Below, one piece after another: positions 1-64,000 of a DNA stretch of 64,000 bases. Below the pieces are notes generated by a model. It was not told the origin of the DNA. It searched no databases and worked only from the letters and a program-made list of their open reading frames with translations. The translations under genes and the position numbers were made by a program. The number at the start of each line of letters is the position of its first letter. Position 1 is the stretch's first letter. The DNA is from Cinnamomum chago (Eukaryota > Streptophyta > Magnoliopsida > Laurales > Lauraceae), in assembly GCA_038049695.1 (NCBI GenBank), contig CP142453.1, positions 32,964,501 to 33,028,500 of the forward strand, written 5' to 3'.

Positions 1-2420
1 GGAAGGCTGAAGGAGCATTTTTTAGCCCAAAAGGCATGACGTTCCATTCATAATGGCCAAAAGGGACAGTAAAGGCGGTTTTATAACGATCATTTTCTTC
101 GACCTGTATTTGCCAAAATCCTGATTTGAGATCAAATTTTGAAAATATAAAAGCTTCATATAAACGAGTAATAAGATCTTGTTTATTAGGAATTGGATAT
201 CTAATTGATTGAAGGACTTTATTTAATGGTTTATAATTGATGACGAGGCGAGGAGCCCCTCGTTCCTTTTCAGGAGCATTTTCAACATAAAAGGCTGCAC
301 AACTCCAAGGAGAATGTGATTTGCGGATTAATTTCTTTTGAAGTAAATCTTTAATTTCTTTATCACATAAGTCTAAGAGTCTAGGACTCATTTGAGATGG
401 TCTTGCTTTAGTAGGAATATCTCTTTCATTAAAAGTAGAAATATATGGTAAGGATACTAGATGCTTTTTTCGATGCCAAAAGGCAGAAGGTATTTCAGAA
501 CAACATTCATTTATTAGAGAGGTTTGAAAATTATTAATTTTATTTTCAGATGAATTTGATTTTAATTGATCTTCAATTCGACAGAGATAAATGTCATTTT
601 TAAGATTTTCAATATATTTTTCTTTATTAGATATGAGTAGATTTATTTGATTGATTTTTCCAATATTTGAAAGTATAGAAACAGGTTGAAAATTAAGATT
701 AGAAATTTTTTCAAAAGAGTTTTCTTCAATAAATTGTTTGAGAGTAATAGCATTAATGATGAATTTGTCTTGAGCACTTAATACATTTATTGAGGAATAG
801 GAAGGATGTAATTCATTATGTTCTTCATGATCAGAGATGTTTTCTTCGAGATGAGTTTGTAAAATTGATGTTTTCGAGGTAGAGTCTGTAGAGAAGGATT
901 TGTTTATAGAAGTTGTATTTAATGTATTTAATGTAGTAGTTGACTCTTTAGGAACTAAATTGAGAGTAGGTTGCGGGAAACTAGTTTTTAAAGAATTATT
1001 TATTTCTTTATGTTTTATAGTTTCTAAAGGGGGGTGAACCGATTCAACTTTACCTTTCTCGGTTTCCCATGTTTGTGTGGATTTATTAATAGTCATCATT
1101 ACAGTTCCTTTTTTATTTATTTTTGACGAAAGCCAATCAAAGAAAGGGATATTTCGCCTTTCTTGATTCATTTGTTCATACCATAAGTCTTTGACTTGAG
1201 ATCTCTCAAATTTAGAGAATTTGGTAAAAAACCATTTTGTTTTTGGATGTTTTAATAAATCTTGTTGAAGGAATTGTTTATCAATTTTGAAATCATGTAT
1301 TACTTCATTAGATTCATGAATTAAGGAAATTGTATTAATTGATGCATTAAAATCGGATTCAGTTAATTTTACTGATTGTATATCTTCATCTTTTGCGCCT
1401 GAATAAACAGGGAAAGCTATGCCTGTAGGATGTATTGGGGGTGATGTGGGAATAGATGTTTGATGAAAATTAGAAGAGGCTGATTTATAAGATCCAGCGT
1501 CTGAAGGGATTGATCTTTTTGTGGATGAAAAGTGTGATCTTGGTGTATTGGCAAAATTTATTGTTACTTTTCCAGATGGATGTTCTGTAATAGATTCAAC
1601 ATCTTCATTAATTAAAGGGGTGATTTGTTGAGCTTCATCAAGCTCCCATTTTCCAGAAAGATTTACATCTTCCCATGTGATGAGTTTGGGGGTGGTGACT
1701 TTATTTCGAAAATTTGTAAGGAATAAGGTGGTTACTCCTTTGATTTGAGATGAATATGCTATTTCAGGGACAATTGTATTCATTGCTTTATAATAAATTC
1801 TGTATACTATTGCAACATTTTGAGATTGAGGTTTCATATTGAATCCTTTTGTATGTATTCCTAGAGTGATGGCTTCATGAGCACCGGGATCACTGAGTGA
1901 TACGGTGTAATTGGGAAAACAATTAAAAAAGGCAGGGCCGTCATGAAGACTGGCTTCTACCATCCCTATTAGGGAATCTCTGAATGAATTATGTCTTCTA
2001 TCTCGAACATATGCGAGACAGGATGTATTCAAACCAAGTCTGGTTAATGGCTTTATTGCAACTTGAACAAGTGCTATATGCATGTATTTGTATTTTGATT
2101 TATGGATTTCAATTTTTTCTGCAGGAATGACCTGTAGATTTTCTTCATTTTGCTGTATTGAGAGGGTTTCTTCAACCGTCTTTATTACATAATTTGATTT
2201 TTGTATGAAAGATCCTTCTTTATAAATTTCTTTTAAAGAGACTTTAGGTATTGTCCAATCTTGGATTGATTTTTTTTAAATCATCAAAACTTATTTCTTC
2301 AAGATTTTTAATTGAAATTTTATTGATTATTGGCATGATGGATGATGATGCAGAAGAAGAATTAGAAGCTGTGTTAGAAGATGAATTTCTTCCGAATGAT
2401 CTAAAAATTCCAGACATCAT
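1..2420 (-). pseudogene. ORF1-B polyprotein (movement protein to RT), partial, frameshifted
   Basis: This is the 5' part of component-B ORF1, with its tandem ATG-ATG start at 2420-2415, the movement-protein domain, the B-specific linker and the start of RT. The window edge cuts it within the RT segment that reads VMPFGLKNAP. Compared with every other copy, the T-run at 2270-2277 has one extra base, which shifts the frame at about codon 48, ahead of the movement-protein core; downstream of that the original frame stays open to the edge. The copy carries the KDLWYEQ and GTVMMT variants that are also found in the component-A copy at 31799-35665. The early frameshift makes it a pseudogene as it stands, unless the extra T is a sequencing error in a homopolymer. 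Confidence 0.88.
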
Positions 2421-3654
2421 TAATTAATTATAATCACTAATCAGAATGATTGGTGGCCTGTCAACGATTTACGCCACAAAGCCCTAAACGCTCTCCTGGC
2501 TAACGGGCAACAAAGGCGACGCGACAAGGGGGCCTCGGACCCAAATCACTCCTTTTAGCAACAACAACCAATTAACTCTATCTAGTCAAGTTAGATCAAA
2601 ATTCAGAAATGCAGCTACCTAACATAGATTCGATTCTACTATGCAAACAACAAACAAATAACCAAAGAAGGAAAGAGACATGATGCATGCAAAATTTTGC
2701 AAATAAATTGAAATAATTGAAAGCTTAAAGAGCTATCAAAATGGATAAAGGAATTGATACTTCATTGATAAAATATTTCTTACAATAAGAGAAGACTGGG
2801 ATGGCTCTGATACCAATTCGACGAGACCGGGACCGAACCAGTAAACTCTAAGTAAGACTGAATTGAAAGAAGGGAAAGAAAGCGGAAAATTTACAAGTGT
2901 AAGTATTTGATGATGTGAGACAAGGGCTCACAAACCCTATTTATAGACCTTCATACTGAATTACATTTGAAATGTATTTGAAATCCGCAATGGGATAAGA
3001 TGTATACGTCATTTGCACTGTATCACTGTTGCATATAATATGCATTACTGTTGCTGCTGCATGAGTGAGATGACTTTATTGCTGACGGACGTCATTGAAT
3101 TTGCTGCTGCATGCGTCTGACAGTCGGCGGAGAAATTATCGCTGTATTTGCTGCAGGGGGCAGGATATACTGTATGCTCAGCTGACGCGGCGGAGACTGC
3201 AGGCACTTGAGACTGAATTGTTGACTTTAAATTCCTTAATACTTTATTTGAAATAGTAGTCTAGGGATTACTTTAAGAAGAATAGTAATCCATAGCTCAC
3301 AAATGTGGACTTTTGGAATTTTTTATACTTTTTTCAAATGAAAGCATTCGAAAGAACTTTATATGAGTGAGGCACATGAAAATGACATGTGTTGTTTATA
3401 AAAGCATGATGGTGACAAGAATTTAAAGCTTGACTTCATGGAGGCTACGCATGGATGAATGAGATAATGAAGCTTCATTATTTGCAGGACACATGGCAGC
3501 ATGGGGAGAGCTGTGCTGACTTTGGGGACTGCATTGAAAATTGCATTCGGACATCTGTATAGCTGAATTAATTCTGCATGGAGGTGGATGAAGGCTGTAT
3601 TCGATGGCGAGATCTGCATTGAAATTTGCATGATATTGCTGCATGTGCTGGATT
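2421..3654 (-). promoter_or_regulatory. A-type intergenic region: 3' UTR, promoter, primer site, leader
   Basis: This gene-free stretch lies between ORF2-A (ends 3655) and ORF1-B (starts 2420). The TATA box TATAAATA is at 2945-2938 on the minus strand, so transcription should start near 2914-2911. A TGACG element (TGACGTATACA, 3011-3001) lies about 55 bp upstream of the TATA box, and a facing pair TGACG-GA-CGTCA lies at 3083-3094; both resemble as-1 type bZIP sites of caulimovirid promoters. The primer site is at 2802-2815 and the roughly 380-nt leader after it carries short upstream ORFs and a GC-rich segment just before the ATG. The distal half is rich in TGCTGCATG and CAG words. Confidence 0.8.
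2802..2815 (-). other. Primer-binding site, initiator tRNA-Met
   Basis: On the minus strand it reads TGGTATCAGAGCCA, complementary over 14 nt to the 3' end of plant initiator tRNA-Met. It is where minus-strand DNA synthesis starts and it lies about 100 nt downstream of the predicted transcription start. Confidence 0.92.
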
Positions 3655-4800
3655 TTAATCATTTATGAGGTAGTAATCTGGTGGTTGTGGACTGGGGGTC
3701 CATACTCCATAATCATTTTCTCTTTGGAAGAGCTTGATAAGCTGTCTCTTTGTTCTTTCAGTAATATGAAGAGACGATGCATTTTGAAATGTTTCTAGAA
3801 TTTCATCAAGAACTGTATGGCCAGCTCGAAAGGGATCATAATAAACAAATGTATCTTCTGCAAGATCTTCATCAATGCAGACGACGCGACGACCATCGCT
3901 CCAGATTCCCTTAAAAGTACGAGCAAATTCGAAATGTCTTTTGAGATTGATGAATCTTTGATTTTGATCAGCTTGAATATTGTAGAATTGTAGACGCTCC
4001 AGGCTGTAACTGAGATCTGCAGCATCTGAGGATTCAAATTGTTCTGCTTGATTCCAATTGCGATCAGGAAGATGTTCATAATCATTGATTAGAAGGCTGT
4101 ATTTCTGACAGAATAAATCTCCGTCTTCATAATTCATAAGGATCCATAATTGATATGGTTGATAAAACCGGAATTCATCTCTTTCTCCAAGAGTGGAAGA
4201 GATTGTCATGAGAAGATTGCGCTTGGTGATGCCAAGGCAACTGAGAGCATATTTGACAATTGCAGGCAACTGTCGATGAATTGCTAAATTGTCTCTGTCG
4301 AGAATGAATCGATGAACTAGACCTTGTTCAATATAAGAAATATCAAATTCATCAGCGGGCAGGAACATCTTTGGAAAACCAGTGGCCCAGCTGAGATAGG
4401 ATGCTTGATTAATTAGTCGCTCCATGATCTGACAAGAGAGAGTTTCCTCTCTAATTCTTGCAGATAAATCGTCCGGAAGAAGAGTATTAACCCTTTCCAG
4501 GATTTGGTTTCTGTATTCAATTGGAGGGAGGGGTGACGATGCACATTGCTGTTCAAGCATTTGAATTTTTGATTCTAAATATTTGATATGATTTGACAAA
4601 TCAGAGAGGTGCTTTCGCATTAGAAAATTACGTTGGCCAGTAAGGCATGCACTCCAAATGTTATCAATAAGGGTTTGAGAAGCAGCAGAGGGTGCTGGAT
4701 AGAAGGATGGAAAAGGTATTTGAAAGGGTAGTTCTTCATTAACAGGAACAGAGGCTTTATCTGAATCTATGGGTTGTTTGCCTTTATCCTTAGAAGACAT
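3655..4800 (-). CDS. ORF2-A, unknown protein of component A (381 aa)
   Basis: This is an intact copy. It starts 96 nt downstream of the ORF1-A stop and ends with ATAAATGATTAA, the start of a small overlapping frame. Domain notes are given under the copy at 54833-55978. It differs from that copy at one position near residue 239 (YSLLINDY here, YSLPINDY there). The function is not recognised. Confidence 0.85.
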   Translation of the reverse strand: MSSKDKGKQPIDSDKASVPVNEELPFQIPFPSFYPAPSAASQTLIDNIWSACLTGQRNFLMRKHLSDLSNHIKYLESKIQMLEQQCASSPLPPIEYRNQILERVNTLLPDDLSARIREETLSCQIMERLINQASYLSWATGFPKMFLPADEFDISYIEQGLVHRFILDRDNLAIHRQLPAIVKYALSCLGITKRNLLMTISSTLGERDEFRFYQPYQLWILMNYEDGDLFCQKYSLLINDYEHLPDRNWNQAEQFESSDAADLSYSLERLQFYNIQADQNQRFINLKRHFEFARTFKGIWSDGRRVVCIDEDLAEDTFVYYDPFRAGHTVLDEILETFQNASSLHITERTKRQLIKLFQRENDYGVWTPSPQPPDYYLIND

Positions 4801-4896
4801 GACTGGTTCCCTAAGGGAAGAAAATGGAAATTAGTTATAAAAATCTGTAGTGATGCAATAAAAAACTGTATTTTGGAAATATGGAGATGTATGCAA

Positions 4897-7560
4897 TTAA
4901 GTATTAATTCCATTTATTCTACCAAGCCGTGGGCTTTCTATGAATTCAAATTTGATAGGCTTATCATCAATTGATGTATGAATTCCATCGGTATTTACAG
5001 AAAATGGCTGAATTTTTAATAAGAAGGGTGTCCCTAAAATGACATCATTCGTTAATGTTTTTGTTACAGCAAAGGAAGTTTGAATGCATTTTCCATTTTT
5101 ACAGATATGGGCATTTGGAATCTTATAATTGACTATTATATTCTTTCCATTTGCTGTGCCAATGGTGTAATTTTTTATTTTTTCAAAATACTTTGTTGGA
5201 ATTAATCCTTCACGGATGCAATTTACATCTGCTCCACTGTCAATTAAACAGTCAACAGATAAATTAAATTCTTTGATTTTTAGAGTGACAGTAGTATACC
5301 ATTTATGATAATGATATTTAGTGATGGAATTTACGAATTCTTGAATTTCTTCATCAAATTCTTTTTCTAAATTAGAATCTTCTTGATTATTTGAGCTAAA
5401 TTCTTTACCTAATTCAAGGATTTCAATTCTTGTTTTTAATTTAGCAATTTCTTTAGTTGCTTCTTCTTTTAAGTTTGCAATTTCATGTTTTGTTTCATTA
5501 ACTTCATTATGGAGATCTTGAAGGGTTAAAGGTTTTGAAGAGCTTGGTTTTTGGGAAAGAATATCTTTCATGGAAAGTGATTGAAAATCTTTATGTTTCT
5601 TTGAGGTTTTGTCAGTAGATTTATCTTCAAGCATTTTTCTATAATATTTTTTCTTTTCTTCTTCAGAGGTTATGTTTTCTATTAATTCCAGAAGTAATTC
5701 ATCTTGAGCATTTAAAACATTAATTGAGAAATAAGAAGATGAGGAGGAAGAATCATAAGAACTATCTTCGCTTTCGCAGCATATACAAATATCTTTATTA
5801 TTTTCGGAATTATGAGAATGATAATCTAATTCATTGATTTTCTTTTTTGAATCTTTATTAAAACAGTTATTTGCAAAATGTCCTTCTTTGCCGCATTTAT
5901 AGCATGTGTAATCAGATTTATTAGTTTTATGATTTGGGGACGATCTGGATTTTCTCCTCTTTGAATTGTGTTTTTCATGTTTTCCTTTTGTATATTTTTT
6001 GTGATTTTTATAGGATCGATATGATTTTTCATGATATCGTTTCTTTTTAGACCGATGTTTAGGTTGATAAATTCGATTGGATGGATTTTGTAGGGGTTCA
6101 TAGCCAAATTGATAGCAAAAATCCCCTAATTCTTGTTTACCAATTTTCTTTTGTTTATGTAAATCGGCTTTAATTTTCATATCACTGCAAATAGACATAC
6201 CAACACGTGAAATTTTTTGAATTAAATCACCATATGTATAGTTAGCATAATTTAATCTTCCATTATTTTGTTCTCGTAGAACAGTTTTTACTTTTTCTGC
6301 AAAATGAGTTGGAAGGCCAGAAATAAATTTTTCTTTCCAGAAATCTTCATTAGAATTGAATAATTGAAAAACAAGGGATAAAAAGACATCTTTATACCAT
6401 CTGAAATCAGATAAAGTTCGACATCGAAGATTGATTAATTGTTCTCTGTATTTTTCAATTTGATCACTAACATTTCCAGAAAAATTGATTAAAATATTAT
6501 GAATTAGTGTTTCAACAGCATTAGAAATTGGCTGATTATTGGTATTAATAATGGGTTTACCTTCTTCAGTTAGTTTGACTGAATTTAGGATACTAGTTTT
6601 TTGGATTGAGGTTAGATAATATTCCCACCAGCCATGAAGTTGGCCAGTAAATCCAATTATTATTGATTTAATGATTTCAGCTTGTGTATTGCCATAGATC
6701 ATGCCTGCATTTGTATATAGTATCATATTGCGCAGAATATTAAGAATTCCATATTCAGTAAGTCCATCAATATTCCATTCGACTAATGAACTACCATCAT
6801 ATTTACAATTTGCTATATCAGGAATTTCTTCAAATTGGAGATTCATTGGAGTGGGTCTACTGTAATAATTTTTTGTTTTTGATGTATGAGTTTTAGGATT
6901 GAAAATTCTATTAATTTCAGGGATACATTGATCGTCAGAGTCATCTGTTGAAGTGTCAGTATGAGTGTCTGAAGACATTTGAATTGATGTTCCTTCAATG
7001 ACTGCATTAATTGAGGAGCCTTCATTTATTGATTTACCTTTGTCTAAAGGATTGATTCTTAAAGAAATGTCATTTTGAAAGTCAGCAGGGAGTTTTAATG
7101 GCCTTTTGTCTAAAGTCAATTTTGTAATAAATTCTGAACATAATGAAGGGACATCTCTGGATATTTTATACGGAGCTGAAGAAGTTGATTCGTGTTGAGA
7201 TATAGTATTTTCAATTCTTTGAGTTTGTGAACCAATAGTCTGTAAATAGAGATTTGTAAAGTTACTTTGTTCAACTAGATGAGATATATGTTCAACAGTA
7301 AGGAGTTTAGAAGTTGGCAGAGCATTTTTAAATGGAGTGGCAGTGATTTCTTTATGCCTTATAGTTTCTAAAGGAGGGTGAACCGATTCAACTTTACCTT
7401 TCTCGGTTTCCCATGTTTGTGTGGATTTATTAATAGTCATCATTATAGTTCCTTTTTTATTTATTTTTGACGAAAGCCAATCAAAGAAAGGGATATTTCG
7501 CCTTTCTTGATTCATTTGTTCATACCATAAGTCTTTGACTTGAGATCTCTCAAATTTAGA
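4897..7560 (-). pseudogene. ORF1-A polyprotein, 5'-truncated (coat, zinc knuckle, protease)
   Basis: This is an open reading frame for the C-terminal ~887 residues of ORF1-A. It enters at KFERSQVKDLWYEQ and runs through the coat region (HGWWEYYL), the knuckle CYKCGKEGHFANNC, the coiled coil and the protease motif DSGADVNC to the normal C-terminus RINGINT. The movement-protein domain and start codon are missing because the block breaks at 7560 and inverts. It has no internal stop. Distinctive residues are KTVLREQ (KNVLREQ elsewhere) and the basic stretch KRRKSRSSP, shared with the copy at 47977-51818. An internal Met at 7515 could be used, but nothing suggests that it is. Confidence 0.9.
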
Positions 7561-7573
7561 TATACAATCATCA

Positions 7574-9229
7574 ATTGAAGAAAACTCTTTTGAAAAAATT
7601 TCTAATCTTAATTTTCAACCTGTTTCTATACTTTCAAATATTGGAAAAATCAATCAAATAAATCTACTCATATCTAATAAAGAAAAATATATTGAAAATC
7701 TTAAAAATGACATTTATCTCTGTCGAATTGAAGATCAATTAAAATCAAATTCATCTGAAAATAAAATTAATAATTTTCAAACCTCTCTAATAAATGAATG
7801 TTGTTCTGAAATACCTTCTGCCTTTTGGCATCGAAAAAAGCATCTAGTATCCTTACCATATATTTCTACTTTTAATGAAAGAGATATTCCTACTAAAGCA
7901 AGACCATCTCAAATGAGTCCTAGACTCTTAGACTTATGTGATAAAGAAATTAAAGATTTACTTCAAAAGAAATTAATCCGCAAATCACATTCTCCTTGGA
8001 GTTGTGCAGCCTTTTATGTTGAAAATGCTCCTGAAAAGGAACGAGGGGCTCCTCGCCTCGTCATCAATTATAAACCATTAAATAAAGTCCTTCAATCAAT
8101 TAGATATCCAATTCCTAATAAACAAGATCTTATTACTCGTTTATATGAAGCTTTTATATTTTCAAAATTTGATCTCAAATCAGGATTTTGGCAAATACAG
8201 GTCGAAGAAAATGATCGTTATAAAACCGCCTTTACTGTCCCTTTTGGCCATTATGAATGGAACGTCATGCCTTTTGGGCTAAAAAATGCTCCTTCAGCCT
8301 TCCAAGAAATGATGAATGAAATCTTTCACCCTTATAAAAATTTCTCAATTGTTTACATTGATGATATTTTAATTTTTTCTAAATCTATTGATGATCACTG
8401 GAAACATTTAAAGACTTTCAAATGGATCATAAAGAAAAATGGCTTAGTCCTTTCTCAAAGAAAAATAAAACTTTTTCAAACAGAAATACAATTTCTTGGC
8501 TATAAAATATCAAACAAAATGATAACTCCTGTTGAAAGAGTAATCAAATTTGCTGACAATTTCCCTGATGAAATCACCGATAAAAAACAATTACAAAGAT
8601 TTTTAGGGTGTTTAAATTATGTCTCTGATTTTTATCAAAACCTCTCTAAAGAAAGAAATCTTTTACAAAAATGTTTAAAAAATTCGGCAGAACAATGGAC
8701 TCCTCAACATACAGAAGCAATACAAAAAATAAAACAAAAAGTGAAAACATTACCATGCTTAAATATTTCAAATCCAGATTTATTTAAAATAATCCAAACA
8801 GATGCTTCAGAAATAGGATTTGGTGGAATCCTACTTCAAAGATCCGCACAATCAAAGGAACAAATTATTAGATTTTATTCTGGCACTTGGAATACTACTC
8901 AACAAAATTACTCTACAATAAAGAAAGAAGTCCTTGCCATAGTCTCATGCATACTCAAATTTCAAAGTGATATTTTGAATCAAAAATTCCTCTTACGAAT
9001 TGATTGCAAATCAGCAAAAGAAGTTTTGGAAAATGATGTCAAAAACCTTGCATCAAAACAAATTTTTGCTCGTTGGCAAGCTTTACTTGCTATTTTTGAT
9101 TTTGACATTGAATATATAAAAGGTTCTTCAAATTCTCTTCCCGATTTTCTATCTCGTGAATTTTTACAGGGTAGAAACAAGGTGAAGAAAGATGCATCCA
9201 AGAGGAAAAGGAAAAAATCCAGTCATTGA
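7574..9229 (+). pseudogene. ORF1-B fragment: reverse transcriptase and RNase H
   Basis: This is the C-terminal half of ORF1-B, open from IEENSFEKIS to the normal end KRKRKKSSH. It holds the whole RT (FDLKSGFWQI, YIDDILIFS) and RNase H (QTDASEIG, RIDCKSAK, LPDFLSRE) with all catalytic acids present. The movement-protein half is absent because of the inversion at 7560/7574. The first internal Met is at 7913. Its last 38 nt overlap the start of ORF2-B in a different frame. Confidence 0.92.
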
Positions 9230-10367
9230 TACAATAAATATTCTTTCCAACAATAAATTCAATGCCTTAAATCCTTCTCCCATGCTGCAAGCACCCTATC
9301 GTTCCAATCCTTTCAAAAAATCTCAATACATAAAGATCTTTGAATATGCCCTTTTCTTCCTTGATGATAAAATCCATGCCAACCTTACAATTGATCAAAT
9401 TCTCTCAAAACTCTACAGAAAAAATTGCCATTTTGTTCCAAAAGCCCCCAATATTTCTCACAAGTACTATGAAGCTATTCTAATTCAGCCAAAAAGTGCT
9501 ATCATCACTCATGAAGATAGAGATGGAGAACATGCCTTTTCAAAAATAAAGATTATGCATATTCATACAATCACTGATTGGGCCGACAATCTATTCTCAC
9601 CAAAAACTGTCACCAATCCCAATGGGAGTTCTTGGCCCTATGACTACTATGACTATATGAATGCTTGGGAATATACTTTATTATATCAAAATTCAAAACG
9701 ATCTCATTCTTGGTACCTTAGCTTTTCATCCAAATGCAATCAAAATATTCCTTGTTGGTTCTGGCATAATTGGTGGCTCCGTTTTGGTGCACAATCCTGC
9801 ATCCTTCCAGAAGCTTTATTAAGCTATTATCAAGCATTTGAATCTCAATCCAGTTTTGAAATTGCTGAACCTTCATATTCTTTCTTAAAATTTATTTCTT
9901 CATCCACTATTCCATGGATTTTCCGATGGGAATATGGTAAATCCCAAGAAATGAAGCCATCATGTTTTGTTCGTATTTCTTATATTAAATGGTGGGATAA
10001 ATTTGACGTTTCTCAATTTCTCAATAAATCTCATCATTCCTCTCCTCAAGCTTCTCTTATTATACAACCCAATACCGCTATTCCTCAAATCAAGAAGCAG
10101 ATCACTCCTAATCCAAAATTATCAAAGAGCTTCAAAGATGCTGTTCATGGTACAACCTCATCTCCTGCAACTCCAATCAATACTCAGCAGCATATGGATC
10201 TTCTCAAAGAAATTCAGCGTATGCAGAATGAAATTTTATTTCTCAGAAATCCCCTTATGAATAAATACAGCGGATTCGTTCAAGAAGTATCTTCTTCTCA
10301 TGGTTCCGTCAATAAAGATGATTCTGATGCAACACTGCCACCGTCTGGAGCAGCAGATGAATTCTAA
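9192..10367 (+). CDS. ORF2-B, unknown protein of component B (391 aa)
   Basis: This is an intact copy that starts inside the end of ORF1-B (38-nt overlap, +1 frame). See 29336-30511 for the description. It has ILIQPKSAI where the other copies have ILIQSKSAI, and is otherwise the same as the 29336 copy. The function is unknown. Confidence 0.87.
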   Translation: MHPRGKGKNPVIDTINILSNNKFNALNPSPMLQAPYRSNPFKKSQYIKIFEYALFFLDDKIHANLTIDQILSKLYRKNCHFVPKAPNISHKYYEAILIQPKSAIITHEDRDGEHAFSKIKIMHIHTITDWADNLFSPKTVTNPNGSSWPYDYYDYMNAWEYTLLYQNSKRSHSWYLSFSSKCNQNIPCWFWHNWWLRFGAQSCILPEALLSYYQAFESQSSFEIAEPSYSFLKFISSSTIPWIFRWEYGKSQEMKPSCFVRISYIKWWDKFDVSQFLNKSHHSSPQASLIIQPNTAIPQIKKQITPNPKLSKSFKDAVHGTTSSPATPINTQQHMDLLKEIQRMQNEILFLRNPLMNKYSGFVQEVSSSHGSVNKDDSDATLPPSGAADEF

Positions 10368-11259
10368 AATAAAGAAATATCTGTCTACATACAGCTCTGT
10401 CAAATGCATCTCATGCAAATCTCAATGCGGATCTCGCCATCTAAATGCAGCATGCATCTACCCCCATGCTGAATTAATTCAGCCATACAGATGTCCAAAA
10501 TGCAGTTGTCAATGCAGCCAGCACAGATGCAGTTTTTTCAATGCAGCCAGCACCGGTCTCCCCATGCAGCCATGTGTCATGCAAATAATAAAGCTTCTTT
10601 ATCTCATTTATCAATTCATAGCCTCCATGAAGTCAAGCCATACATACTTGTCACCATCATGTGTTTATAAACAACACATGTCATTATCCTATGCCTCACT
10701 CACATAAAGGTCATTCGTATGCTCTCATTTTGTAGAATTATAAAAAATTCCAAAAGTCCACATTTGTGAGCTATGGATTACTATTCTTATTAAAGTATTC
10801 CATAGACCACTATTCCAAATAAAGTATTATGGAATTCGAAGTCAACATTTCAGACTCAAGTCCCTGCAGTCTCCGCAGCTTCAGCTGAGCTTACAGTATA
10901 TCCTGCACCCTGCAGCAAATACAGCGATAAATTTATCAGCCGACTGTCAGACGCATGCAGCAGCAACAGTGATAAAGTCTGTCAGCAATGAAGTCAGTAA
11001 TACAGTTCACTCATGCAGCAGCAACAGTAATGCATATTATATGCGACAGTGATACAGTACAAATGACGTATACATCTTATCCCATTGCGGATTTCAAATA
11101 CATTTCAAATGTAATTCAGTATGAAGGTCTATAAATAGGGATTGTGAGCCCTTGTCTCACATCATCAAATACTTACACTTGTAAATTTTCCGCTTTCTTT
11201 CCCTTCTTTCAATTCAGTCTTACTTAGAGTTTACTAGTTCGGTCCCGGTCTCGTCGAAT
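10368..11259 (+). promoter_or_regulatory. B-type intergenic region: 3' UTR and promoter
   Basis: The TATA box TATAAATA is at 11130-11137, with transcription expected to start near 11161-11165. It is a purely B-type version, with the long form GTCTGTCAGCAATGAAGTCA between the CAG-rich boxes where A-type copies carry TGACGGACGTCA. A TGACGTATAC element lies about 55 bp upstream of the TATA box. The region stops at the primer site; the leader that would follow is missing. Confidence 0.8.
10501..10553 (+). repeat. Imperfect ~27-bp tandem repeat in B-type 3' UTR
   Basis: Two copies follow one another, 10501-10527 and 10528-10553, each of the form TGCAGTT...CAATGCAGCCAGCAC. The same pair occurs in the other B-type intergenic regions (near 15730-15780, 30640-30700 and 40615-40670) and is absent from A-type ones. 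Confidence 0.7.
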
Positions 11260-11271
11260 TGGTATCAGAGC
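11260..11271 (+). other. Primer-binding site at block end
   Basis: TGGTATCAGAGC matches 12 nt of the complement of the initiator tRNA-Met 3' end. Here it forms the terminus of the block: the leader does not follow; instead comes filler and then inverted component B. Confidence 0.88.
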
Positions 11272-14200
11272 TAATCCCAATTGAAGATATTCCTTTTCCT
11301 CTTGGATGCATCTTTCTTCACCTTGTTTCTACCCTGTAAAAATTCACGAGATAGAAAATCGGGAAGAGAATTTGAAGAACCTTTTATATATTCAATGTCA
11401 AAATCAAAAATAGCAAGTAAAGCTTGCCAACGAGCAAAAATTTGTTTTGATGCAAGGTTTTTGACATCATTTTCCAAAACTTCTTTTGCTGATTTGCAAT
11501 CAATTCGTAAGAGGAATTTTTGATTCAAAATATCACTTTGAAATTTGAGTATGCATGAGACTATGGCAAGGACTTCTTTCTTTATTGTAGAGTAATTTTG
11601 TTGAGTAGTATTCCAAGTGCCAGAATAAAATCTAATAATTTGTTCCTTTGATTGTGCGGATCTTTGAAGTAGGATTCCACCAAATCCTATTTCTGAAGCA
11701 TCTGTTTGGATTATTTTAAATAAATCTGGATTTGAAATATTTAAGCATGGTAATGTTTTCACTTTTTGTTTTATTTTTTGTATTGCTTCTGTATGTTGAG
11801 GAGTCCATTGTTCTGCCGAATTTTTTAAACATTTTTGTAAAAGATTTCTTTCTTTAGAGAGGTTTTGATAAAAATCAGAGACATAATTTAAACACCCTAA
11901 AAATCTTTGTAATTGTTTTTTATCGGTGATTTCATCAGGGAAATTGTCAGCAAATTTGATTACTCTTTCAACAGGAGTTATCATTTTGTTTGATATTTTA
12001 TAGCCAAGAAATTGTATTTCTGTTTGAAAAAGTTTTATTTTTCTTTGAGAAAGGACTAAGCCATTTTTCTTTATGATCCATTTGAAAGTCTTTAAATGTT
12101 TCCAGTGATCATCAATAGATTTAGAAAAAATTAAAATATCATCAATGTAAACAATTGAGAAATTTTTATAAGGGTGAAAGATTTCATTCATCATTTCTTG
12201 GAAGGCTGAAGGAGCATTTTTTAGCCCAAAAGGCATGACGTTCCATTCATAATGGCCAAAAGGGACAGTAAAGGCGGTTTTATAACGATCATTTTCTTCG
12301 ACCTGTATTTGCCAAAATCCTGATTTGAGATCAAATTTTGAAAATATAAAAGCTTCATATAAACGAGTAATAAGATCTTGTTTATTAGGAATTGGATATC
12401 TAATTGATTGAAGGACTTTATTTAATGGTTTATAATTGATGACGAGGCGAGGAGCCCCTCGTTCCTTTTCAGGAGCATTTTCAACATAAAAGGCTGCACA
12501 ACTCCAAGGAGAATGTGATTTGCGGATTAATTTCTTTTGAAGTAAATCTTTAATTTCTTTATCACATAAGTCTAAGAGTCTAGGACTCATTTGAGATGGT
12601 CTTGCTTTAGTAGGAATATCTCTTTCATTAAAAGTAGAAATATATGGTAAGGATACTAGATGCTTTTTTCGATGCCAAAAGGCAGAAGGTATTTCAGAAC
12701 AACATTCATTTATTAGAGAGGTTTGAAAATTATTAATTTTATTTTCAGATGAATTTGATTTTAATTGATCTTCAATTCGACAGAGATAAATGTCATTTTT
12801 AAGATTTTCAATATATTTTTCTTTATTAGATATGAGTAGATTTATTTGATTGATTTTTCCAATATTTGAAAGTATAGAAACAGGTTGAAAATTAAGATTA
12901 GAAATTTTTTCAAAAGAGTTTTCTTCAATAAATTGTTTGAGAGTAATAGCATTAATGATGAATTTGTCTTGAGCACTTAATACATTTATTGAGGAATAGG
13001 AAGGATGTAATTCATTATGTTCTTCATGATCAGAGATGTTTTCTTCGAGATGAGTTTGTAAAATTGATGTTTTCGAGGTAGAGTCTGTAGAGAAGGATTT
13101 GTTTATAGAAGTTGTATTTAATGTATTTAATGTAGTAGTTGACTCTTTAGGAACTAAATTGAGAGTAGGTTGCGGGAAACTAGTTTTTAAAGAATTATTT
13201 ATTTCTTTATGTTTTATAGTTTCTAAAGGGGGGTGAACCGATTCAACTTTACCTTTCTCGGTTTCCCAGGTTTGTGTGGATTTATTAATTGTCATCATTA
13301 TAGTTCCTTTTTTATTTATTTTGGACGAAAGCCAATCAAAGAAAGGGATATTTCGCCGTTCTTGATTCATTTGTTCATACCATAATTCTTTTACTTGAGA
13401 TCGTTCAAATTTAGAGAATTTGGTAAAAAACCATTTTGTCTTTGGATGTTTTAATAAATCTTGTTGAAGGAATTGTTTATCAATTTTGAAATCATGTATT
13501 ACTTCATTAGATTCATGAATTAAGGAAATTGTATTAATTGATGCATTAAAATCGGATTCAGTTAATTTTACTGATTGTATATCTTCATCTTTTGCGCCTG
13601 AATAAACAGGGAAAGCTATGCCTGTAGGATGTATTGGGGGTGATGTGGGAATAGATGTTTGATGAAAATTAGAAGAGGCTGATTTATAAGATCCAGCGTC
13701 TGAAGGGATTGATCTTTTTGTGGATGAAAAGTGTGATCTTGGTGTATTGGCAAAATTTATTGTTACTTTTCCAGATGGATGTTCTGTAATAGATTCAACA
13801 TCTTCATTAATTAAAGGGGTGATTTGTTGAGCTTCATCAAGCTCCCATTTTCCAGAAAGATTTACATCTTCCCATGTGATGAGTTTGGGGGTGGTGACTT
13901 TATTTCGAAAATTTGTAAGGAATAAGGTGGTTACTCCTTTGATTTGAGATGAATATGCTATTTCAGGGATAATTGTATTCATTGCTTTATAATAAATTCT
14001 GTATACTATTGCAACATTTTGAGATTGAGGTTTCATATTGAATCCTTTTGTATGTATTCCTAAAGTGATGGCTTCATGAGCACCGGGATCACTGAGTGAT
14101 ACGGTGTAATTGGGGAAACAATTAAAAAAGGCAGGGCCGTCATGAAGACTGGCTTCTACCATCCCTATTAGGGAATCTCTGAATGAATTATGTCTTCTAT

Positions 14201-14618
14201 CTCGAACATATGCGAGACAGGATGTATTCAAACCAAGTCTGGTTAATGGCTTTATTGCAACTTGAACAAGTGCTAGATGCATGTATTTGTATTTTGATTT
14301 ATGGATTTCAATTTTTTCTGCAGGAATGACCTGTAGATTTTCTTCATTTTGCTGTATTGAGAGGGTTTCTTCAACCGTCTTTATTACATAATTTGATTTT
14401 TGTATGAAAGATCCTTCTTTATAAATTTCTTTTAAAGAGACTTTAGGTATTGTCCAATCTTGGATTGATTTTTCTAAATCATCAAAACTTATTTCTTCAA
14501 GATTTTTAATTGAAATTTTATTTATTATTGGCATGATGGATGATGAAGCAGAAGAAGAATTAGAAGCTGTGTTAGAAGATGAATTTCTTCCGAATGATCT
14601 AAAAATTCCAGACATCAT
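11271..14618 (-). CDS. ORF1-B polyprotein (movement protein, RT, RNase H), 1115 aa
   Basis: This is a full-length open copy of ORF1-B starting at the tandem ATG at 14618. Movement protein, RT and RNase H motifs are all present as in the copy at 26029-29373. The last residues are not native: the block ends at 11290 after KRKR, and the closing NIFNWD and stop are supplied by an 18-nt filler and the last base of the neighbouring primer site. Since only the basic tail is altered, the catalytic domains are unaffected. Sequence variants include KYMHLALVQ and NTIIPEIA. ORF2-B is missing downstream, so this unit cannot be a complete component B. Confidence 0.92.
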   Translation of the reverse strand: MMSGIFRSFGRNSSSNTASNSSSASSSIMPIINKISIKNLEEISFDDLEKSIQDWTIPKVSLKEIYKEGSFIQKSNYVIKTVEETLSIQQNEENLQVIPAEKIEIHKSKYKYMHLALVQVAIKPLTRLGLNTSCLAYVRDRRHNSFRDSLIGMVEASLHDGPAFFNCFPNYTVSLSDPGAHEAITLGIHTKGFNMKPQSQNVAIVYRIYYKAMNTIIPEIAYSSQIKGVTTLFLTNFRNKVTTPKLITWEDVNLSGKWELDEAQQITPLINEDVESITEHPSGKVTINFANTPRSHFSSTKRSIPSDAGSYKSASSNFHQTSIPTSPPIHPTGIAFPVYSGAKDEDIQSVKLTESDFNASINTISLIHESNEVIHDFKIDKQFLQQDLLKHPKTKWFFTKFSKFERSQVKELWYEQMNQERRNIPFFDWLSSKINKKGTIMMTINKSTQTWETEKGKVESVHPPLETIKHKEINNSLKTSFPQPTLNLVPKESTTTLNTLNTTSINKSFSTDSTSKTSILQTHLEENISDHEEHNELHPSYSSINVLSAQDKFIINAITLKQFIEENSFEKISNLNFQPVSILSNIGKINQINLLISNKEKYIENLKNDIYLCRIEDQLKSNSSENKINNFQTSLINECCSEIPSAFWHRKKHLVSLPYISTFNERDIPTKARPSQMSPRLLDLCDKEIKDLLQKKLIRKSHSPWSCAAFYVENAPEKERGAPRLVINYKPLNKVLQSIRYPIPNKQDLITRLYEAFIFSKFDLKSGFWQIQVEENDRYKTAFTVPFGHYEWNVMPFGLKNAPSAFQEMMNEIFHPYKNFSIVYIDDILIFSKSIDDHWKHLKTFKWIIKKNGLVLSQRKIKLFQTEIQFLGYKISNKMITPVERVIKFADNFPDEITDKKQLQRFLGCLNYVSDFYQNLSKERNLLQKCLKNSAEQWTPQHTEAIQKIKQKVKTLPCLNISNPDLFKIIQTDASEIGFGGILLQRSAQSKEQIIRFYSGTWNTTQQNYSTIKKEVLAIVSCILKFQSDILNQKFLLRIDCKSAKEVLENDVKNLASKQIFARWQALLAIFDFDIEYIKGSSNSLPDFLSREFLQGRNKVKKDASKRKRNIFNWD

Positions 14619-15905
14619 TAATGAATGATAATCACTAATCAGAATGATTGGTGGCCTGTCAACGATTTACGCCACAAAGCCCTAAACGCTCTCCTGGCTA
14701 ACGGGCAACAAAGGCGACGCGACAAGGGGGCCTCGGACCCAAATCACTCCTTTTAGCAACAACAACCAATTAACTCTATCTAGTCAAGTTAGATCAAAAT
14801 TCAGAAATGCAGCTACCTAACATAGATTCGATTCTACTATGCAAACAACAAACAAATAACCAAAGAAGGAAAGAGACATGATGCATGCAAAATTTTGCAA
14901 ATAAATTGAAATAATTGAAAGCTTAAAGAGCTATCAAAATGGATGAAGGAATTGATACTTCATTGATAAAATATTTCTTACAATAAGAGAAGACTGGGAT
15001 GGCTCTGATACCAATTCGACGAGACCGGGACCGAACCAGTAAACTCTAAGTAAGACTGAATTGAAAGAAGGGAAAGAAAGCGGAAAATTTACAAGTGTAA
15101 GTATTTGATGATGTGAGACAAGGGCTCACAATCCCTATTTATAGACCTTCATACTGAATTACATTTGAAATGTATTTGAAATCCGCAATGGGATAAGATG
15201 TATACGTCATTTGTACTGTATCACTGTCGCATATAATATGCATTACTGTTGCTGCTGCATGAGTGAACTGTATTACTGACTTCATTGCTGACAGACTTTA
15301 TCACTGTTGCTGCTGCATGCGTCTGACAGTCGGCTGATAAATTTATCGCTGTATTTGCTGCAGGGTGCAGGATATACTGTAAGCTCAGCTGAAGCTGCGG
15401 AGACTGCAGGGACTTGAGTCTGAAATGTTGACTTCGAATTCCATAATACTTTATTTGGAATAGTGGTCTATGGAATACTTTAATAAGAATAGTAATCCAT
15501 AGCTCACAAATGTGGACTTTTGGAATTTTTTATAATTCTACAAAATGAGAGCATACGAATGACCTTTATGTGAGTGAGGCATAGGATAATGACATGTGTT
15601 GTTTATAAACACATGATGGTGACAAGTATGTATGGCTTGACTTCATGGAGGCTATGAATTGATAAATGAGATAAAGAAGCTTTATTATTTGCATGACACA
15701 TGGCTGCATGGGGAGACCGGTGCTGGCTGCATTGAAAAAACTGCATCTGTGCTGGCTGCATTGACAACTGCATTTTGGACATCTGTATGGCTGAATTAAT
15801 TCAGCATGGGGGTAGATGCATGCTGCATTTAGATGGCGAGATCCGCATTGAGATTTGCATGAGATGCATTTGACAGAGCTGTATGTAGACAGATATTTCT
15901 TTATT
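14619..15905 (-). promoter_or_regulatory. B-type intergenic region: 3' UTR, promoter, leader
   Basis: It lies between two component-B units. TATAAATA is at 15143-15136 (minus strand), the expected start near 15112-15109, the primer site at 15000-15013, and the leader runs from 14999 to 14619. It is a clean B-type copy, including the tandem 27-bp repeat near 15730-15780. The bases just before the ORF1 start read TCATTCATTA rather than the usual TAATTAATTA. Confidence 0.8.
15000..15013 (-). other. Primer-binding site, initiator tRNA-Met
   Basis: A full 14-nt TGGTATCAGAGCCA on the minus strand, internal to a head-to-tail B-B junction. Confidence 0.92.
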
Positions 15906-17081
15906 TTAGAATTCATCTGCTGCTCCAGACGGTGGCAGTGTTGCATCAGAATCATCTTTATTGACGGAACCATGAGAAGAAGATACTTCTTGAACGAATC
16001 CGCTGTATTTATTCATAAGGGGATTTCTGAGAAATAAAATTTCATTCTGCATACGCTGAATTTCTTTGAGAAGATCCATATGCTGCTGAGTATTGATTGG
16101 AGTTGCAGGAGATGAGGTTGTACCATGAACAGCATCTTTGAAGCTCTTTGATAATTTTGGATTAGGAGTGATCTGCTTCTTGATTTGAGGAATAGCGGTA
16201 TTGGGTTGTATAATAAGAGAAGCTTGAGGAGAGGAATGATGAGATTTATTGAGAAATTGAGAAACGTCAAATTTATCCCACCATTTAATATAAGAAATAC
16301 GAACAAAACATGATAGCTTCATTTCTTGGGATTTACCATATTCCCATCGGAAAATCCATGGAATAGTGGATGAAGAAATAAATTTTAAGAAAGAATATGA
16401 AGGTTCAGCAATTTCAAAACTGGATTGAGATTCAAATGCTTGATAATAGCTTAATAAAGCTTCTGGAAGGATGCAGGATTGAGCACCAAAACGGAGCCAC
16501 CAATTATGCCAGAACCAACAAGGAATATTTTGATTGCATTTGGATGAAAAGCTAAGGTACCAAGAATGAGATCGTTTTGAATTTTGATATAATAAAGTAT
16601 ATTCCCAAGCATTCATATAGTCATAGTAGTCATAGGGCCAAGAACTCCCATTGGGATTGGTGACAGTTTTTGGTGAGAATAGATTGTCGGCCCAATCAGT
16701 GATTGTATGAATATGCATAATCTTTATTTTTGAAAAGGCATGTTCTCCATCTCTATCTTCATGAGTGATGATAGCACTTTTTGACTGAATTAGAATAGCT
16801 TCATAGTACTTGTGAGAAATATTGGGGGCTTTTGGAACAAAATGGCAATTTTTTCTGTAGAGTTTTGAGAGAATTTGATCAATTGTAAGGTTGGCATGGA
16901 TTTTATCATCAAGGAAGAAAAGGGCATATTCAAAGATCTTTATGTATTGAGATTTTTTGAAAGGATTGGAACGATAGGGTGCTTGCAGCATGGGAGAAGG
17001 ATTTAAGGCATTGAATTTATTGTTGGAAAGAATATTTATTGTATCAATGACTGGATTTTTTCCTTTTCCTCTTGGATGCAT
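15906..17081 (-). CDS. ORF2-B, unknown protein of component B (391 aa)
   Basis: This is an intact copy, overlapping the 3' end of ORF1-B (17044) by 38 nt. It differs from the 29336 copy by one residue near position 255 (SQEMKLSCF here, SQEMKPSCF there). The tryptophan-rich middle and the C-terminal coiled coil are present. The function is unknown. Confidence 0.87.
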   Translation of the reverse strand: MHPRGKGKNPVIDTINILSNNKFNALNPSPMLQAPYRSNPFKKSQYIKIFEYALFFLDDKIHANLTIDQILSKLYRKNCHFVPKAPNISHKYYEAILIQSKSAIITHEDRDGEHAFSKIKIMHIHTITDWADNLFSPKTVTNPNGSSWPYDYYDYMNAWEYTLLYQNSKRSHSWYLSFSSKCNQNIPCWFWHNWWLRFGAQSCILPEALLSYYQAFESQSSFEIAEPSYSFLKFISSSTIPWIFRWEYGKSQEMKLSCFVRISYIKWWDKFDVSQFLNKSHHSSPQASLIIQPNTAIPQIKKQITPNPKLSKSFKDAVHGTTSSPATPINTQQHMDLLKEIQRMQNEILFLRNPLMNKYSGFVQEVSSSHGSVNKDDSDATLPPSGAADEF

Positions 17082-20000
17082 CTTTCTTCACCTTGTTTCT
17101 ACCCTGTAAAAATTCACGAGATAGAAAATCGGGAAGAGAATTTGAAGAACCTTTTATATATTCAATGTCAAAATCAAAAATAGCAAGTAAAGCTTGCCAA
17201 CGAGCAAAAATTTGTTTTGATGCAAGGTTTTTGACATCATTTTCCAAAACTTCTTTTGCTGATTTGCAATCAATTCGTAAGAGGAATTTTTGATTCAAAA
17301 TATCACTTTGAAATTTGAGTATGCATGAGACTATGGCAAGGACTTCTTTCTTTATTGTAGAGTAATTTTGTTGAGTAGTATTCCAAGTGCCAGAATAAAA
17401 TCTAATAATTTGTTCCTTTGATTGTGCGGATCTTTGAAGTAGGATTCCACCAAATCCTATTTCTGAAGCATCTGTTTGGATTATTTTAAATAAATCTGGA
17501 TTTGAAATATTTAAGCATGGTAATGTTTTCACTTTTTGTTTTATTTTTTGTATTGCTTCTGTATGTTGAGGAGTCCATTGTTCTGCCGAATTTTTTAAAC
17601 ATTTTTGTAAAAGATTTCTTTCTTTAGAGAGGTTTTGATAAAAATCAGAGACATAATTTAAACACCCTAAAAATCTTTGTAATTGTTTTTTATCGGTGAT
17701 TTCATCAGGGAAATTGTCAGCAAATTTGATTACTCTTTCAACAGGAGTTATCATTTTGTTTGATATTTTATAGCCAAGAAATTGTATTTCTGTTTGAAAA
17801 AGTTTTATTTTTCTTTGAGAAAGGACTAAGCCATTTTTCTTTATGATCCATTTGAAAGTCTTTAAATGTTTCCAGTGATCATCAATAGATTTAGAAAAAA
17901 TTAAAATATCATCAATGTAAACAATTGAGAAATTTTTATAAGGGTGAAAGATTTCATTCATCATTTCTTGGAAGGCTGAAGGAGCATTTTTTAGCCCAAA
18001 AGGCATGACGTTCCATTCATAATGGCCAAAAGGGACAGTAAAGGCGGTTTTATAACGATCATTTTCTTCGACCTGTATTTGCCAAAATCCTGATTTGAGA
18101 TCAAATTTTGAAAATATAAAAGCTTCATATAAACGAGTAATAAGATCTTGTTTATTAGGAATTGGATATCTAATTGATTGAAGGACTTTATTTAATGGTT
18201 TATAATTGATGACGAGGCGAGGAGCCCCTCGTTCCTTTTCAGGAGCATTTTCAACATAAAAGGCTGCACAACTCCAAGGAGAATGTGATTTGCGGATTAA
18301 TTTCTTTTGAAGTAAATCTTTAATTTCTTTATCACATAAGTCTAAGAGTCTAGGACTCATTTGAGATGGTCTTGCTTTAGTAGGAATATCTCTTTCATTA
18401 AAAGTAGAAATATATGGTAAGGATACTAGATGCTTTTTTCGATGCCAAAAGGCAGAAGGTATTTCAGAACAACATTCATTTATTAGAGAGGTTTGAAAAT
18501 TATTAATTTTATTTTCAGATGAATTTGATTTTAATTGATCTTCAATTCGACAGAGATAAATGTCATTTTTAAGATTTTCAATATATTTTTCTTTATTAGA
18601 TATGAGTAGATTTATTTGATTGATTTTTCCAATATTTGAAAGTATAGAAACAGGTTGAAAATTAAGATTAGAAATTTTTTCAAAAGAGTTTTCTTCAATA
18701 AATTGTTTGAGAGTAATAGCATTAATGATGAATTTGTCTTGAGCACTTAATACATTTATTGAGGAATAGGAAGGATGTAATTCATTATGTTCTTCATGAT
18801 CAGAGATGTTTTCTTCGAGATGAGTTTGTAAAATTGATGTTTTCGAGGTAGAGTCTGTAGAGAAGGATTTGTTTATAGAAGTTGTATTTAATGTATTTAA
18901 TGTAGTAGTTGACTCTTTAGGAACTAAATTGAGAGTAGGTTGCGGGAAACTAGTTTTTAAAGAATTATTTATTTCTTTATGTTTTATAGTTTCTAAAGGG
19001 GGGTGAACCGATTCAACTTTACCTTTCTCGGTTTCCCATGTTTGTGTGGATTTATTAATTGTCATCATTATAGTTCCTTTTTTATTTATTTTTGACGAAA
19101 GCCAATCAAAGAAAGGGATATTTCGCCGTTCTTGATTCATTTGTTCATACCATAATTTTTTTACTTGAGATCGTTCAAATTTAGAGAATTTGGTAAAAAA
19201 CCATTTTGTCTTTGGATGTTTTAATAAATCTTGTTGAAGGAATTGTTTATGAATTTTGAAATCATGTATTTCGTCATTAGATTCATGAATTAAGGAAATT
19301 GTATTAATTGATGCATTAAAATCGGATTCAGTTAATTTTACTGATTGTATATCTTCATCTTTTGCGTCTGAATAAACAGGGAAAGCTATGCCTGTAGGAT
19401 GTATTGGGGGTGATGTGGGCATAGATGTTTGATGAAAATTAGAAGAAGCGGATTTATAAGATCCAGCGTCTGAAGGGATTGATCTTTTTGTGGATGAAAA
19501 GTGTGATCTTGGTGTATTGGCAAAATTTATTGTTACTTTTCCAGATGGATGTTCTGTAATAGATTCAACATCTTCATTAATTAAAGGGGTGATTTGTTGA
19601 GCTTCATCAAGCTCCCATTTTCCAGAAAGATTTACATCTTCCCATGTGATGAGTTTGGGGGTGGTGACTTTATTTCGAAAATTTGTAAGGAATAAGGTGG
19701 TTACTCCTTTGATTTGAGATGAATATGCTATTTCAGGGACAATTGTATTCATTGCTTTATAATAAATTCTGTATACTATTGCAACATTTTGAGATTGAGG
19801 TTTCATATTGAATCCTTTTGTATGTATTCCTAGAGTGATGGCTTCATGAGCACCGGGATCACTGAGTGATACGGTGTAATTGGGAAAACAATTAAAAAAG
19901 GCAGGGCCGTCATGAAGACTGGCTTCTACCATCCCTATTAGGGAATCTCTGAATGAATTATGTCTTCTATCTCGAACATATGCGAGACAGGATGTATTCA

Positions 20001-20365
20001 AACCAAGTCTGGTTAAGTGCTATATGCATGTATTTGTATTTTGATTTATGGATTTCAATTTTTTCTGCAGGAATGACCTGTAGATTTTCTTCATTTTGCT
20101 GTATTGAGAGGGTTTCTTCAACCGTCTTTATTACATAATTTGATTTTTGTATGAAAGATCCTTCTTTATAAATTTCTTTTAAAGAGACTTTAGGTATTGT
20201 CCAATCTTGGATTGATTTTTCTAAATCATCAAAACTTATTTCTTCAAGATTTTTAATTGAAATTTTATTTATTATTGGCATGATGGATGATGAAGCAGAA
20301 GAAGAAGTAGAAGCTGTGTTAGAAGATGAATTTCTTCCGAATGATCTAAAAATTCCAGACATCAT
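17044..20365 (-). pseudogene. ORF1-B polyprotein with 23-bp deletion
   Basis: The start is at 20365. A 23-bp deletion between 20016 and 20017, flanked by AA, removes part of the early movement-protein domain and shifts the frame, so the first ~117 codons read out into CSR-stop. The rest (movement core, linker, RT, RNase H) stays open from an internal Met at 20001 to the normal end. It belongs to the B2 sequence group: SDAKDED, DEIHDFKI and KKLWYEQ instead of SGAKDED, EVIHDFKI and K(D/E)LWYEQ. Confidence 0.9.
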
Positions 20366-21599
20366 TAATTAATTATAATCACTAATCAGAATGATTGGTG
20401 GCCTGTCAACGATTTACGCCACAAAGCCCTAAACGCTCTCCTGGCTAACGGGCAACAAAGGCGACGCGACAAGGGGGCCTCGGACCCAAATCACTCCTTT
20501 TAGCAACAACAACCAATTAACTCTATCTAGTCAAGTTAGATCAAAATTCAGAAATGCAGCTACCTAACATAGATTCGATTCTACTATGCAAACAACAAAC
20601 AAATAACCAAAGAAGGAAAGAGACATGATGCATGCAAAATTTTGCAAATAAATTGAAATAATTGAAAGCTTAAAGAGCTATCAAAATGGATAAAGGAATT
20701 GATACTTCATTGATAAAATATTTCTTACAATAAGAGAAGACTGGGATGGCTCTGATACCAATTCGACGAGACCGGGACCGAACCAGTAAACTCTAAGTAA
20801 GACTGAATTGAAAGAAGGGAAAGAAAGCGGAAAATTTACAAGTGTAAGTATTTGATGATGTGAGACAAGGGCTCACAATCCCTATTTATAGACCTTCATA
20901 CTGAATTACATTTGAAATGTATTTGAGATCCGCAATAGGATAAGATGTATACGTCATTTGTACTGTATCTCTGTCGCATATAATATGCATTACTGTTGCT
21001 GCTGCATGAGTGAGATGACTTTATTGCTGACGGACGTTATTGAAATTGCTGCTGCATGCGTCTGACAGTCGGCGGAGAAATTATCGCTGTATTTGCTGCA
21101 GGGGGCAGGATATACTGTATACTCAGCTGACGCGGCGGAGACTGCAGGCACTTGAGACTGAATTGTTGGCTTTAAATTCCTTAATACTTTATTTGAAATA
21201 GTAGTCTATGGAATACTTTAATAAGAATAGTAATCCATAGCTCACAAATGTGGACTTTTGGAATTTTTTATACTTTTTTCAAATGAAAGCATTCGAAAGA
21301 ACTTTATATGAGTGAGGCACATGAAAATGACATGTATTGTTTATAAAAGCATGATGGTGACAAGAATTTATGGCTTGACTTCATGGAAGCTAGGAATTGA
21401 TGAATGAGATAATGAAGCTTCATTATTTGCAGGACACATGGCTGCATGGGGAGAGCTGTGCTGACTTTGGGGACTGCATTGAAAATTGCATTCGGACATC
21501 TGTATTGCTGAATTAATTCTGCATGGGGGAAGATGCATGCTGTATTCGATGGCGAGATCTGCATTGAAATTTGCATGATATTGCTGCATGTGCTGGATT
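20366..21599 (-). promoter_or_regulatory. A-type intergenic region: 3' UTR, promoter, leader
   Basis: It joins ORF2-A to ORF1-B. TATAAATA is at 20890-20883 (minus strand), the primer site at 20747-20760, and the leader runs from 20746 to 20366. The palindromic site seen in other A copies is decayed here (TGACGGACGTTA). Other point changes relative to A copies (for example GAGATCCGCAATAGG) mark it as a more diverged copy. Confidence 0.78.
20747..20760 (-). other. Primer-binding site, initiator tRNA-Met
   Basis: A full 14-nt TGGTATCAGAGCCA on the minus strand, at an A-to-B head-to-tail junction. Confidence 0.92.
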
Positions 21600-22411
21600 T
21601 TAATCATTTATGAGGTAGTAATCTGGTGGTTGTGGACTGGGGGTCCATACTCCATAATCATTTTCTCTTTGGAAGAGCTTGATAAGCTGTCTCTTTGTTC
21701 TTTCAGTAATATGAAGAGACGATGCATTTTGAAATGTTTCTAGAATTTCATCAAGAACTGTATGGCCAGCTCGAAAGGGATCACAATAAACAAATGTATC
21801 TTCTGCAAGATCTTCATCAATGCAGACGACGCGACGACCATCGCTCCAGATTCCCTTAAAAGTACGAGCAAATTCGAAATGTCTTTTGAGATTGATGAAT
21901 CTTTGATTTTGATCAGCTTGAATATTGTAGAATTGTAGACGCTCCAGGCTGTAACTGAGATCTGCAGCATCTGAGGATTCAAATTGTTCTGCTTGATTCC
22001 AATTGCGATCAGGAAGATGTTCATAATCATTGATTGGAAGGCTGTATTTCTGACAGAATAAATCTCCGTCTTCATAATTCATAAGGATCCATAATTGATA
22101 TGGTTGATAAAACCGGAATTCATCTCTTTCTCCAAGAGTGGAAGAGATTGTCATGAGAAGATTGCGCTTGGTGATGCCAAGGCAACTGAGAGCATATTTG
22201 ACAATTGCAGGCAACTGTCGATGAATTGCTAAATTGTCTCTGTCGAGAATGAATCGATGAACTAGACCTTGTTCAATATAAGAAATATCAAATTCATCAG
22301 CGGGCAGGAACATCTTTGGAAAACCAGTGGCCCAGCTGAGATAGGATGCTTGATTAATTAGTCGCTCCATGATCTGACAAGAGAGAGTTTCCTCTCTAAT
22401 TCTTGCAGATA
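21600..22411 (-). pseudogene. ORF2-A, 5'-truncated
   Basis: It encodes the C-terminal ~270 residues of ORF2-A, from SARIREETLSC to PPDYYLIND. The N-terminal ~110 residues, including the heptad coiled coil, are lost at the block end (22411). Translation could only start at a Met created by the junction. One residue differs from intact copies (DTFVYCDPF here, DTFVYYDPF there). Confidence 0.88.
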
Positions 22412-22486
22412 CCAATTGGGATCATCAAAGATATTGCATATCTTTATAGATATTTATAGATATTTATTGTAACTGAAAAAGTAACA
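22412..22486. other. Non-viral filler between inverted blocks
   Basis: About 75 bp that match neither component. It is AT-rich, with an internal direct repeat TTTATAGATAT/TTTATAGATATT. The bases at its left edge, GATACCAATT (22408-22417), are identical to the minus-strand primer site and its flank, so the join may have begun at a viral end. It could be a scrap of host DNA or a polymerase-made insert. Confidence 0.55.
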
Positions 22487-23625
22487 TTCAATCAATTAGA
22501 TATCCAATTCCTAATAAACAAGATCTTATTACTCGTTTATATGAAGCTTTTATATTTTCAAAATTTGATCTCAAATCAGGATTTTGGCAAATACAGGTCG
22601 AAGAAAATGATCGTTATAAAACCGCCTTTACTGTCCCTTTTGGCCATTATGAATGGAACGTCATGCCTTTTGGGCTAAAAAATGCTCCTTCAGCCTTCCA
22701 AGAAATGATGAATGAAATCTTTCACCCTTATAAAAATTTCTCAATTGTTTACATTGATGATATTTTAATTTTTTCTAAATCTATTGATGATCACTGGAAA
22801 CATTTAAAGACTTTCAAATGGATCATAAAGAAAAATGGCTTAGTCCTTTCTCAAAGAAAAATAAAACTTTTTCAAACAGAAATACAATTTCTTGGCTATA
22901 AAATATCAAACAAAATGATAACTCCTGTTGAAAGAGTAATCAAATTTGCTGACAATTTCCCTGATGAAATCACCGATAAAAAACAATTACAAAGATTTTT
23001 AGGGTGTTTAAATTATGTCTCTGATTTTTATCAAAACCTCTCTAAAGAAAGAAATCTTTTACAAAAATGTTTAAAAAATTCGGCAGAACAATGGACTCCT
23101 CAACATACAGAAGCAATACAAAAAATAAAATAAAAAGTGAAAACATTACCATGCTTAAATATTTCAAATCCAGATTTATTTAAAATAATCCAAACAGATG
23201 CTTCAGAAATAGGATTTGGTGGAATCCTACTTCAAAGATCCGCACAATCAAAGGAACAAATTATTAGATTTTATTCTGGCACTTGGAATACTACTCAACA
23301 AAATTACTCTACAATAAAGAAAGAAGTCCTTGCCATAGTCTCATGCATACTCAAATTTCAAAGTGATATTTTGAATCAAAAATTCCTCTTACGAATTGAT
23401 TGCAAATCTGCAAAAGAAGTTTTGGAAAATGATGTCAAAAACCTTGCATCAAAACAAATTTTTGCTCGTTGGCAAGCTTTACTTGCTATTTTTGATTTTG
23501 ACATTGAATATATAAAAGGTTCTTCAAATTCTCTTCCCGATTTTCTATCTCGTGAATTTTTACAGGGTAGAAACAAGGTGAAGAAAGATGCATCCAAGAG
23601 GAAAAGGAAAAAATCCAGTCATTGA
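22487..23625 (+). pseudogene. ORF1-B fragment (RT, RNase H) with nonsense codon
   Basis: It begins inside RT just upstream of SIRYPIPNKQ and is open through YIDDILIFS, then a CAA-to-TAA change at 23131-23133 stops it between RT and RNase H. The RNase H part (23137 onward) is otherwise open to the normal C-terminus at 23625. Lacking its 5' half and broken by a stop, it cannot make a working RT-RNase H. Confidence 0.92.
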
Positions 23626-24763
23626 TACAATAAATATTCTTTCCAACAATAAATTCAATGCCTTAAATCCTTCTCCCATGCTGCAAGCACCCTATCGTTC
23701 CAATCCTTTCAAAAAATCTCAATACATAAAGATCTTTGAATATGCCCTTTTCTTCCTTGATGATAAAATCCATGCCAACCTTACAATTGATCAAATTCTC
23801 TCAAAACTCTACAGAAAAAATTGCCATTTTGTTCCAAAAGCCCCCAATATTTCTCACAAGTACTATGAAGCTATTCTAATTCAGTCAAAAAGTGCTATCA
23901 TCACTCATGAAGATAGAGATGGAGAACATGCCTTTTCAAAAATAAAGATTATGCATATTCATACTATCACTGATTGGGCCGACAATCTATTTTCACCAAA
24001 AACTGTCACCAATCCCAATGGGAGCTCTTGGCCCTATGATTACTATGACTATATGAATGCTTGGGAATATACTTTATTATATCAAAATTCAAAACGATCC
24101 CATTCTTGGTACCTTAGCTTTTCATCCAAATGCAATCAAAATATTCCTTGTTGGTTCTGGCATAATTGGTGGCTCCGTTTTGGTGCACAATCCTGCATCC
24201 TTCCAGAAGCTTTATTAAGCTATTATCAAGCATTTGAATCTCAATCTAGTTTTGAAATTGCTGAACCTTCATATTCCTTCTTAAAATTTATTTCTTCATC
24301 CACTATTCCATGGATTTTCCGATGGGAATATGGTAAATCCCAAGAAATGAAGCCATCATGTTTTGTTCGTATTTCTTATATTAAATGGTGGGATAAATTT
24401 GACGTTTCTCAATTTCTCAATAAATCTCATCATTCCTCTCCTCAAGCTTCTCTTAGTATACAACCGAATACAGCTATTCCTCAAATCAAAAAGCAGATTA
24501 CTCCTAATCCAAATTTATCAAAAAGCTTCAAAGATGTTGTTCATGGTACAACCTCATCTCCTGCAACTCCAATCAATACTCAGCAGCATATGGATCTTCT
24601 CAAAGAAATTCAGCGAATGCAGAATGAAATTTTATTTCTCAGAAATCCCCTTATGAATAAATACAGCGGTTTCGTTCAAGAAGTATCTTCTTCTCATGGT
24701 TCCGTCAATAAAGATGATTCTGATGCAACACTGCCACCGTCTGGAGCAGCAGATGAATTCTAA
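23588..24763 (+). CDS. ORF2-B, unknown protein of component B (391 aa)
   Basis: This is an intact but slightly divergent copy: SLSIQPNTA, NPNLSKSFKDVV and several silent changes separate it from the other ORF2-B copies, mostly in the last third. It overlaps ORF1-B by 38 nt. The divergence continues into the following 3' UTR, which becomes A-like at about 24815. Confidence 0.86.
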   Translation: MHPRGKGKNPVIDTINILSNNKFNALNPSPMLQAPYRSNPFKKSQYIKIFEYALFFLDDKIHANLTIDQILSKLYRKNCHFVPKAPNISHKYYEAILIQSKSAIITHEDRDGEHAFSKIKIMHIHTITDWADNLFSPKTVTNPNGSSWPYDYYDYMNAWEYTLLYQNSKRSHSWYLSFSSKCNQNIPCWFWHNWWLRFGAQSCILPEALLSYYQAFESQSSFEIAEPSYSFLKFISSSTIPWIFRWEYGKSQEMKPSCFVRISYIKWWDKFDVSQFLNKSHHSSPQASLSIQPNTAIPQIKKQITPNPNLSKSFKDVVHGTTSSPATPINTQQHMDLLKEIQRMQNEILFLRNPLMNKYSGFVQEVSSSHGSVNKDDSDATLPPSGAADEF

Positions 24764-25633
24764 AATAAAGAAATATCTGTCTACATACAGCTCTATCAAA
24801 TGCATCTCATGCAAATTTCAATGCAGATCTCGCTATCGAATACAGCCTTCATCCACCTCCATGCAGAATTAATTCAGCAATACAGATGTCCGAATGCAAT
24901 TTTCAATGCAGTCCCCAAAGTCAGCACAGCTCTCCCCATGCAGCCATGTGTCCTGCAAATAATGAAGCTTCATTATCTCATTCATCAATTCCTAGCCTCC
25001 ATGAAGTCAAGCCATAATTTCTAGTCACCATCATGCTTTTATAAACAATACATGTCATTTTCATGTGCCTCACTCATATAAAGTTCTTTCGAATGCTTTC
25101 ATTTGAAAAAAGTATAAAAAATTCCAAAAGTCCACATTTGTGAGCTATGGATTACTATTCTTATTAAAGTATTCCATAGACCACTATTCCAAATAAAGTA
25201 TTATGGAATTCGAAGTCAACATTTCAGACTCAAGTCCCTGCAGTCTCCGCAGCTTCAGCTGAGCTTACAGTATATCCTGCACCCTGCAGCAAATACAGCG
25301 ATAAATTTATCAGCCGACTGTCAGACGCATGCAGCAGCAACAGTGATAAAGTCTGTCAGCAATGAAGTCAGTAATACAGTTCACTCATGCAGCAGCAACA
25401 GTAATGCATATTATATGCGACAGTGATACAGTACAAATGACGTATACATCTTATCCCATTGCGGATTTCAAATACATTTCAAATGTAATTCAGTATGAAG
25501 GTCTATAAATAGGGATTGTGAGCCCTTGTCTCACATCATCAAATACTTACACTTGTAAATTTTCCGCTTTCTTTCCCTTCTTTCAATTCAGTCTTACTTA
25601 GAGTTTACTGGTTCGGTCCCGGTCTCGTCGAAT

Positions 25634-25644
25634 TGGTATCAGAG
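25634..25644 (+). other. Primer-binding site, initiator tRNA-Met
   Basis: TGGTATCAGAG, followed by A instead of C, so the match to the tRNA 3' end is 11 nt plus a mismatch rather than 14. Confidence 0.88.
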
Positions 25645-25683
25645 ACATCCCAGTCTTCTCTTATTGTAAGAAATATTTTATCA

Positions 25684-25713
25684 ATGAAGTATCAATTCCT
25701 TTATCCATTTTGA
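25684..25713 (+). other. Short upstream ORF in leader (9 codons)
   Basis: ATG AAG TAT ... TTT TGA lies 40 nt downstream of the primer site and is repeated at the same place in other leaders. Caulimovirid leaders typically carry such short ORFs and bypass them by ribosome shunting; whether that happens here is inference. Confidence 0.45.
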
Positions 25714-26028
25714 TAGCTCTTTAAGCTTTCAATTATTTCAATTTATTTGCAAAATTTTGCATGCATCATGTCTCTTTCCTTCTTTGGTTATTTGTTTGTT
25801 GTTTGCATAGTAGATTCGAATCTATGTTAGGTAGCTGCATTTCTGAATTTTGATCTAACTTGACTAGATAGAGTTAATTGGTTGTTGTTGCTAAAAGGAG
25901 TGATTTGGGTCCGAGGCCCCCTTGTCGCGTCGCCTTTGTTGCCCGTTAGCCAGGAGAGCGTTTAGGGCTTTGTGGCGTAAATCGTTGACAGGCCACCAAT
26001 CATTCTGATTAGTGATTATAATTAATTA

Positions 26029-29000
26029 ATGATGTCTAGAATTTTTAGATCATTCGGAAGAAATTCATCTTCTAACACAGCTTCTAATTCTTCTTCTGCA
26101 TCATCATCCATCATGCCAATAATCAATAAAATTTCAATTAAAAATCTTGAAGAAATAAGTTTTGATGATTTAGAAAAATCAATCCAAGATTGGACAATAC
26201 CTAAAGTCTCTTTAAAAGAAATTTATAAAGAAGGATCTTTCATACAAAAATCAAATTATGTAATAAAGACGGTTGAAGAAACCCTCTCAATACAGCAAAA
26301 TGAAGAAAATCTACAGGTCATTCCTGCAGAAAAAATTGAAATCCATAAATCAAAATACAAATACATGCATATAGCACTTGTTCAAGTTGCAATAAAGCCA
26401 TTAACCAGACTTGGTTTGAATACATCCTGTCTCGCATATGTTCGAGATAGAAGACATAATTCATTCAGAGATTCCCTAATAGGGATGGTAGAAGCCAGTC
26501 TTCATGACGGCCCTGCCTTTTTTAATTGTTTTCCCAATTACACCGTATCACTCAGTGATCCCGGTGCTCATGAAGCCATCACTCTAGGAATACATACAAA
26601 AGGATTCAATATGAAACCTCAATCTCAAAATGTTGCAATAGTATACAGAATTTATTATAAAGCAATGAATACAATTGTCCCTGAAATAGCATATTCATCT
26701 CAAATCAAAGGAGTAACCACCTTATTCCTTACAAATTTTCGAAATAAAGTCACCACCCCCAAACTCATCACATGGGAAGATGTAAATCTTTCTGGAAAAT
26801 GGGAGCTTGATGAAGCTCAACAAATCACCCCTTTAATTAATGAAGATGTTGAATCTATTACAGAACATCCATCTGGAAAAGTAACAATAAATTTTGCCAA
26901 TACACCAAGATCACACTTTTCATCCACAAAAAGATCAATCCCTTCAGACGCTGGATCTTATAAATCAGCCTCTTCTAATTTTCATCAAACATCTATTCCC
27001 ACATCACCCCCAATACATCCTACAGGCATAGCTTTCCCTGTTTATTCAGGCGCAAAAGATGAAGATATACAATCAGTAAAATTAACTGAATCCGATTTTA
27101 ATGCATCAATTAATACAATTTCCTTAATTCATGAATCTAATGAAGTAATACATGATTTCAAAATTGATAAACAATTCCTTCAACAAGATTTATTAAAACA
27201 TCCAAAAACAAAATGGTTTTTTACCAAATTCTCTAAATTTGAGAGATCTCAAGTCAAAGACTTATGGTATGAACAAATGAATCAAGAAAGGCGAAATATC
27301 CCTTTCTTTGATTGGCTTTCGTCAAAAATAAATAAAAAAGGAACTATAATGATGACAATTAATAAATCCACACAAACATGGGAAACCGAGAAAGGTAAAG
27401 TTGAATCGGTTCACCCCCCTTTAGAAACTATAAAACATAAAGAAATAAATAATTCTTTAAAAACTAGTTTCCCGCAACCTACTCTCAATTTAGTTCCTAA
27501 AGAGTCAACTACTACATTAAATACATTAAATACAACTTCTATAAACAAATCCTTCTCTACAGACTCTACCTCGAAAACATCAATTTTACAAACTCATCTC
27601 GAAGAAAACATCTCTGATCATGAAGAACATAATGAATTACATCCTTCCTATTCCTCAATAAATGTATTAAGTGCTCAAGACAAATTCATCATTAATGCTA
27701 TTACTCTCAAACAATTTATTGAAGAAAACTCTTTTGAAAAAATTTCTAATCTTAATTTTCAACCTGTTTCTATACTTTCAAATATTGGAAAAATCAATCA
27801 AATAAATCTACTCATATCTAATAAAGAAAAATATATTGAAAATCTTAAAAATGACATTTATCTCTGTCGAATTGAAGATCAATTAAAATCAAATTCATCT
27901 GAAAATAAAATTAATAATTTTCAAACCTCTCTAATAAATGAATGTTGTTCTGAAATACCTTCTGCCTTTTGGCATCGAAAAAAGCATCTAGTATCCTTAC
28001 CATATATTTCTACTTTTAATGAAAGAGATATTCCTACTAAAGCAAGACCATCTCAAATGAGTCCTAGACTCTTAGACTTATGTGATAAAGAAATTAAAGA
28101 TTTACTTCAAAAGAAATTAATCCGCAAATCACATTCTCCTTGGAGTTGTGCAGCCTTTTATGTTGAAAATGCTCCTGAAAAGGAACGAGGGGCTCCTCGC
28201 CTCGTCATCAATTATAAACCATTAAATAAAGTCCTTCAATCAATTAGATATCCAATTCCTAATAAACAAGATCTTATTACTCGTTTATATGAAGCTTTTA
28301 TATTTTCAAAATTTGATCTCAAATCAGGATTTTGGCAAATACAGGTCGAAGAAAATGATTGTTATAAAACCGCCTTTACTGTCCCTTTTGGCCATTATGA
28401 ATGGAACGTCATGCCTTTTGGGCTAAAAAATGCTCCTTCAGCCTTCCAAGAAATGATGAATGAAATCTTTCACCCTTATAAAAATTTCTCAATTGTTTAC
28501 ATTGATGATATTTTAATTTTTTCTAAATCTATTGATGATCACTGGAAACATTTAAAGACTTTCAAATGGATCATAAAGAAAAATGGCTTAGTCCTTTCTC
28601 AAAGAAAAATAAAACTTTTTCAAACAGAAATACAATTTCTTGGCTATAAAATATCAAACAAAATGATAACTCCTGTTGAAAGAGTAATCAAATTTGCTGA
28701 CAATTTCCCTGATGAAATCACCGATAAAAAACAATTACAAAGATTTTTAGGGTGTTTAAATTATGTCTCTGATTTTTATCAAAACCTCTCTAAAGAAAGA
28801 AATCTTTTACAAAAATGTTTAAAAAATTCGGCAGAACAATGGACTCCTCAACATACAGAAGCAATACAAAAAATAAAACAAAAAGTGAAAACATTACCAT
28901 GCTTAAATATTTCAAATCCAGATTTATTTAAAATAATCCAAACAGATGCTTCAGAAATAGGATTTGGTGGAATCCTACTTCAAAGATCCGCACAATCAAA

Positions 29001-29373
29001 GGAACAAATTATTAGATTTTATTCTGGCACTTGGAATACTACTCAACAAAATTACTCTACAATAAAGAAAGAAGTCCTTGCCATAGTCTCATGCATACTC
29101 AAATTTCAAAGTGATATTTTGAATCAAAAATTCCTCTTACGAATTGATTGCAAATCAGCAAAAGAAGTTTTGGAAAATGATGTCAAAAACCTTGCATCAA
29201 AACAAATTTTTGCTCGTTGGCAAGCTTTACTTGCTATTTTTGATTTTGACATTGAATATATAAAAGGTTCTTCAAATTCTCTTCCCGATTTTCTATCTCG
29301 TGAATTTTTACAGGGTAGAAACAAGGTGAAGAAAGATGCATCCAAGAGGAAAAGGAAAAAATCCAGTCATTGA
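26029..29373 (+). CDS. ORF1-B polyprotein: movement protein, RT, RNase H (1114 aa)
   Basis: Replicase polyprotein of component B. The N-terminal ~473 residues, nearly identical to ORF1-A, hold a 30K-type movement protein (about residues 90-270; conserved SLSDPG with Asp177, then LGIHTKG), expected to move virus between cells. A B-specific Ser/Thr-rich linker follows, then RT (LVINYKPLN 725-733, FDLKSG with Asp763, YIDD 824-827) and RNase H with the DEDD set at 973, 1015, 1040 and 1087. There is no coat region, zinc knuckle, protease or integrase, unlike a normal caulimovirid polyprotein, so those must come from elsewhere, presumably component A. The start is the first of two tandem ATGs after TAATTAATTA. 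Two changes are private to this copy: Gly4 to Arg, and a Cys in VEENDCYKT (Arg elsewhere) within RT. Confidence 0.95.
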   Translation: MMSRIFRSFGRNSSSNTASNSSSASSSIMPIINKISIKNLEEISFDDLEKSIQDWTIPKVSLKEIYKEGSFIQKSNYVIKTVEETLSIQQNEENLQVIPAEKIEIHKSKYKYMHIALVQVAIKPLTRLGLNTSCLAYVRDRRHNSFRDSLIGMVEASLHDGPAFFNCFPNYTVSLSDPGAHEAITLGIHTKGFNMKPQSQNVAIVYRIYYKAMNTIVPEIAYSSQIKGVTTLFLTNFRNKVTTPKLITWEDVNLSGKWELDEAQQITPLINEDVESITEHPSGKVTINFANTPRSHFSSTKRSIPSDAGSYKSASSNFHQTSIPTSPPIHPTGIAFPVYSGAKDEDIQSVKLTESDFNASINTISLIHESNEVIHDFKIDKQFLQQDLLKHPKTKWFFTKFSKFERSQVKDLWYEQMNQERRNIPFFDWLSSKINKKGTIMMTINKSTQTWETEKGKVESVHPPLETIKHKEINNSLKTSFPQPTLNLVPKESTTTLNTLNTTSINKSFSTDSTSKTSILQTHLEENISDHEEHNELHPSYSSINVLSAQDKFIINAITLKQFIEENSFEKISNLNFQPVSILSNIGKINQINLLISNKEKYIENLKNDIYLCRIEDQLKSNSSENKINNFQTSLINECCSEIPSAFWHRKKHLVSLPYISTFNERDIPTKARPSQMSPRLLDLCDKEIKDLLQKKLIRKSHSPWSCAAFYVENAPEKERGAPRLVINYKPLNKVLQSIRYPIPNKQDLITRLYEAFIFSKFDLKSGFWQIQVEENDCYKTAFTVPFGHYEWNVMPFGLKNAPSAFQEMMNEIFHPYKNFSIVYIDDILIFSKSIDDHWKHLKTFKWIIKKNGLVLSQRKIKLFQTEIQFLGYKISNKMITPVERVIKFADNFPDEITDKKQLQRFLGCLNYVSDFYQNLSKERNLLQKCLKNSAEQWTPQHTEAIQKIKQKVKTLPCLNISNPDLFKIIQTDASEIGFGGILLQRSAQSKEQIIRFYSGTWNTTQQNYSTIKKEVLAIVSCILKFQSDILNQKFLLRIDCKSAKEVLENDVKNLASKQIFARWQALLAIFDFDIEYIKGSSNSLPDFLSREFLQGRNKVKKDASKRKRKKSSH

Positions 29374-30511
29374 TACAATAAATATTCTTTCCAACAATAA
29401 ATTCAATGCCTTAAATCCTTCTCCCATGCTGCAAGCACCCTATCGTTCCAATCCTTTCAAAAAATCTCAATACATAAAGATCTTTGAATATGCCCTTTTC
29501 TTCCTTGATGATAAAATCCATGCCAACCTTACAATTGATCAAATTCTCTCAAAACTCTACAGAAAAAATTGCCATTTTGTTCCAAAAGCCCCCAATATTT
29601 CTCACAAGTACTATGAAGCTATTCTAATTCAGTCAAAAAGTGCTATCATCACTCATGAAGATAGAGATGGAGAACATGCCTTTTCAAAAATAAAGATTAT
29701 GCATATTCATACAATCACTGATTGGGCCGACAATCTATTCTCACCAAAAACTGTCACCAATCCCAATGGGAGTTCTTGGCCCTATGACTACTATGACTAT
29801 ATGAATGCTTGGGAATATACTTTATTATATCAAAATTCAAAACGATCTCATTCTTGGTACCTTAGCTTTTCATCCAAATGCAATCAAAATATTCCTTGTT
29901 GGTTCTGGCATAATTGGTGGCTCCGTTTTGGTGCACAATCCTGCATCCTTCCAGAAGCTTTATTAAGCTATTATCAAGCATTTGAATCTCAATCCAGTTT
30001 TGAAATTGCTGAACCTTCATATTCTTTCTTAAAATTTATTTCTTCATCCACTATTCCATGGATTTTCCGATGGGAATATGGTAAATCCCAAGAAATGAAG
30101 CCATCATGTTTTGTTCGTATTTCTTATATTAAATGGTGGGATAAATTTGACGTTTCTCAATTTCTCAATAAATCTCATCATTCCTCTCCTCAAGCTTCTC
30201 TTATTATACAACCCAATACCGCTATTCCTCAAATCAAGAAGCAGATCACTCCTAATCCAAAATTATCAAAGAGCTTCAAAGATGCTGTTCATGGTACAAC
30301 CTCATCTCCTGCAACTCCAATCAATACTCAGCAGCATATGGATCTTCTCAAAGAAATTCAGCGTATGCAGAATGAAATTTTATTTCTCAGAAATCCCCTT
30401 ATGAATAAATACAGCGGATTCGTTCAAGAAGTATCTTCTTCTCATGGTTCCGTCAATAAAGATGATTCTGATGCAACACTGCCACCGTCTGGAGCAGCAG
30501 ATGAATTCTAA
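29336..30511 (+). CDS. ORF2-B, unknown protein of component B (391 aa)
   Basis: The reference copy. The ATG lies inside the last codons of ORF1-B in the +1 frame (38-nt overlap). The N-terminus is basic (RGKGKNPVID). The middle is rich in Trp and aromatic residues (WPYDYYDYMNAWEY, PCWFWHNWWLRFG, PWIFRWEYGK). A proline/serine-rich linker leads to a C-terminal heptad stretch (LLKEIQRMQNEILFL) that should form a short coiled coil, and the tail is acidic. It has no signal peptide and no catalytic motif. From memory it resembles W-rich plant hypothetical proteins often found next to caulimovirid RT genes; this is unverified. Translation may be by re-initiation or leaky scanning given the overlap. 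Function unknown; a virion-, transactivator- or transport-related role is only a guess. Confidence 0.88.
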   Translation: MHPRGKGKNPVIDTINILSNNKFNALNPSPMLQAPYRSNPFKKSQYIKIFEYALFFLDDKIHANLTIDQILSKLYRKNCHFVPKAPNISHKYYEAILIQSKSAIITHEDRDGEHAFSKIKIMHIHTITDWADNLFSPKTVTNPNGSSWPYDYYDYMNAWEYTLLYQNSKRSHSWYLSFSSKCNQNIPCWFWHNWWLRFGAQSCILPEALLSYYQAFESQSSFEIAEPSYSFLKFISSSTIPWIFRWEYGKSQEMKPSCFVRISYIKWWDKFDVSQFLNKSHHSSPQASLIIQPNTAIPQIKKQITPNPKLSKSFKDAVHGTTSSPATPINTQQHMDLLKEIQRMQNEILFLRNPLMNKYSGFVQEVSSSHGSVNKDDSDATLPPSGAADEF

Positions 30512-31798
30512 AATAAAGAAATATCTGTCTACATACAGCTCTGTCAAATGCATCTCATGCAAATCTCAATGCGGATCTCGCCATCTAAATGCAGCATGCA
30601 TCTACCCCCATGCTGAATTAATTCAGCCATACAGATGTCCAAAATGCAGTTGTCAATGCAGCCAGCACAGATGCAGTTTTTTCAATGCAGCCAGCACCGG
30701 TCTCCCCATGCAGCCATGTGTCATGCAAATAATAAAGCATCTTTATCTCATTTATCAATTCATAGCCTCCATGAAGTCAAGCCATACATACTTGTCACCA
30801 TCATGTGTTTATAAACAACACATGTCATTATCCTATGCCTCACTCACATAAAGGTCATTCGTATGCTCTCATTTTGTAGAATTATAAAAAATTCCAAAAG
30901 TCCACATTTGTGAGCTATGGATTACTATTCTTATTAAAGTATTCCATAGACCACTATTCCAAATAAAGTATTATGGAATTCGAAGTCAACATTTCAGACT
31001 CAAGTCCCTGCAGTCTCCGCAGCTTCAGCTGAGCTTACAGTATATCCTGCACCCTGCAGCAAATACAGCGATAAATTTATCAGCCGACTGTCAGACGCAT
31101 GCAGCAGCAACAGTGATAAAGTCTGTCAGCAATGAAGTCAGTAATACAGTTCACTCATGCAGCAGCAACAGTAATGCATATTATATGCGACAGTGATACA
31201 GTACAAATGACGTATACATCTTATCCCATTGCGGATTTCAAATACATTTCAAATGTAATTCAGTATGAAGGTCTATAAATAGGGATTGTGAGCCCTTGTC
31301 TCACATCATCAAATACTTACACTTGTAAATTTTCCGCTTTCTTTCCCTTCTTTCAATTCAGTCTTACTTAGAGTTTACTGGTTCGGTCCCGGTCTCGTCG
31401 AATTGGTATCAGAGACATCCCAGTCTTCTCTTATTGTAAGAAATATTTTATCAATGAAGTATCAATTCCTTTATCCATTTTGATAGCTCTTTAAGCTTTC
31501 AATTATTTCAATTTATTTGCAAAATTTTGCATGCATCATGTCTCTTTCCTTCTTTGGTTATTTGTTTGTTGTTTGCATAGTAGATTCGAATCTATGTTAG
31601 GTAGCTGCATTTCTGAATTTTGATCTAACTTGACTAGATAGAGTTAATTGGTTGTTGTTGCTAAAAGGAGTGATTTGGGTCCGAGGCCCCCTTGTCGCGT
31701 CGCCTTTGTTGCCCGTTAGCCAGGAGAGCGTTTAGGGCTTTGTGGCGTAAATCGTTGACAGGCCACCAATCATTCTGATTAGTGATTATAATTAATTA
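30512..31798 (+). promoter_or_regulatory. B-type intergenic region: 3' UTR, promoter, leader
   Basis: It joins ORF2-B to ORF1-A, so an A unit is placed under a B-type promoter. TATAAATA is at 31274-31281, the expected start near 31305-31308, the primer site at 31404-31414, and the leader runs to 31798. The promoter and leader are virtually the same as those at 25150-26028. Confidence 0.8.
31404..31414 (+). other. Primer-binding site, initiator tRNA-Met
   Basis: TGGTATCAGAG followed by A, sharing the C-to-A change with the site at 25634; the two units therefore share recent ancestry. Confidence 0.88.
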
Positions 31799-34700
31799 AT
31801 GATGTCTGGAATTTTTAGATCATTCGGAAGAAATTCATCTTCTAACACAGCTTCTAATTCTTCTTCTGCATCATCATCCATCATGCCAATAATCAATAAA
31901 ATTTCAATTAAAAATCTTGAAGAAATAAGTTTTGATGATTTAGAAAAATCAATCCAAGATTGGACAATACCTAAAGTCTCTTTAAAAGAAATTTATAAAG
32001 AAGGATCTTTCATACAAAAATCAAATTATGTAATAAAGACGGTTGAAGAAACCCTCTCAATACAGCAAAATGAAGAAAATCTACAGGTCATTCCTGCAGA
32101 AAAAATTGAAATCCATAAATCAAAATACAAATACATGCATATAGCACTTGTTCAAGTTGCAATAAAGCCATTAACCAGACTTGGTTTGAATACATCCTGT
32201 CTCGCATATGTTCGAGATAGAAGACATAATTCATTCAGAGATTCCCTAATAGGGATGGTAGAAGCCAGTCTTCATGACGGCCCTGCCTTTTTTAATTGTT
32301 TTCCCAATTACACCGTATCACTCAGTGATCCCGGTGCTCATGAAGCCATCACTCTAGGAATACATACAAAAGGATTCAATATGAAACCTCAATCTCAAAA
32401 TGTTGCAATAGTATACAGAATTTATTATAAAGCAATGAATACAATTGTCCCTGAAATAGCATATTCATCTCAAATCAAAGGAGTAACCACCTTATTCCTT
32501 ACAAATTTTCGAAATAAAGTCACCACCCCCAAACTCATCACATGGGAAGATGTAAATCTTTCTGGAAAATGGGAGCTTGATGAAGCTCAACAAATCACCC
32601 CTTTAATTAATGAAGATGTTGAATCTATTACAGAACATCCATCTGGAAAAGTAACAATAAATTTTGCCAATACACCAAGATCACACTTTTCATCCACAAA
32701 AAGATCAATCCCTTCAGACGCTGGATCTTATAAATCAGCCTCTTCTAATTTTCATCAAACATCTATTCCCACATCACCCCCAATACATCCTACAGGCATA
32801 GCTTTCCCTGTTTATTCAGGCGCAAAAGATGAAGATATACAATCAGTAAAATTAACTGAATCCGATTTTAATGCATCAATTAATACAATTTCCTTAATTC
32901 ATGAATCTAATGAAGTAATACATGATTTCAAAATTGATAAACAATTCCTTCAACAAGATTTATTAAAACATCCAAAAACAAAATGGTTTTTTACCAAATT
33001 CTCTAAATTTGAGAGATCTCAAGTCAAAGACTTATGGTATGAACAAATGAATCAAGAAAGGCGAAATATCCCTTTCTTTGATTGGCTTTCGTCAAAAATA
33101 AATAAAAAAGGAACTGTAATGATGACTATTAATAAATCCACACAAACATGGGAAACCGAGAAAGGTAAAGTTGAATCGGTTCACCCCCCTTTAGAAACTA
33201 TAAGGCATAAAGAAATCACTGCCACTCCATTTAAAAATGCTCTGCCAACTTCTAAACTCCTTACTGTTGAACATATATCTCATCTAGTTGAACAAAGTAA
33301 CTTTACAAATCTCTATTTACAGACTATTGGTTCACAAACTCAAAGAATTGAAAATACTATATCTCAACACGAATCAACTTCTTCAGCTCCGTATAAAATA
33401 TCCAGAGATGTCCCTTCATTATGTTCAGAATTTATTACAAAATTGACTTTAGACAAAAGGCCATTAAAACTCCCTGCTGACTTTCAAAATGACATTTCTT
33501 TAAGAATCAATCCTTTAGACAAAGGTAAATCAATAAATGAAGGCTCCTCAATTAATGCAGTCATTGAAGGAACATCAATTCAAATGTCTTCAGACACTCA
33601 TACTGACACTTCAACAGATGACTCTGACGATCAATGTATCCCTGAAATTAATAGAATTTTCAATCCTAAAACTCATACATCAAAAACAAAAAATTATTAC
33701 AGTAGACCCACTCCAATGAATCTCCAATTTGAAGAAATTCCTGATATAGCAAATTGTAAATATGATGGTAGTTCATTAGTCGAATGGAATATTGATGGAC
33801 TTACTGAATATGGAATTCTTAATATTCTGCGCAATATGATACTATATACAAATGCAGGCATGATCTATGGCAATACACAAGCTGAAATCATTAAATCAAT
33901 AATAATTGGATTTACTGGCCAACTTCATGGCTGGTGGGAATATTATCTAACCTCAATCCAAAAAACTAGTATCCTAAATTCAGTCAAACTAACTGAAGAA
34001 GGTAAACCCATTATTAATACCAATAATCAGCCAATTTCTAATGCTGTTGAAACACTAATTCATAATATTTTAATCAATTTTTCTGGAAATGTTAGTGATC
34101 AAATTGAAAAATACAGAGAACAATTAATCAATCTTCGATGTCGAACTTTATCTGATTTCAGATGGTATAAAGATGTCTTTTTATCCCTTGTTTTTCAATT
34201 ATTCAATTCTAATGAAGATTTCTGGAAAGAAAAATTTATTTCTGGCCTTCCAACTCATTTTGCAGAAAAAGTAAAAAATGTTCTACGAGAACAAAATAAT
34301 GGACGATTAAATTATGCTAACTATACATATGGTGATTTAATTCAAAAAATTTCTCGTGTTGGTATGTCTATTTGCAGTGATATGAAAATTAAAGCCGATT
34401 TACATAAACAAAAGAAAATTGGTAAACAAGAATTAGGGGATTTTTGCTATCAATTTGGCTATGAACCCCTACAAAATCCATCCAATCGAATTTATCAACA
34501 TAAACATCGGTCTAAAAAGAAACGATATCATGAAAAATCATATCGATCCTATAAAAATTACAAAAAATATAAAAAAGGAAACCATGAAAAACACAATTCA
34601 AAGAAGCGAAAATCCAGCTCGTCCCCAAATCATAAAACTAATAAATCTGATTACACATGCTATAAATGCGGCAAAGAAGGACATTTTGCAAATAACTGTT

Positions 34701-35665
34701 TTAATAAAGATTCAAAAAAGAAAATCAATGAATTAGATTATCATTCTCATAATTCCGAAAATAATAAAGATATTTGTATATGTTGCGAAAGCGAAGATAG
34801 TTCTTATGATTCTTCCTCCTCATCTTCTTATTTCTCCATTAATGTTTTAAATGCTCAAGATGAATTACTTCTGGAATTAATAGAAAACATTTCCTCTGAA
34901 GAAGAAAAGAAAAAATATTATAGAAAAATGCTTGAAGATAAATCTACTGACAAAACCTCAAAGAAACATAAAGATTTTCAATCACTTTCAATGAAAGATA
35001 TTCTTTCCCAAAAACCAAGCTCTTCAAAACCTTTAAACCTTCAAGATCTCCATAATGAAGTTAATGAAACAAAACATGAAATTGCAAACTTAAAAGAAGA
35101 AGCAACTAAAGAAATTGCTAAATTAAAAACAAGAATTGAAATCCTTGAATTAGGTAAAGAATTTAGCTCAAATAATCAAGAAGATTCTAATTTAGAAAAA
35201 GAATTTGATGAAGAAATTCAAGAATTCGTAAATTCCATCACTAAATATCATTATCATAAATGGTATACTACTGTCACTCTAAAAATCAAAGAATTTAATT
35301 TATCTGTTGACTGTTTAATTGACAGTGGAGCAGATGTAAATTGCATCCGTGAAGGATTAATTCCAACAAAGTATTTTGAAAAAATAAAAAATTACACCAT
35401 TGGCACAGCAAATGGAAAGAATATAATAGTCAATTATAAGATTCCAAATGCCCATATCTGTAAAAATGGAAAATGCATTCAAACTTCCTTTGCTGTAACA
35501 AAAACATTAACGAATGATGTCATTTTAGGGACACCCTTCTTATTAAAAATTCAGCCATTTTCTGTAAATACCGATGGAATTCATACATCAATTGATGATA
35601 AGCCTATCAAATTTGAATTCATAGAAAGCCCACGGCTTGGTAGAATAAATGGAATTAATACTTAA
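31799..35665 (+). CDS. ORF1-A polyprotein: movement, coat, protease (1288 aa)
   Basis: Structural polyprotein of component A. Residues 1-473 repeat the movement-protein half of ORF1-B. Then come an A-specific segment, a coat-like region around HGWWEYYL (710-717), a basic Lys/Arg-rich stretch, the CX2CX4HX4C zinc knuckle CYKCGKEGHFANNC (Cys954, Cys957, His962, Cys967), a Ser-rich acidic piece, the motif SINVLNAQDE (1013-1022), a long coiled coil (about 1081-1121) and a retropepsin-like protease with DSGA at 1175-1178 and ILGTPFLL downstream. The reading frame stops soon after, with no RT or RNase H. In other caulimovirids the protease is followed directly by RT, so its absence here is the defining oddity. 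The basic stretch (KKYKKGNHEK, KKRKSSSSP) is a variant of that in the other A copies. Confidence 0.94.
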   Translation: MMSGIFRSFGRNSSSNTASNSSSASSSIMPIINKISIKNLEEISFDDLEKSIQDWTIPKVSLKEIYKEGSFIQKSNYVIKTVEETLSIQQNEENLQVIPAEKIEIHKSKYKYMHIALVQVAIKPLTRLGLNTSCLAYVRDRRHNSFRDSLIGMVEASLHDGPAFFNCFPNYTVSLSDPGAHEAITLGIHTKGFNMKPQSQNVAIVYRIYYKAMNTIVPEIAYSSQIKGVTTLFLTNFRNKVTTPKLITWEDVNLSGKWELDEAQQITPLINEDVESITEHPSGKVTINFANTPRSHFSSTKRSIPSDAGSYKSASSNFHQTSIPTSPPIHPTGIAFPVYSGAKDEDIQSVKLTESDFNASINTISLIHESNEVIHDFKIDKQFLQQDLLKHPKTKWFFTKFSKFERSQVKDLWYEQMNQERRNIPFFDWLSSKINKKGTVMMTINKSTQTWETEKGKVESVHPPLETIRHKEITATPFKNALPTSKLLTVEHISHLVEQSNFTNLYLQTIGSQTQRIENTISQHESTSSAPYKISRDVPSLCSEFITKLTLDKRPLKLPADFQNDISLRINPLDKGKSINEGSSINAVIEGTSIQMSSDTHTDTSTDDSDDQCIPEINRIFNPKTHTSKTKNYYSRPTPMNLQFEEIPDIANCKYDGSSLVEWNIDGLTEYGILNILRNMILYTNAGMIYGNTQAEIIKSIIIGFTGQLHGWWEYYLTSIQKTSILNSVKLTEEGKPIINTNNQPISNAVETLIHNILINFSGNVSDQIEKYREQLINLRCRTLSDFRWYKDVFLSLVFQLFNSNEDFWKEKFISGLPTHFAEKVKNVLREQNNGRLNYANYTYGDLIQKISRVGMSICSDMKIKADLHKQKKIGKQELGDFCYQFGYEPLQNPSNRIYQHKHRSKKKRYHEKSYRSYKNYKKYKKGNHEKHNSKKRKSSSSPNHKTNKSDYTCYKCGKEGHFANNCFNKDSKKKINELDYHSHNSENNKDICICCESEDSSYDSSSSSSYFSINVLNAQDELLLELIENISSEEEKKKYYRKMLEDKSTDKTSKKHKDFQSLSMKDILSQKPSSSKPLNLQDLHNEVNETKHEIANLKEEATKEIAKLKTRIEILELGKEFSSNNQEDSNLEKEFDEEIQEFVNSITKYHYHKWYTTVTLKIKEFNLSVDCLIDSGADVNCIREGLIPTKYFEKIKNYTIGTANGKNIIVNYKIPNAHICKNGKCIQTSFAVTKTLTNDVILGTPFLLKIQPFSVNTDGIHTSIDDKPIKFEFIESPRLGRINGINT

Positions 35666-35761
35666 TTGCATACATCTCCATATTTCCAAAATACAGTTTT
35701 TTATTGCATCACTACAGATTTTTATAACTAATTTCCATTTTCTTCCCTTAGGGAACCAGTC

Positions 35762-35995
35762 ATGTCTTCTAAGGATAAAGGCAAACAACCCATAGATTCA
35801 GATAAAGCCTCTGTTCCTGTTAATGAAGAACTACCCTTTCAAATACCTTTTCCATCCTTCTATCCAGCACCCTCTGCTACTTCTCAAACCCTTATTGATA
35901 ATATTTGGAGTGCATGCCTTTCTGGCCAACGTAATTTTCTAATGCGAAAGCACATCTCTGATTTGTCAAATCATATCAAATACTTACACTTGTAA
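35762..35995 (+). pseudogene. ORF2-A, 3'-truncated and fused to leader
   Basis: The first ~74 residues of ORF2-A, up to SNHIKY, then a switch at the 8-nt microhomology ATCAAATA (35975-35982) into the 5' leader, giving a chance stop at 35995. Two variants occur: SATSQTL and CLSGQRN (SAASQTL and CLTGQRN elsewhere). The lost part includes most of the protein and the whole 3' UTR and promoter. Confidence 0.9.
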
Positions 35996-36081
35996 ATTTT
36001 CCGCTTTCTTTCCCTTCTTTCAATTCAGTCTTACTTAGAGTTTACTGGTTCGGTCCCGGTCTCGTCGAATTGGTATCAGAG
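35975..36081 (+). other. Strong-stop-like segment: transcription start to primer site
   Basis: 107 nt corresponding to the leader from just after the predicted transcription start to the tRNA primer site (TGGTATCAGAG, 36071-36081), joined directly to an ORF2-A interior. The TATA box and everything upstream are missing. Its limits are those of minus-strand strong-stop DNA. Confidence 0.8.
36071..36081 (+). other. Primer-binding site at block end
   Basis: TGGTATCAGAG; the block stops here and the next bases (ATTTTTTGAAAGG) are inverted component B, sharing GAG at the join. Confidence 0.87.
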
Positions 36082-36211
36082 ATTTTTTGAAAGGATTGGA
36101 ACGATAGGGTGCTTGCAGCATGGGAGAAGGATTTAAGGCATTGAATTTATTGTTGGAAAGAATATTTATTGTATCAATGACTGGATTTTTTCCTTTTCCT
36201 CTTGGATGCAT
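36080..36211 (-). pseudogene. ORF2-B, first 44 codons only
   Basis: The N-terminal piece of ORF2-B, from MHPRGKGKNPVID to SNPFKKS, cut at the inverted join with the primer site of block 4. Confidence 0.85.
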
Positions 36212-39200
36212 CTTTCTTCACCTTGTTTCTACCCTGTAAAAATTCACGAGATAGAAAATCGGGAAGAGAATTTGAAGAACCTTTTATATATTCAATGTCA
36301 AAATCAAAAATAGCAAGTAAAGCTTGCCAACGAGCAAAAATTTGTTTTGATGCAAGGTTTTTGACATCATTTTCCAAAACTTCTTTTGCTGATTTGCAAT
36401 CAATTCGTAAGAGGAATTTTTGATTCAAAATATCACTTTGAAATTTGAGTATGCATGAGACTATGGCAAGGACTTCTTTCTTTATTGTAGAGTAATTTTG
36501 TTGAGTAGTATTCCAAGTGCCAGAATAAAATCTAATAATTTGTTCCTTTGATTGTGCGGATCTTTGAAGTAGGATTCCACCAAATCCTATTTCTGAAGCA
36601 TCTGTTTGGATTATTTTAAATAAATCTGGATTTGAAATATTTAAGCATGGTAATGTTTTCACTTTTTGTTTTATTTTTTGTATTGCTTCTGTATGTTGAG
36701 GAGTCCATTGTTCTGCCGAATTTTTTAAACATTTTTGTAAAAGATTTCTTTCTTTAGAGAGGTTTTGATAAAAATCAGAGACATAATTTAAACACCCTAA
36801 AAATCTTTGTAATTGTTTTTTATCGGTGATTTCATCAGGGAAATTGTCAGCAAATTTGATTACTCTTTCAACAGGAGTTATCATTTTGTTTGATATTTTA
36901 TAGCCAAGAAATTGTATTTCTGTTTGAAAAAGTTTTATTTTTCTTTGAGAAAGGACTAAGCCATTTTTCTTTATGATCCATTTGAAAGTCTTTAAATGTT
37001 TCCAGTGATCATCAATAGATTTAGAAAAAATTAAAATATCATCAATGTAAACAATTGAGAAATTTTTATAAGGGTGAAAGATTTCATTCATCATTTCTTG
37101 GAAGGCTGAAGGAGCATTTTTTAGCCCAAAAGGCATGACGTTCCATTCATAATGGCCAAAAGGGACAGTAAAGGCGGTTTTATAACGATCATTTTCTTCG
37201 ACCTGTATTTGCCAAAATCCTGATTTGAGATCAAATTTTGAAAATATAAAAGCTTCATATAAACGAGTAATAAGATCTTGTTTATTAGGAATTGGATATC
37301 TAATTGATTGAAGGACTTTATTTAATGGTTTATAATTGATGACGAGGCGAGGAGCCCCTCGTTCCTTTTCAGGAGCATTTTCAACATAAAAGGCTGCACA
37401 ACTCCAAGGAGAATGTGATTTGCGGATTAATTTCTTTTGAAGTAAATCTTTAATTTCTTTATCACATAAGTCTAAGAGTCTAGGACTCATTTGAGATGGT
37501 CTTGCTTTAGTAGGAATATCTCTTTCATTAAAAGTAGAAATATATGGTAAGGATACTAGATGCTTTTTTCGATGCCAAAAGGCAGAAGGTATTTCAGAAC
37601 AACATTCATTTATTAGAGAGGTTTGAAAATTATTAATTTTATTTTCAGATGAATTTGATTTTAATTGATCTTCAATTCGACAGAGATAAATGTCATTTTT
37701 AAGATTTTCAATATATTTTTCTTTATTAGATATGAGTAGATTTATTTGATTGATTTTTCCAATATTTGAAAGTATAGAAACAGGTTGAAAATTAAGATTA
37801 GAAATTTTTTCAAAAGAGTTTTCTTCAATAAATTGTTTGAGAGTAATAGCATTAATGATGAATTTGTCTTGAGCACTTAATACATTTATTGAGGAATAGG
37901 AAGGATGTAATTCATTATGTTCTTCATGATCAGAGATGTTTTCTTCGAGATGAGTTTGTAAAATTGATGTTTTCGAGGTAGAGTCTGTAGAGAAGGATTT
38001 GTTTATAGAAGTTGTATTTAATGTATTTAATGTAGTAGTTGACTCTTTAGGAACTAAATTGAGAGTAGGTTGCGGGAAACTAGTTTTTAAAGAATTATTT
38101 ATTTCTTTATGTTTTATAGTTTCTAAAGGGGGGTGAACCGATTCAACTTTACCTTTCTCGGTTTCCCATGTTTGTGTGGATTTATTAATAGTCATCATTA
38201 TAGTTCCTTTTTTATTTATTTTTGACGAAAGCCAATCAAAGAAAGGGATATTTCGCCTTTCTTGATTCATTTGTTCATACCATAATTTTTTTACTTGAGA
38301 TCGTTCAAATTTAGAGAATTTGGTAAAAAACCATTTTGTCTTTGGATGTTTTAATAAATCTTGTTGAAGGAATTGTTTATTAATTTTGAAATCATGTATT
38401 TCGTCATTAGATTCATGAATTAAGGAAATTGTATTAATTGATGCATTAAAATCGGATTCAGTTAATTTTACTGATTGTATATCTTCATCTTTTGCGTCTG
38501 AATAAACAGGGAAAGCTATGCCTGTAGGATGTATTGGGGGTGATGTGGGCATAGATGTTTGATGAAAATTAGAAGAAGCGGATTTATAAGATCCAGCGTC
38601 TGAAGGGATTGATCTTTTTGTTGATGAAAAGTGTGATCTTGGTGTATTGGCAAAATTTATTGTTACTTTTCCAGATGGATGTTCTGTAATAGATTCAACA
38701 TCTTCATTGATTAAAGGTGTGATTTGTTGAGCTTCATCAAGCTCCCATTTTCCAGAAAGATTTACATCTTCTCATGTGATGAGTTTGGGGGTGGTGACTT
38801 TATTTCGAAAATTTGTAAGGAATAAGGTGGTTACTCCTTTGATTTGAGATGAATATGCTATTTCAGGGACAATTGTATTCATTGCTTTATAATAAATTCT
38901 GTATACTATTGCAACATTTTGAGATTGAGGTTTCATATTGAATCCTTTTGTATGTATTCCTAGAGTGATGGCTTCATGAGCACCGGGATCACTGAGTGAT
39001 ACGGTGTAATTGGGAAAACAATTAAAAAAGGCAGGGCCGTCATGAAGACTGGCTTCTACCATCCCTATTAGGGAATCTCTGAATGAATTATGTCTTCTAT
39101 CTCGAACATATGCGAGACAGGATGTATTCAAACCAAGTCTGGTTAATGGCTTTATTGCAACTTGAACAAGTGCTATATGCATGTATTTGTATTTTGATTT

Positions 39201-39518
39201 ATGGATTTCAATTTTTTCTGCAGGAATGACCTGTAGATTTTCTTCATTTTGCTGTATTGAGAGGGTTTCTTCAACCGTCTTTATTACATAATTTGATTTT
39301 TGTATGAAAGATCCTTCTTTATAAATTTCTTTTAAAGAGACTTTAGGTATTGTCCAATCTTGGATTGATTTTTCTAAATCATCAAAACTTATTTCTTCAA
39401 GATTTTTAATTGAAATTTTATTTATTATTGGCATGATGGATGATGAAGCAGAAGAAGAAGTAGAAGTTGTGTTAGAAGATGAATTTCTTCCGAATGATCT
39501 AAAAATTCCAGACATCAT
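36174..39518 (-). pseudogene. ORF1-B polyprotein with nonsense codon
   Basis: Full-length relative to ORF1-B, but a Trp codon TGG became TGA (38774-38772) at the end of the movement-protein domain, just after TTPKLIT. The first 248 codons are open, and the linker, RT and RNase H are open after the stop. It is in the B2 group (SDAKDED, KINKQFL). The movement domain alone might still be made, ending almost at its natural boundary. Confidence 0.92.
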
Positions 39519-40795
39519 TAATTAATTATAATCACTAATCAGAATGATTGGTGGCCTGTCAACGATTTACGCCACAAAGCCCTAAACGCTCTCCTGGCTA
39601 ACGGGCAACAAAGGCGACGCGACAAGGGGGCCTCGGACCCAAATCACTCCTTTTAGCAACAACAACCAATTAACTCTATCTAGTCAAGTTAGATCAAAAT
39701 TCAGAAATGCAGCTACCTAACATAGATTCGATTCTACTATGCAAACAACAAACAAATAACCAAAGAAGGAAAGAGACATGATGCATGCAAAATTTTGCAA
39801 ATAAATTGAAATAATTGAAAGCTTAAAGAGCTATCAAAATGGATAAAGGAATTGATACTTCATTGATAAAATATTTCTTACAATAAGAGAAGACTGGGAT
39901 GGCTCTGATACCAATTCGACGAGACCGGGACCGAACCAGTAAACTCTAAGTAAGACTGAATTGAAAGAAGGGAAAGAAAGCGGAAAATTTACAAGTGTAA
40001 GTATTTGATGATGTGAGACAAGGGCTCACAAACCCTATTTATAGACCTTAATACTGAATTACATTTGAAATGTATTTGAAATCCGCAATGGGATAAGATG
40101 TATACGTCATTTTTACTGTATCACTGTCGCATATAATATGCATTACTGTTGCTGCTGCATGAGTGAGATGACTTTATTGCTGACGGACGTTATTGAATTT
40201 GCTGCTGCATGCGTCTGACAGTCGGCGGAGAAATTATCGCTGTATTTGCTGCAGGGGGCAGGATATACTGTATGCTCAGCTGACGCGGCGGAGACTGCAG
40301 GCACTTGAGACTGAATTGTTGACTTTAAATTCCTAAATCATTTATTTGAAATAGTAGTCTATGGAATACTTTAATAAGAATAGTAATCCATAGCTCACAA
40401 ATGTAGACTTTTGGAATTTTTTATACTTTTTTCAAATGAAAGCATTCGAAAGAACTTTATATGAGTGAGGCACATGAAAATGACATGTGTTGTTTATAAA
40501 CACATGATGGTGACAAGTATGTATGGCTTGACTTCATGGAGGCTATGAATTGATAAATGAGATAAAGAAGCTTTATTATTTGCATGACACATGGCTGCAT
40601 GGGGAGACCGGTGCTGGCTGCATTGAAAAAACTGCATCTGTGCTGGCTGCATTGACAACTGCATTTTGGACATCTGTATGGCTGAATTAATTCTGCATGG
40701 AGGTGGATGAAGGCTGTATTCGATAGCGAGATCTGCATTGAAATTTGCATGAGATGCATTTGATAGAGCTGTATGTAGACAGATATTTCTTTATT
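39519..40795 (-). promoter_or_regulatory. Mosaic intergenic region: B/A 3' UTR, A-like promoter, leader
   Basis: TATAAATA is at 40043-40036 (minus strand), the primer site at 39900-39913, and the leader runs from 39899 to 39519. The promoter side (to about 40485) is A-type, the stretch from about 40490 to 40690 is B-type with the tandem 27-bp repeat, and 40690-40760 is A-like again, so at least two crossovers are recorded. The region sits between two B coding units. Confidence 0.78.
39900..39913 (-). other. Primer-binding site, initiator tRNA-Met
   Basis: A full 14-nt TGGTATCAGAGCCA on the minus strand, at a B-B junction. Confidence 0.92.
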
Positions 40796-41971
40796 TTAGA
40801 ATTCATCTGCTGCTCCAGACGGTGGCAGTGTTGCATCAGAATCATCTTTATTGACGGAACCATGAGAAGAAGATACTTCTTGAACGAATCCGCTGTATTT
40901 ATTCATAAGGGGATTTCTGAGAAATAAAATTTCATTCTGCATACGCTGAATTTCTTTGAGAAGATCCATATGCTGCTGAGTATTGATTGGAGTTGCAGGA
41001 GATGAGGTTGTACCATGAACAGCATCTTTGAAGCTCTTTGATAATTTTGGATTAGGAGTGATCTGCTTCTTGATTTGAGGAATAGCGGTATTGGGTTGTA
41101 TAATAAGAGAAGCTTGAGGAGAGGAATGATGAGATTTATTGAGAAATTGAGAAACGTCAAATTTATCCCACCATTTAATATAAGAAATACGAATAAAACA
41201 TGATGGCTTCATTTCTTGGGATTTACCATATTCCCATCGGAAAATCCATGGAATAGTGGATGAAGAAATAAATTTTAAGAAGGAATATGAAGGTTCAGCA
41301 ATTTCAAAACTGGATTGAGATTCAAATGCTTGATAATAGCTTAATAAAGCTTCTGGAAGGATGCAGGATTGTGCACCAAAACGGAGCCACCAATTATGCC
41401 AGAACCAACAAGGAATATTTTGATTGCATTTGGATGAAAAGCTAAGGTACCAAGAATGAGATCGTTTTGAATTTTGATATAATAAAGTATATTCCCAAGC
41501 ATTCATATAGTCATAGTAGTCATAGGGCCAAGAACTCCCATTGGGATTGGTGACAGTTTTTTGTGAGAATAGATTGTCGACCCAATCAGTGATTGTATGA
41601 ATATGCATAATCTTTATTTTTGAAAAGGCATGTTCTCCATCTCTATCTTCATGAGTGATGATAGCACTTTTTGACTGAATTAGAATAGCTTCATAGTACT
41701 TGTGAGAAATATTGGGGGCTTTTGGAACAAAATGGCAATTTTTTCTGTAGAGTTTTGAGAGAATTTGATCAATTGTAAGGTTGGCATGGATTTTATCATC
41801 AAGGAAGAAAAGGGCATATTCAAAGATCTTTATGTATTGAGATTTTTTGAAAGGATTGGAACGATAGGGTGCTTGCAGCATGGGAGAAGGATTTAAGGCA
41901 TTGAATTTATTGTTGGAAAGAATATTTATTGTATCAATGACTGGATTTTTTCCTTTTCCTCTTGGATGCAT
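40796..41971 (-). CDS. ORF2-B, unknown protein of component B (391 aa)
   Basis: Intact. The frame happens to be open 12 codons upstream (to 42007) because the bases before the usual ATG are altered (TGCAAAGATG rather than AGAAAGATG), but alignment with the other copies fixes the start at 41971. Variants: DWVDNLFSQKT and SCFIRISY. The function is unknown. Confidence 0.86.
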   Translation of the reverse strand: MHPRGKGKNPVIDTINILSNNKFNALNPSPMLQAPYRSNPFKKSQYIKIFEYALFFLDDKIHANLTIDQILSKLYRKNCHFVPKAPNISHKYYEAILIQSKSAIITHEDRDGEHAFSKIKIMHIHTITDWVDNLFSQKTVTNPNGSSWPYDYYDYMNAWEYTLLYQNSKRSHSWYLSFSSKCNQNIPCWFWHNWWLRFGAQSCILPEALLSYYQAFESQSSFEIAEPSYSFLKFISSSTIPWIFRWEYGKSQEMKPSCFIRISYIKWWDKFDVSQFLNKSHHSSPQASLIIQPNTAIPQIKKQITPNPKLSKSFKDAVHGTTSSPATPINTQQHMDLLKEIQRMQNEILFLRNPLMNKYSGFVQEVSSSHGSVNKDDSDATLPPSGAADEF

Positions 41972-44900
41972 CTTTGCACACCTTGTTTCTACCCTGTAAA
42001 AATTCACGAGATAGAAAATCGGGAAGAGAATTTGAAGAACCTTTTATATATTCAATGTCAAAATCAAAAATAGCAAGTAAAGCTTGCCAACGAGCAAAAA
42101 TTTGTTTTGATGCAAGGTTTTTGACATCATTTTCCAAAACTTCTTTTGCAGATTTGCAATCAATTCGTAAGAGGAATTTTTGATTCAAAATATCACTTTG
42201 AAATTTGAGTATGCATGAGACTATGGCAAGGACTTCTTTCTTTATTGTAGAGTAATTTTGTTGAGTAGTATTCCAAGTGCCAGAATAAAATCTAATAATT
42301 TGTTCCTTTGATTGTGCGGTGTTTTGAAGTAGGATTCCACCAAATCCTATTTCTGAAGCATCTGTTTGGATTATTTTAAATAAATCGGGATTAGAAATAT
42401 TTAAGCATGGTAATGTTTTCACTTTTTGTTTTATTTTTTGTATTGCTTCTGTATGTTGAGGAGTCCATTGTTCGGCCGAATTTTTTAAACATTTTTGTAA
42501 AAGATTTCTTTCTTTAGAGAGGTTTTGATAAAAATCAGAGACATAATTTAAACACCCTAAAAATCTTTGTAATTGTTTTTTATCGGTGATTTCATCAGGG
42601 AAATTGTCAGCAAATTTGATTACTCTTTCAACAGGAGTTATCATTTTGTTTGATATTTTATAGCCAAGAAATTGTATTTCTGTTTGAAAAAGTTTTATTT
42701 TTCTTTGAGAAAGGACTAAGCCATTTTTCTTTATGATCCATTTGAAAGTCTTTAAATGTTTCCAGTGATCATCAATAGATTTAGAAAAAATTAAAATATC
42801 ATCAATGTAAACAATTGAGAAATTTTTATAAGGGTGAAAGATTTCATTCATCATTTCTTGGAAGGCTGAAGGAGCATTTTTTAGCCCAAAAGGCATGACG
42901 TTCCATTCATAATGGCCAAAAGGGACAGTAAAGGCGGTTTTATAACGATCATTTTCTTCGACCTGTATTTGCCAAAATCCTGATTTGAGATCAAATTTTG
43001 AAAATATAAAAGCTTCATATAAACGAGTAATAAGATCTTGTTTATTAGGAATTGGATATCTAATTGATTGAAGGACTTTATTTAATGGTTTATAATTGAT
43101 GACGAGGCGAGGAGCCCCTCGTTCCTTTTCAGGAGCATTTTCAACATAAAAGGCTGCACAACTCCAAGGAGAATGTGATTTGCGGATTAATTTCTTTTGA
43201 AGTAAATCTTTAATTTCTTTATCACATAAGTCTAAGAGTCTAGGACTCATTTGAGATGGTCTTGCTTTAGTAGGAATATCTCTTTCATTAAAAGTAGAAA
43301 TATATGGTAAGGATACTAGATGCTTTTTTCGATGCCAAAAGGCAGAAGGTATTTCAGAACAACATTCATTTATTAGAGAGGTTTGAAAATTATTAATTTT
43401 ATTTTCAGATGAATTTGATTTTAATTGATCTTCAATTCGACAGAGATAAATGTCATTTTTAAGATTTTCAATATATTTTTCTTTATTAGATATGAGTAGA
43501 TTTATTTGATTGATTTTTCCAATATTTGAAAGTATAGAAACAGGTTGAAAATTAAGATTAGAAATTTTTTCAAAAGAGTTTTCTTCAATAAATTGTTTGA
43601 GAGTAATAGCATTAATGATGAATTTGTCTTGAGCACTTAATACATTTATTGAGGAATAGGAAGGATGTAATTCATTATGTTCTTCATGATCAGAGATGTT
43701 TTCTTCGAGATGAGTTTGTAAAATTGATGTTTTCGAGGTAGAGTCTGTAGAGAAGGATTTGTTTATAGAAGTTGTATTTAATGTATTTAATGTAGTAGTT
43801 GACTCTTTAGGAACTAAATTGAGAGTAGGTTGCGGGAAACTAGTTTTTAAAGAATTATTTATTTCTTTATGTTTTATAGTTTCTAAAGGGGGGTGAACCG
43901 ATTCAACTTTACCTTTCTCGGTTTCCCATGTTTGTGTGGATTTATTAATTGTCATCATTATAGTTCCTTTTTTATTTATTTTTGACGAAAGCCAATCAAA
44001 GAAAGGGATATTTCGCCGTTCTTGATTCATTTGTTCATACCATAATTTTTTTACTTGAGATCGTTCAAATTTAGAGAATTTGGTAAAAAACCATTTTGTC
44101 TTTGGATGTTTTAATAAATCTTGTTGAAGGAATTGTTTATTAATTTTGAAATCATGTATTTCGTCATTAGATTCATGAATTAAGGAAATTGTATTAATTG
44201 ATGCATTAAAATCGGATTCAGTTAATTTTACTGATTGTATATCTTCATCTTTTGCGTCTGAATAAACAGGGAAAGCTATGTCTGTAGGATGTATTGGGGG
44301 TGATGTGGGCATAGATGTTTGATGAAAATTAGAAGAAGCGGATTTATAAGATCCAGCGTCTGAAGGGATTGATCTTTTTGTATTGGCAAAATTTATTGTT
44401 ACTTTTCCAGATGGATGTTCTGTAATAGATTCAACATCTTCATTGATTAAAGGTGTGATTTGTTGAGCTTCATCAAGCTCCCATTTTCCAGAAAGATTTA
44501 CATCTTCCCATGTGATGAGTTTGGGGGTGGTGACTTTATTTCGAAAATTTGTAAGGAATAAGGTGGTTACTCCTTTGATTTGAGATGAATATGCTATTTC
44601 AGGGACAATTGTATTCATTGCTTTATAATAAATTCTGTATACTATTGCAACATTTTGAGATTGAGGTTTCATATTGAATCCTTTTGTATGTATTCCTAGA
44701 GTGATGGCTTCATGAGCACCGGGATCACTGAGTGATATGGTGTAATTGGGAAAACAATTAAAAAAGGCAGGGCCGTCATGAAGACTGGCTTCTACCATCC
44801 CTATTAGGGAATCTCTGAATGAATTATGTCTTCTATCTCGAACATATGCGAGACAGGATGTATTCAAACCAAGTCTGGTTAATGGCTTTATTGCAACTTG

Positions 44901-45122
44901 AACAAGTGCTATATGCATGTATTTGTATTTTGATTTATGGATTTCAATTTTTTCTGCAGGAATGACCTGTAGATTTTCTTCATTTTGCTGTATTGAGAGG
45001 GTTTCTTCAACCGTCTTTATTACATAATTTGATTTTTGTATGAAAGATCCTTCTTTATAAATTTCTTTTAAAGAGACTTTAGGTATTGTCCAATCTTGGA
45101 TTGATTTTTCTAAATCATCAAA
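41934..45122 (-). pseudogene. ORF1-B polyprotein, 5'-truncated
   Basis: It lacks the start and first ~45 codons, which are replaced by an inverted strong-stop-like piece. From there it is open to the normal C-terminus. A 24-bp in-frame deletion near 44381, between short GT-ending repeats, removes eight residues (TPRSHFSS) from the linker after the movement protein. RT and RNase H motifs are complete; LLQNTAQSK and NKVCKDASK are private variants. An internal Met at 44918 begins the longest frame, but that would omit ~120 native residues. Confidence 0.9.
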
Positions 45123-45218
45123 TACTTACACTTGTAAATTTTCCGCTTTCTTTCCCTTCTTTCAATTCAGTCTTACTTAGAGTTTACTGGTTCGGTCCCG
45201 GTCTCGTCGAATTGGTAT
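45114..45218 (+). other. Second strong-stop-like segment
   Basis: 105 nt from the predicted transcription start (ATCATCAAATAC) to the sixth base of the primer site (TGGTAT, 45213-45218). At the left it shares the 9-mer ATCATCAAA with the inverted ORF1-B to which it is joined; at the right it meets an 11-nt filler (45219-45229) and then component B. Confidence 0.8.
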
Positions 45219-45229
45219 TCCTACTAAAG

Positions 45230-46606
45230 TATATTTCTACTTTTAATGAAAGAGATATTCCTACTAAAGCAAGACCATCTCAAATGAGTCCTAGACTCTT
45301 AGACTTATGTGATAAAGAAATTAAAGATTTACTTCAAAAGAAATTAATCCGCAAATCACATTCTCCTTGGAGTTGTGCAGCCTTTTATGTTGAAAATGCT
45401 CCTGAAAAGGAACGAGGGGCTCCTCGCCTCGTCATCAATTATAAACCATTAAATAAAGTCCTTCAATCAATTAGATATCCAATTCCTAATAAACAAGATC
45501 TTATTACTCGTTTATATGAAGCTTTTATATTTTCAAAATTTGATCTCAAATCAGGATTTTGGCAAATACAGGTCGAAGAAAATGATCGTTATAAAACCGC
45601 CTTTACTGTCCCTTTTGGCCATTATGAATGGAACGTCATGCCTTTTGGGCTAAAAAATGCTCCTTCAGCCTTCCAAGAAATGATGAATGAAATCTTTCAC
45701 CCTTATAAAAATTTCTCAATTGTTTACATTGATGATATTTTAATTTTTTCTAAATCTATTGATGATCACTGGAAACATTTAAAGACTTTCAAATGGATCA
45801 TAAAGAAAAATGGCTTAGTCCTTTCTCAAAGAAAAATAAAACTTTTTCAAACAGAAATACAATTTCTTGGCTATAAAATATCAAACAAAATGATAACTCC
45901 TGTTGAAAGAGTAATCAAATTTGCTGACAATTTCCCTGATGAAATCACCGATAAAAAACAATAACAATTACAAAGATTTTTAGGGTGTTTAAATTATGTC
46001 TCTGATTTTTATCAAAACCTCTCTAAAGAAAGAAATCTTTTACAAAAATGTTTAAAAAATTCGGCAGAACAATGGACTCCTCAACATACAGAAGCAATAC
46101 AAAAAATAAAACAAAAAGTGAAAACATTACCATGCTTAAATATTTCAAATCCAGATTTATTTAAAATAATCCAAACAGATGCTTCAGAAATAGGATTTGG
46201 TGGAATCCTACTTCAAAGATCCGCACAATCAAAGGAACAAATTATTAGATTTTATTCTGGCACTTGGAATACTACTCAACAAAATTACTCTACAATAAAG
46301 AAAGAAGTCCTTGCCATAGTCTCATGCATACTCAAATTTCAAAGTGATATTTTGAATCAAAAATTCCTCTTACGAATTGATTGCAAATCAGCAAAAGAAG
46401 TTTTGGAAAATGATGTCAAAAACCTTGCATCAAAACAAATTTTTGCTCGTTGGCAAGCTTTACTTGCTATTTTTGATTTTGACATTGAATATATAAAAGG
46501 TTCTTCAAATTCTCTTCCCGATTTTCTATCTCGTGAATTTTTACAGGGTAGAAACAAGGTGAAGAAAGATGCATCCAAGAGGAAAAGGAAAAAATCCAGT
46601 CATTGA
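45230..46606 (+). pseudogene. ORF1-B fragment (RT, RNase H) with stop-creating insertion
   Basis: It begins at YISTFNERD, about 35 residues upstream of RT. RT is complete (YIDDILIFS), but a 6-bp insertion near 45960 (CAATAACAATT where other copies have CAATT) introduces an in-frame TAA at 45962-45964, just after DEITDKKQ. Downstream sequence is open to the usual end with the full RNase H. The longest frame starts at 45086 in antisense movement-protein sequence and is an artefact of the join. Confidence 0.9.
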
Positions 46607-48029
46607 TACAATAAATATTCTTTCCATCAATAAATTCAATGCCTTAAATCCTTCTCCCATGCTGCAAGCACCCTATCGTTCCAATCCTTTCAAAAAATCT
46701 CAATACATAAAGATCTTTGAATATGCCCTTTTCTTCCTTGATGATAAAATCCATGCCAACCTTACAATTGATCAAATTCTCTCAAAACTCTACAGAAAAA
46801 ATTGCCATTTTGTTCCAAAAGCCCCCAATATTTCTCACAAGTACTATGAAGCTATTCTAATTCAGTCAAAAAGTGCTATCATCACTCATGAAGATAGAGA
46901 TGGAGAACATGCCTTTTCAAAAATAAAGATTATGCATATTCATACAATCACTGATTGGGCCGACAATCTATTCTCACCAAAAACTGTCACCAATCCCAAT
47001 GGGAGTTCTTGGCCCTATGACTACTATGACTATATGAATGCTTGGGAATATACTTTATTATATCAAAATTCAAAACGATCTCATTCTTGGTACCTTAGCT
47101 TTTCATCCAAATGCAATCAAAATATTCCTTGTTGGTTCTGGCATAATTGGTGGCTCCGTTTTGGTGCACAATCCTGCATCCTTCCAGAAGCTTTATTAAG
47201 CTATTATCAAGCATTTGAATCTATTACAGAACATCCATCTGGAAAAGTAACAATAAATTTTGCCAATACACCAAGATCACACTTTTCATCCACAAAAAGA
47301 TCAATCCCTTCAGACGCTGGATCTTATAAATCCGCCTCTTCTAATTTTCATCAAACATCTATTCCCACATCACCCCCAATACATCCTACAGGCATAGCTT
47401 TCCCTGTTTATTCCGGCGCAAAAGATGAAGATATACAATCAGTAAAATTAACTGAATCCGATTTTAATGCATCAATTAATACAATTTCCTTAATTCATGA
47501 ATCTAATGAAGTAATACATGATTTCAAAATTGATAAACAATTCCTTCAACAAGATTTATTAAAACATCCAAAGACAAAATGGTTTTTTACCAAATTCTCT
47601 AAATTTGAACGATCTCAAGTAAAAGAATTATGGTATGAACAAATGAATCAAGAACGGCGAAATATCCCTTTCTTTGATTGGCTTTCGTCCAAAATAAATA
47701 AAAAAGGAACTATAATGATGACAATTAATAAATCCACACAAACATGGGAAACCGAGAAAGGTAAAGTTGAATCGGTTCAACCCCCTTTAGAAACTATAAA
47801 ATATAAAGAAATAAATAATTCTTTAAAACATAGTTTCCCGCAATCTACTCTCAATCTAGTTCCTAAAGAGTCAACTACTACATTAAATACATTAAATACA
47901 ACTTCTATAAACAAATTCTTCTCTACAGACTCTACCTCGAAAACATCAATTTTACAAACTCATCTCGAAGAAAATCCCAAGCCGTGGGCTTTCTATGAAT
48001 TCAAATTTGATAGGCTTATCATCAATTGA
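46569..48029 (+). pseudogene. ORF2-B / ORF1-B fusion frame (486 aa)
   Basis: The first ~217 residues of ORF2-B, ending at YYQAFES, continue in frame into the linker after the movement protein (SITEHPSGK), keep going through the B-type linker to HLEEN, and end in antisense ORF1-A sequence. The frame is preserved because both parents carry TTGAATCT in the same phase. No known domain remains complete. The linker has private changes such as ESVQPPLE, KYKEINN and INKFFST. Confidence 0.85.
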
Positions 48030-51000
48030 TGTATGAATTCCATCGGTATTTACAGAAAATGGCTGAATTTTTAATAAGAAGGGTGTTCCTAAGATGACAT
48101 CATTTGTTAATGTTTTTGTTACAGCAAAGGAAGTTTGAATGCATTTACCATTTTTACAAATATGAGCAATTGGAATCTTATAATTGACTATTATATTCTT
48201 TCCATTTGCTGTGCCAATGGTGTAATTTTTTATTTTTTCAAAATACTTTGTTGGAATTAATCCTTCACGGATGCAATTTACATCTGCTCCACTGTCAATT
48301 AAACAGTCAACAGATAAATTAAATTCTTTGATTTTTAGAGTGACAGTAGTATACCATTTATGATAATGATATTTAGTGATGGAATTTACGAATTCTTGAA
48401 TTTCTTCATCAAATTCTTTTTCTAAATTAGAATCTTCTTGATTATTTGAGCTAAATTCTTTACCTAATTCAAGGATTTCAATTCTTGTTTTTAATTTAGC
48501 AATTTCCTGGGTTGCTTCTTCTTTTAATTTTGCAATTTCATGTTTTGTTTCATTAACTTCATTATGGAGATCTTGAAGGGTTAAAGGTTTTGAAGAGCTT
48601 GGTTTTTGGGAAAGAATATCTTTCATTGAAAGTGATTGAAAATCTTTATGTTTCTTAGAGGTTTTGTCAGTAGATTTATCTTCAAGCATTTTTCTATAGT
48701 ATTTTCTCTTTTCTTCTTCAGAGGAAATGTTTTCTATTAATTCCAGAAGTAATTCATCTTGAGCATTTAAAACATTAATGGAGAAATAAGAAGATGAGGA
48801 GGAAGAATCATAAGAACTATCTTCGCTTTCGCAACATATACAAATATCTTTATTATTTTCGGAATTATGAGAATGATAATCTAATTCATTGATTTTCTTT
48901 TTTGAATCTTTATTAAAACAGTTATTTGCAAAATGTCCTTCTTTGCCGCATTTATAGCATGTGTAATCAGATTTATTAGTTTTATGATTTGGGGACGATC
49001 TGGATTTTCTCCTCTTTGAATTGTGTTTTTCATGTTTTCCTTTTGTATATTTTTTGTGATTTTTATAGGATCGATATGATTTTTCATGATATCGTTTCTT
49101 TTTAGACCGATGTTTAGGTTGATAAATTCGATTGGATGGATTTTGTAGGGGTTCATAGCCAAATTGATAGCAAAAATCCCCTAATTCTTGTTTACCAATT
49201 TTCTTTTGTTTATGTAAATCGGCTTTAATTTTCATATCACTGCAAATAGACATACCAACACGTGAAATTTTTTGAATTAAATCACCATATGTATAGTTAG
49301 CATAATTTAATCTTCCATTATTTTGTTCTCGTAGAACATTTTTTACTTTTTCTGCAAAATGAGTTGGAAGGCCAGAAATAAATTTTTCTTTCCAGAAATC
49401 TTCATTAGAATTGAATAATTGAAAAACAAGGGATAAAAAGACATCTTTATACCATCTGAAATCAGATAAAGTTCGACATCGAAGATTGATTAATTGTTCT
49501 CTGTATTTTTCAATTTGATCACTAACATTTCCAGAAAAATTGATTAAAATATTATGAATTAGTGTTTCAACAGCATTAGAAATTGGCTGATTATTGGTAT
49601 TAATAATGGGTTTACCTTCTTCAGTTAGTTTGACTGAATTTAGGATACTAGTTTTTTGGATTGAGGTTAGATAATATTCCCACCAGCCATGAAGTTGGCC
49701 AGTAAATCCAATTATTATTGATTTAATGATTTCAGCTTGTGTATTGCCATAGATCATGCCTGCATTTGTATATAGTATCATATTGCGCAGAATATTAAGA
49801 ATTCCATATTCAGTAAGTCCATCAATATTCCATTCGACTAATGAACTACCATCATATTTACAATTTGCTATATCAGGAATTTCTTCAAATTGGAGATTCA
49901 TTGGAGTGGGTCTACTGTAATAATTTTTTGTTTTTGATGTATGAGTTTTAGGATTGAAAATTCTATTAATTTCAGGGATACATTGATCGTCAGAGTCATC
50001 TGTTGAAGTGTCAGTATGAGTGTCTGAAGACATTTGAATTGATGTTCCTTCAATGACTGCATTAATTGAGGAGCCTTCATTTATTGATTTACCTTTGTCT
50101 AAAGGATTGATTCTTAAAGAAATGTCATTTTGAAAGTCAGCAGGGAGTTTTAATGGCCTTTTGTCTAAAGTCAATTTTGTAATAAATTCTGAACATAATG
50201 AAGGGACATCTCTGGATATTTTATACGGAGCTGAAGAAGTTGATTCTTGTTGAGATATAGTATTTTCAATTCTTTGAGTTTGTGAACCAATAGTCTGTAA
50301 ATAGAGATTTGTAAAGTTACTTTGTTCAACTAGATGAGATATATGTTCAACAGTAAGGAGTTTAGAAGTTGGCAGAGCATTTTTAAATGGAGTGGCAGTG
50401 ATTTCTTTATGCCTTATAGTTTCTAAAGGAGGGTGAACCGATTCAACTTTACCTTTCTCGGTTTCCCATGTTTGTGTGGATTTATTAATTGTCATCATTA
50501 TAGTTCCTTTTTTATTTATTTTGGACGAAAGCCAATCAAAGAAAGGGATATTTCGCCGTTCTTGATTCATTTGTTCATACCATAATTCTTTTACTTGAGA
50601 TCGTTCAAATTTAGAGAATTTGGTAAAAAACCATTTTGTCTTTGGATGTTTTAATAAATCTTGTTGAAGGAATTGTTTATCAATTTTGAAATCATGTATT
50701 ACTTCATTAGATTCATGAATTAAGGAAATTGTATTAATCGATGCATTAAAATCGGATTCAGTTAATTTTACTGATTGTATATCTTCATCTTTTGCGCCTG
50801 AATAAACAGGGAAAGCTATGCCTGTAGGATGTATTGGGGGTGATGTGGGAATAGATGTTTGATGAAAATTAGAAGAGGCTGATTTATAAGATCCAGCGTC
50901 TGAAGGGATTGATCTTTTTGTGGATGAAAAGTGTGATCTTGGTGTATTGGCAAAATTTATTGTTACTTTTCCAGATGGATGTTCTGTAATAGATTCAACA

Positions 51001-51818
51001 TCTTCATTAATTAAAGGGGTGATTTGTTGAGCTTCATCAAGCTCCCATTTTCCAGAAAGATTTACATCTTCCCATGTGATGAGTTTGGGGGTGGTGACTT
51101 TATTTCGAAAATTTGTAAGGAATAAGGTGGTTACTCCTTTGATTTGAGATGAATATGCTATTTCAGGGACAATTGTATTCATTGCTTTATAATAAATTCT
51201 GTATACTATTGCAACATTTTGAGATTGAGGTTTCATATTGAATCCTTTTGTATGTATTCCTAGAGTGATGGCTTCATGAGCACCGGGATCACTGAGTGAT
51301 ACGGTGTAATTGGGAAAACAATTAAAAAAGGCAGGGCCGTCATGAAGACTGGCTTCTACCATCCCTATTAGGGAATCTCTGAATGAATTATGTCTTCTAT
51401 CTCGAACATATGCGAGACAGGATGTATTCAAACCAAGTCTGGTTAATGGCTTTATTGCAACTTGAACAAGTGCTATATGCATGTATTTGTATTTTGATTT
51501 ATGGATTTCAATTTTTTCTGCAGGAATGACCTGTAGATTTTCTTCATTTTGCTGTATTGAGAGGGTTTCTTCAACCGTCTTTATTACATAATTTGATTTT
51601 TGTATGAAAGATCCTTCTTTATAAATTTCTTTTAAAGAGACTTTAGGTATTGTCCAATCTTGGATTGATTTTTCTAAATCATCAAAACTTATTTCTTCAA
51701 GATTTTTAATTGAAATTTTATTGATTATTGGCATGATGGATGATGATGCAGAAGAAGAATTAGAAGCTGTGTTAGAAGATGAATTTCTTCCGAATGATCT
51801 AAAAATTCCAGACATCAT
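47977..51818 (-). CDS. ORF1-A polyprotein, near-complete (last residues replaced)
   Basis: A full-length open copy of ORF1-A with movement, coat, knuckle, coiled coil and protease. The block ends eight codons before the native stop, and the inverted neighbour supplies a substitute ending (ESPRLG then IFFEMSL, stop at 47952). The total is again 1288 aa by coincidence. Variants: STSQQESTSS region with Gln for His, EEEKRKYY, ATQEIAKLK and KIPIAHICK. It is joined at its 5' side to a normal leader (51819-52123). ORF2-A is absent downstream. Confidence 0.92.
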
Positions 51819-52123
51819 TAATTAATTATAATCACTAATCAGAATGATTGGTGGCCTGTCAACGATTTACGCCACAAAGCCCTAAACGCTCTCCTGGCTA
51901 ACGGGCAACAAAGGCGACGCGACAAGGGGGCCTCGGACCCAAATCACTCCTTTTAGCAACAACAACCAATTAACTCTATCTAGTCAAGTTAGATCAAAAT
52001 TCAGAAATGCAGCTACCTAACATAGATTCGAATCTACTATGCAAACAACAAACAAATAACCAAAGAAGGAAAGAGACATGATGCATGCAAAATTTTGCAA
52101 ATAAATTGAAATAATTGAAAGCG
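51819..52123 (-). promoter_or_regulatory. Partial leader upstream of ORF1-A
   Basis: 305 nt of the shared leader, including the GC-rich segment before the ATG. The primer site, transcription start and promoter are cut off, so this ORF1-A has no viral promoter of its own. Confidence 0.8.
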
Positions 52124-52208
52124 ATGGAAAACCGATGGAATTCATAAAGTTTGAATACCTAAAAATGGAATTCATCAAATACTAAAATCTTATGAATCAA
52201 TGCATTCC
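52124..52208. other. Non-viral filler between inverted blocks
   Basis: About 85 bp of no recognised origin. It holds patchy repeats (GATGGAATTCAT and AATGGAATTCAT) and the decamer ATCAAATACT, which is also the start of the strong-stop-like pieces. It may be patchwork repair filler or a scrap of host DNA. Confidence 0.5.
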
Positions 52209-53986
52209 GAGATTCCCTAATAGGGATGGTAGAAGCCAGTCTTCATGACGGCCCTGCCTTTTTTAATTGTTTTCCCAATTACACCGTATCACTCAGTGAT
52301 CCCGGTGCTCATGAAGCCATCACTTTAGGAATACATACAAAAGGATTCAATATGAAACCCCAATCACAAAATGTTGCAATTGTATACAGAATTTATTATA
52401 AAGCAATGAATACAATTGTCCCTGAAATAGCATATTCATCTCAAATCAAAGGAGTAACCACCTTATTCCTTACAAATTTTCGAAATAAAGTCACCACCCC
52501 CAAACTCATCACATGGGAAGATGTAAATCTTTCTGGAAAATGGGAGCTTGATGAAGCTCAACAAATCACCCCTTTAATTAATGAAGATGTTGAATCTATT
52601 ACAGAACATCCATCTGGAAAAGTAACAATAAATTTTGCCAATACACCAAGATCACACTTTTCATCCACAAAAAGATCAATCCCTTCAGACGCTGGATCTT
52701 ATAAATCAGCCTCTTCTAATTTTCATCAAACATCTATTCCCACATCACCCCCAATACATCCTACAGGCATAGCTTTCCCTGTTTATTCAGGCGCAAAAGA
52801 TGAAGATATACAATCAGTAAAATTAACTGAATCCGATTTTAATGCATCAATTAATACAATTTCCTTAATTCATGAATCTAATGAAGTAATACATGATTTC
52901 AAAATTGATAAACAATTCCTTCAACAAGATTTATTAAAACATCCAAAGACAAAATGGTTTTTTACCAAATTCTCTAAATTTGAACGATCTCAAGTAAAAG
53001 AATTATGGTATGAACAAATGAATCAAGAACGGCGAAATATCCCTTTCTTTGATTGGCTTTCGTCCAAAATAAATAAAAAAGGAACTATAATGATGACAAT
53101 TAATAAATCCACACAAACATGGGAAACCGAGAAAGGTAAAGTTGAATCGGTTCACCCTCCTTTAGAAACTATAAGGCATAAAGAAATCACTGCCACTCCA
53201 TTTAAAAATGCTCTGCCAACTTCTAAACTCCTTACTGTTGAACATATATCTCATCTAGTTGAACAAAGTAACTTTACAAATCTCTATTTACAGACTATTG
53301 GTTCACAAACTCAAAGAATTGAAAATACTATATCTCAACACGAATCAACTTCTTCAGCTCCGTATAAAATATCCAGAGATGTCCCTTCATTATGTTCAGA
53401 ATTTATTACAAAATTGACTTTAGACAAAAGGCCATTAAAACTCCCTGCTGACTTTCAAAATGACATTTCTTTAAGAATCAATCCTTTAGACAAAGGTAAA
53501 TCAATAAATGAAGGCTCCTCAATTAATGCAGTCATTGAAGGAACATCAATTCAAATGTCTTCAGACACTCATACTGACACTTCAACAGATGACTCTGACG
53601 ATCAATGTATCCCTGAAATTAATAGAATTTTCAATCCTAAAACTCATACATCAAAAACAAAAAATTATTACAGTAGACCCACTCCAATGAATCTCCAATT
53701 TGAAGAAATTCCTGATATAGCAAATTGTAAATATGATGGTAGTTCATTAGTCGAATGGAATATTGATGGACTTACTGAATATGGAATTCTTAATATTCTG
53801 CGCAATATGATACTATATACAAATGCAGGCATGATCTATGGCAATACACAAGCTGAAATCATTAAATCAATAATAATTGGATTTACTGGCCAACTTCATG
53901 GCTGGTGGGAATATTATCTAACCTCAATCCAAAAAACTAGTATCCTAAATTCAGTCAAACTAACTGAAGAAGGTAAACCCATTATT
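52209..53986 (+). mobile_element. Endogenous pararetrovirus block 8 (component A fragment, plus)
   Basis: A short ORF1-A fragment between two inversions; it meets block 9 at the shared 8-mer ATACCAAT (53988-53995), where block 9 begins in its primer site. Confidence 0.88.
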
Positions 53987-53993
53987 GATACCA
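53987..53993 (-). other. Partial primer-binding site at block end
   Basis: TGGTATC on the minus strand, seven bases of the site; beyond it lies inverted ORF1-A. Confidence 0.82.
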
Positions 53994-54832
53994 ATTCGAC
54001 GAGACCGGGACCGAACCAGTAAACTCTAAGTAAGACTGAATTGAAAGAAGGGAAAGAAAGCGGAAAATTTACAAGTGTAAGTATTTGATGATGTGAGACA
54101 AGGGCTCACAAACCCTATTTATAGACCTTCATACTGAATTACATTTGAAATGTATTTGAAATCCGCAATGGGATAAGATGTATACGTCATTTGCACTGTA
54201 TCACTGTTGCATATAATATGCATTACTGTTGCTGCTGCATGAGTGAGATGACTTTATTGCTGACGGACGTCATTGAATTTGCTGCTGCATGCGTCTGACA
54301 GTCGGCGGAGAAATTATCGCTGTATTTGCTGCAGGGGGCAGGATATACTGTATGCTCAGCTGACGCGGCGGAGACTGCAGGCACTTGAGACTGAATTGTT
54401 GACTTTAAATTCCTTAATACTTTATTTGAAATAGTAGTCTAGGGATTACTTTAAGAAGAATAGTAATCCATAGCTCACAAATGTGGACTTTTGGAATTTT
54501 TTATACTTTTTTCAAATGAAAGCATTCGAAAGAACTTTATATGAGTGAGGCACATGAAAATGACATGTGTTGTTTATAAAAGCATGATGGTGACAAGAAT
54601 TTAAAGCTTGACTTCATGGAGGCTACACATGGATGAATGAGATAATGAAGCTTCATTATTTGCAGGACACATGGCAGCATGGGGAGAGCTGTGCTGACTT
54701 TGGGGACTGCATTGAAAATTGCATTCGGACATCTGTATAGCTGAATTAATTCTGCATGGAGGTGGATGAAGGCTGTATTCGATGGCGAGATCTGCATTGA
54801 AATTTGCATGATATTGCTGCATGTGCTGGATT
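53987..54832 (-). promoter_or_regulatory. A-type intergenic region: 3' UTR and promoter
   Basis: TATAAATA is at 54123-54116 (minus strand), the TGACG-GA-CGTCA pair at 54261-54272, and the expected start near 54092-54089. It stops inside the primer site, so the leader and any ORF1 that should follow are missing. Confidence 0.8.
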
Positions 54833-55978
54833 TTAATCATTTATGAGGTAGTAATCTGGTGGTTGTGGACTGGGGGTCCATACTCCATAATCATTTTCTC
54901 TTTGGAAGAGCTTGATAAGCTGTCTCTTTGTTCTTTCAGTAATATGAAGAGACGATGCATTTTGAAATGTTTCTAGAATTTCATCAAGAACTGTATGGCC
55001 AGCTCGAAAGGGATCATAATAAACAAATGTATCTTCTGCAAGATCTTCATCAATGCAGACGACGCGACGACCATCGCTCCAGATTCCCTTAAAAGTACGA
55101 GCAAATTCGAAATGTCTTTTGAGATTGATGAATCTTTGATTTTGATCAGCTTGAATATTGTAGAATTGTAGACGCTCCAGGCTGTAACTGAGATCTGCAG
55201 CATCTGAGGATTCAAATTGTTCTGCTTGATTCCAATTGCGATCAGGAAGATGTTCATAATCATTGATTGGAAGGCTGTATTTCTGACAGAATAAATCTCC
55301 GTCTTCATAATTCATAAGGATCCATAATTGATATGGTTGATAAAACCGGAATTCATCTCTTTCTCCAAGAGTGGAAGAGATTGTCATGAGAAGATTGCGC
55401 TTGGTGATGCCAAGGCAACTGAGAGCATATTTGACAATTGCAGGCAACTGTCGATGAATTGCTAAATTGTCTCTGTCGAGAATGAATCGATGAACTAGAC
55501 CTTGTTCAATATAAGAAATATCAAATTCATCAGCGGGCAGGAACATCTTTGGAAAACCAGTGGCCCAGCTGAGATAGGATGCTTGATTAATTAGTCGCTC
55601 CATGATCTGACAAGAGAGAGTTTCCTCTCTAATTCTTGCAGATAAATCGTCCGGAAGAAGAGTATTAACCCTTTCCAGGATTTGGTTTCTGTATTCAATT
55701 GGAGGGAGGGGTGACGATGCACATTGCTGTTCAAGCATTTGAATTTTTGATTCTAAATATTTGATATGATTTGACAAATCAGAGAGGTGCTTTCGCATTA
55801 GAAAATTACGTTGGCCAGTAAGGCATGCACTCCAAATGTTATCAATAAGGGTTTGAGAAGCAGCAGAGGGTGCTGGATAGAAGGATGGAAAAGGTATTTG
55901 AAAGGGTAGTTCTTCATTAACAGGAACAGAGGCTTTATCTGAATCTATGGGTTGTTTGCCTTTATCCTTAGAAGACAT
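54833..55978 (-). CDS. ORF2-A, unknown protein of component A (381 aa)
   Basis: The reference copy; the start is 96 nt after the ORF1-A stop, with no overlap. The N-terminus KDKGKQPID echoes RGKGKNPVID of ORF2-B. Residues 65-82 carry Leu/Ile at heptad positions (65, 68, 72, 75, 79, 82), predicting a short coiled coil (LSDLSNHIKYLESKIQML). The remaining ~290 residues are acidic and aromatic with no motif I recognise (CIDEDLAEDTFVYYDP near residue 305). There is no signal peptide or membrane segment. It is placed like ORF2 of florendoviruses. The coiled coil suggests self-association or binding to the coat protein, which is inference. The three full-length copies are open and almost identical. 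Confidence 0.87.
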   Translation of the reverse strand: MSSKDKGKQPIDSDKASVPVNEELPFQIPFPSFYPAPSAASQTLIDNIWSACLTGQRNFLMRKHLSDLSNHIKYLESKIQMLEQQCASSPLPPIEYRNQILERVNTLLPDDLSARIREETLSCQIMERLINQASYLSWATGFPKMFLPADEFDISYIEQGLVHRFILDRDNLAIHRQLPAIVKYALSCLGITKRNLLMTISSTLGERDEFRFYQPYQLWILMNYEDGDLFCQKYSLPINDYEHLPDRNWNQAEQFESSDAADLSYSLERLQFYNIQADQNQRFINLKRHFEFARTFKGIWSDGRRVVCIDEDLAEDTFVYYDPFRAGHTVLDEILETFQNASSLHITERTKRQLIKLFQRENDYGVWTPSPQPPDYYLIND

Positions 55979-56074
55979 GACTGGTTCCCTAAGGGAAGAA
56001 AATGGAAATTAGTTATAAAAATCTGTAGTGATGCAATAAAAAACTGTATTTTGGAAATATGGAGATGTATGCAA

Positions 56075-59000
56075 TTAAGTATTAATTCCATTTATTCTAC
56101 CAAGCCGTGGGCTTTCTATGAATTCAAATTTGATAGGCTTATCATCAATTGATGTATGAATTCCATCGGTATTTACAGAAAATGGCTGAATTTTTAATAA
56201 GAAGGGTGTCCCTAAAATGACATCATTCGTTAATGTTTTTGTTACAGCAAAGGAAGTTTGAATGCATTTTCCATTTTTACAGATATGGGCATTTGGAATC
56301 TTATAATTGACTATTATATTCTTTCCATTTGCTGTGCCAATGGTGTAATTTTTTATTTTTTCAAAATACTTTGTTGGAATTAATCCTTCACGGATGCAAT
56401 TTACATCTGCTCCACTGTCAATTAAACAGTCAACAGATAAATTAAATTCTTTGATTTTTAGAGTGACAGTAGTATACCATTTATGATAATGATATTTAGT
56501 GATGGAATTTACGAATTCTTGAATTTCTTCATCAAATTCTTTTTCTAAATTAGAATCTTCTTGATTATTTGAGCTAAATTCTTTACCTAATTCAAGGATT
56601 TCAATTCTTGTTTTTAATTTAGCAATTTCTTTAGTTGCTTCTTCTTTTAAGTTTGCAATTTCATGTTTTGTTTCATTAACTTCATTATGGAGATCTTGAA
56701 GGGTTAAAGGTTTTGAAGAGCTTGGTTTTTGGGAAAGAATATCTTTCATGGAAAGTGATTGAAAATCTTTATGTTTCTTTGAGGTTTTGTCAGTAGATTT
56801 ATCTTCAAGCATTTTTCTATAATATTTTTTCTTTTCTTCTTCAGAGGTTATGTTTTCTATTAATTCCAGAAGTAATTCATCTTGAGCATTTAAAACATTA
56901 ATTGAGAAATAAGAAGATGAGGAGGAAGAATCATAAGAACTATCTTCGCTTTCGCAGCATATACAAATATCTTTATTATTTTCGGAATTATGAGAATGAT
57001 AATCTAATTCATTGATTTTCTTTTTTGAATCTTTATTAAAACAGTTATTTGCAAAATGTCCTTCTTTGCCGCATTTATAGCATGTGTAATTAGATTTATT
57101 AGTTTTATGGTTTGGTGAAGAGCTGGATTTTCTCTTCTTTGAATTGTATTTTTCATGTTTTCCTTTTGTATATTTTTTGTGATTTTTATAGGATCGATAT
57201 GATTTTTCATGATATCGTTTCTTTTTAGACCGATGTTTATGTTGATAAATTCGATTGGATGGATTTTGTAGGGGTTCATAGCCAAATTGATAGCAAAAAT
57301 CCCCTAATTCTTGTTTACCAATTTTCTTTTGTTTATGTAAATCGGCTTTAATTTTCATATCACTGCAAATAGACATACCAACACGTGAAATTTTTTGAAT
57401 TAAATCACCATATGTATAGTTAGCATAATTTAATCTTCCATTATTTTGTTCTCGTAGAACATTTTTTACTTTTTCTGCAAAATGAGTTGGAAGGCCAGAA
57501 ATAAATTTTTCTTTCCAGAAATCTTCATTAGAATTGAATAATTGAAAAACAAGGGATAAAAAGACATCTTTATACCATCTGAAATCAGATAAAGTTCGAC
57601 ATCGAAGATTGATTAATTGTTCTCTGTATTTTTCAATTTGATCACTAACATTTCCAGAAAAATTGATTAAAATATTATGAATTAGTGTTTCAACAGCATT
57701 AGAAATTGGCTGATTATTGGTATTAATAATGGGTTTACCTTCTTCAGTTAGTTTGACTGAATTTAGGATACTAGTTTTTTGGATTGAGGTTAGATAATAT
57801 TCCCACCAGCCATGAAGTTGGCCAGTAAATCCAATTATTATTGATTTAATGATTTCAGCTTGTGTATTGCCATAGATCATGCCTGCATTTGTATATAGTA
57901 TCATATTGCGCAGAATATTAAGAATTCCATATTCAGTAAGTCCATCAATATTCCATTCGACTAATGAACTACCATCATATTTACAATTTGCTATATCAGG
58001 AATTTCTTCAAATTGGAGATTCATTGGAGTGGGTCTACTGTAATAATTTTTTGTTTTTGATGTATGAGTTTTAGGATTGAAAATTCTATTAATTTCAGGG
58101 ATACATTGATCGTCAGAGTCATCTGTTGAAGTGTCAGTATGAGTGTCTGAAGACATTTGAATTGATGTTCCTTCAATGACTGCATTAATTGAGGAGCCTT
58201 CATTTATTGATTTACCTTTGTCTAAAGGATTGATTCTTAAAGAAATGTCATTTTGAAAGTCAGCAGGGAGTTTTAATGGCCTTTTGTCTAAAGTCAATTT
58301 TGTAATAAATTCTGAACATAATGAAGGGACATCTCTGGATATTTTATACGGAGCTGAAGAAGTTGATTCGTGTTGAGATATAGTATTTTCAATTCTTTGA
58401 GTTTGTGAACCAATAGTCTGTAAATAGAGATTTGTAAAGTTACTTTGTTCAACTAGATGAGATATATGTTCAACAGTAAGGAGTTTAGAAGTTGGCAGAG
58501 CATTTTTAAATGGAGTGGCAGTGATTTCTTTATGCCTTATAGTTTCTAAAGGAGGGTGAACCGATTCAACTTTACCTTTCTCGGTTTCCCATGTTTGTGT
58601 GGATTTATTAATTGTCATCATTATAGTTCCTTTTTTATTTATTTTGGACGAAAGCCAATCAAAGAAAGGGATATTTCGCCGTTCTTGATTCATTTGTTCA
58701 TACCATAATTCTTTTACTTGAGATCGTTCAAATTTAGAGAATTTGGTAAAAAACCATTTTGTCTTTGGATGTTTTAATAAATCTTGTTGAAGGAATTGTT
58801 TATCAATTTTGAAATCATGTATTACTTCATTAGATTCATGAATTAAGGAAATTGTATTAATTGATGCATTAAAATCGGATTCAGTTAATTTTACTGATTG
58901 TATATCTTCATCTTTTGCGCCTGAATAAACAGGGAAAGCTATGCCTGTAGGATGTATTGGGGGTGATGTGGGAATAGATGTTTGATGAAAATTAGAAGAG

Positions 59001-59941
59001 GCTGATTTATAAGATCCAGCGTCTGAAGGGATTGATCTTTTTGTGGATGAAAAGTGTGATCTTGGTGTATTGGCAAAATTTATTGTTACTTTTCCAGATG
59101 GATGTTCTGTAATAGATTCAACATCTTCATTAATTAAAGGGGTGATTTGTTGAGCTTCATCAAGCTCCCATTTTCCAGAAAGATTTACATCTTCCCATGT
59201 GATGAGTTTGGGGGTGGTGACTTTATTTCGAAAATTTGTAAGGAATAAGGTGGTTACTCCTTTGATTTGAGATGAATATGCTATTTCAGGGACAATTGTA
59301 TTCATTGCTTTATAATAAATTCTGTATACTATTGCAACATTTTGTGATTGGGGTTTCATATTGAATCCTTTTGTATGTATTCCGAGAGTGATGGCTTCAT
59401 GAGCACCGGGATCACTGAGTGATACGGTGTAATTGGGAAAACAATTAAAAAAGGCAGGGCCGTCATGAAGACTGGCTTCTACCATCCCTATTAGGGAATC
59501 TCTGAATGAATTATGTCTTCTATCTCGAACATATGCGAGACAGGATGTATTCAAACCAAGTCTGGTTAATGGCTTTATTGCAACTTGAACAAGTGCTATA
59601 TGCATGTATTTGTATTTTGATTTATGGATTTCAATTTTTTCTGCAGGAATGACCTGTAGATTTTCTTCATTTTGCTGTATTGAGAGGGTTTCTTCAACCG
59701 TCTTTATTACATAATTTGATTTTTGTATGAAAGATCCTTCTTTATAAATTGCTTTTAAAGAGACTTTAGGTATTGTCCAATCTTGGATTGATTTTTCTAA
59801 ATCATCAAAACTTATTTCTTCAAGATTTTTAATTGAAATTTTATTGATTATTGGCATGATGGATGATGATGCAGAAGAAGAATTAGAAGCTGTGTTAGAA
59901 GATGAATTTCTTCCGAATGATCTAAAAATTCCAGACATCAT
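56075..59941 (-). CDS. ORF1-A polyprotein: movement, coat, protease (1288 aa)
   Basis: An intact copy with all motifs of the 31799-35665 copy and the native C-terminus RINGINT. Distinctive: VSLKAIYKEG (Glu to Ala), the K-ELWYEQ haplotype, and a third version of the basic stretch before the knuckle (HEKYNSKKRKSSSSP, NKSNYTC), which is shared exactly with the next copy at 62418-64000. Together with ORF2-A and the upstream promoter it forms a complete component A. Confidence 0.94.
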   Translation of the reverse strand: MMSGIFRSFGRNSSSNTASNSSSASSSIMPIINKISIKNLEEISFDDLEKSIQDWTIPKVSLKAIYKEGSFIQKSNYVIKTVEETLSIQQNEENLQVIPAEKIEIHKSKYKYMHIALVQVAIKPLTRLGLNTSCLAYVRDRRHNSFRDSLIGMVEASLHDGPAFFNCFPNYTVSLSDPGAHEAITLGIHTKGFNMKPQSQNVAIVYRIYYKAMNTIVPEIAYSSQIKGVTTLFLTNFRNKVTTPKLITWEDVNLSGKWELDEAQQITPLINEDVESITEHPSGKVTINFANTPRSHFSSTKRSIPSDAGSYKSASSNFHQTSIPTSPPIHPTGIAFPVYSGAKDEDIQSVKLTESDFNASINTISLIHESNEVIHDFKIDKQFLQQDLLKHPKTKWFFTKFSKFERSQVKELWYEQMNQERRNIPFFDWLSSKINKKGTIMMTINKSTQTWETEKGKVESVHPPLETIRHKEITATPFKNALPTSKLLTVEHISHLVEQSNFTNLYLQTIGSQTQRIENTISQHESTSSAPYKISRDVPSLCSEFITKLTLDKRPLKLPADFQNDISLRINPLDKGKSINEGSSINAVIEGTSIQMSSDTHTDTSTDDSDDQCIPEINRIFNPKTHTSKTKNYYSRPTPMNLQFEEIPDIANCKYDGSSLVEWNIDGLTEYGILNILRNMILYTNAGMIYGNTQAEIIKSIIIGFTGQLHGWWEYYLTSIQKTSILNSVKLTEEGKPIINTNNQPISNAVETLIHNILINFSGNVSDQIEKYREQLINLRCRTLSDFRWYKDVFLSLVFQLFNSNEDFWKEKFISGLPTHFAEKVKNVLREQNNGRLNYANYTYGDLIQKISRVGMSICSDMKIKADLHKQKKIGKQELGDFCYQFGYEPLQNPSNRIYQHKHRSKKKRYHEKSYRSYKNHKKYTKGKHEKYNSKKRKSSSSPNHKTNKSNYTCYKCGKEGHFANNCFNKDSKKKINELDYHSHNSENNKDICICCESEDSSYDSSSSSSYFSINVLNAQDELLLELIENITSEEEKKKYYRKMLEDKSTDKTSKKHKDFQSLSMKDILSQKPSSSKPLTLQDLHNEVNETKHEIANLKEEATKEIAKLKTRIEILELGKEFSSNNQEDSNLEKEFDEEIQEFVNSITKYHYHKWYTTVTLKIKEFNLSVDCLIDSGADVNCIREGLIPTKYFEKIKNYTIGTANGKNIIVNYKIPNAHICKNGKCIQTSFAVTKTLTNDVILGTPFLLKIQPFSVNTDGIHTSIDDKPIKFEFIESPRLGRINGINT

Positions 59942-61175
59942 TAATTAATTATAATCACTAATCAGAATGATTGGTGGCCTGTCAACGATTTACGCCACAA
60001 AGCCCTAAACGCTCTCCTGGCTAACGGGCAACAAAGGCGACGCGACAAGGGGGCCTCGGACCCAAATCACTCCTTTTAGCAACAACAACCAATTAACTCT
60101 ATCTAGTCAAGTTAGATCAAAATTCAGAAATGCAGCTACCTAACATAGATTCGATTCTACTATGCAAACAACAAACAAATAACCAAAGAAGGAAAGAGAC
60201 ATGATGCATGCAAAATTTTGCAAATAAATTGAAATAATTGAAAGCTTAACGAGCTATCAAAATGGATAAAGGAATTGATACTTCATTGATAAAATATTTC
60301 TTACAATAAGAGAAGACTGGGATGGCTCTGATACCAATTCGACGAGACCGGGACCGAACCAGTAAACTCTAAGTAAGACTGAATTGAAAGAAGGGAAAGA
60401 AAGCGGAAAATTTACAAGTGTAAGTATTTGATGATGTGAGACAAGGGCTCACAAACCCTATTTATAGACCTTCATACTGAATTACATTTGAAATGTATTT
60501 GAAATCCGCAATGGGATAAGATGTATACGTCATTTGCACTGTATCACTGTTGCATATAATATGCATTACTGTTGCTGCTGCATGAGTGAGATGACTTTAT
60601 TGCTGACGGACGTCATTGAATTTGCTGCTGCATGCGTCTGACAGTCGGCGGAGAAATTATCGCTGTATTTGCTGCAGGGGGCAGGATATACTGTATGCTC
60701 AGCTGACGCGGCGGAGACTGCAGGCACTTGAGACTGAATTGTTGACTTTAAATTCCTTAATACTTTATTTGAAATAGTAGTCTAGGGATTACTTTAAGAA
60801 GAATAGTAATCCATAGCTCACAAATGTGGACTTTTGGAATTTTTTATACTTTTTTCAAATGAAAGCATTCGAAAGAACTTTATATGAGTGAGGCACATGA
60901 AAATGACATGTGTTGTTTATAAAAGCATGATGGTGACAAGAATTTAAAGCTTGACTTCATGGAGGCTACACATGGATGAATGAGATAATGAAGCTTCATT
61001 ATTTGCAGGACACATGGCAGCATGGGGAGAGCTGTGCTGACTTTGGGGACTGCATTGAAAATTGCATTCGGACATCTGTATAGCTGAATTAATTCTGCAT
61101 GGAGGTGGATGAAGGCTGTATTCGATGGCGAGATCTGCATTGAAATTTGCATGATATTGCTGCATGTGCTGGATT
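59942..61175 (-). promoter_or_regulatory. A-type intergenic region: 3' UTR, promoter, leader
   Basis: The complete A-A intergenic region. TATAAATA is at 60466-60459 (minus strand), the expected start near 60435-60432, the primer site at 60323-60336, and the TGACG-GA-CGTCA pair at 60604-60615. The leader runs from 60322 to 59942, with GCTTAACGAGC where others have GCTTAAAGAGC. Apart from that it matches the region at 53987-54832 closely. Confidence 0.8.
60323..60336 (-). other. Primer-binding site, initiator tRNA-Met
   Basis: A full 14-nt TGGTATCAGAGCCA on the minus strand, at the A-A junction. Confidence 0.92.
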
Positions 61176-62321
61176 TTAATCATTTATGAGGTAGTAATCT
61201 GGTGGTTGTGGACTGGGGGTCCATACTCCATAATCATTTTCTCTTTGGAAGAGCTTGATAAGCTGTCTCTTTGTTCTTTCAGTAATATGAAGAGACGATG
61301 CATTTTGAAATGTTTCTAGAATTTCATCAAGAACTGTATGGCCAGCTCGAAAGGGATCATAATAAACAAATGTATCTTCTGCAAGATCTTCATCAATGCA
61401 GACGACGCGACGACCATCGCTCCAGATTCCCTTAAAAGTACGAGCAAATTCGAAATGTCTTTTGAGATTGATGAATCTTTGATTTTGATCAGCTTGAATA
61501 TTGTAGAATTGTAGACGCTCCAGGCTGTAACTGAGATCTGCAGCATCTGAGGATTCAAATTGTTCTGCTTGATTCCAATTGCGATCAGGAAGATGTTCAT
61601 AATCATTGATTGGAAGGCTGTATTTCTGACAGAATAAATCTCCGTCTTCATAATTCATAAGGATCCATAATTGATATGGTTGATAAAACCGGAATTCATC
61701 TCTTTCTCCAAGAGTGGAAGAGATTGTCATGAGAAGATTGCGCTTGGTGATGCCAAGGCAACTGAGAGCATATTTGACAATTGCAGGCAACTGTCGATGA
61801 ATTGCTAAATTGTCTCTGTCGAGAATGAATCGATGAACTAGACCTTGTTCAATATAAGAAATATCAAATTCATCAGCGGGCAGGAACATCTTTGGAAAAC
61901 CAGTGGCCCAGCTGAGATAGGATGCTTGATTAATTAGTCGCTCCATGATCTGACAAGAGAGAGTTTCCTCTCTAATTCTTGCAGATAAATCGTCCGGAAG
62001 AAGAGTATTAACCCTTTCCAGGATTTGGTTTCTGTATTCAATTGGAGGGAGGGGTGACGATGCACATTGCTGTTCAAGCATTTGAATTTTTGATTCTAAA
62101 TATTTGATATGATTTGACAAATCAGAGAGGTGCTTTCGCATTAGAAAATTACGTTGGCCAGTAAGGCATGCACTCCAAATGTTATCAATAAGGGTTTGAG
62201 AAGCAGCAGAGGGTGCTGGATAGAAGGATGGAAAAGGTATTTGAAAGGGTAGTTCTTCATTAACAGGAACAGAGGCTTTATCTGAATCTATGGGTTGTTT
62301 GCCTTTATCCTTAGAAGACAT
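61176..62321 (-). CDS. ORF2-A, unknown protein of component A (381 aa)
   Basis: Intact; the protein is the same as that of the 54833 copy, as expected for a tandem duplicate. It is preceded by the usual 96-nt gap after ORF1-A. The function is unknown. Confidence 0.86.
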   Translation of the reverse strand: MSSKDKGKQPIDSDKASVPVNEELPFQIPFPSFYPAPSAASQTLIDNIWSACLTGQRNFLMRKHLSDLSNHIKYLESKIQMLEQQCASSPLPPIEYRNQILERVNTLLPDDLSARIREETLSCQIMERLINQASYLSWATGFPKMFLPADEFDISYIEQGLVHRFILDRDNLAIHRQLPAIVKYALSCLGITKRNLLMTISSTLGERDEFRFYQPYQLWILMNYEDGDLFCQKYSLPINDYEHLPDRNWNQAEQFESSDAADLSYSLERLQFYNIQADQNQRFINLKRHFEFARTFKGIWSDGRRVVCIDEDLAEDTFVYYDPFRAGHTVLDEILETFQNASSLHITERTKRQLIKLFQRENDYGVWTPSPQPPDYYLIND

Positions 62322-62417
62322 GACTGGTTCCCTAAGGGAAGAAAATGGAAATTAGTTATAAAAATCTGTAGTGATGCAATAAAAAACTGTATTTTGGAAA
62401 TATGGAGATGTATGCAA

Positions 62418-64000
62418 TTAAGTATTAATTCCATTTATTCTACCAAGCCGTGGGCTTTCTATGAATTCAAATTTGATAGGCTTATCATCAATTGATGTAT
62501 GAATTCCATCGGTATTTACAGAAAATGGCTGAATTTTTAATAAGAAGGGTGTCCCTAAAATGACATCATTCGTTAATGTTTTTGTTACAGCAAAGGAAGT
62601 TTGAATGCATTTTCCATTTTTACAGATATGGGCATTTGGAATCTTATAATTGACTATTATATTCTTTCCATTTGCTGTGCCAATGGTGTAATTTTTTATT
62701 TTTTCAAAATACTTTGTTGGAATTAATCCTTCACGGATGCAATTTACATCTGCTCCACTGTCAATTAAACAGTCAACAGATAAATTAAATTCTTTGATTT
62801 TTAGAGTGACAGTAGTATACCATTTATGATAATGATATTTAGTGATGGAATTTACGAATTCTTGAATTTCTTCATCAAATTCTTTTTCTAAATTAGAATC
62901 TTCTTGATTATTTGAGCTAAATTCTTTACCTAATTCAAGGATTTCAATTCTTGTTTTTAATTTAGCAATTTCTTTAGTTGCTTCTTCTTTTAAGTTTGCA
63001 ATTTCATGTTTTGTTTCATTAACTTCATTATGGAGATCTTGAAGGGTTAAAGGTTTTGAAGAGCTTGGTTTTTGGGAAAGAATATCTTTCATGGAAAGTG
63101 ATTGAAAATCTTTATGTTTCTTTGAGGTTTTGTCAGTAGATTTATCTTCAAGCATTTTTCTATAATATTTTTTCTTTTCTTCTTCAGAGGTTATGTTTTC
63201 TATTAATTCCAGAAGTAATTCATCTTGAGCATTTAAAACATTAATTGAGAAATAAGAAGATGAGGAGGAAGAATCATAAGAACTATCTTCGCTTTCGCAG
63301 CATATACAAATATCTTTATTATTTTCGGAATTATGAGAATGATAATCTAATTCATTGATTTTCTTTTTTGAATCTTTATTAAAACAGTTATTTGCAAAAT
63401 GTCCTTCTTTGCCGCATTTATAGCATGTGTAATTAGATTTATTAGTTTTATGGTTTGGTGAAGAGCTGGATTTTCTCTTCTTTGAATTGTATTTTTCATG
63501 TTTTCCTTTTGTATATTTTTTGTGATTTTTATAGGATCGATATGATTTTTCATGATATCGTTTCTTTTTAGACCGATGTTTATGTTGATAAATTCGATTG
63601 GATGGATTTTGTAGGGGTTCATAGCCAAATTGATAGCAAAAATCCCCTAATTCTTGTTTACCAATTTTCTTTTGTTTATGTAAATCGGCTTTAATTTTCA
63701 TATCACTGCAAATAGACATACCAACACGTGAAATTTTTTGAATTAAATCACCATATGTATAGTTAGCATAATTTAATCTTCCATTATTTTGTTCTCGTAG
63801 AACATTTTTTACTTTTTCTGCAAAATGAGTTGGAAGGCCAGAAATAAATTTTTCTTTCCAGAAATCTTCATTAGAATTGAATAATTGAAAAACAAGGGAT
63901 AAAAAGACATCTTTATACCATCTGAAATCAGATAAAGTTCGACATCGAAGATTGATTAATTGTTCTCTGTATTTTTCAATTTGATCACTAACATTTCCAG
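62418..64000 (-). CDS. ORF1-A polyprotein, C-terminal part (runs off window)
   Basis: The C-terminal ~527 residues of ORF1-A, from the end of the coat region through the knuckle CYKCGKEGHFANNC, coiled coil and protease DSGADVNC to RINGINT. It is open throughout and cut only by the window edge. Its protein sequence is the same as in the 56075 copy over the shared part. Confidence 0.92.
   Translation of the reverse strand, partial: GNVSDQIEKYREQLINLRCRTLSDFRWYKDVFLSLVFQLFNSNEDFWKEKFISGLPTHFAEKVKNVLREQNNGRLNYANYTYGDLIQKISRVGMSICSDMKIKADLHKQKKIGKQELGDFCYQFGYEPLQNPSNRIYQHKHRSKKKRYHEKSYRSYKNHKKYTKGKHEKYNSKKRKSSSSPNHKTNKSNYTCYKCGKEGHFANNCFNKDSKKKINELDYHSHNSENNKDICICCESEDSSYDSSSSSSYFSINVLNAQDELLLELIENITSEEEKKKYYRKMLEDKSTDKTSKKHKDFQSLSMKDILSQKPSSSKPLTLQDLHNEVNETKHEIANLKEEATKEIAKLKTRIEILELGKEFSSNNQEDSNLEKEFDEEIQEFVNSITKYHYHKWYTTVTLKIKEFNLSVDCLIDSGADVNCIREGLIPTKYFEKIKNYTIGTANGKNIIVNYKIPNAHICKNGKCIQTSFAVTKTLTNDVILGTPFLLKIQPFSVNTDGIHTSIDDKPIKFEFIESPRLGRINGINT

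What the first reader, a model, noticed from the sequence alone, without database searches (positions are those of the whole stretch)
25634..36081. Split (bipartite) pararetrovirus: coat/protease on one component, RT/RNase H on the other
Seen: every ORF1-A has coat, knuckle and DSGA protease but stops before RT; every ORF1-B has RT and RNase H but no coat, knuckle or protease. Both carry the same movement protein, promoter, leader and primer site. The split recurs in many copies with intact frames and both have unit-length copies (5770 bp and about 6.34 kb), so it is not random decay. Known: bipartite organisation has been reported for some florendoviruses and is otherwise unknown in Caulimoviridae. 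Inference: the two components complement each other, with A supplying coat and protease and B supplying polymerase.
Basis: partly seen in the sequence, partly recalled or inferred. Interest (0 to 1): 0.88.

Follow-up and report, generated by a model that had tools for sequence, protein, structure and literature searches.

The report
Two-part endogenous plant pararetrovirus
A plant chromosome holds many fossil copies of a virus whose genes are divided between two DNA molecules, one with the coat and protease and one with the copying enzyme; this layout is already known from a few plant virus fossils, and older copies here suggest the division lasted a long time.

Summary
The window is packed with rearranged copies of two viral units. 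The RT unit (about 5770 bp) has movement protein, RT, RNase H and ORF2R, but no coat, knuckle or protease. The coat unit (6343 bp) has movement protein, coat, knuckle, protease and ORF2C, but no RT. They share about 2.6 kb. In the host genome (1.06 Gb) ORF2R and ORF2C matches form 59 clusters, 29 with both. Of 131 protease matches none lies in an open frame above 1298 aa, so no intact single-genome ORF was found; decayed ones are not excluded. Older copies keep the split. The movement-protein gene does not sort by component. Both arms show purifying selection. A divergent relative in the same genome is also split, but its RT component still carries a protease. Added details: an ORF2C with no detectable relation to ORF2R, a long-lived split, and later loss of protease from the RT component. 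Complementation is inferred, not shown.

The parts
24804..27446 (+). shared block in the RT unit: intergenic region plus ORF1 codons 1 to about 472
   Evidence: blastn 97.4% to 30512-33216 and to 61157-58524
25634..25645 (+). tRNA-Met primer binding site, RT unit
   Evidence: pattern with up to 1 mismatch, 9 sites in window against 0.17 expected
26029..29373 (+). RT component ORF1 (1114 aa): MP, DUF7588, linker, RT, RNase H; no coat, knuckle or protease match
26218..26670 (+). movement protein domain PF01107 in the RT component
   Evidence: E 4.7e-19
27646..27774 (+). probable deletion scar: segment matching coat-component ORF1 aa about 1010-1064
   Evidence: 32%, E 0.005 here; 50-56% in old copies L015 and L010
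28180..28653 (+). reverse transcriptase domain
   Evidence: PF00078 E 8.5e-39; YIDD at 28498
28840..29235 (+). RNase H domain
   Evidence: PF17919 and PF17917
29336..30511 (+). ORF2R (391 aa), overlaps ORF1 in another frame
   Evidence: 38-41% to ORF2 of divergent relative L009
30552..33216 (+). shared block in the coat unit
31404..31415 (+). primer binding site, coat unit
31799..35665 (+). coat component ORF1 (1288 aa): MP, DUF7588, DUF7746, coat, zinc knuckle, aspartic protease; no RT match
34112..34420 (+). caulimovirus coat domain PF22909
   Evidence: E 6.7e-9
34655..34702 (+). CCHC zinc knuckle
   Evidence: PF00098; motif at 34658
35273..35554 (+). retropepsin-type aspartic protease, DSGA motif
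   Evidence: PF00077 E 1.2e-6; motif at 35315
35762..35989 (+). truncated ORF2C (aa 1-76) of this coat unit
36071..36082 (+). primer binding site at which this viral block ends, against an inverted RT copy
54833..55978 (-). ORF2C (381 aa), intact copy of the coat unit's second gene
56075..59941 (-). coat component ORF1, intact copy in a head-to-tail coat dimer (spacing 6343 bp)
61176..62321 (-). ORF2C of the next coat unit in the dimer
11271..14618 (-). RT component ORF1 in a head-to-tail RT dimer (spacing 5770 bp), 3' end truncated
15906..17081 (-). ORF2R of the same RT dimer

Best explanation
These are endogenous copies of a bipartite caulimovirid of the florendovirus type. Each component has its own core promoter, tRNA-Met primer site and movement protein, so each could be transcribed and reverse transcribed. 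The RT unit (published component A) supplies RT, RNase H and ORF2R; the coat unit (component B) supplies coat, knuckle, protease and ORF2C. The RT polyprotein carries no protease and would have to be cut in trans by the coat unit's protease (inferred). The shared 5' block is kept alike by repeated exchange between the two while they replicate in the same cells, most simply by template switching (inferred). Linear or concatenated products, some ending at the primer site, were captured in the chromosome as mixed arrays (sequence shows the ends; the route is inferred). The split is old: it is present in decayed copies and in a divergent relative in which protease is still on both components. The order read from this is that RT was confined to one component and coat to the other, and the RT component later lost its protease.
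For: Complementary domains. Against the Manihot protease-RT protein P0052, the coat unit's protease aligns to residues 61-230 and the RT unit resumes at 227. Genome-wide: ORF2R 107 and ORF2C 108 matches in 59 clusters, 29 with both; commonest spacings 5739-5798 and 6343 bp. None of 131 protease matches in an open frame above 1298 aa. Old copies keep the split. On a movement-protein tree of 18 copies the R/C label changes 8 times, the most possible with 8 C copies. Purifying selection in both arms: R 20 synonymous to 15 nonsynonymous changes, p 4.9e-6 to 8.9e-4; C 15 to 16, p 9.5e-4 to 0.031, over transition weights 1 to 8. Intergenic mosaics R4 and R5. Divergent relative also split: MP-coat-protease-ORF2C in one locus, DUF7588-protease-RT-RNase H-ORF2 without coat in two others, one also with MP.
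Against: Complementation, encapsidation and trans cleavage are not shown. Co-location of both types in 29 of 59 clusters is what shuffled labels give (933 of 5000 reach it). Mosaics could come from gene conversion within arrays. The RT and P0052 genome searches scored only 99 of 16,429 and 62 of 15,937 candidates, and the latter missed two protease-RT copies of the relative later read by fetching. A helper virus outside this genome cannot be excluded. ORF2C shows no detectable relation to ORF2R, unlike the published grapevine component B. In the movement-protein tree L010 R is closer by raw identity to three other copies (90.6%) than to L013 C (89.2%), and 447 of 5000 shuffles reach 8 changes, so the tree shows absence of sorting, not an excess of mixing. 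The selection test used pieces, dropped two copies with stops, and left out truncated copies; the short ORF1-ORF2R overlap is in two pieces.
Confidence: 0.8

Rival explanations
1. Both units are defective deletion derivatives of a monopartite helper virus; they were copied in trans by the helper and integrated, and never formed a self-sufficient pair.
For: R looks like a full ORF1 with coat and protease deleted, with a scar between; C looks like ORF1 cut after the protease. Geering 2014 also could not discount a helper.
Against: No intact single-genome ORF among 131 protease matches; the same split in copies of very different age and in a divergent relative; purifying selection in both arms, which a parasite of a helper would not need in coat, protease or RT.
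Confidence: 0.12
2. The units behave as endogenous retroelements: copies are re-transcribed from chromosomal arrays, complement each other inside the plant and re-integrate, with little or no exogenous infection.
For: Large arrays and series of copies of many ages on 12 contigs; dimers of more than unit length in arrays.
Against: No integrase domain in the pieces scanned; the movement protein is retained on both units and shows fewer nonsynonymous changes than neutral (6 synonymous, 5 nonsynonymous, p 0.019 at equal rates), which suggests cell-to-cell spread.
Confidence: 0.2
3. The arrays are an assembly artefact, or the two classes result from rearrangement after integration of one genome.
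For: Arrays of near-identical repeats are hard to assemble; one chimeric junction joins a coat arm to an RT arm with most of the protease missing (L027 8680-9501).
Against: Each class has a second ORF that the other lacks; the same two organisations recur in decayed loci with few copies (L010, L014, L020, L029).
Confidence: 0.03

Closest known systems
Vitis vinifera B virus and D virus, bipartite florendoviruses (Geering et al. 2014, PMC4241990; passages read)
   Same: Component A with RT and deleted coat (and sometimes deleted MP and protease), component B with MP, coat and protease and no RT; 5.5-6.9 kb units; near-identical intergenic region and MP; compound insertions.
   Different: Grapevine component B is one polyprotein whose C-terminal extension is homologous to ORF2 of A. 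Here the coat unit has a separate ORF2C without detectable relation to ORF2R.
Oryza sativa B virus and Sorghum bicolor virus (same paper; passages read)
   Same: Same overall A/B structures, ORF2 homologues described as more divergent.
Bipartite florendoviruses of sugar beet (named in review PMC10377300; passages read; the paper I looked up for them was not held)
   Same: Reported as bipartite endogenous florendoviruses.
   Different: No details could be compared.
Vitis vinifera A virus, proposed non-segmented parent of VvinBV (PMC10377300; passage read)
   Same: A related virus in the same host genome that bears on how the split arose.
   Different: The relative found here (L009, L030-L034) is itself split and keeps protease on both components.
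Begomovirus DNA-A and DNA-B with a common region (recalled, no call)
   Same: Works like it in that two genome parts share a noncoding control region kept alike by exchange.
   Different: Unrelated single-stranded DNA viruses; here the shared block also holds a movement protein gene.

Membership tests
Caulimoviridae (endogenous) | MP, coat with knuckle, retropepsin and RT-RNase H of caulimovirid type, no integrase | tested here: met
   Pfam PF01107, PF22909, PF00098, PF00077, PF00078, PF17919 across the two units; no integrase hit in the pieces scanned
Caulimoviridae (endogenous) | tRNA-Met primer binding site in the leader | tested here: met
   9 sites with up to 1 mismatch, 0.17 expected
Florendovirus | ORF1 polyprotein MP-coat-protease-RT-RNase H in one ORF | tested here: not met
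   Domains are divided between two units; met only when the two are taken together, as in the published bipartite members
Florendovirus | second ORF of unknown function, 45-58 kDa, usually in another frame than ORF1 | tested here: met
   ORF2R 391 aa overlaps ORF1 in another frame; homologous to ORF2 of relative L009; mass not computed
Florendovirus | RT groups in the florendovirus clade | tested here: inconclusive
   RT piece 59-67% to RT proteins of Vitis, Manihot, Solanum, Daucus, Dionaea and Prunus, above the 55% clustering used in PMC5766536, but no labelled reference sequences or tree were available
Bipartite florendovirus | two classes of 5.5-6.9 kb, A with RT and without coat, B with MP, coat and protease and without RT | tested here: met
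   5770 and 6343 bp units
Bipartite florendovirus | intergenic region over 90% and MP over 87% identical between components | tested here: met
   97.4% over 2.6-2.7 kb for the pairs; but some R/C pairs fall to about 86% in the first 600 columns of the intergenic region
Bipartite florendovirus | component B carries a region homologous to ORF2 of component A | tested here: inconclusive
   No BLASTP or profile similarity of ORF2C to ORF2R or L009 ORF2, best hhalign E 0.12; such fast-evolving proteins may be related beyond detection
Bipartite florendovirus | many loci, some with both components | tested here: met
   59 clusters, 29 with both
Bipartite florendovirus | components replicate by complementing each other | not testable with these tools
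   inferred in the literature as well

The most novel reading that the evidence does not exclude
A long-lived, diversified lineage of bipartite reverse-transcribing viruses, not a failed experiment. The two components evolve in concert through exchange of a shared block holding the movement-protein gene. At least two related viruses in one host inherited the same split and the same coat-component gene ORF2C. Gene partition proceeded in steps, with protease first on both components and later on one only.
Probability: 0.6. Interest if true: 0.68.

Novelty: new member of a known kind. Interest (0 to 1): 0.52.

Why it matters
The 2014 report said bipartite florendoviruses may represent unsuccessful attempts. 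Here the split outlasts the divergence of two viruses (RT 80%, coat 55%, ORF2C 61% amino-acid identity) and is present in copies of many ages. That makes the evolution of divided genomes in reverse-transcribing viruses testable from one plant genome, including which gene was lost when and how the shared region stays alike. It also gives a coat-component gene, ORF2C, with only two relatives found at E 0.001 among 5.8 billion proteins.

Tried and rejected
Structure prediction of ORF2R (alone) and ORF2C (alignment of 4) gave mean pLDDT 35 and 39, so no fold search was made. Viral contig scans with ORF2C, the RT piece and an RT alignment found no relative. ORF2R had no relative at E 0.001 in the protein database. 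I first read L009 as a monopartite relative because protease and RT are contiguous there; fetching the next 3.5 kb and regions up- and downstream of the protease in two other loci showed a split relative instead, so that reading was dropped. The carrot protein P0117, with DUF7588 and RT, looked like an RT component but has RT before MP, so it is not informative. Co-location above chance was tested and not found. A changed residue in the protease motif of one decayed relative copy was seen and not interpreted.
Full report
WHAT IS THERE. The 64 kb window is filled almost entirely with copies of two viral units, in blocks of both orientations. Published naming is component A for the RT part and B for the coat part. 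R has ORF1R of 1114 aa with MP, DUF7588, RT and RNase H, and ORF2R of 391 aa overlapping it in another frame. C has ORF1C of 1288 aa with MP, DUF7588, DUF7746, caulimovirus coat, zinc knuckle and retropepsin, and ORF2C of 381 aa starting about 100 nt after it. A motif scan finds 5 protease motifs and 5 knuckles, in C arms, and 8 YIDD motifs, in R arms. The linker of R has no protease match. Head-to-tail spacing is 5748-5770 bp for R and 6343 bp for C.

SHARED AND UNIQUE PARTS. R and C share one block of about 2.64 kb: the intergenic region and ORF1 codons 1 to about 472, 97.4% identical in the pairs. Beyond it blastn finds no further match between the arms. The primer site occurs 9 times in the window with up to one mismatch (0.17 expected), and a TATA-like motif 130 alignment columns upstream is present in 9 of 9 intergenic copies. 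The roughly 600 columns upstream of that fall into two haplotypes 86-88% identical. The four copies downstream of ORF2C carry haplotype A or close to it. Of the five downstream of ORF2R, three carry B and two (R4, R5) are A/B mosaics. Of seven intergenic regions with an identified ORF2 and ORF1 on either side, three join different components.

WHERE THE CUT LIES. In a Manihot protein with protease and RT contiguous (P0052), the C protease aligns to residues 61-230 at 42% and the R linker resumes at residue 227 at 46%. The cut is thus between protease and RT, with almost no overlap. Within the R linker a segment matches C residues about 1010-1064, just before the protease: 8 of 11 copies matched, at 50% (E 1e-11) and 56% (E 6e-10) in old copies L015 and L010 and 32% (E 0.005) in the window; the best of 200 shuffles gave 23.9 bits against 25.0 to 52.0. 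I read this as a scar: R lost coat and protease from a fuller ORF1.

SELECTION. Among window copies, distinct changes in pieces of the R arm plus ORF2R are 20 synonymous and 15 nonsynonymous, and in pieces of the C arm plus ORF2C 15 and 16. Under equal rates p is 4.9e-6 and 9.5e-4; with transitions weighted 8-fold p is 8.9e-4 and 0.031. MP alone gives 6 and 5, p 0.019. One RNase H copy and one MP copy with stops were dropped, truncated copies were not entered, and stretches between pieces were not used. The changes between copies thus arose mainly while the proteins were under constraint.

THE REST OF THE GENOME. The window lies in an unnamed assembly of 1.061 Gb in 14 contigs. ORF2R has 107 matches (359 candidates, 106 scored) and ORF2C 108 (227 candidates, 108 scored). 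With a 100 kb gap they form 59 clusters on 12 contigs: 29 with both, 16 R only, 14 C only. This degree of co-location is not above shuffled labels (933 of 5000). The commonest spacings of complete neighbours are 5739-5798 bp for R (11 of 14) and 6343 bp for C (7 of 21). For a single-genome form I used three probes. The RT piece scored 99 of 16,429 candidates, no open frame above 1131 aa. P0052 scored 62 of 15,937 candidates, 61 starting at residue 217-249, after its protease, and one at 140; two open frames of 1186 and 1453 aa at C4:34.60 Mb also cover ORF2R. One search is not exhaustive: two copies with protease next to RT, found later, were not in it. The best control is a protease piece of the relative: all 146 candidates scored, 131 matches, longest open frame 1298 aa. 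80 of the 131 are followed by a listed ORF2C within 900 nt; the other 51 include the relative's RT-linked proteases and were not each examined. So an intact single-genome ORF was not found; a decayed one is not excluded.

OLD COPIES. I mapped the pieces on 20 further loci, L010-L029. Decayed copies keep the split: R without coat or protease in L010, L015, L017, L019, L020, L021 and L022, and C without RT in L013, L014, L015, L016, L019, L022 and L029 (some truncated; the C copy of L019 also lacks the protease). One exception is a junction in L027 (8680-9501) that runs from a C arm cut early in the protease into an R linker and RT; its pieces are 94-98% identical to window copies and it looks like a recent array rearrangement. 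A tree of the MP-DUF7588 stretch from 18 copies (10 R, 8 C; from the window I took two of each) does not sort by component: L019 R and C 99.8%, L017 R and L016 C 96.1% (one locus), and between different loci L015 R with L014 C 88.6%, and L010 R grouped with L013 C (89.2%, support 0.86, although L010 R is 90.6% to three other copies). The label changes 8 times, the most possible; shuffles average 6.2 and 447 of 5000 reach 8. If the two components had evolved apart the label would change once. Continued exchange between co-replicating components explains this best; gene conversion inside a locus could explain the same-locus pairs but not the others.

A RELATIVE WITH THE SAME SPLIT. The P0052 exception is C3:21.97 Mb (L009, L030). 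One strand has protease, linker, RT (80% to R), RNase H (72%) and an ORF2 of 390 aa, 38-41% to ORF2R and overlapping RNase H in the same way. The other has MP (64%), DUF7588, DUF7746, coat (55%) and protease (43%), followed by an ORF2C relative at 61% over 331 aa. The two proteases are about half identical to each other. At C10:57.38 Mb, MP (partial) and DUF7588 run directly into the protease segment with no coat between (L032), and protease, RT, RNase H and ORF2 follow (L033). At C1:97.44 Mb the same holds from DUF7588 on (L031, L034). The MP-DUF7588 stretch of L032 is 93.6% identical in DNA to that of the coat piece in L009. So this relative is also bipartite, with protease on both components; its further copies (C6, C12) were not read. 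The window's R lacks protease; the simplest order is loss after the split.

ORF2C. It has two relatives at E 0.001 in 5.8 billion proteins, 81% (P0121, EukProt transcript assembly) and 59% (P0122), plus the relative's copy at 61%. Against ORF2R or the relative's ORF2 the best profile match has E 0.12 over 21 columns. It may be a distinct gene or an ORF2 diverged past recognition.

ENDS AT THE PRIMER SITE. Of ten block 3' ends that I could draw in the window, four lie in or within 8 nt of the primer site: 36082 (at its last base), 53986, about 45219 and 11279. This is where minus-strand synthesis starts (general knowledge of pararetroviruses), so some integrated molecules were probably linear reverse-transcription products. 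The count rests on my own drawing of blocks and has no computed control.

COMPARISON. Geering et al. 2014 (PMC4241990; passages read) describe this kind of pair in grapevine, rice and sorghum, with components of 5.5-6.9 kb, near-identical intergenic region and MP, and compound insertions. The review PMC10377300 (passages read) adds sugar beet. PMC9719215, PMC5766536 and PMC13308828 were read as passages. Eight searches of the open-access library were made; in their listings and in the passages read I saw no report of an unrelated second gene on the coat component, of concerted evolution of the components over time, or of protease on both components of one virus. Grapevine component A loses protease only sometimes, so the last may already be in the paper's figures, which are not held. 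Most subscription papers are not held either. The window is thus a new member of a known kind, with added evidence that the kind can persist and diversify.

WHAT IS NOT SHOWN. Complementation, trans processing, packaging and the host species. Placement in Florendovirus rests on ORF layout and RT identity of 59-67% to named plant proteins, not on a tree with references.

Noticed in passing
G000 C4:70.92-71.22 Mb; L023: A long tandem array with 4131-bp period of an RT-unit variant: ORF1R frame mostly 1118 aa open, ORF2R match cut at aa 161 and about 330 nt left before the next movement protein. It looks satellite-like.
   Followed up: partly
G000 C6:13692985-13719127; L024: Six coat-unit copies spaced exactly 5000 bp, lacking most of the movement protein.
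   Followed up: partly
L027 8680-9501: Chimeric junction from a coat arm, cut early in the protease, into an RT-unit linker and RT.
   Followed up: partly
window 22443-22467: Short TTTATAGATA repeat in the 74-bp filler between two viral blocks, reminiscent of the published bias of florendoviruses to TA repeats.
   Followed up: no
window 29336-30511 and 54833-55978: Both ORF2 proteins begin with a lysine-rich KGKxP[IV] stretch, the only profile match between them; possibly chance.
   Followed up: partly
G000 C4:34.58-34.61 Mb: RT copies in which ORF1R and ORF2R matches lie in one open frame of 1186 or 1453 aa.
   Followed up: no
P0121: A relative of ORF2C at 81% comes from a transcript assembly in EukProt, so a coat-type component may be transcribed in another host.
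   Followed up: no
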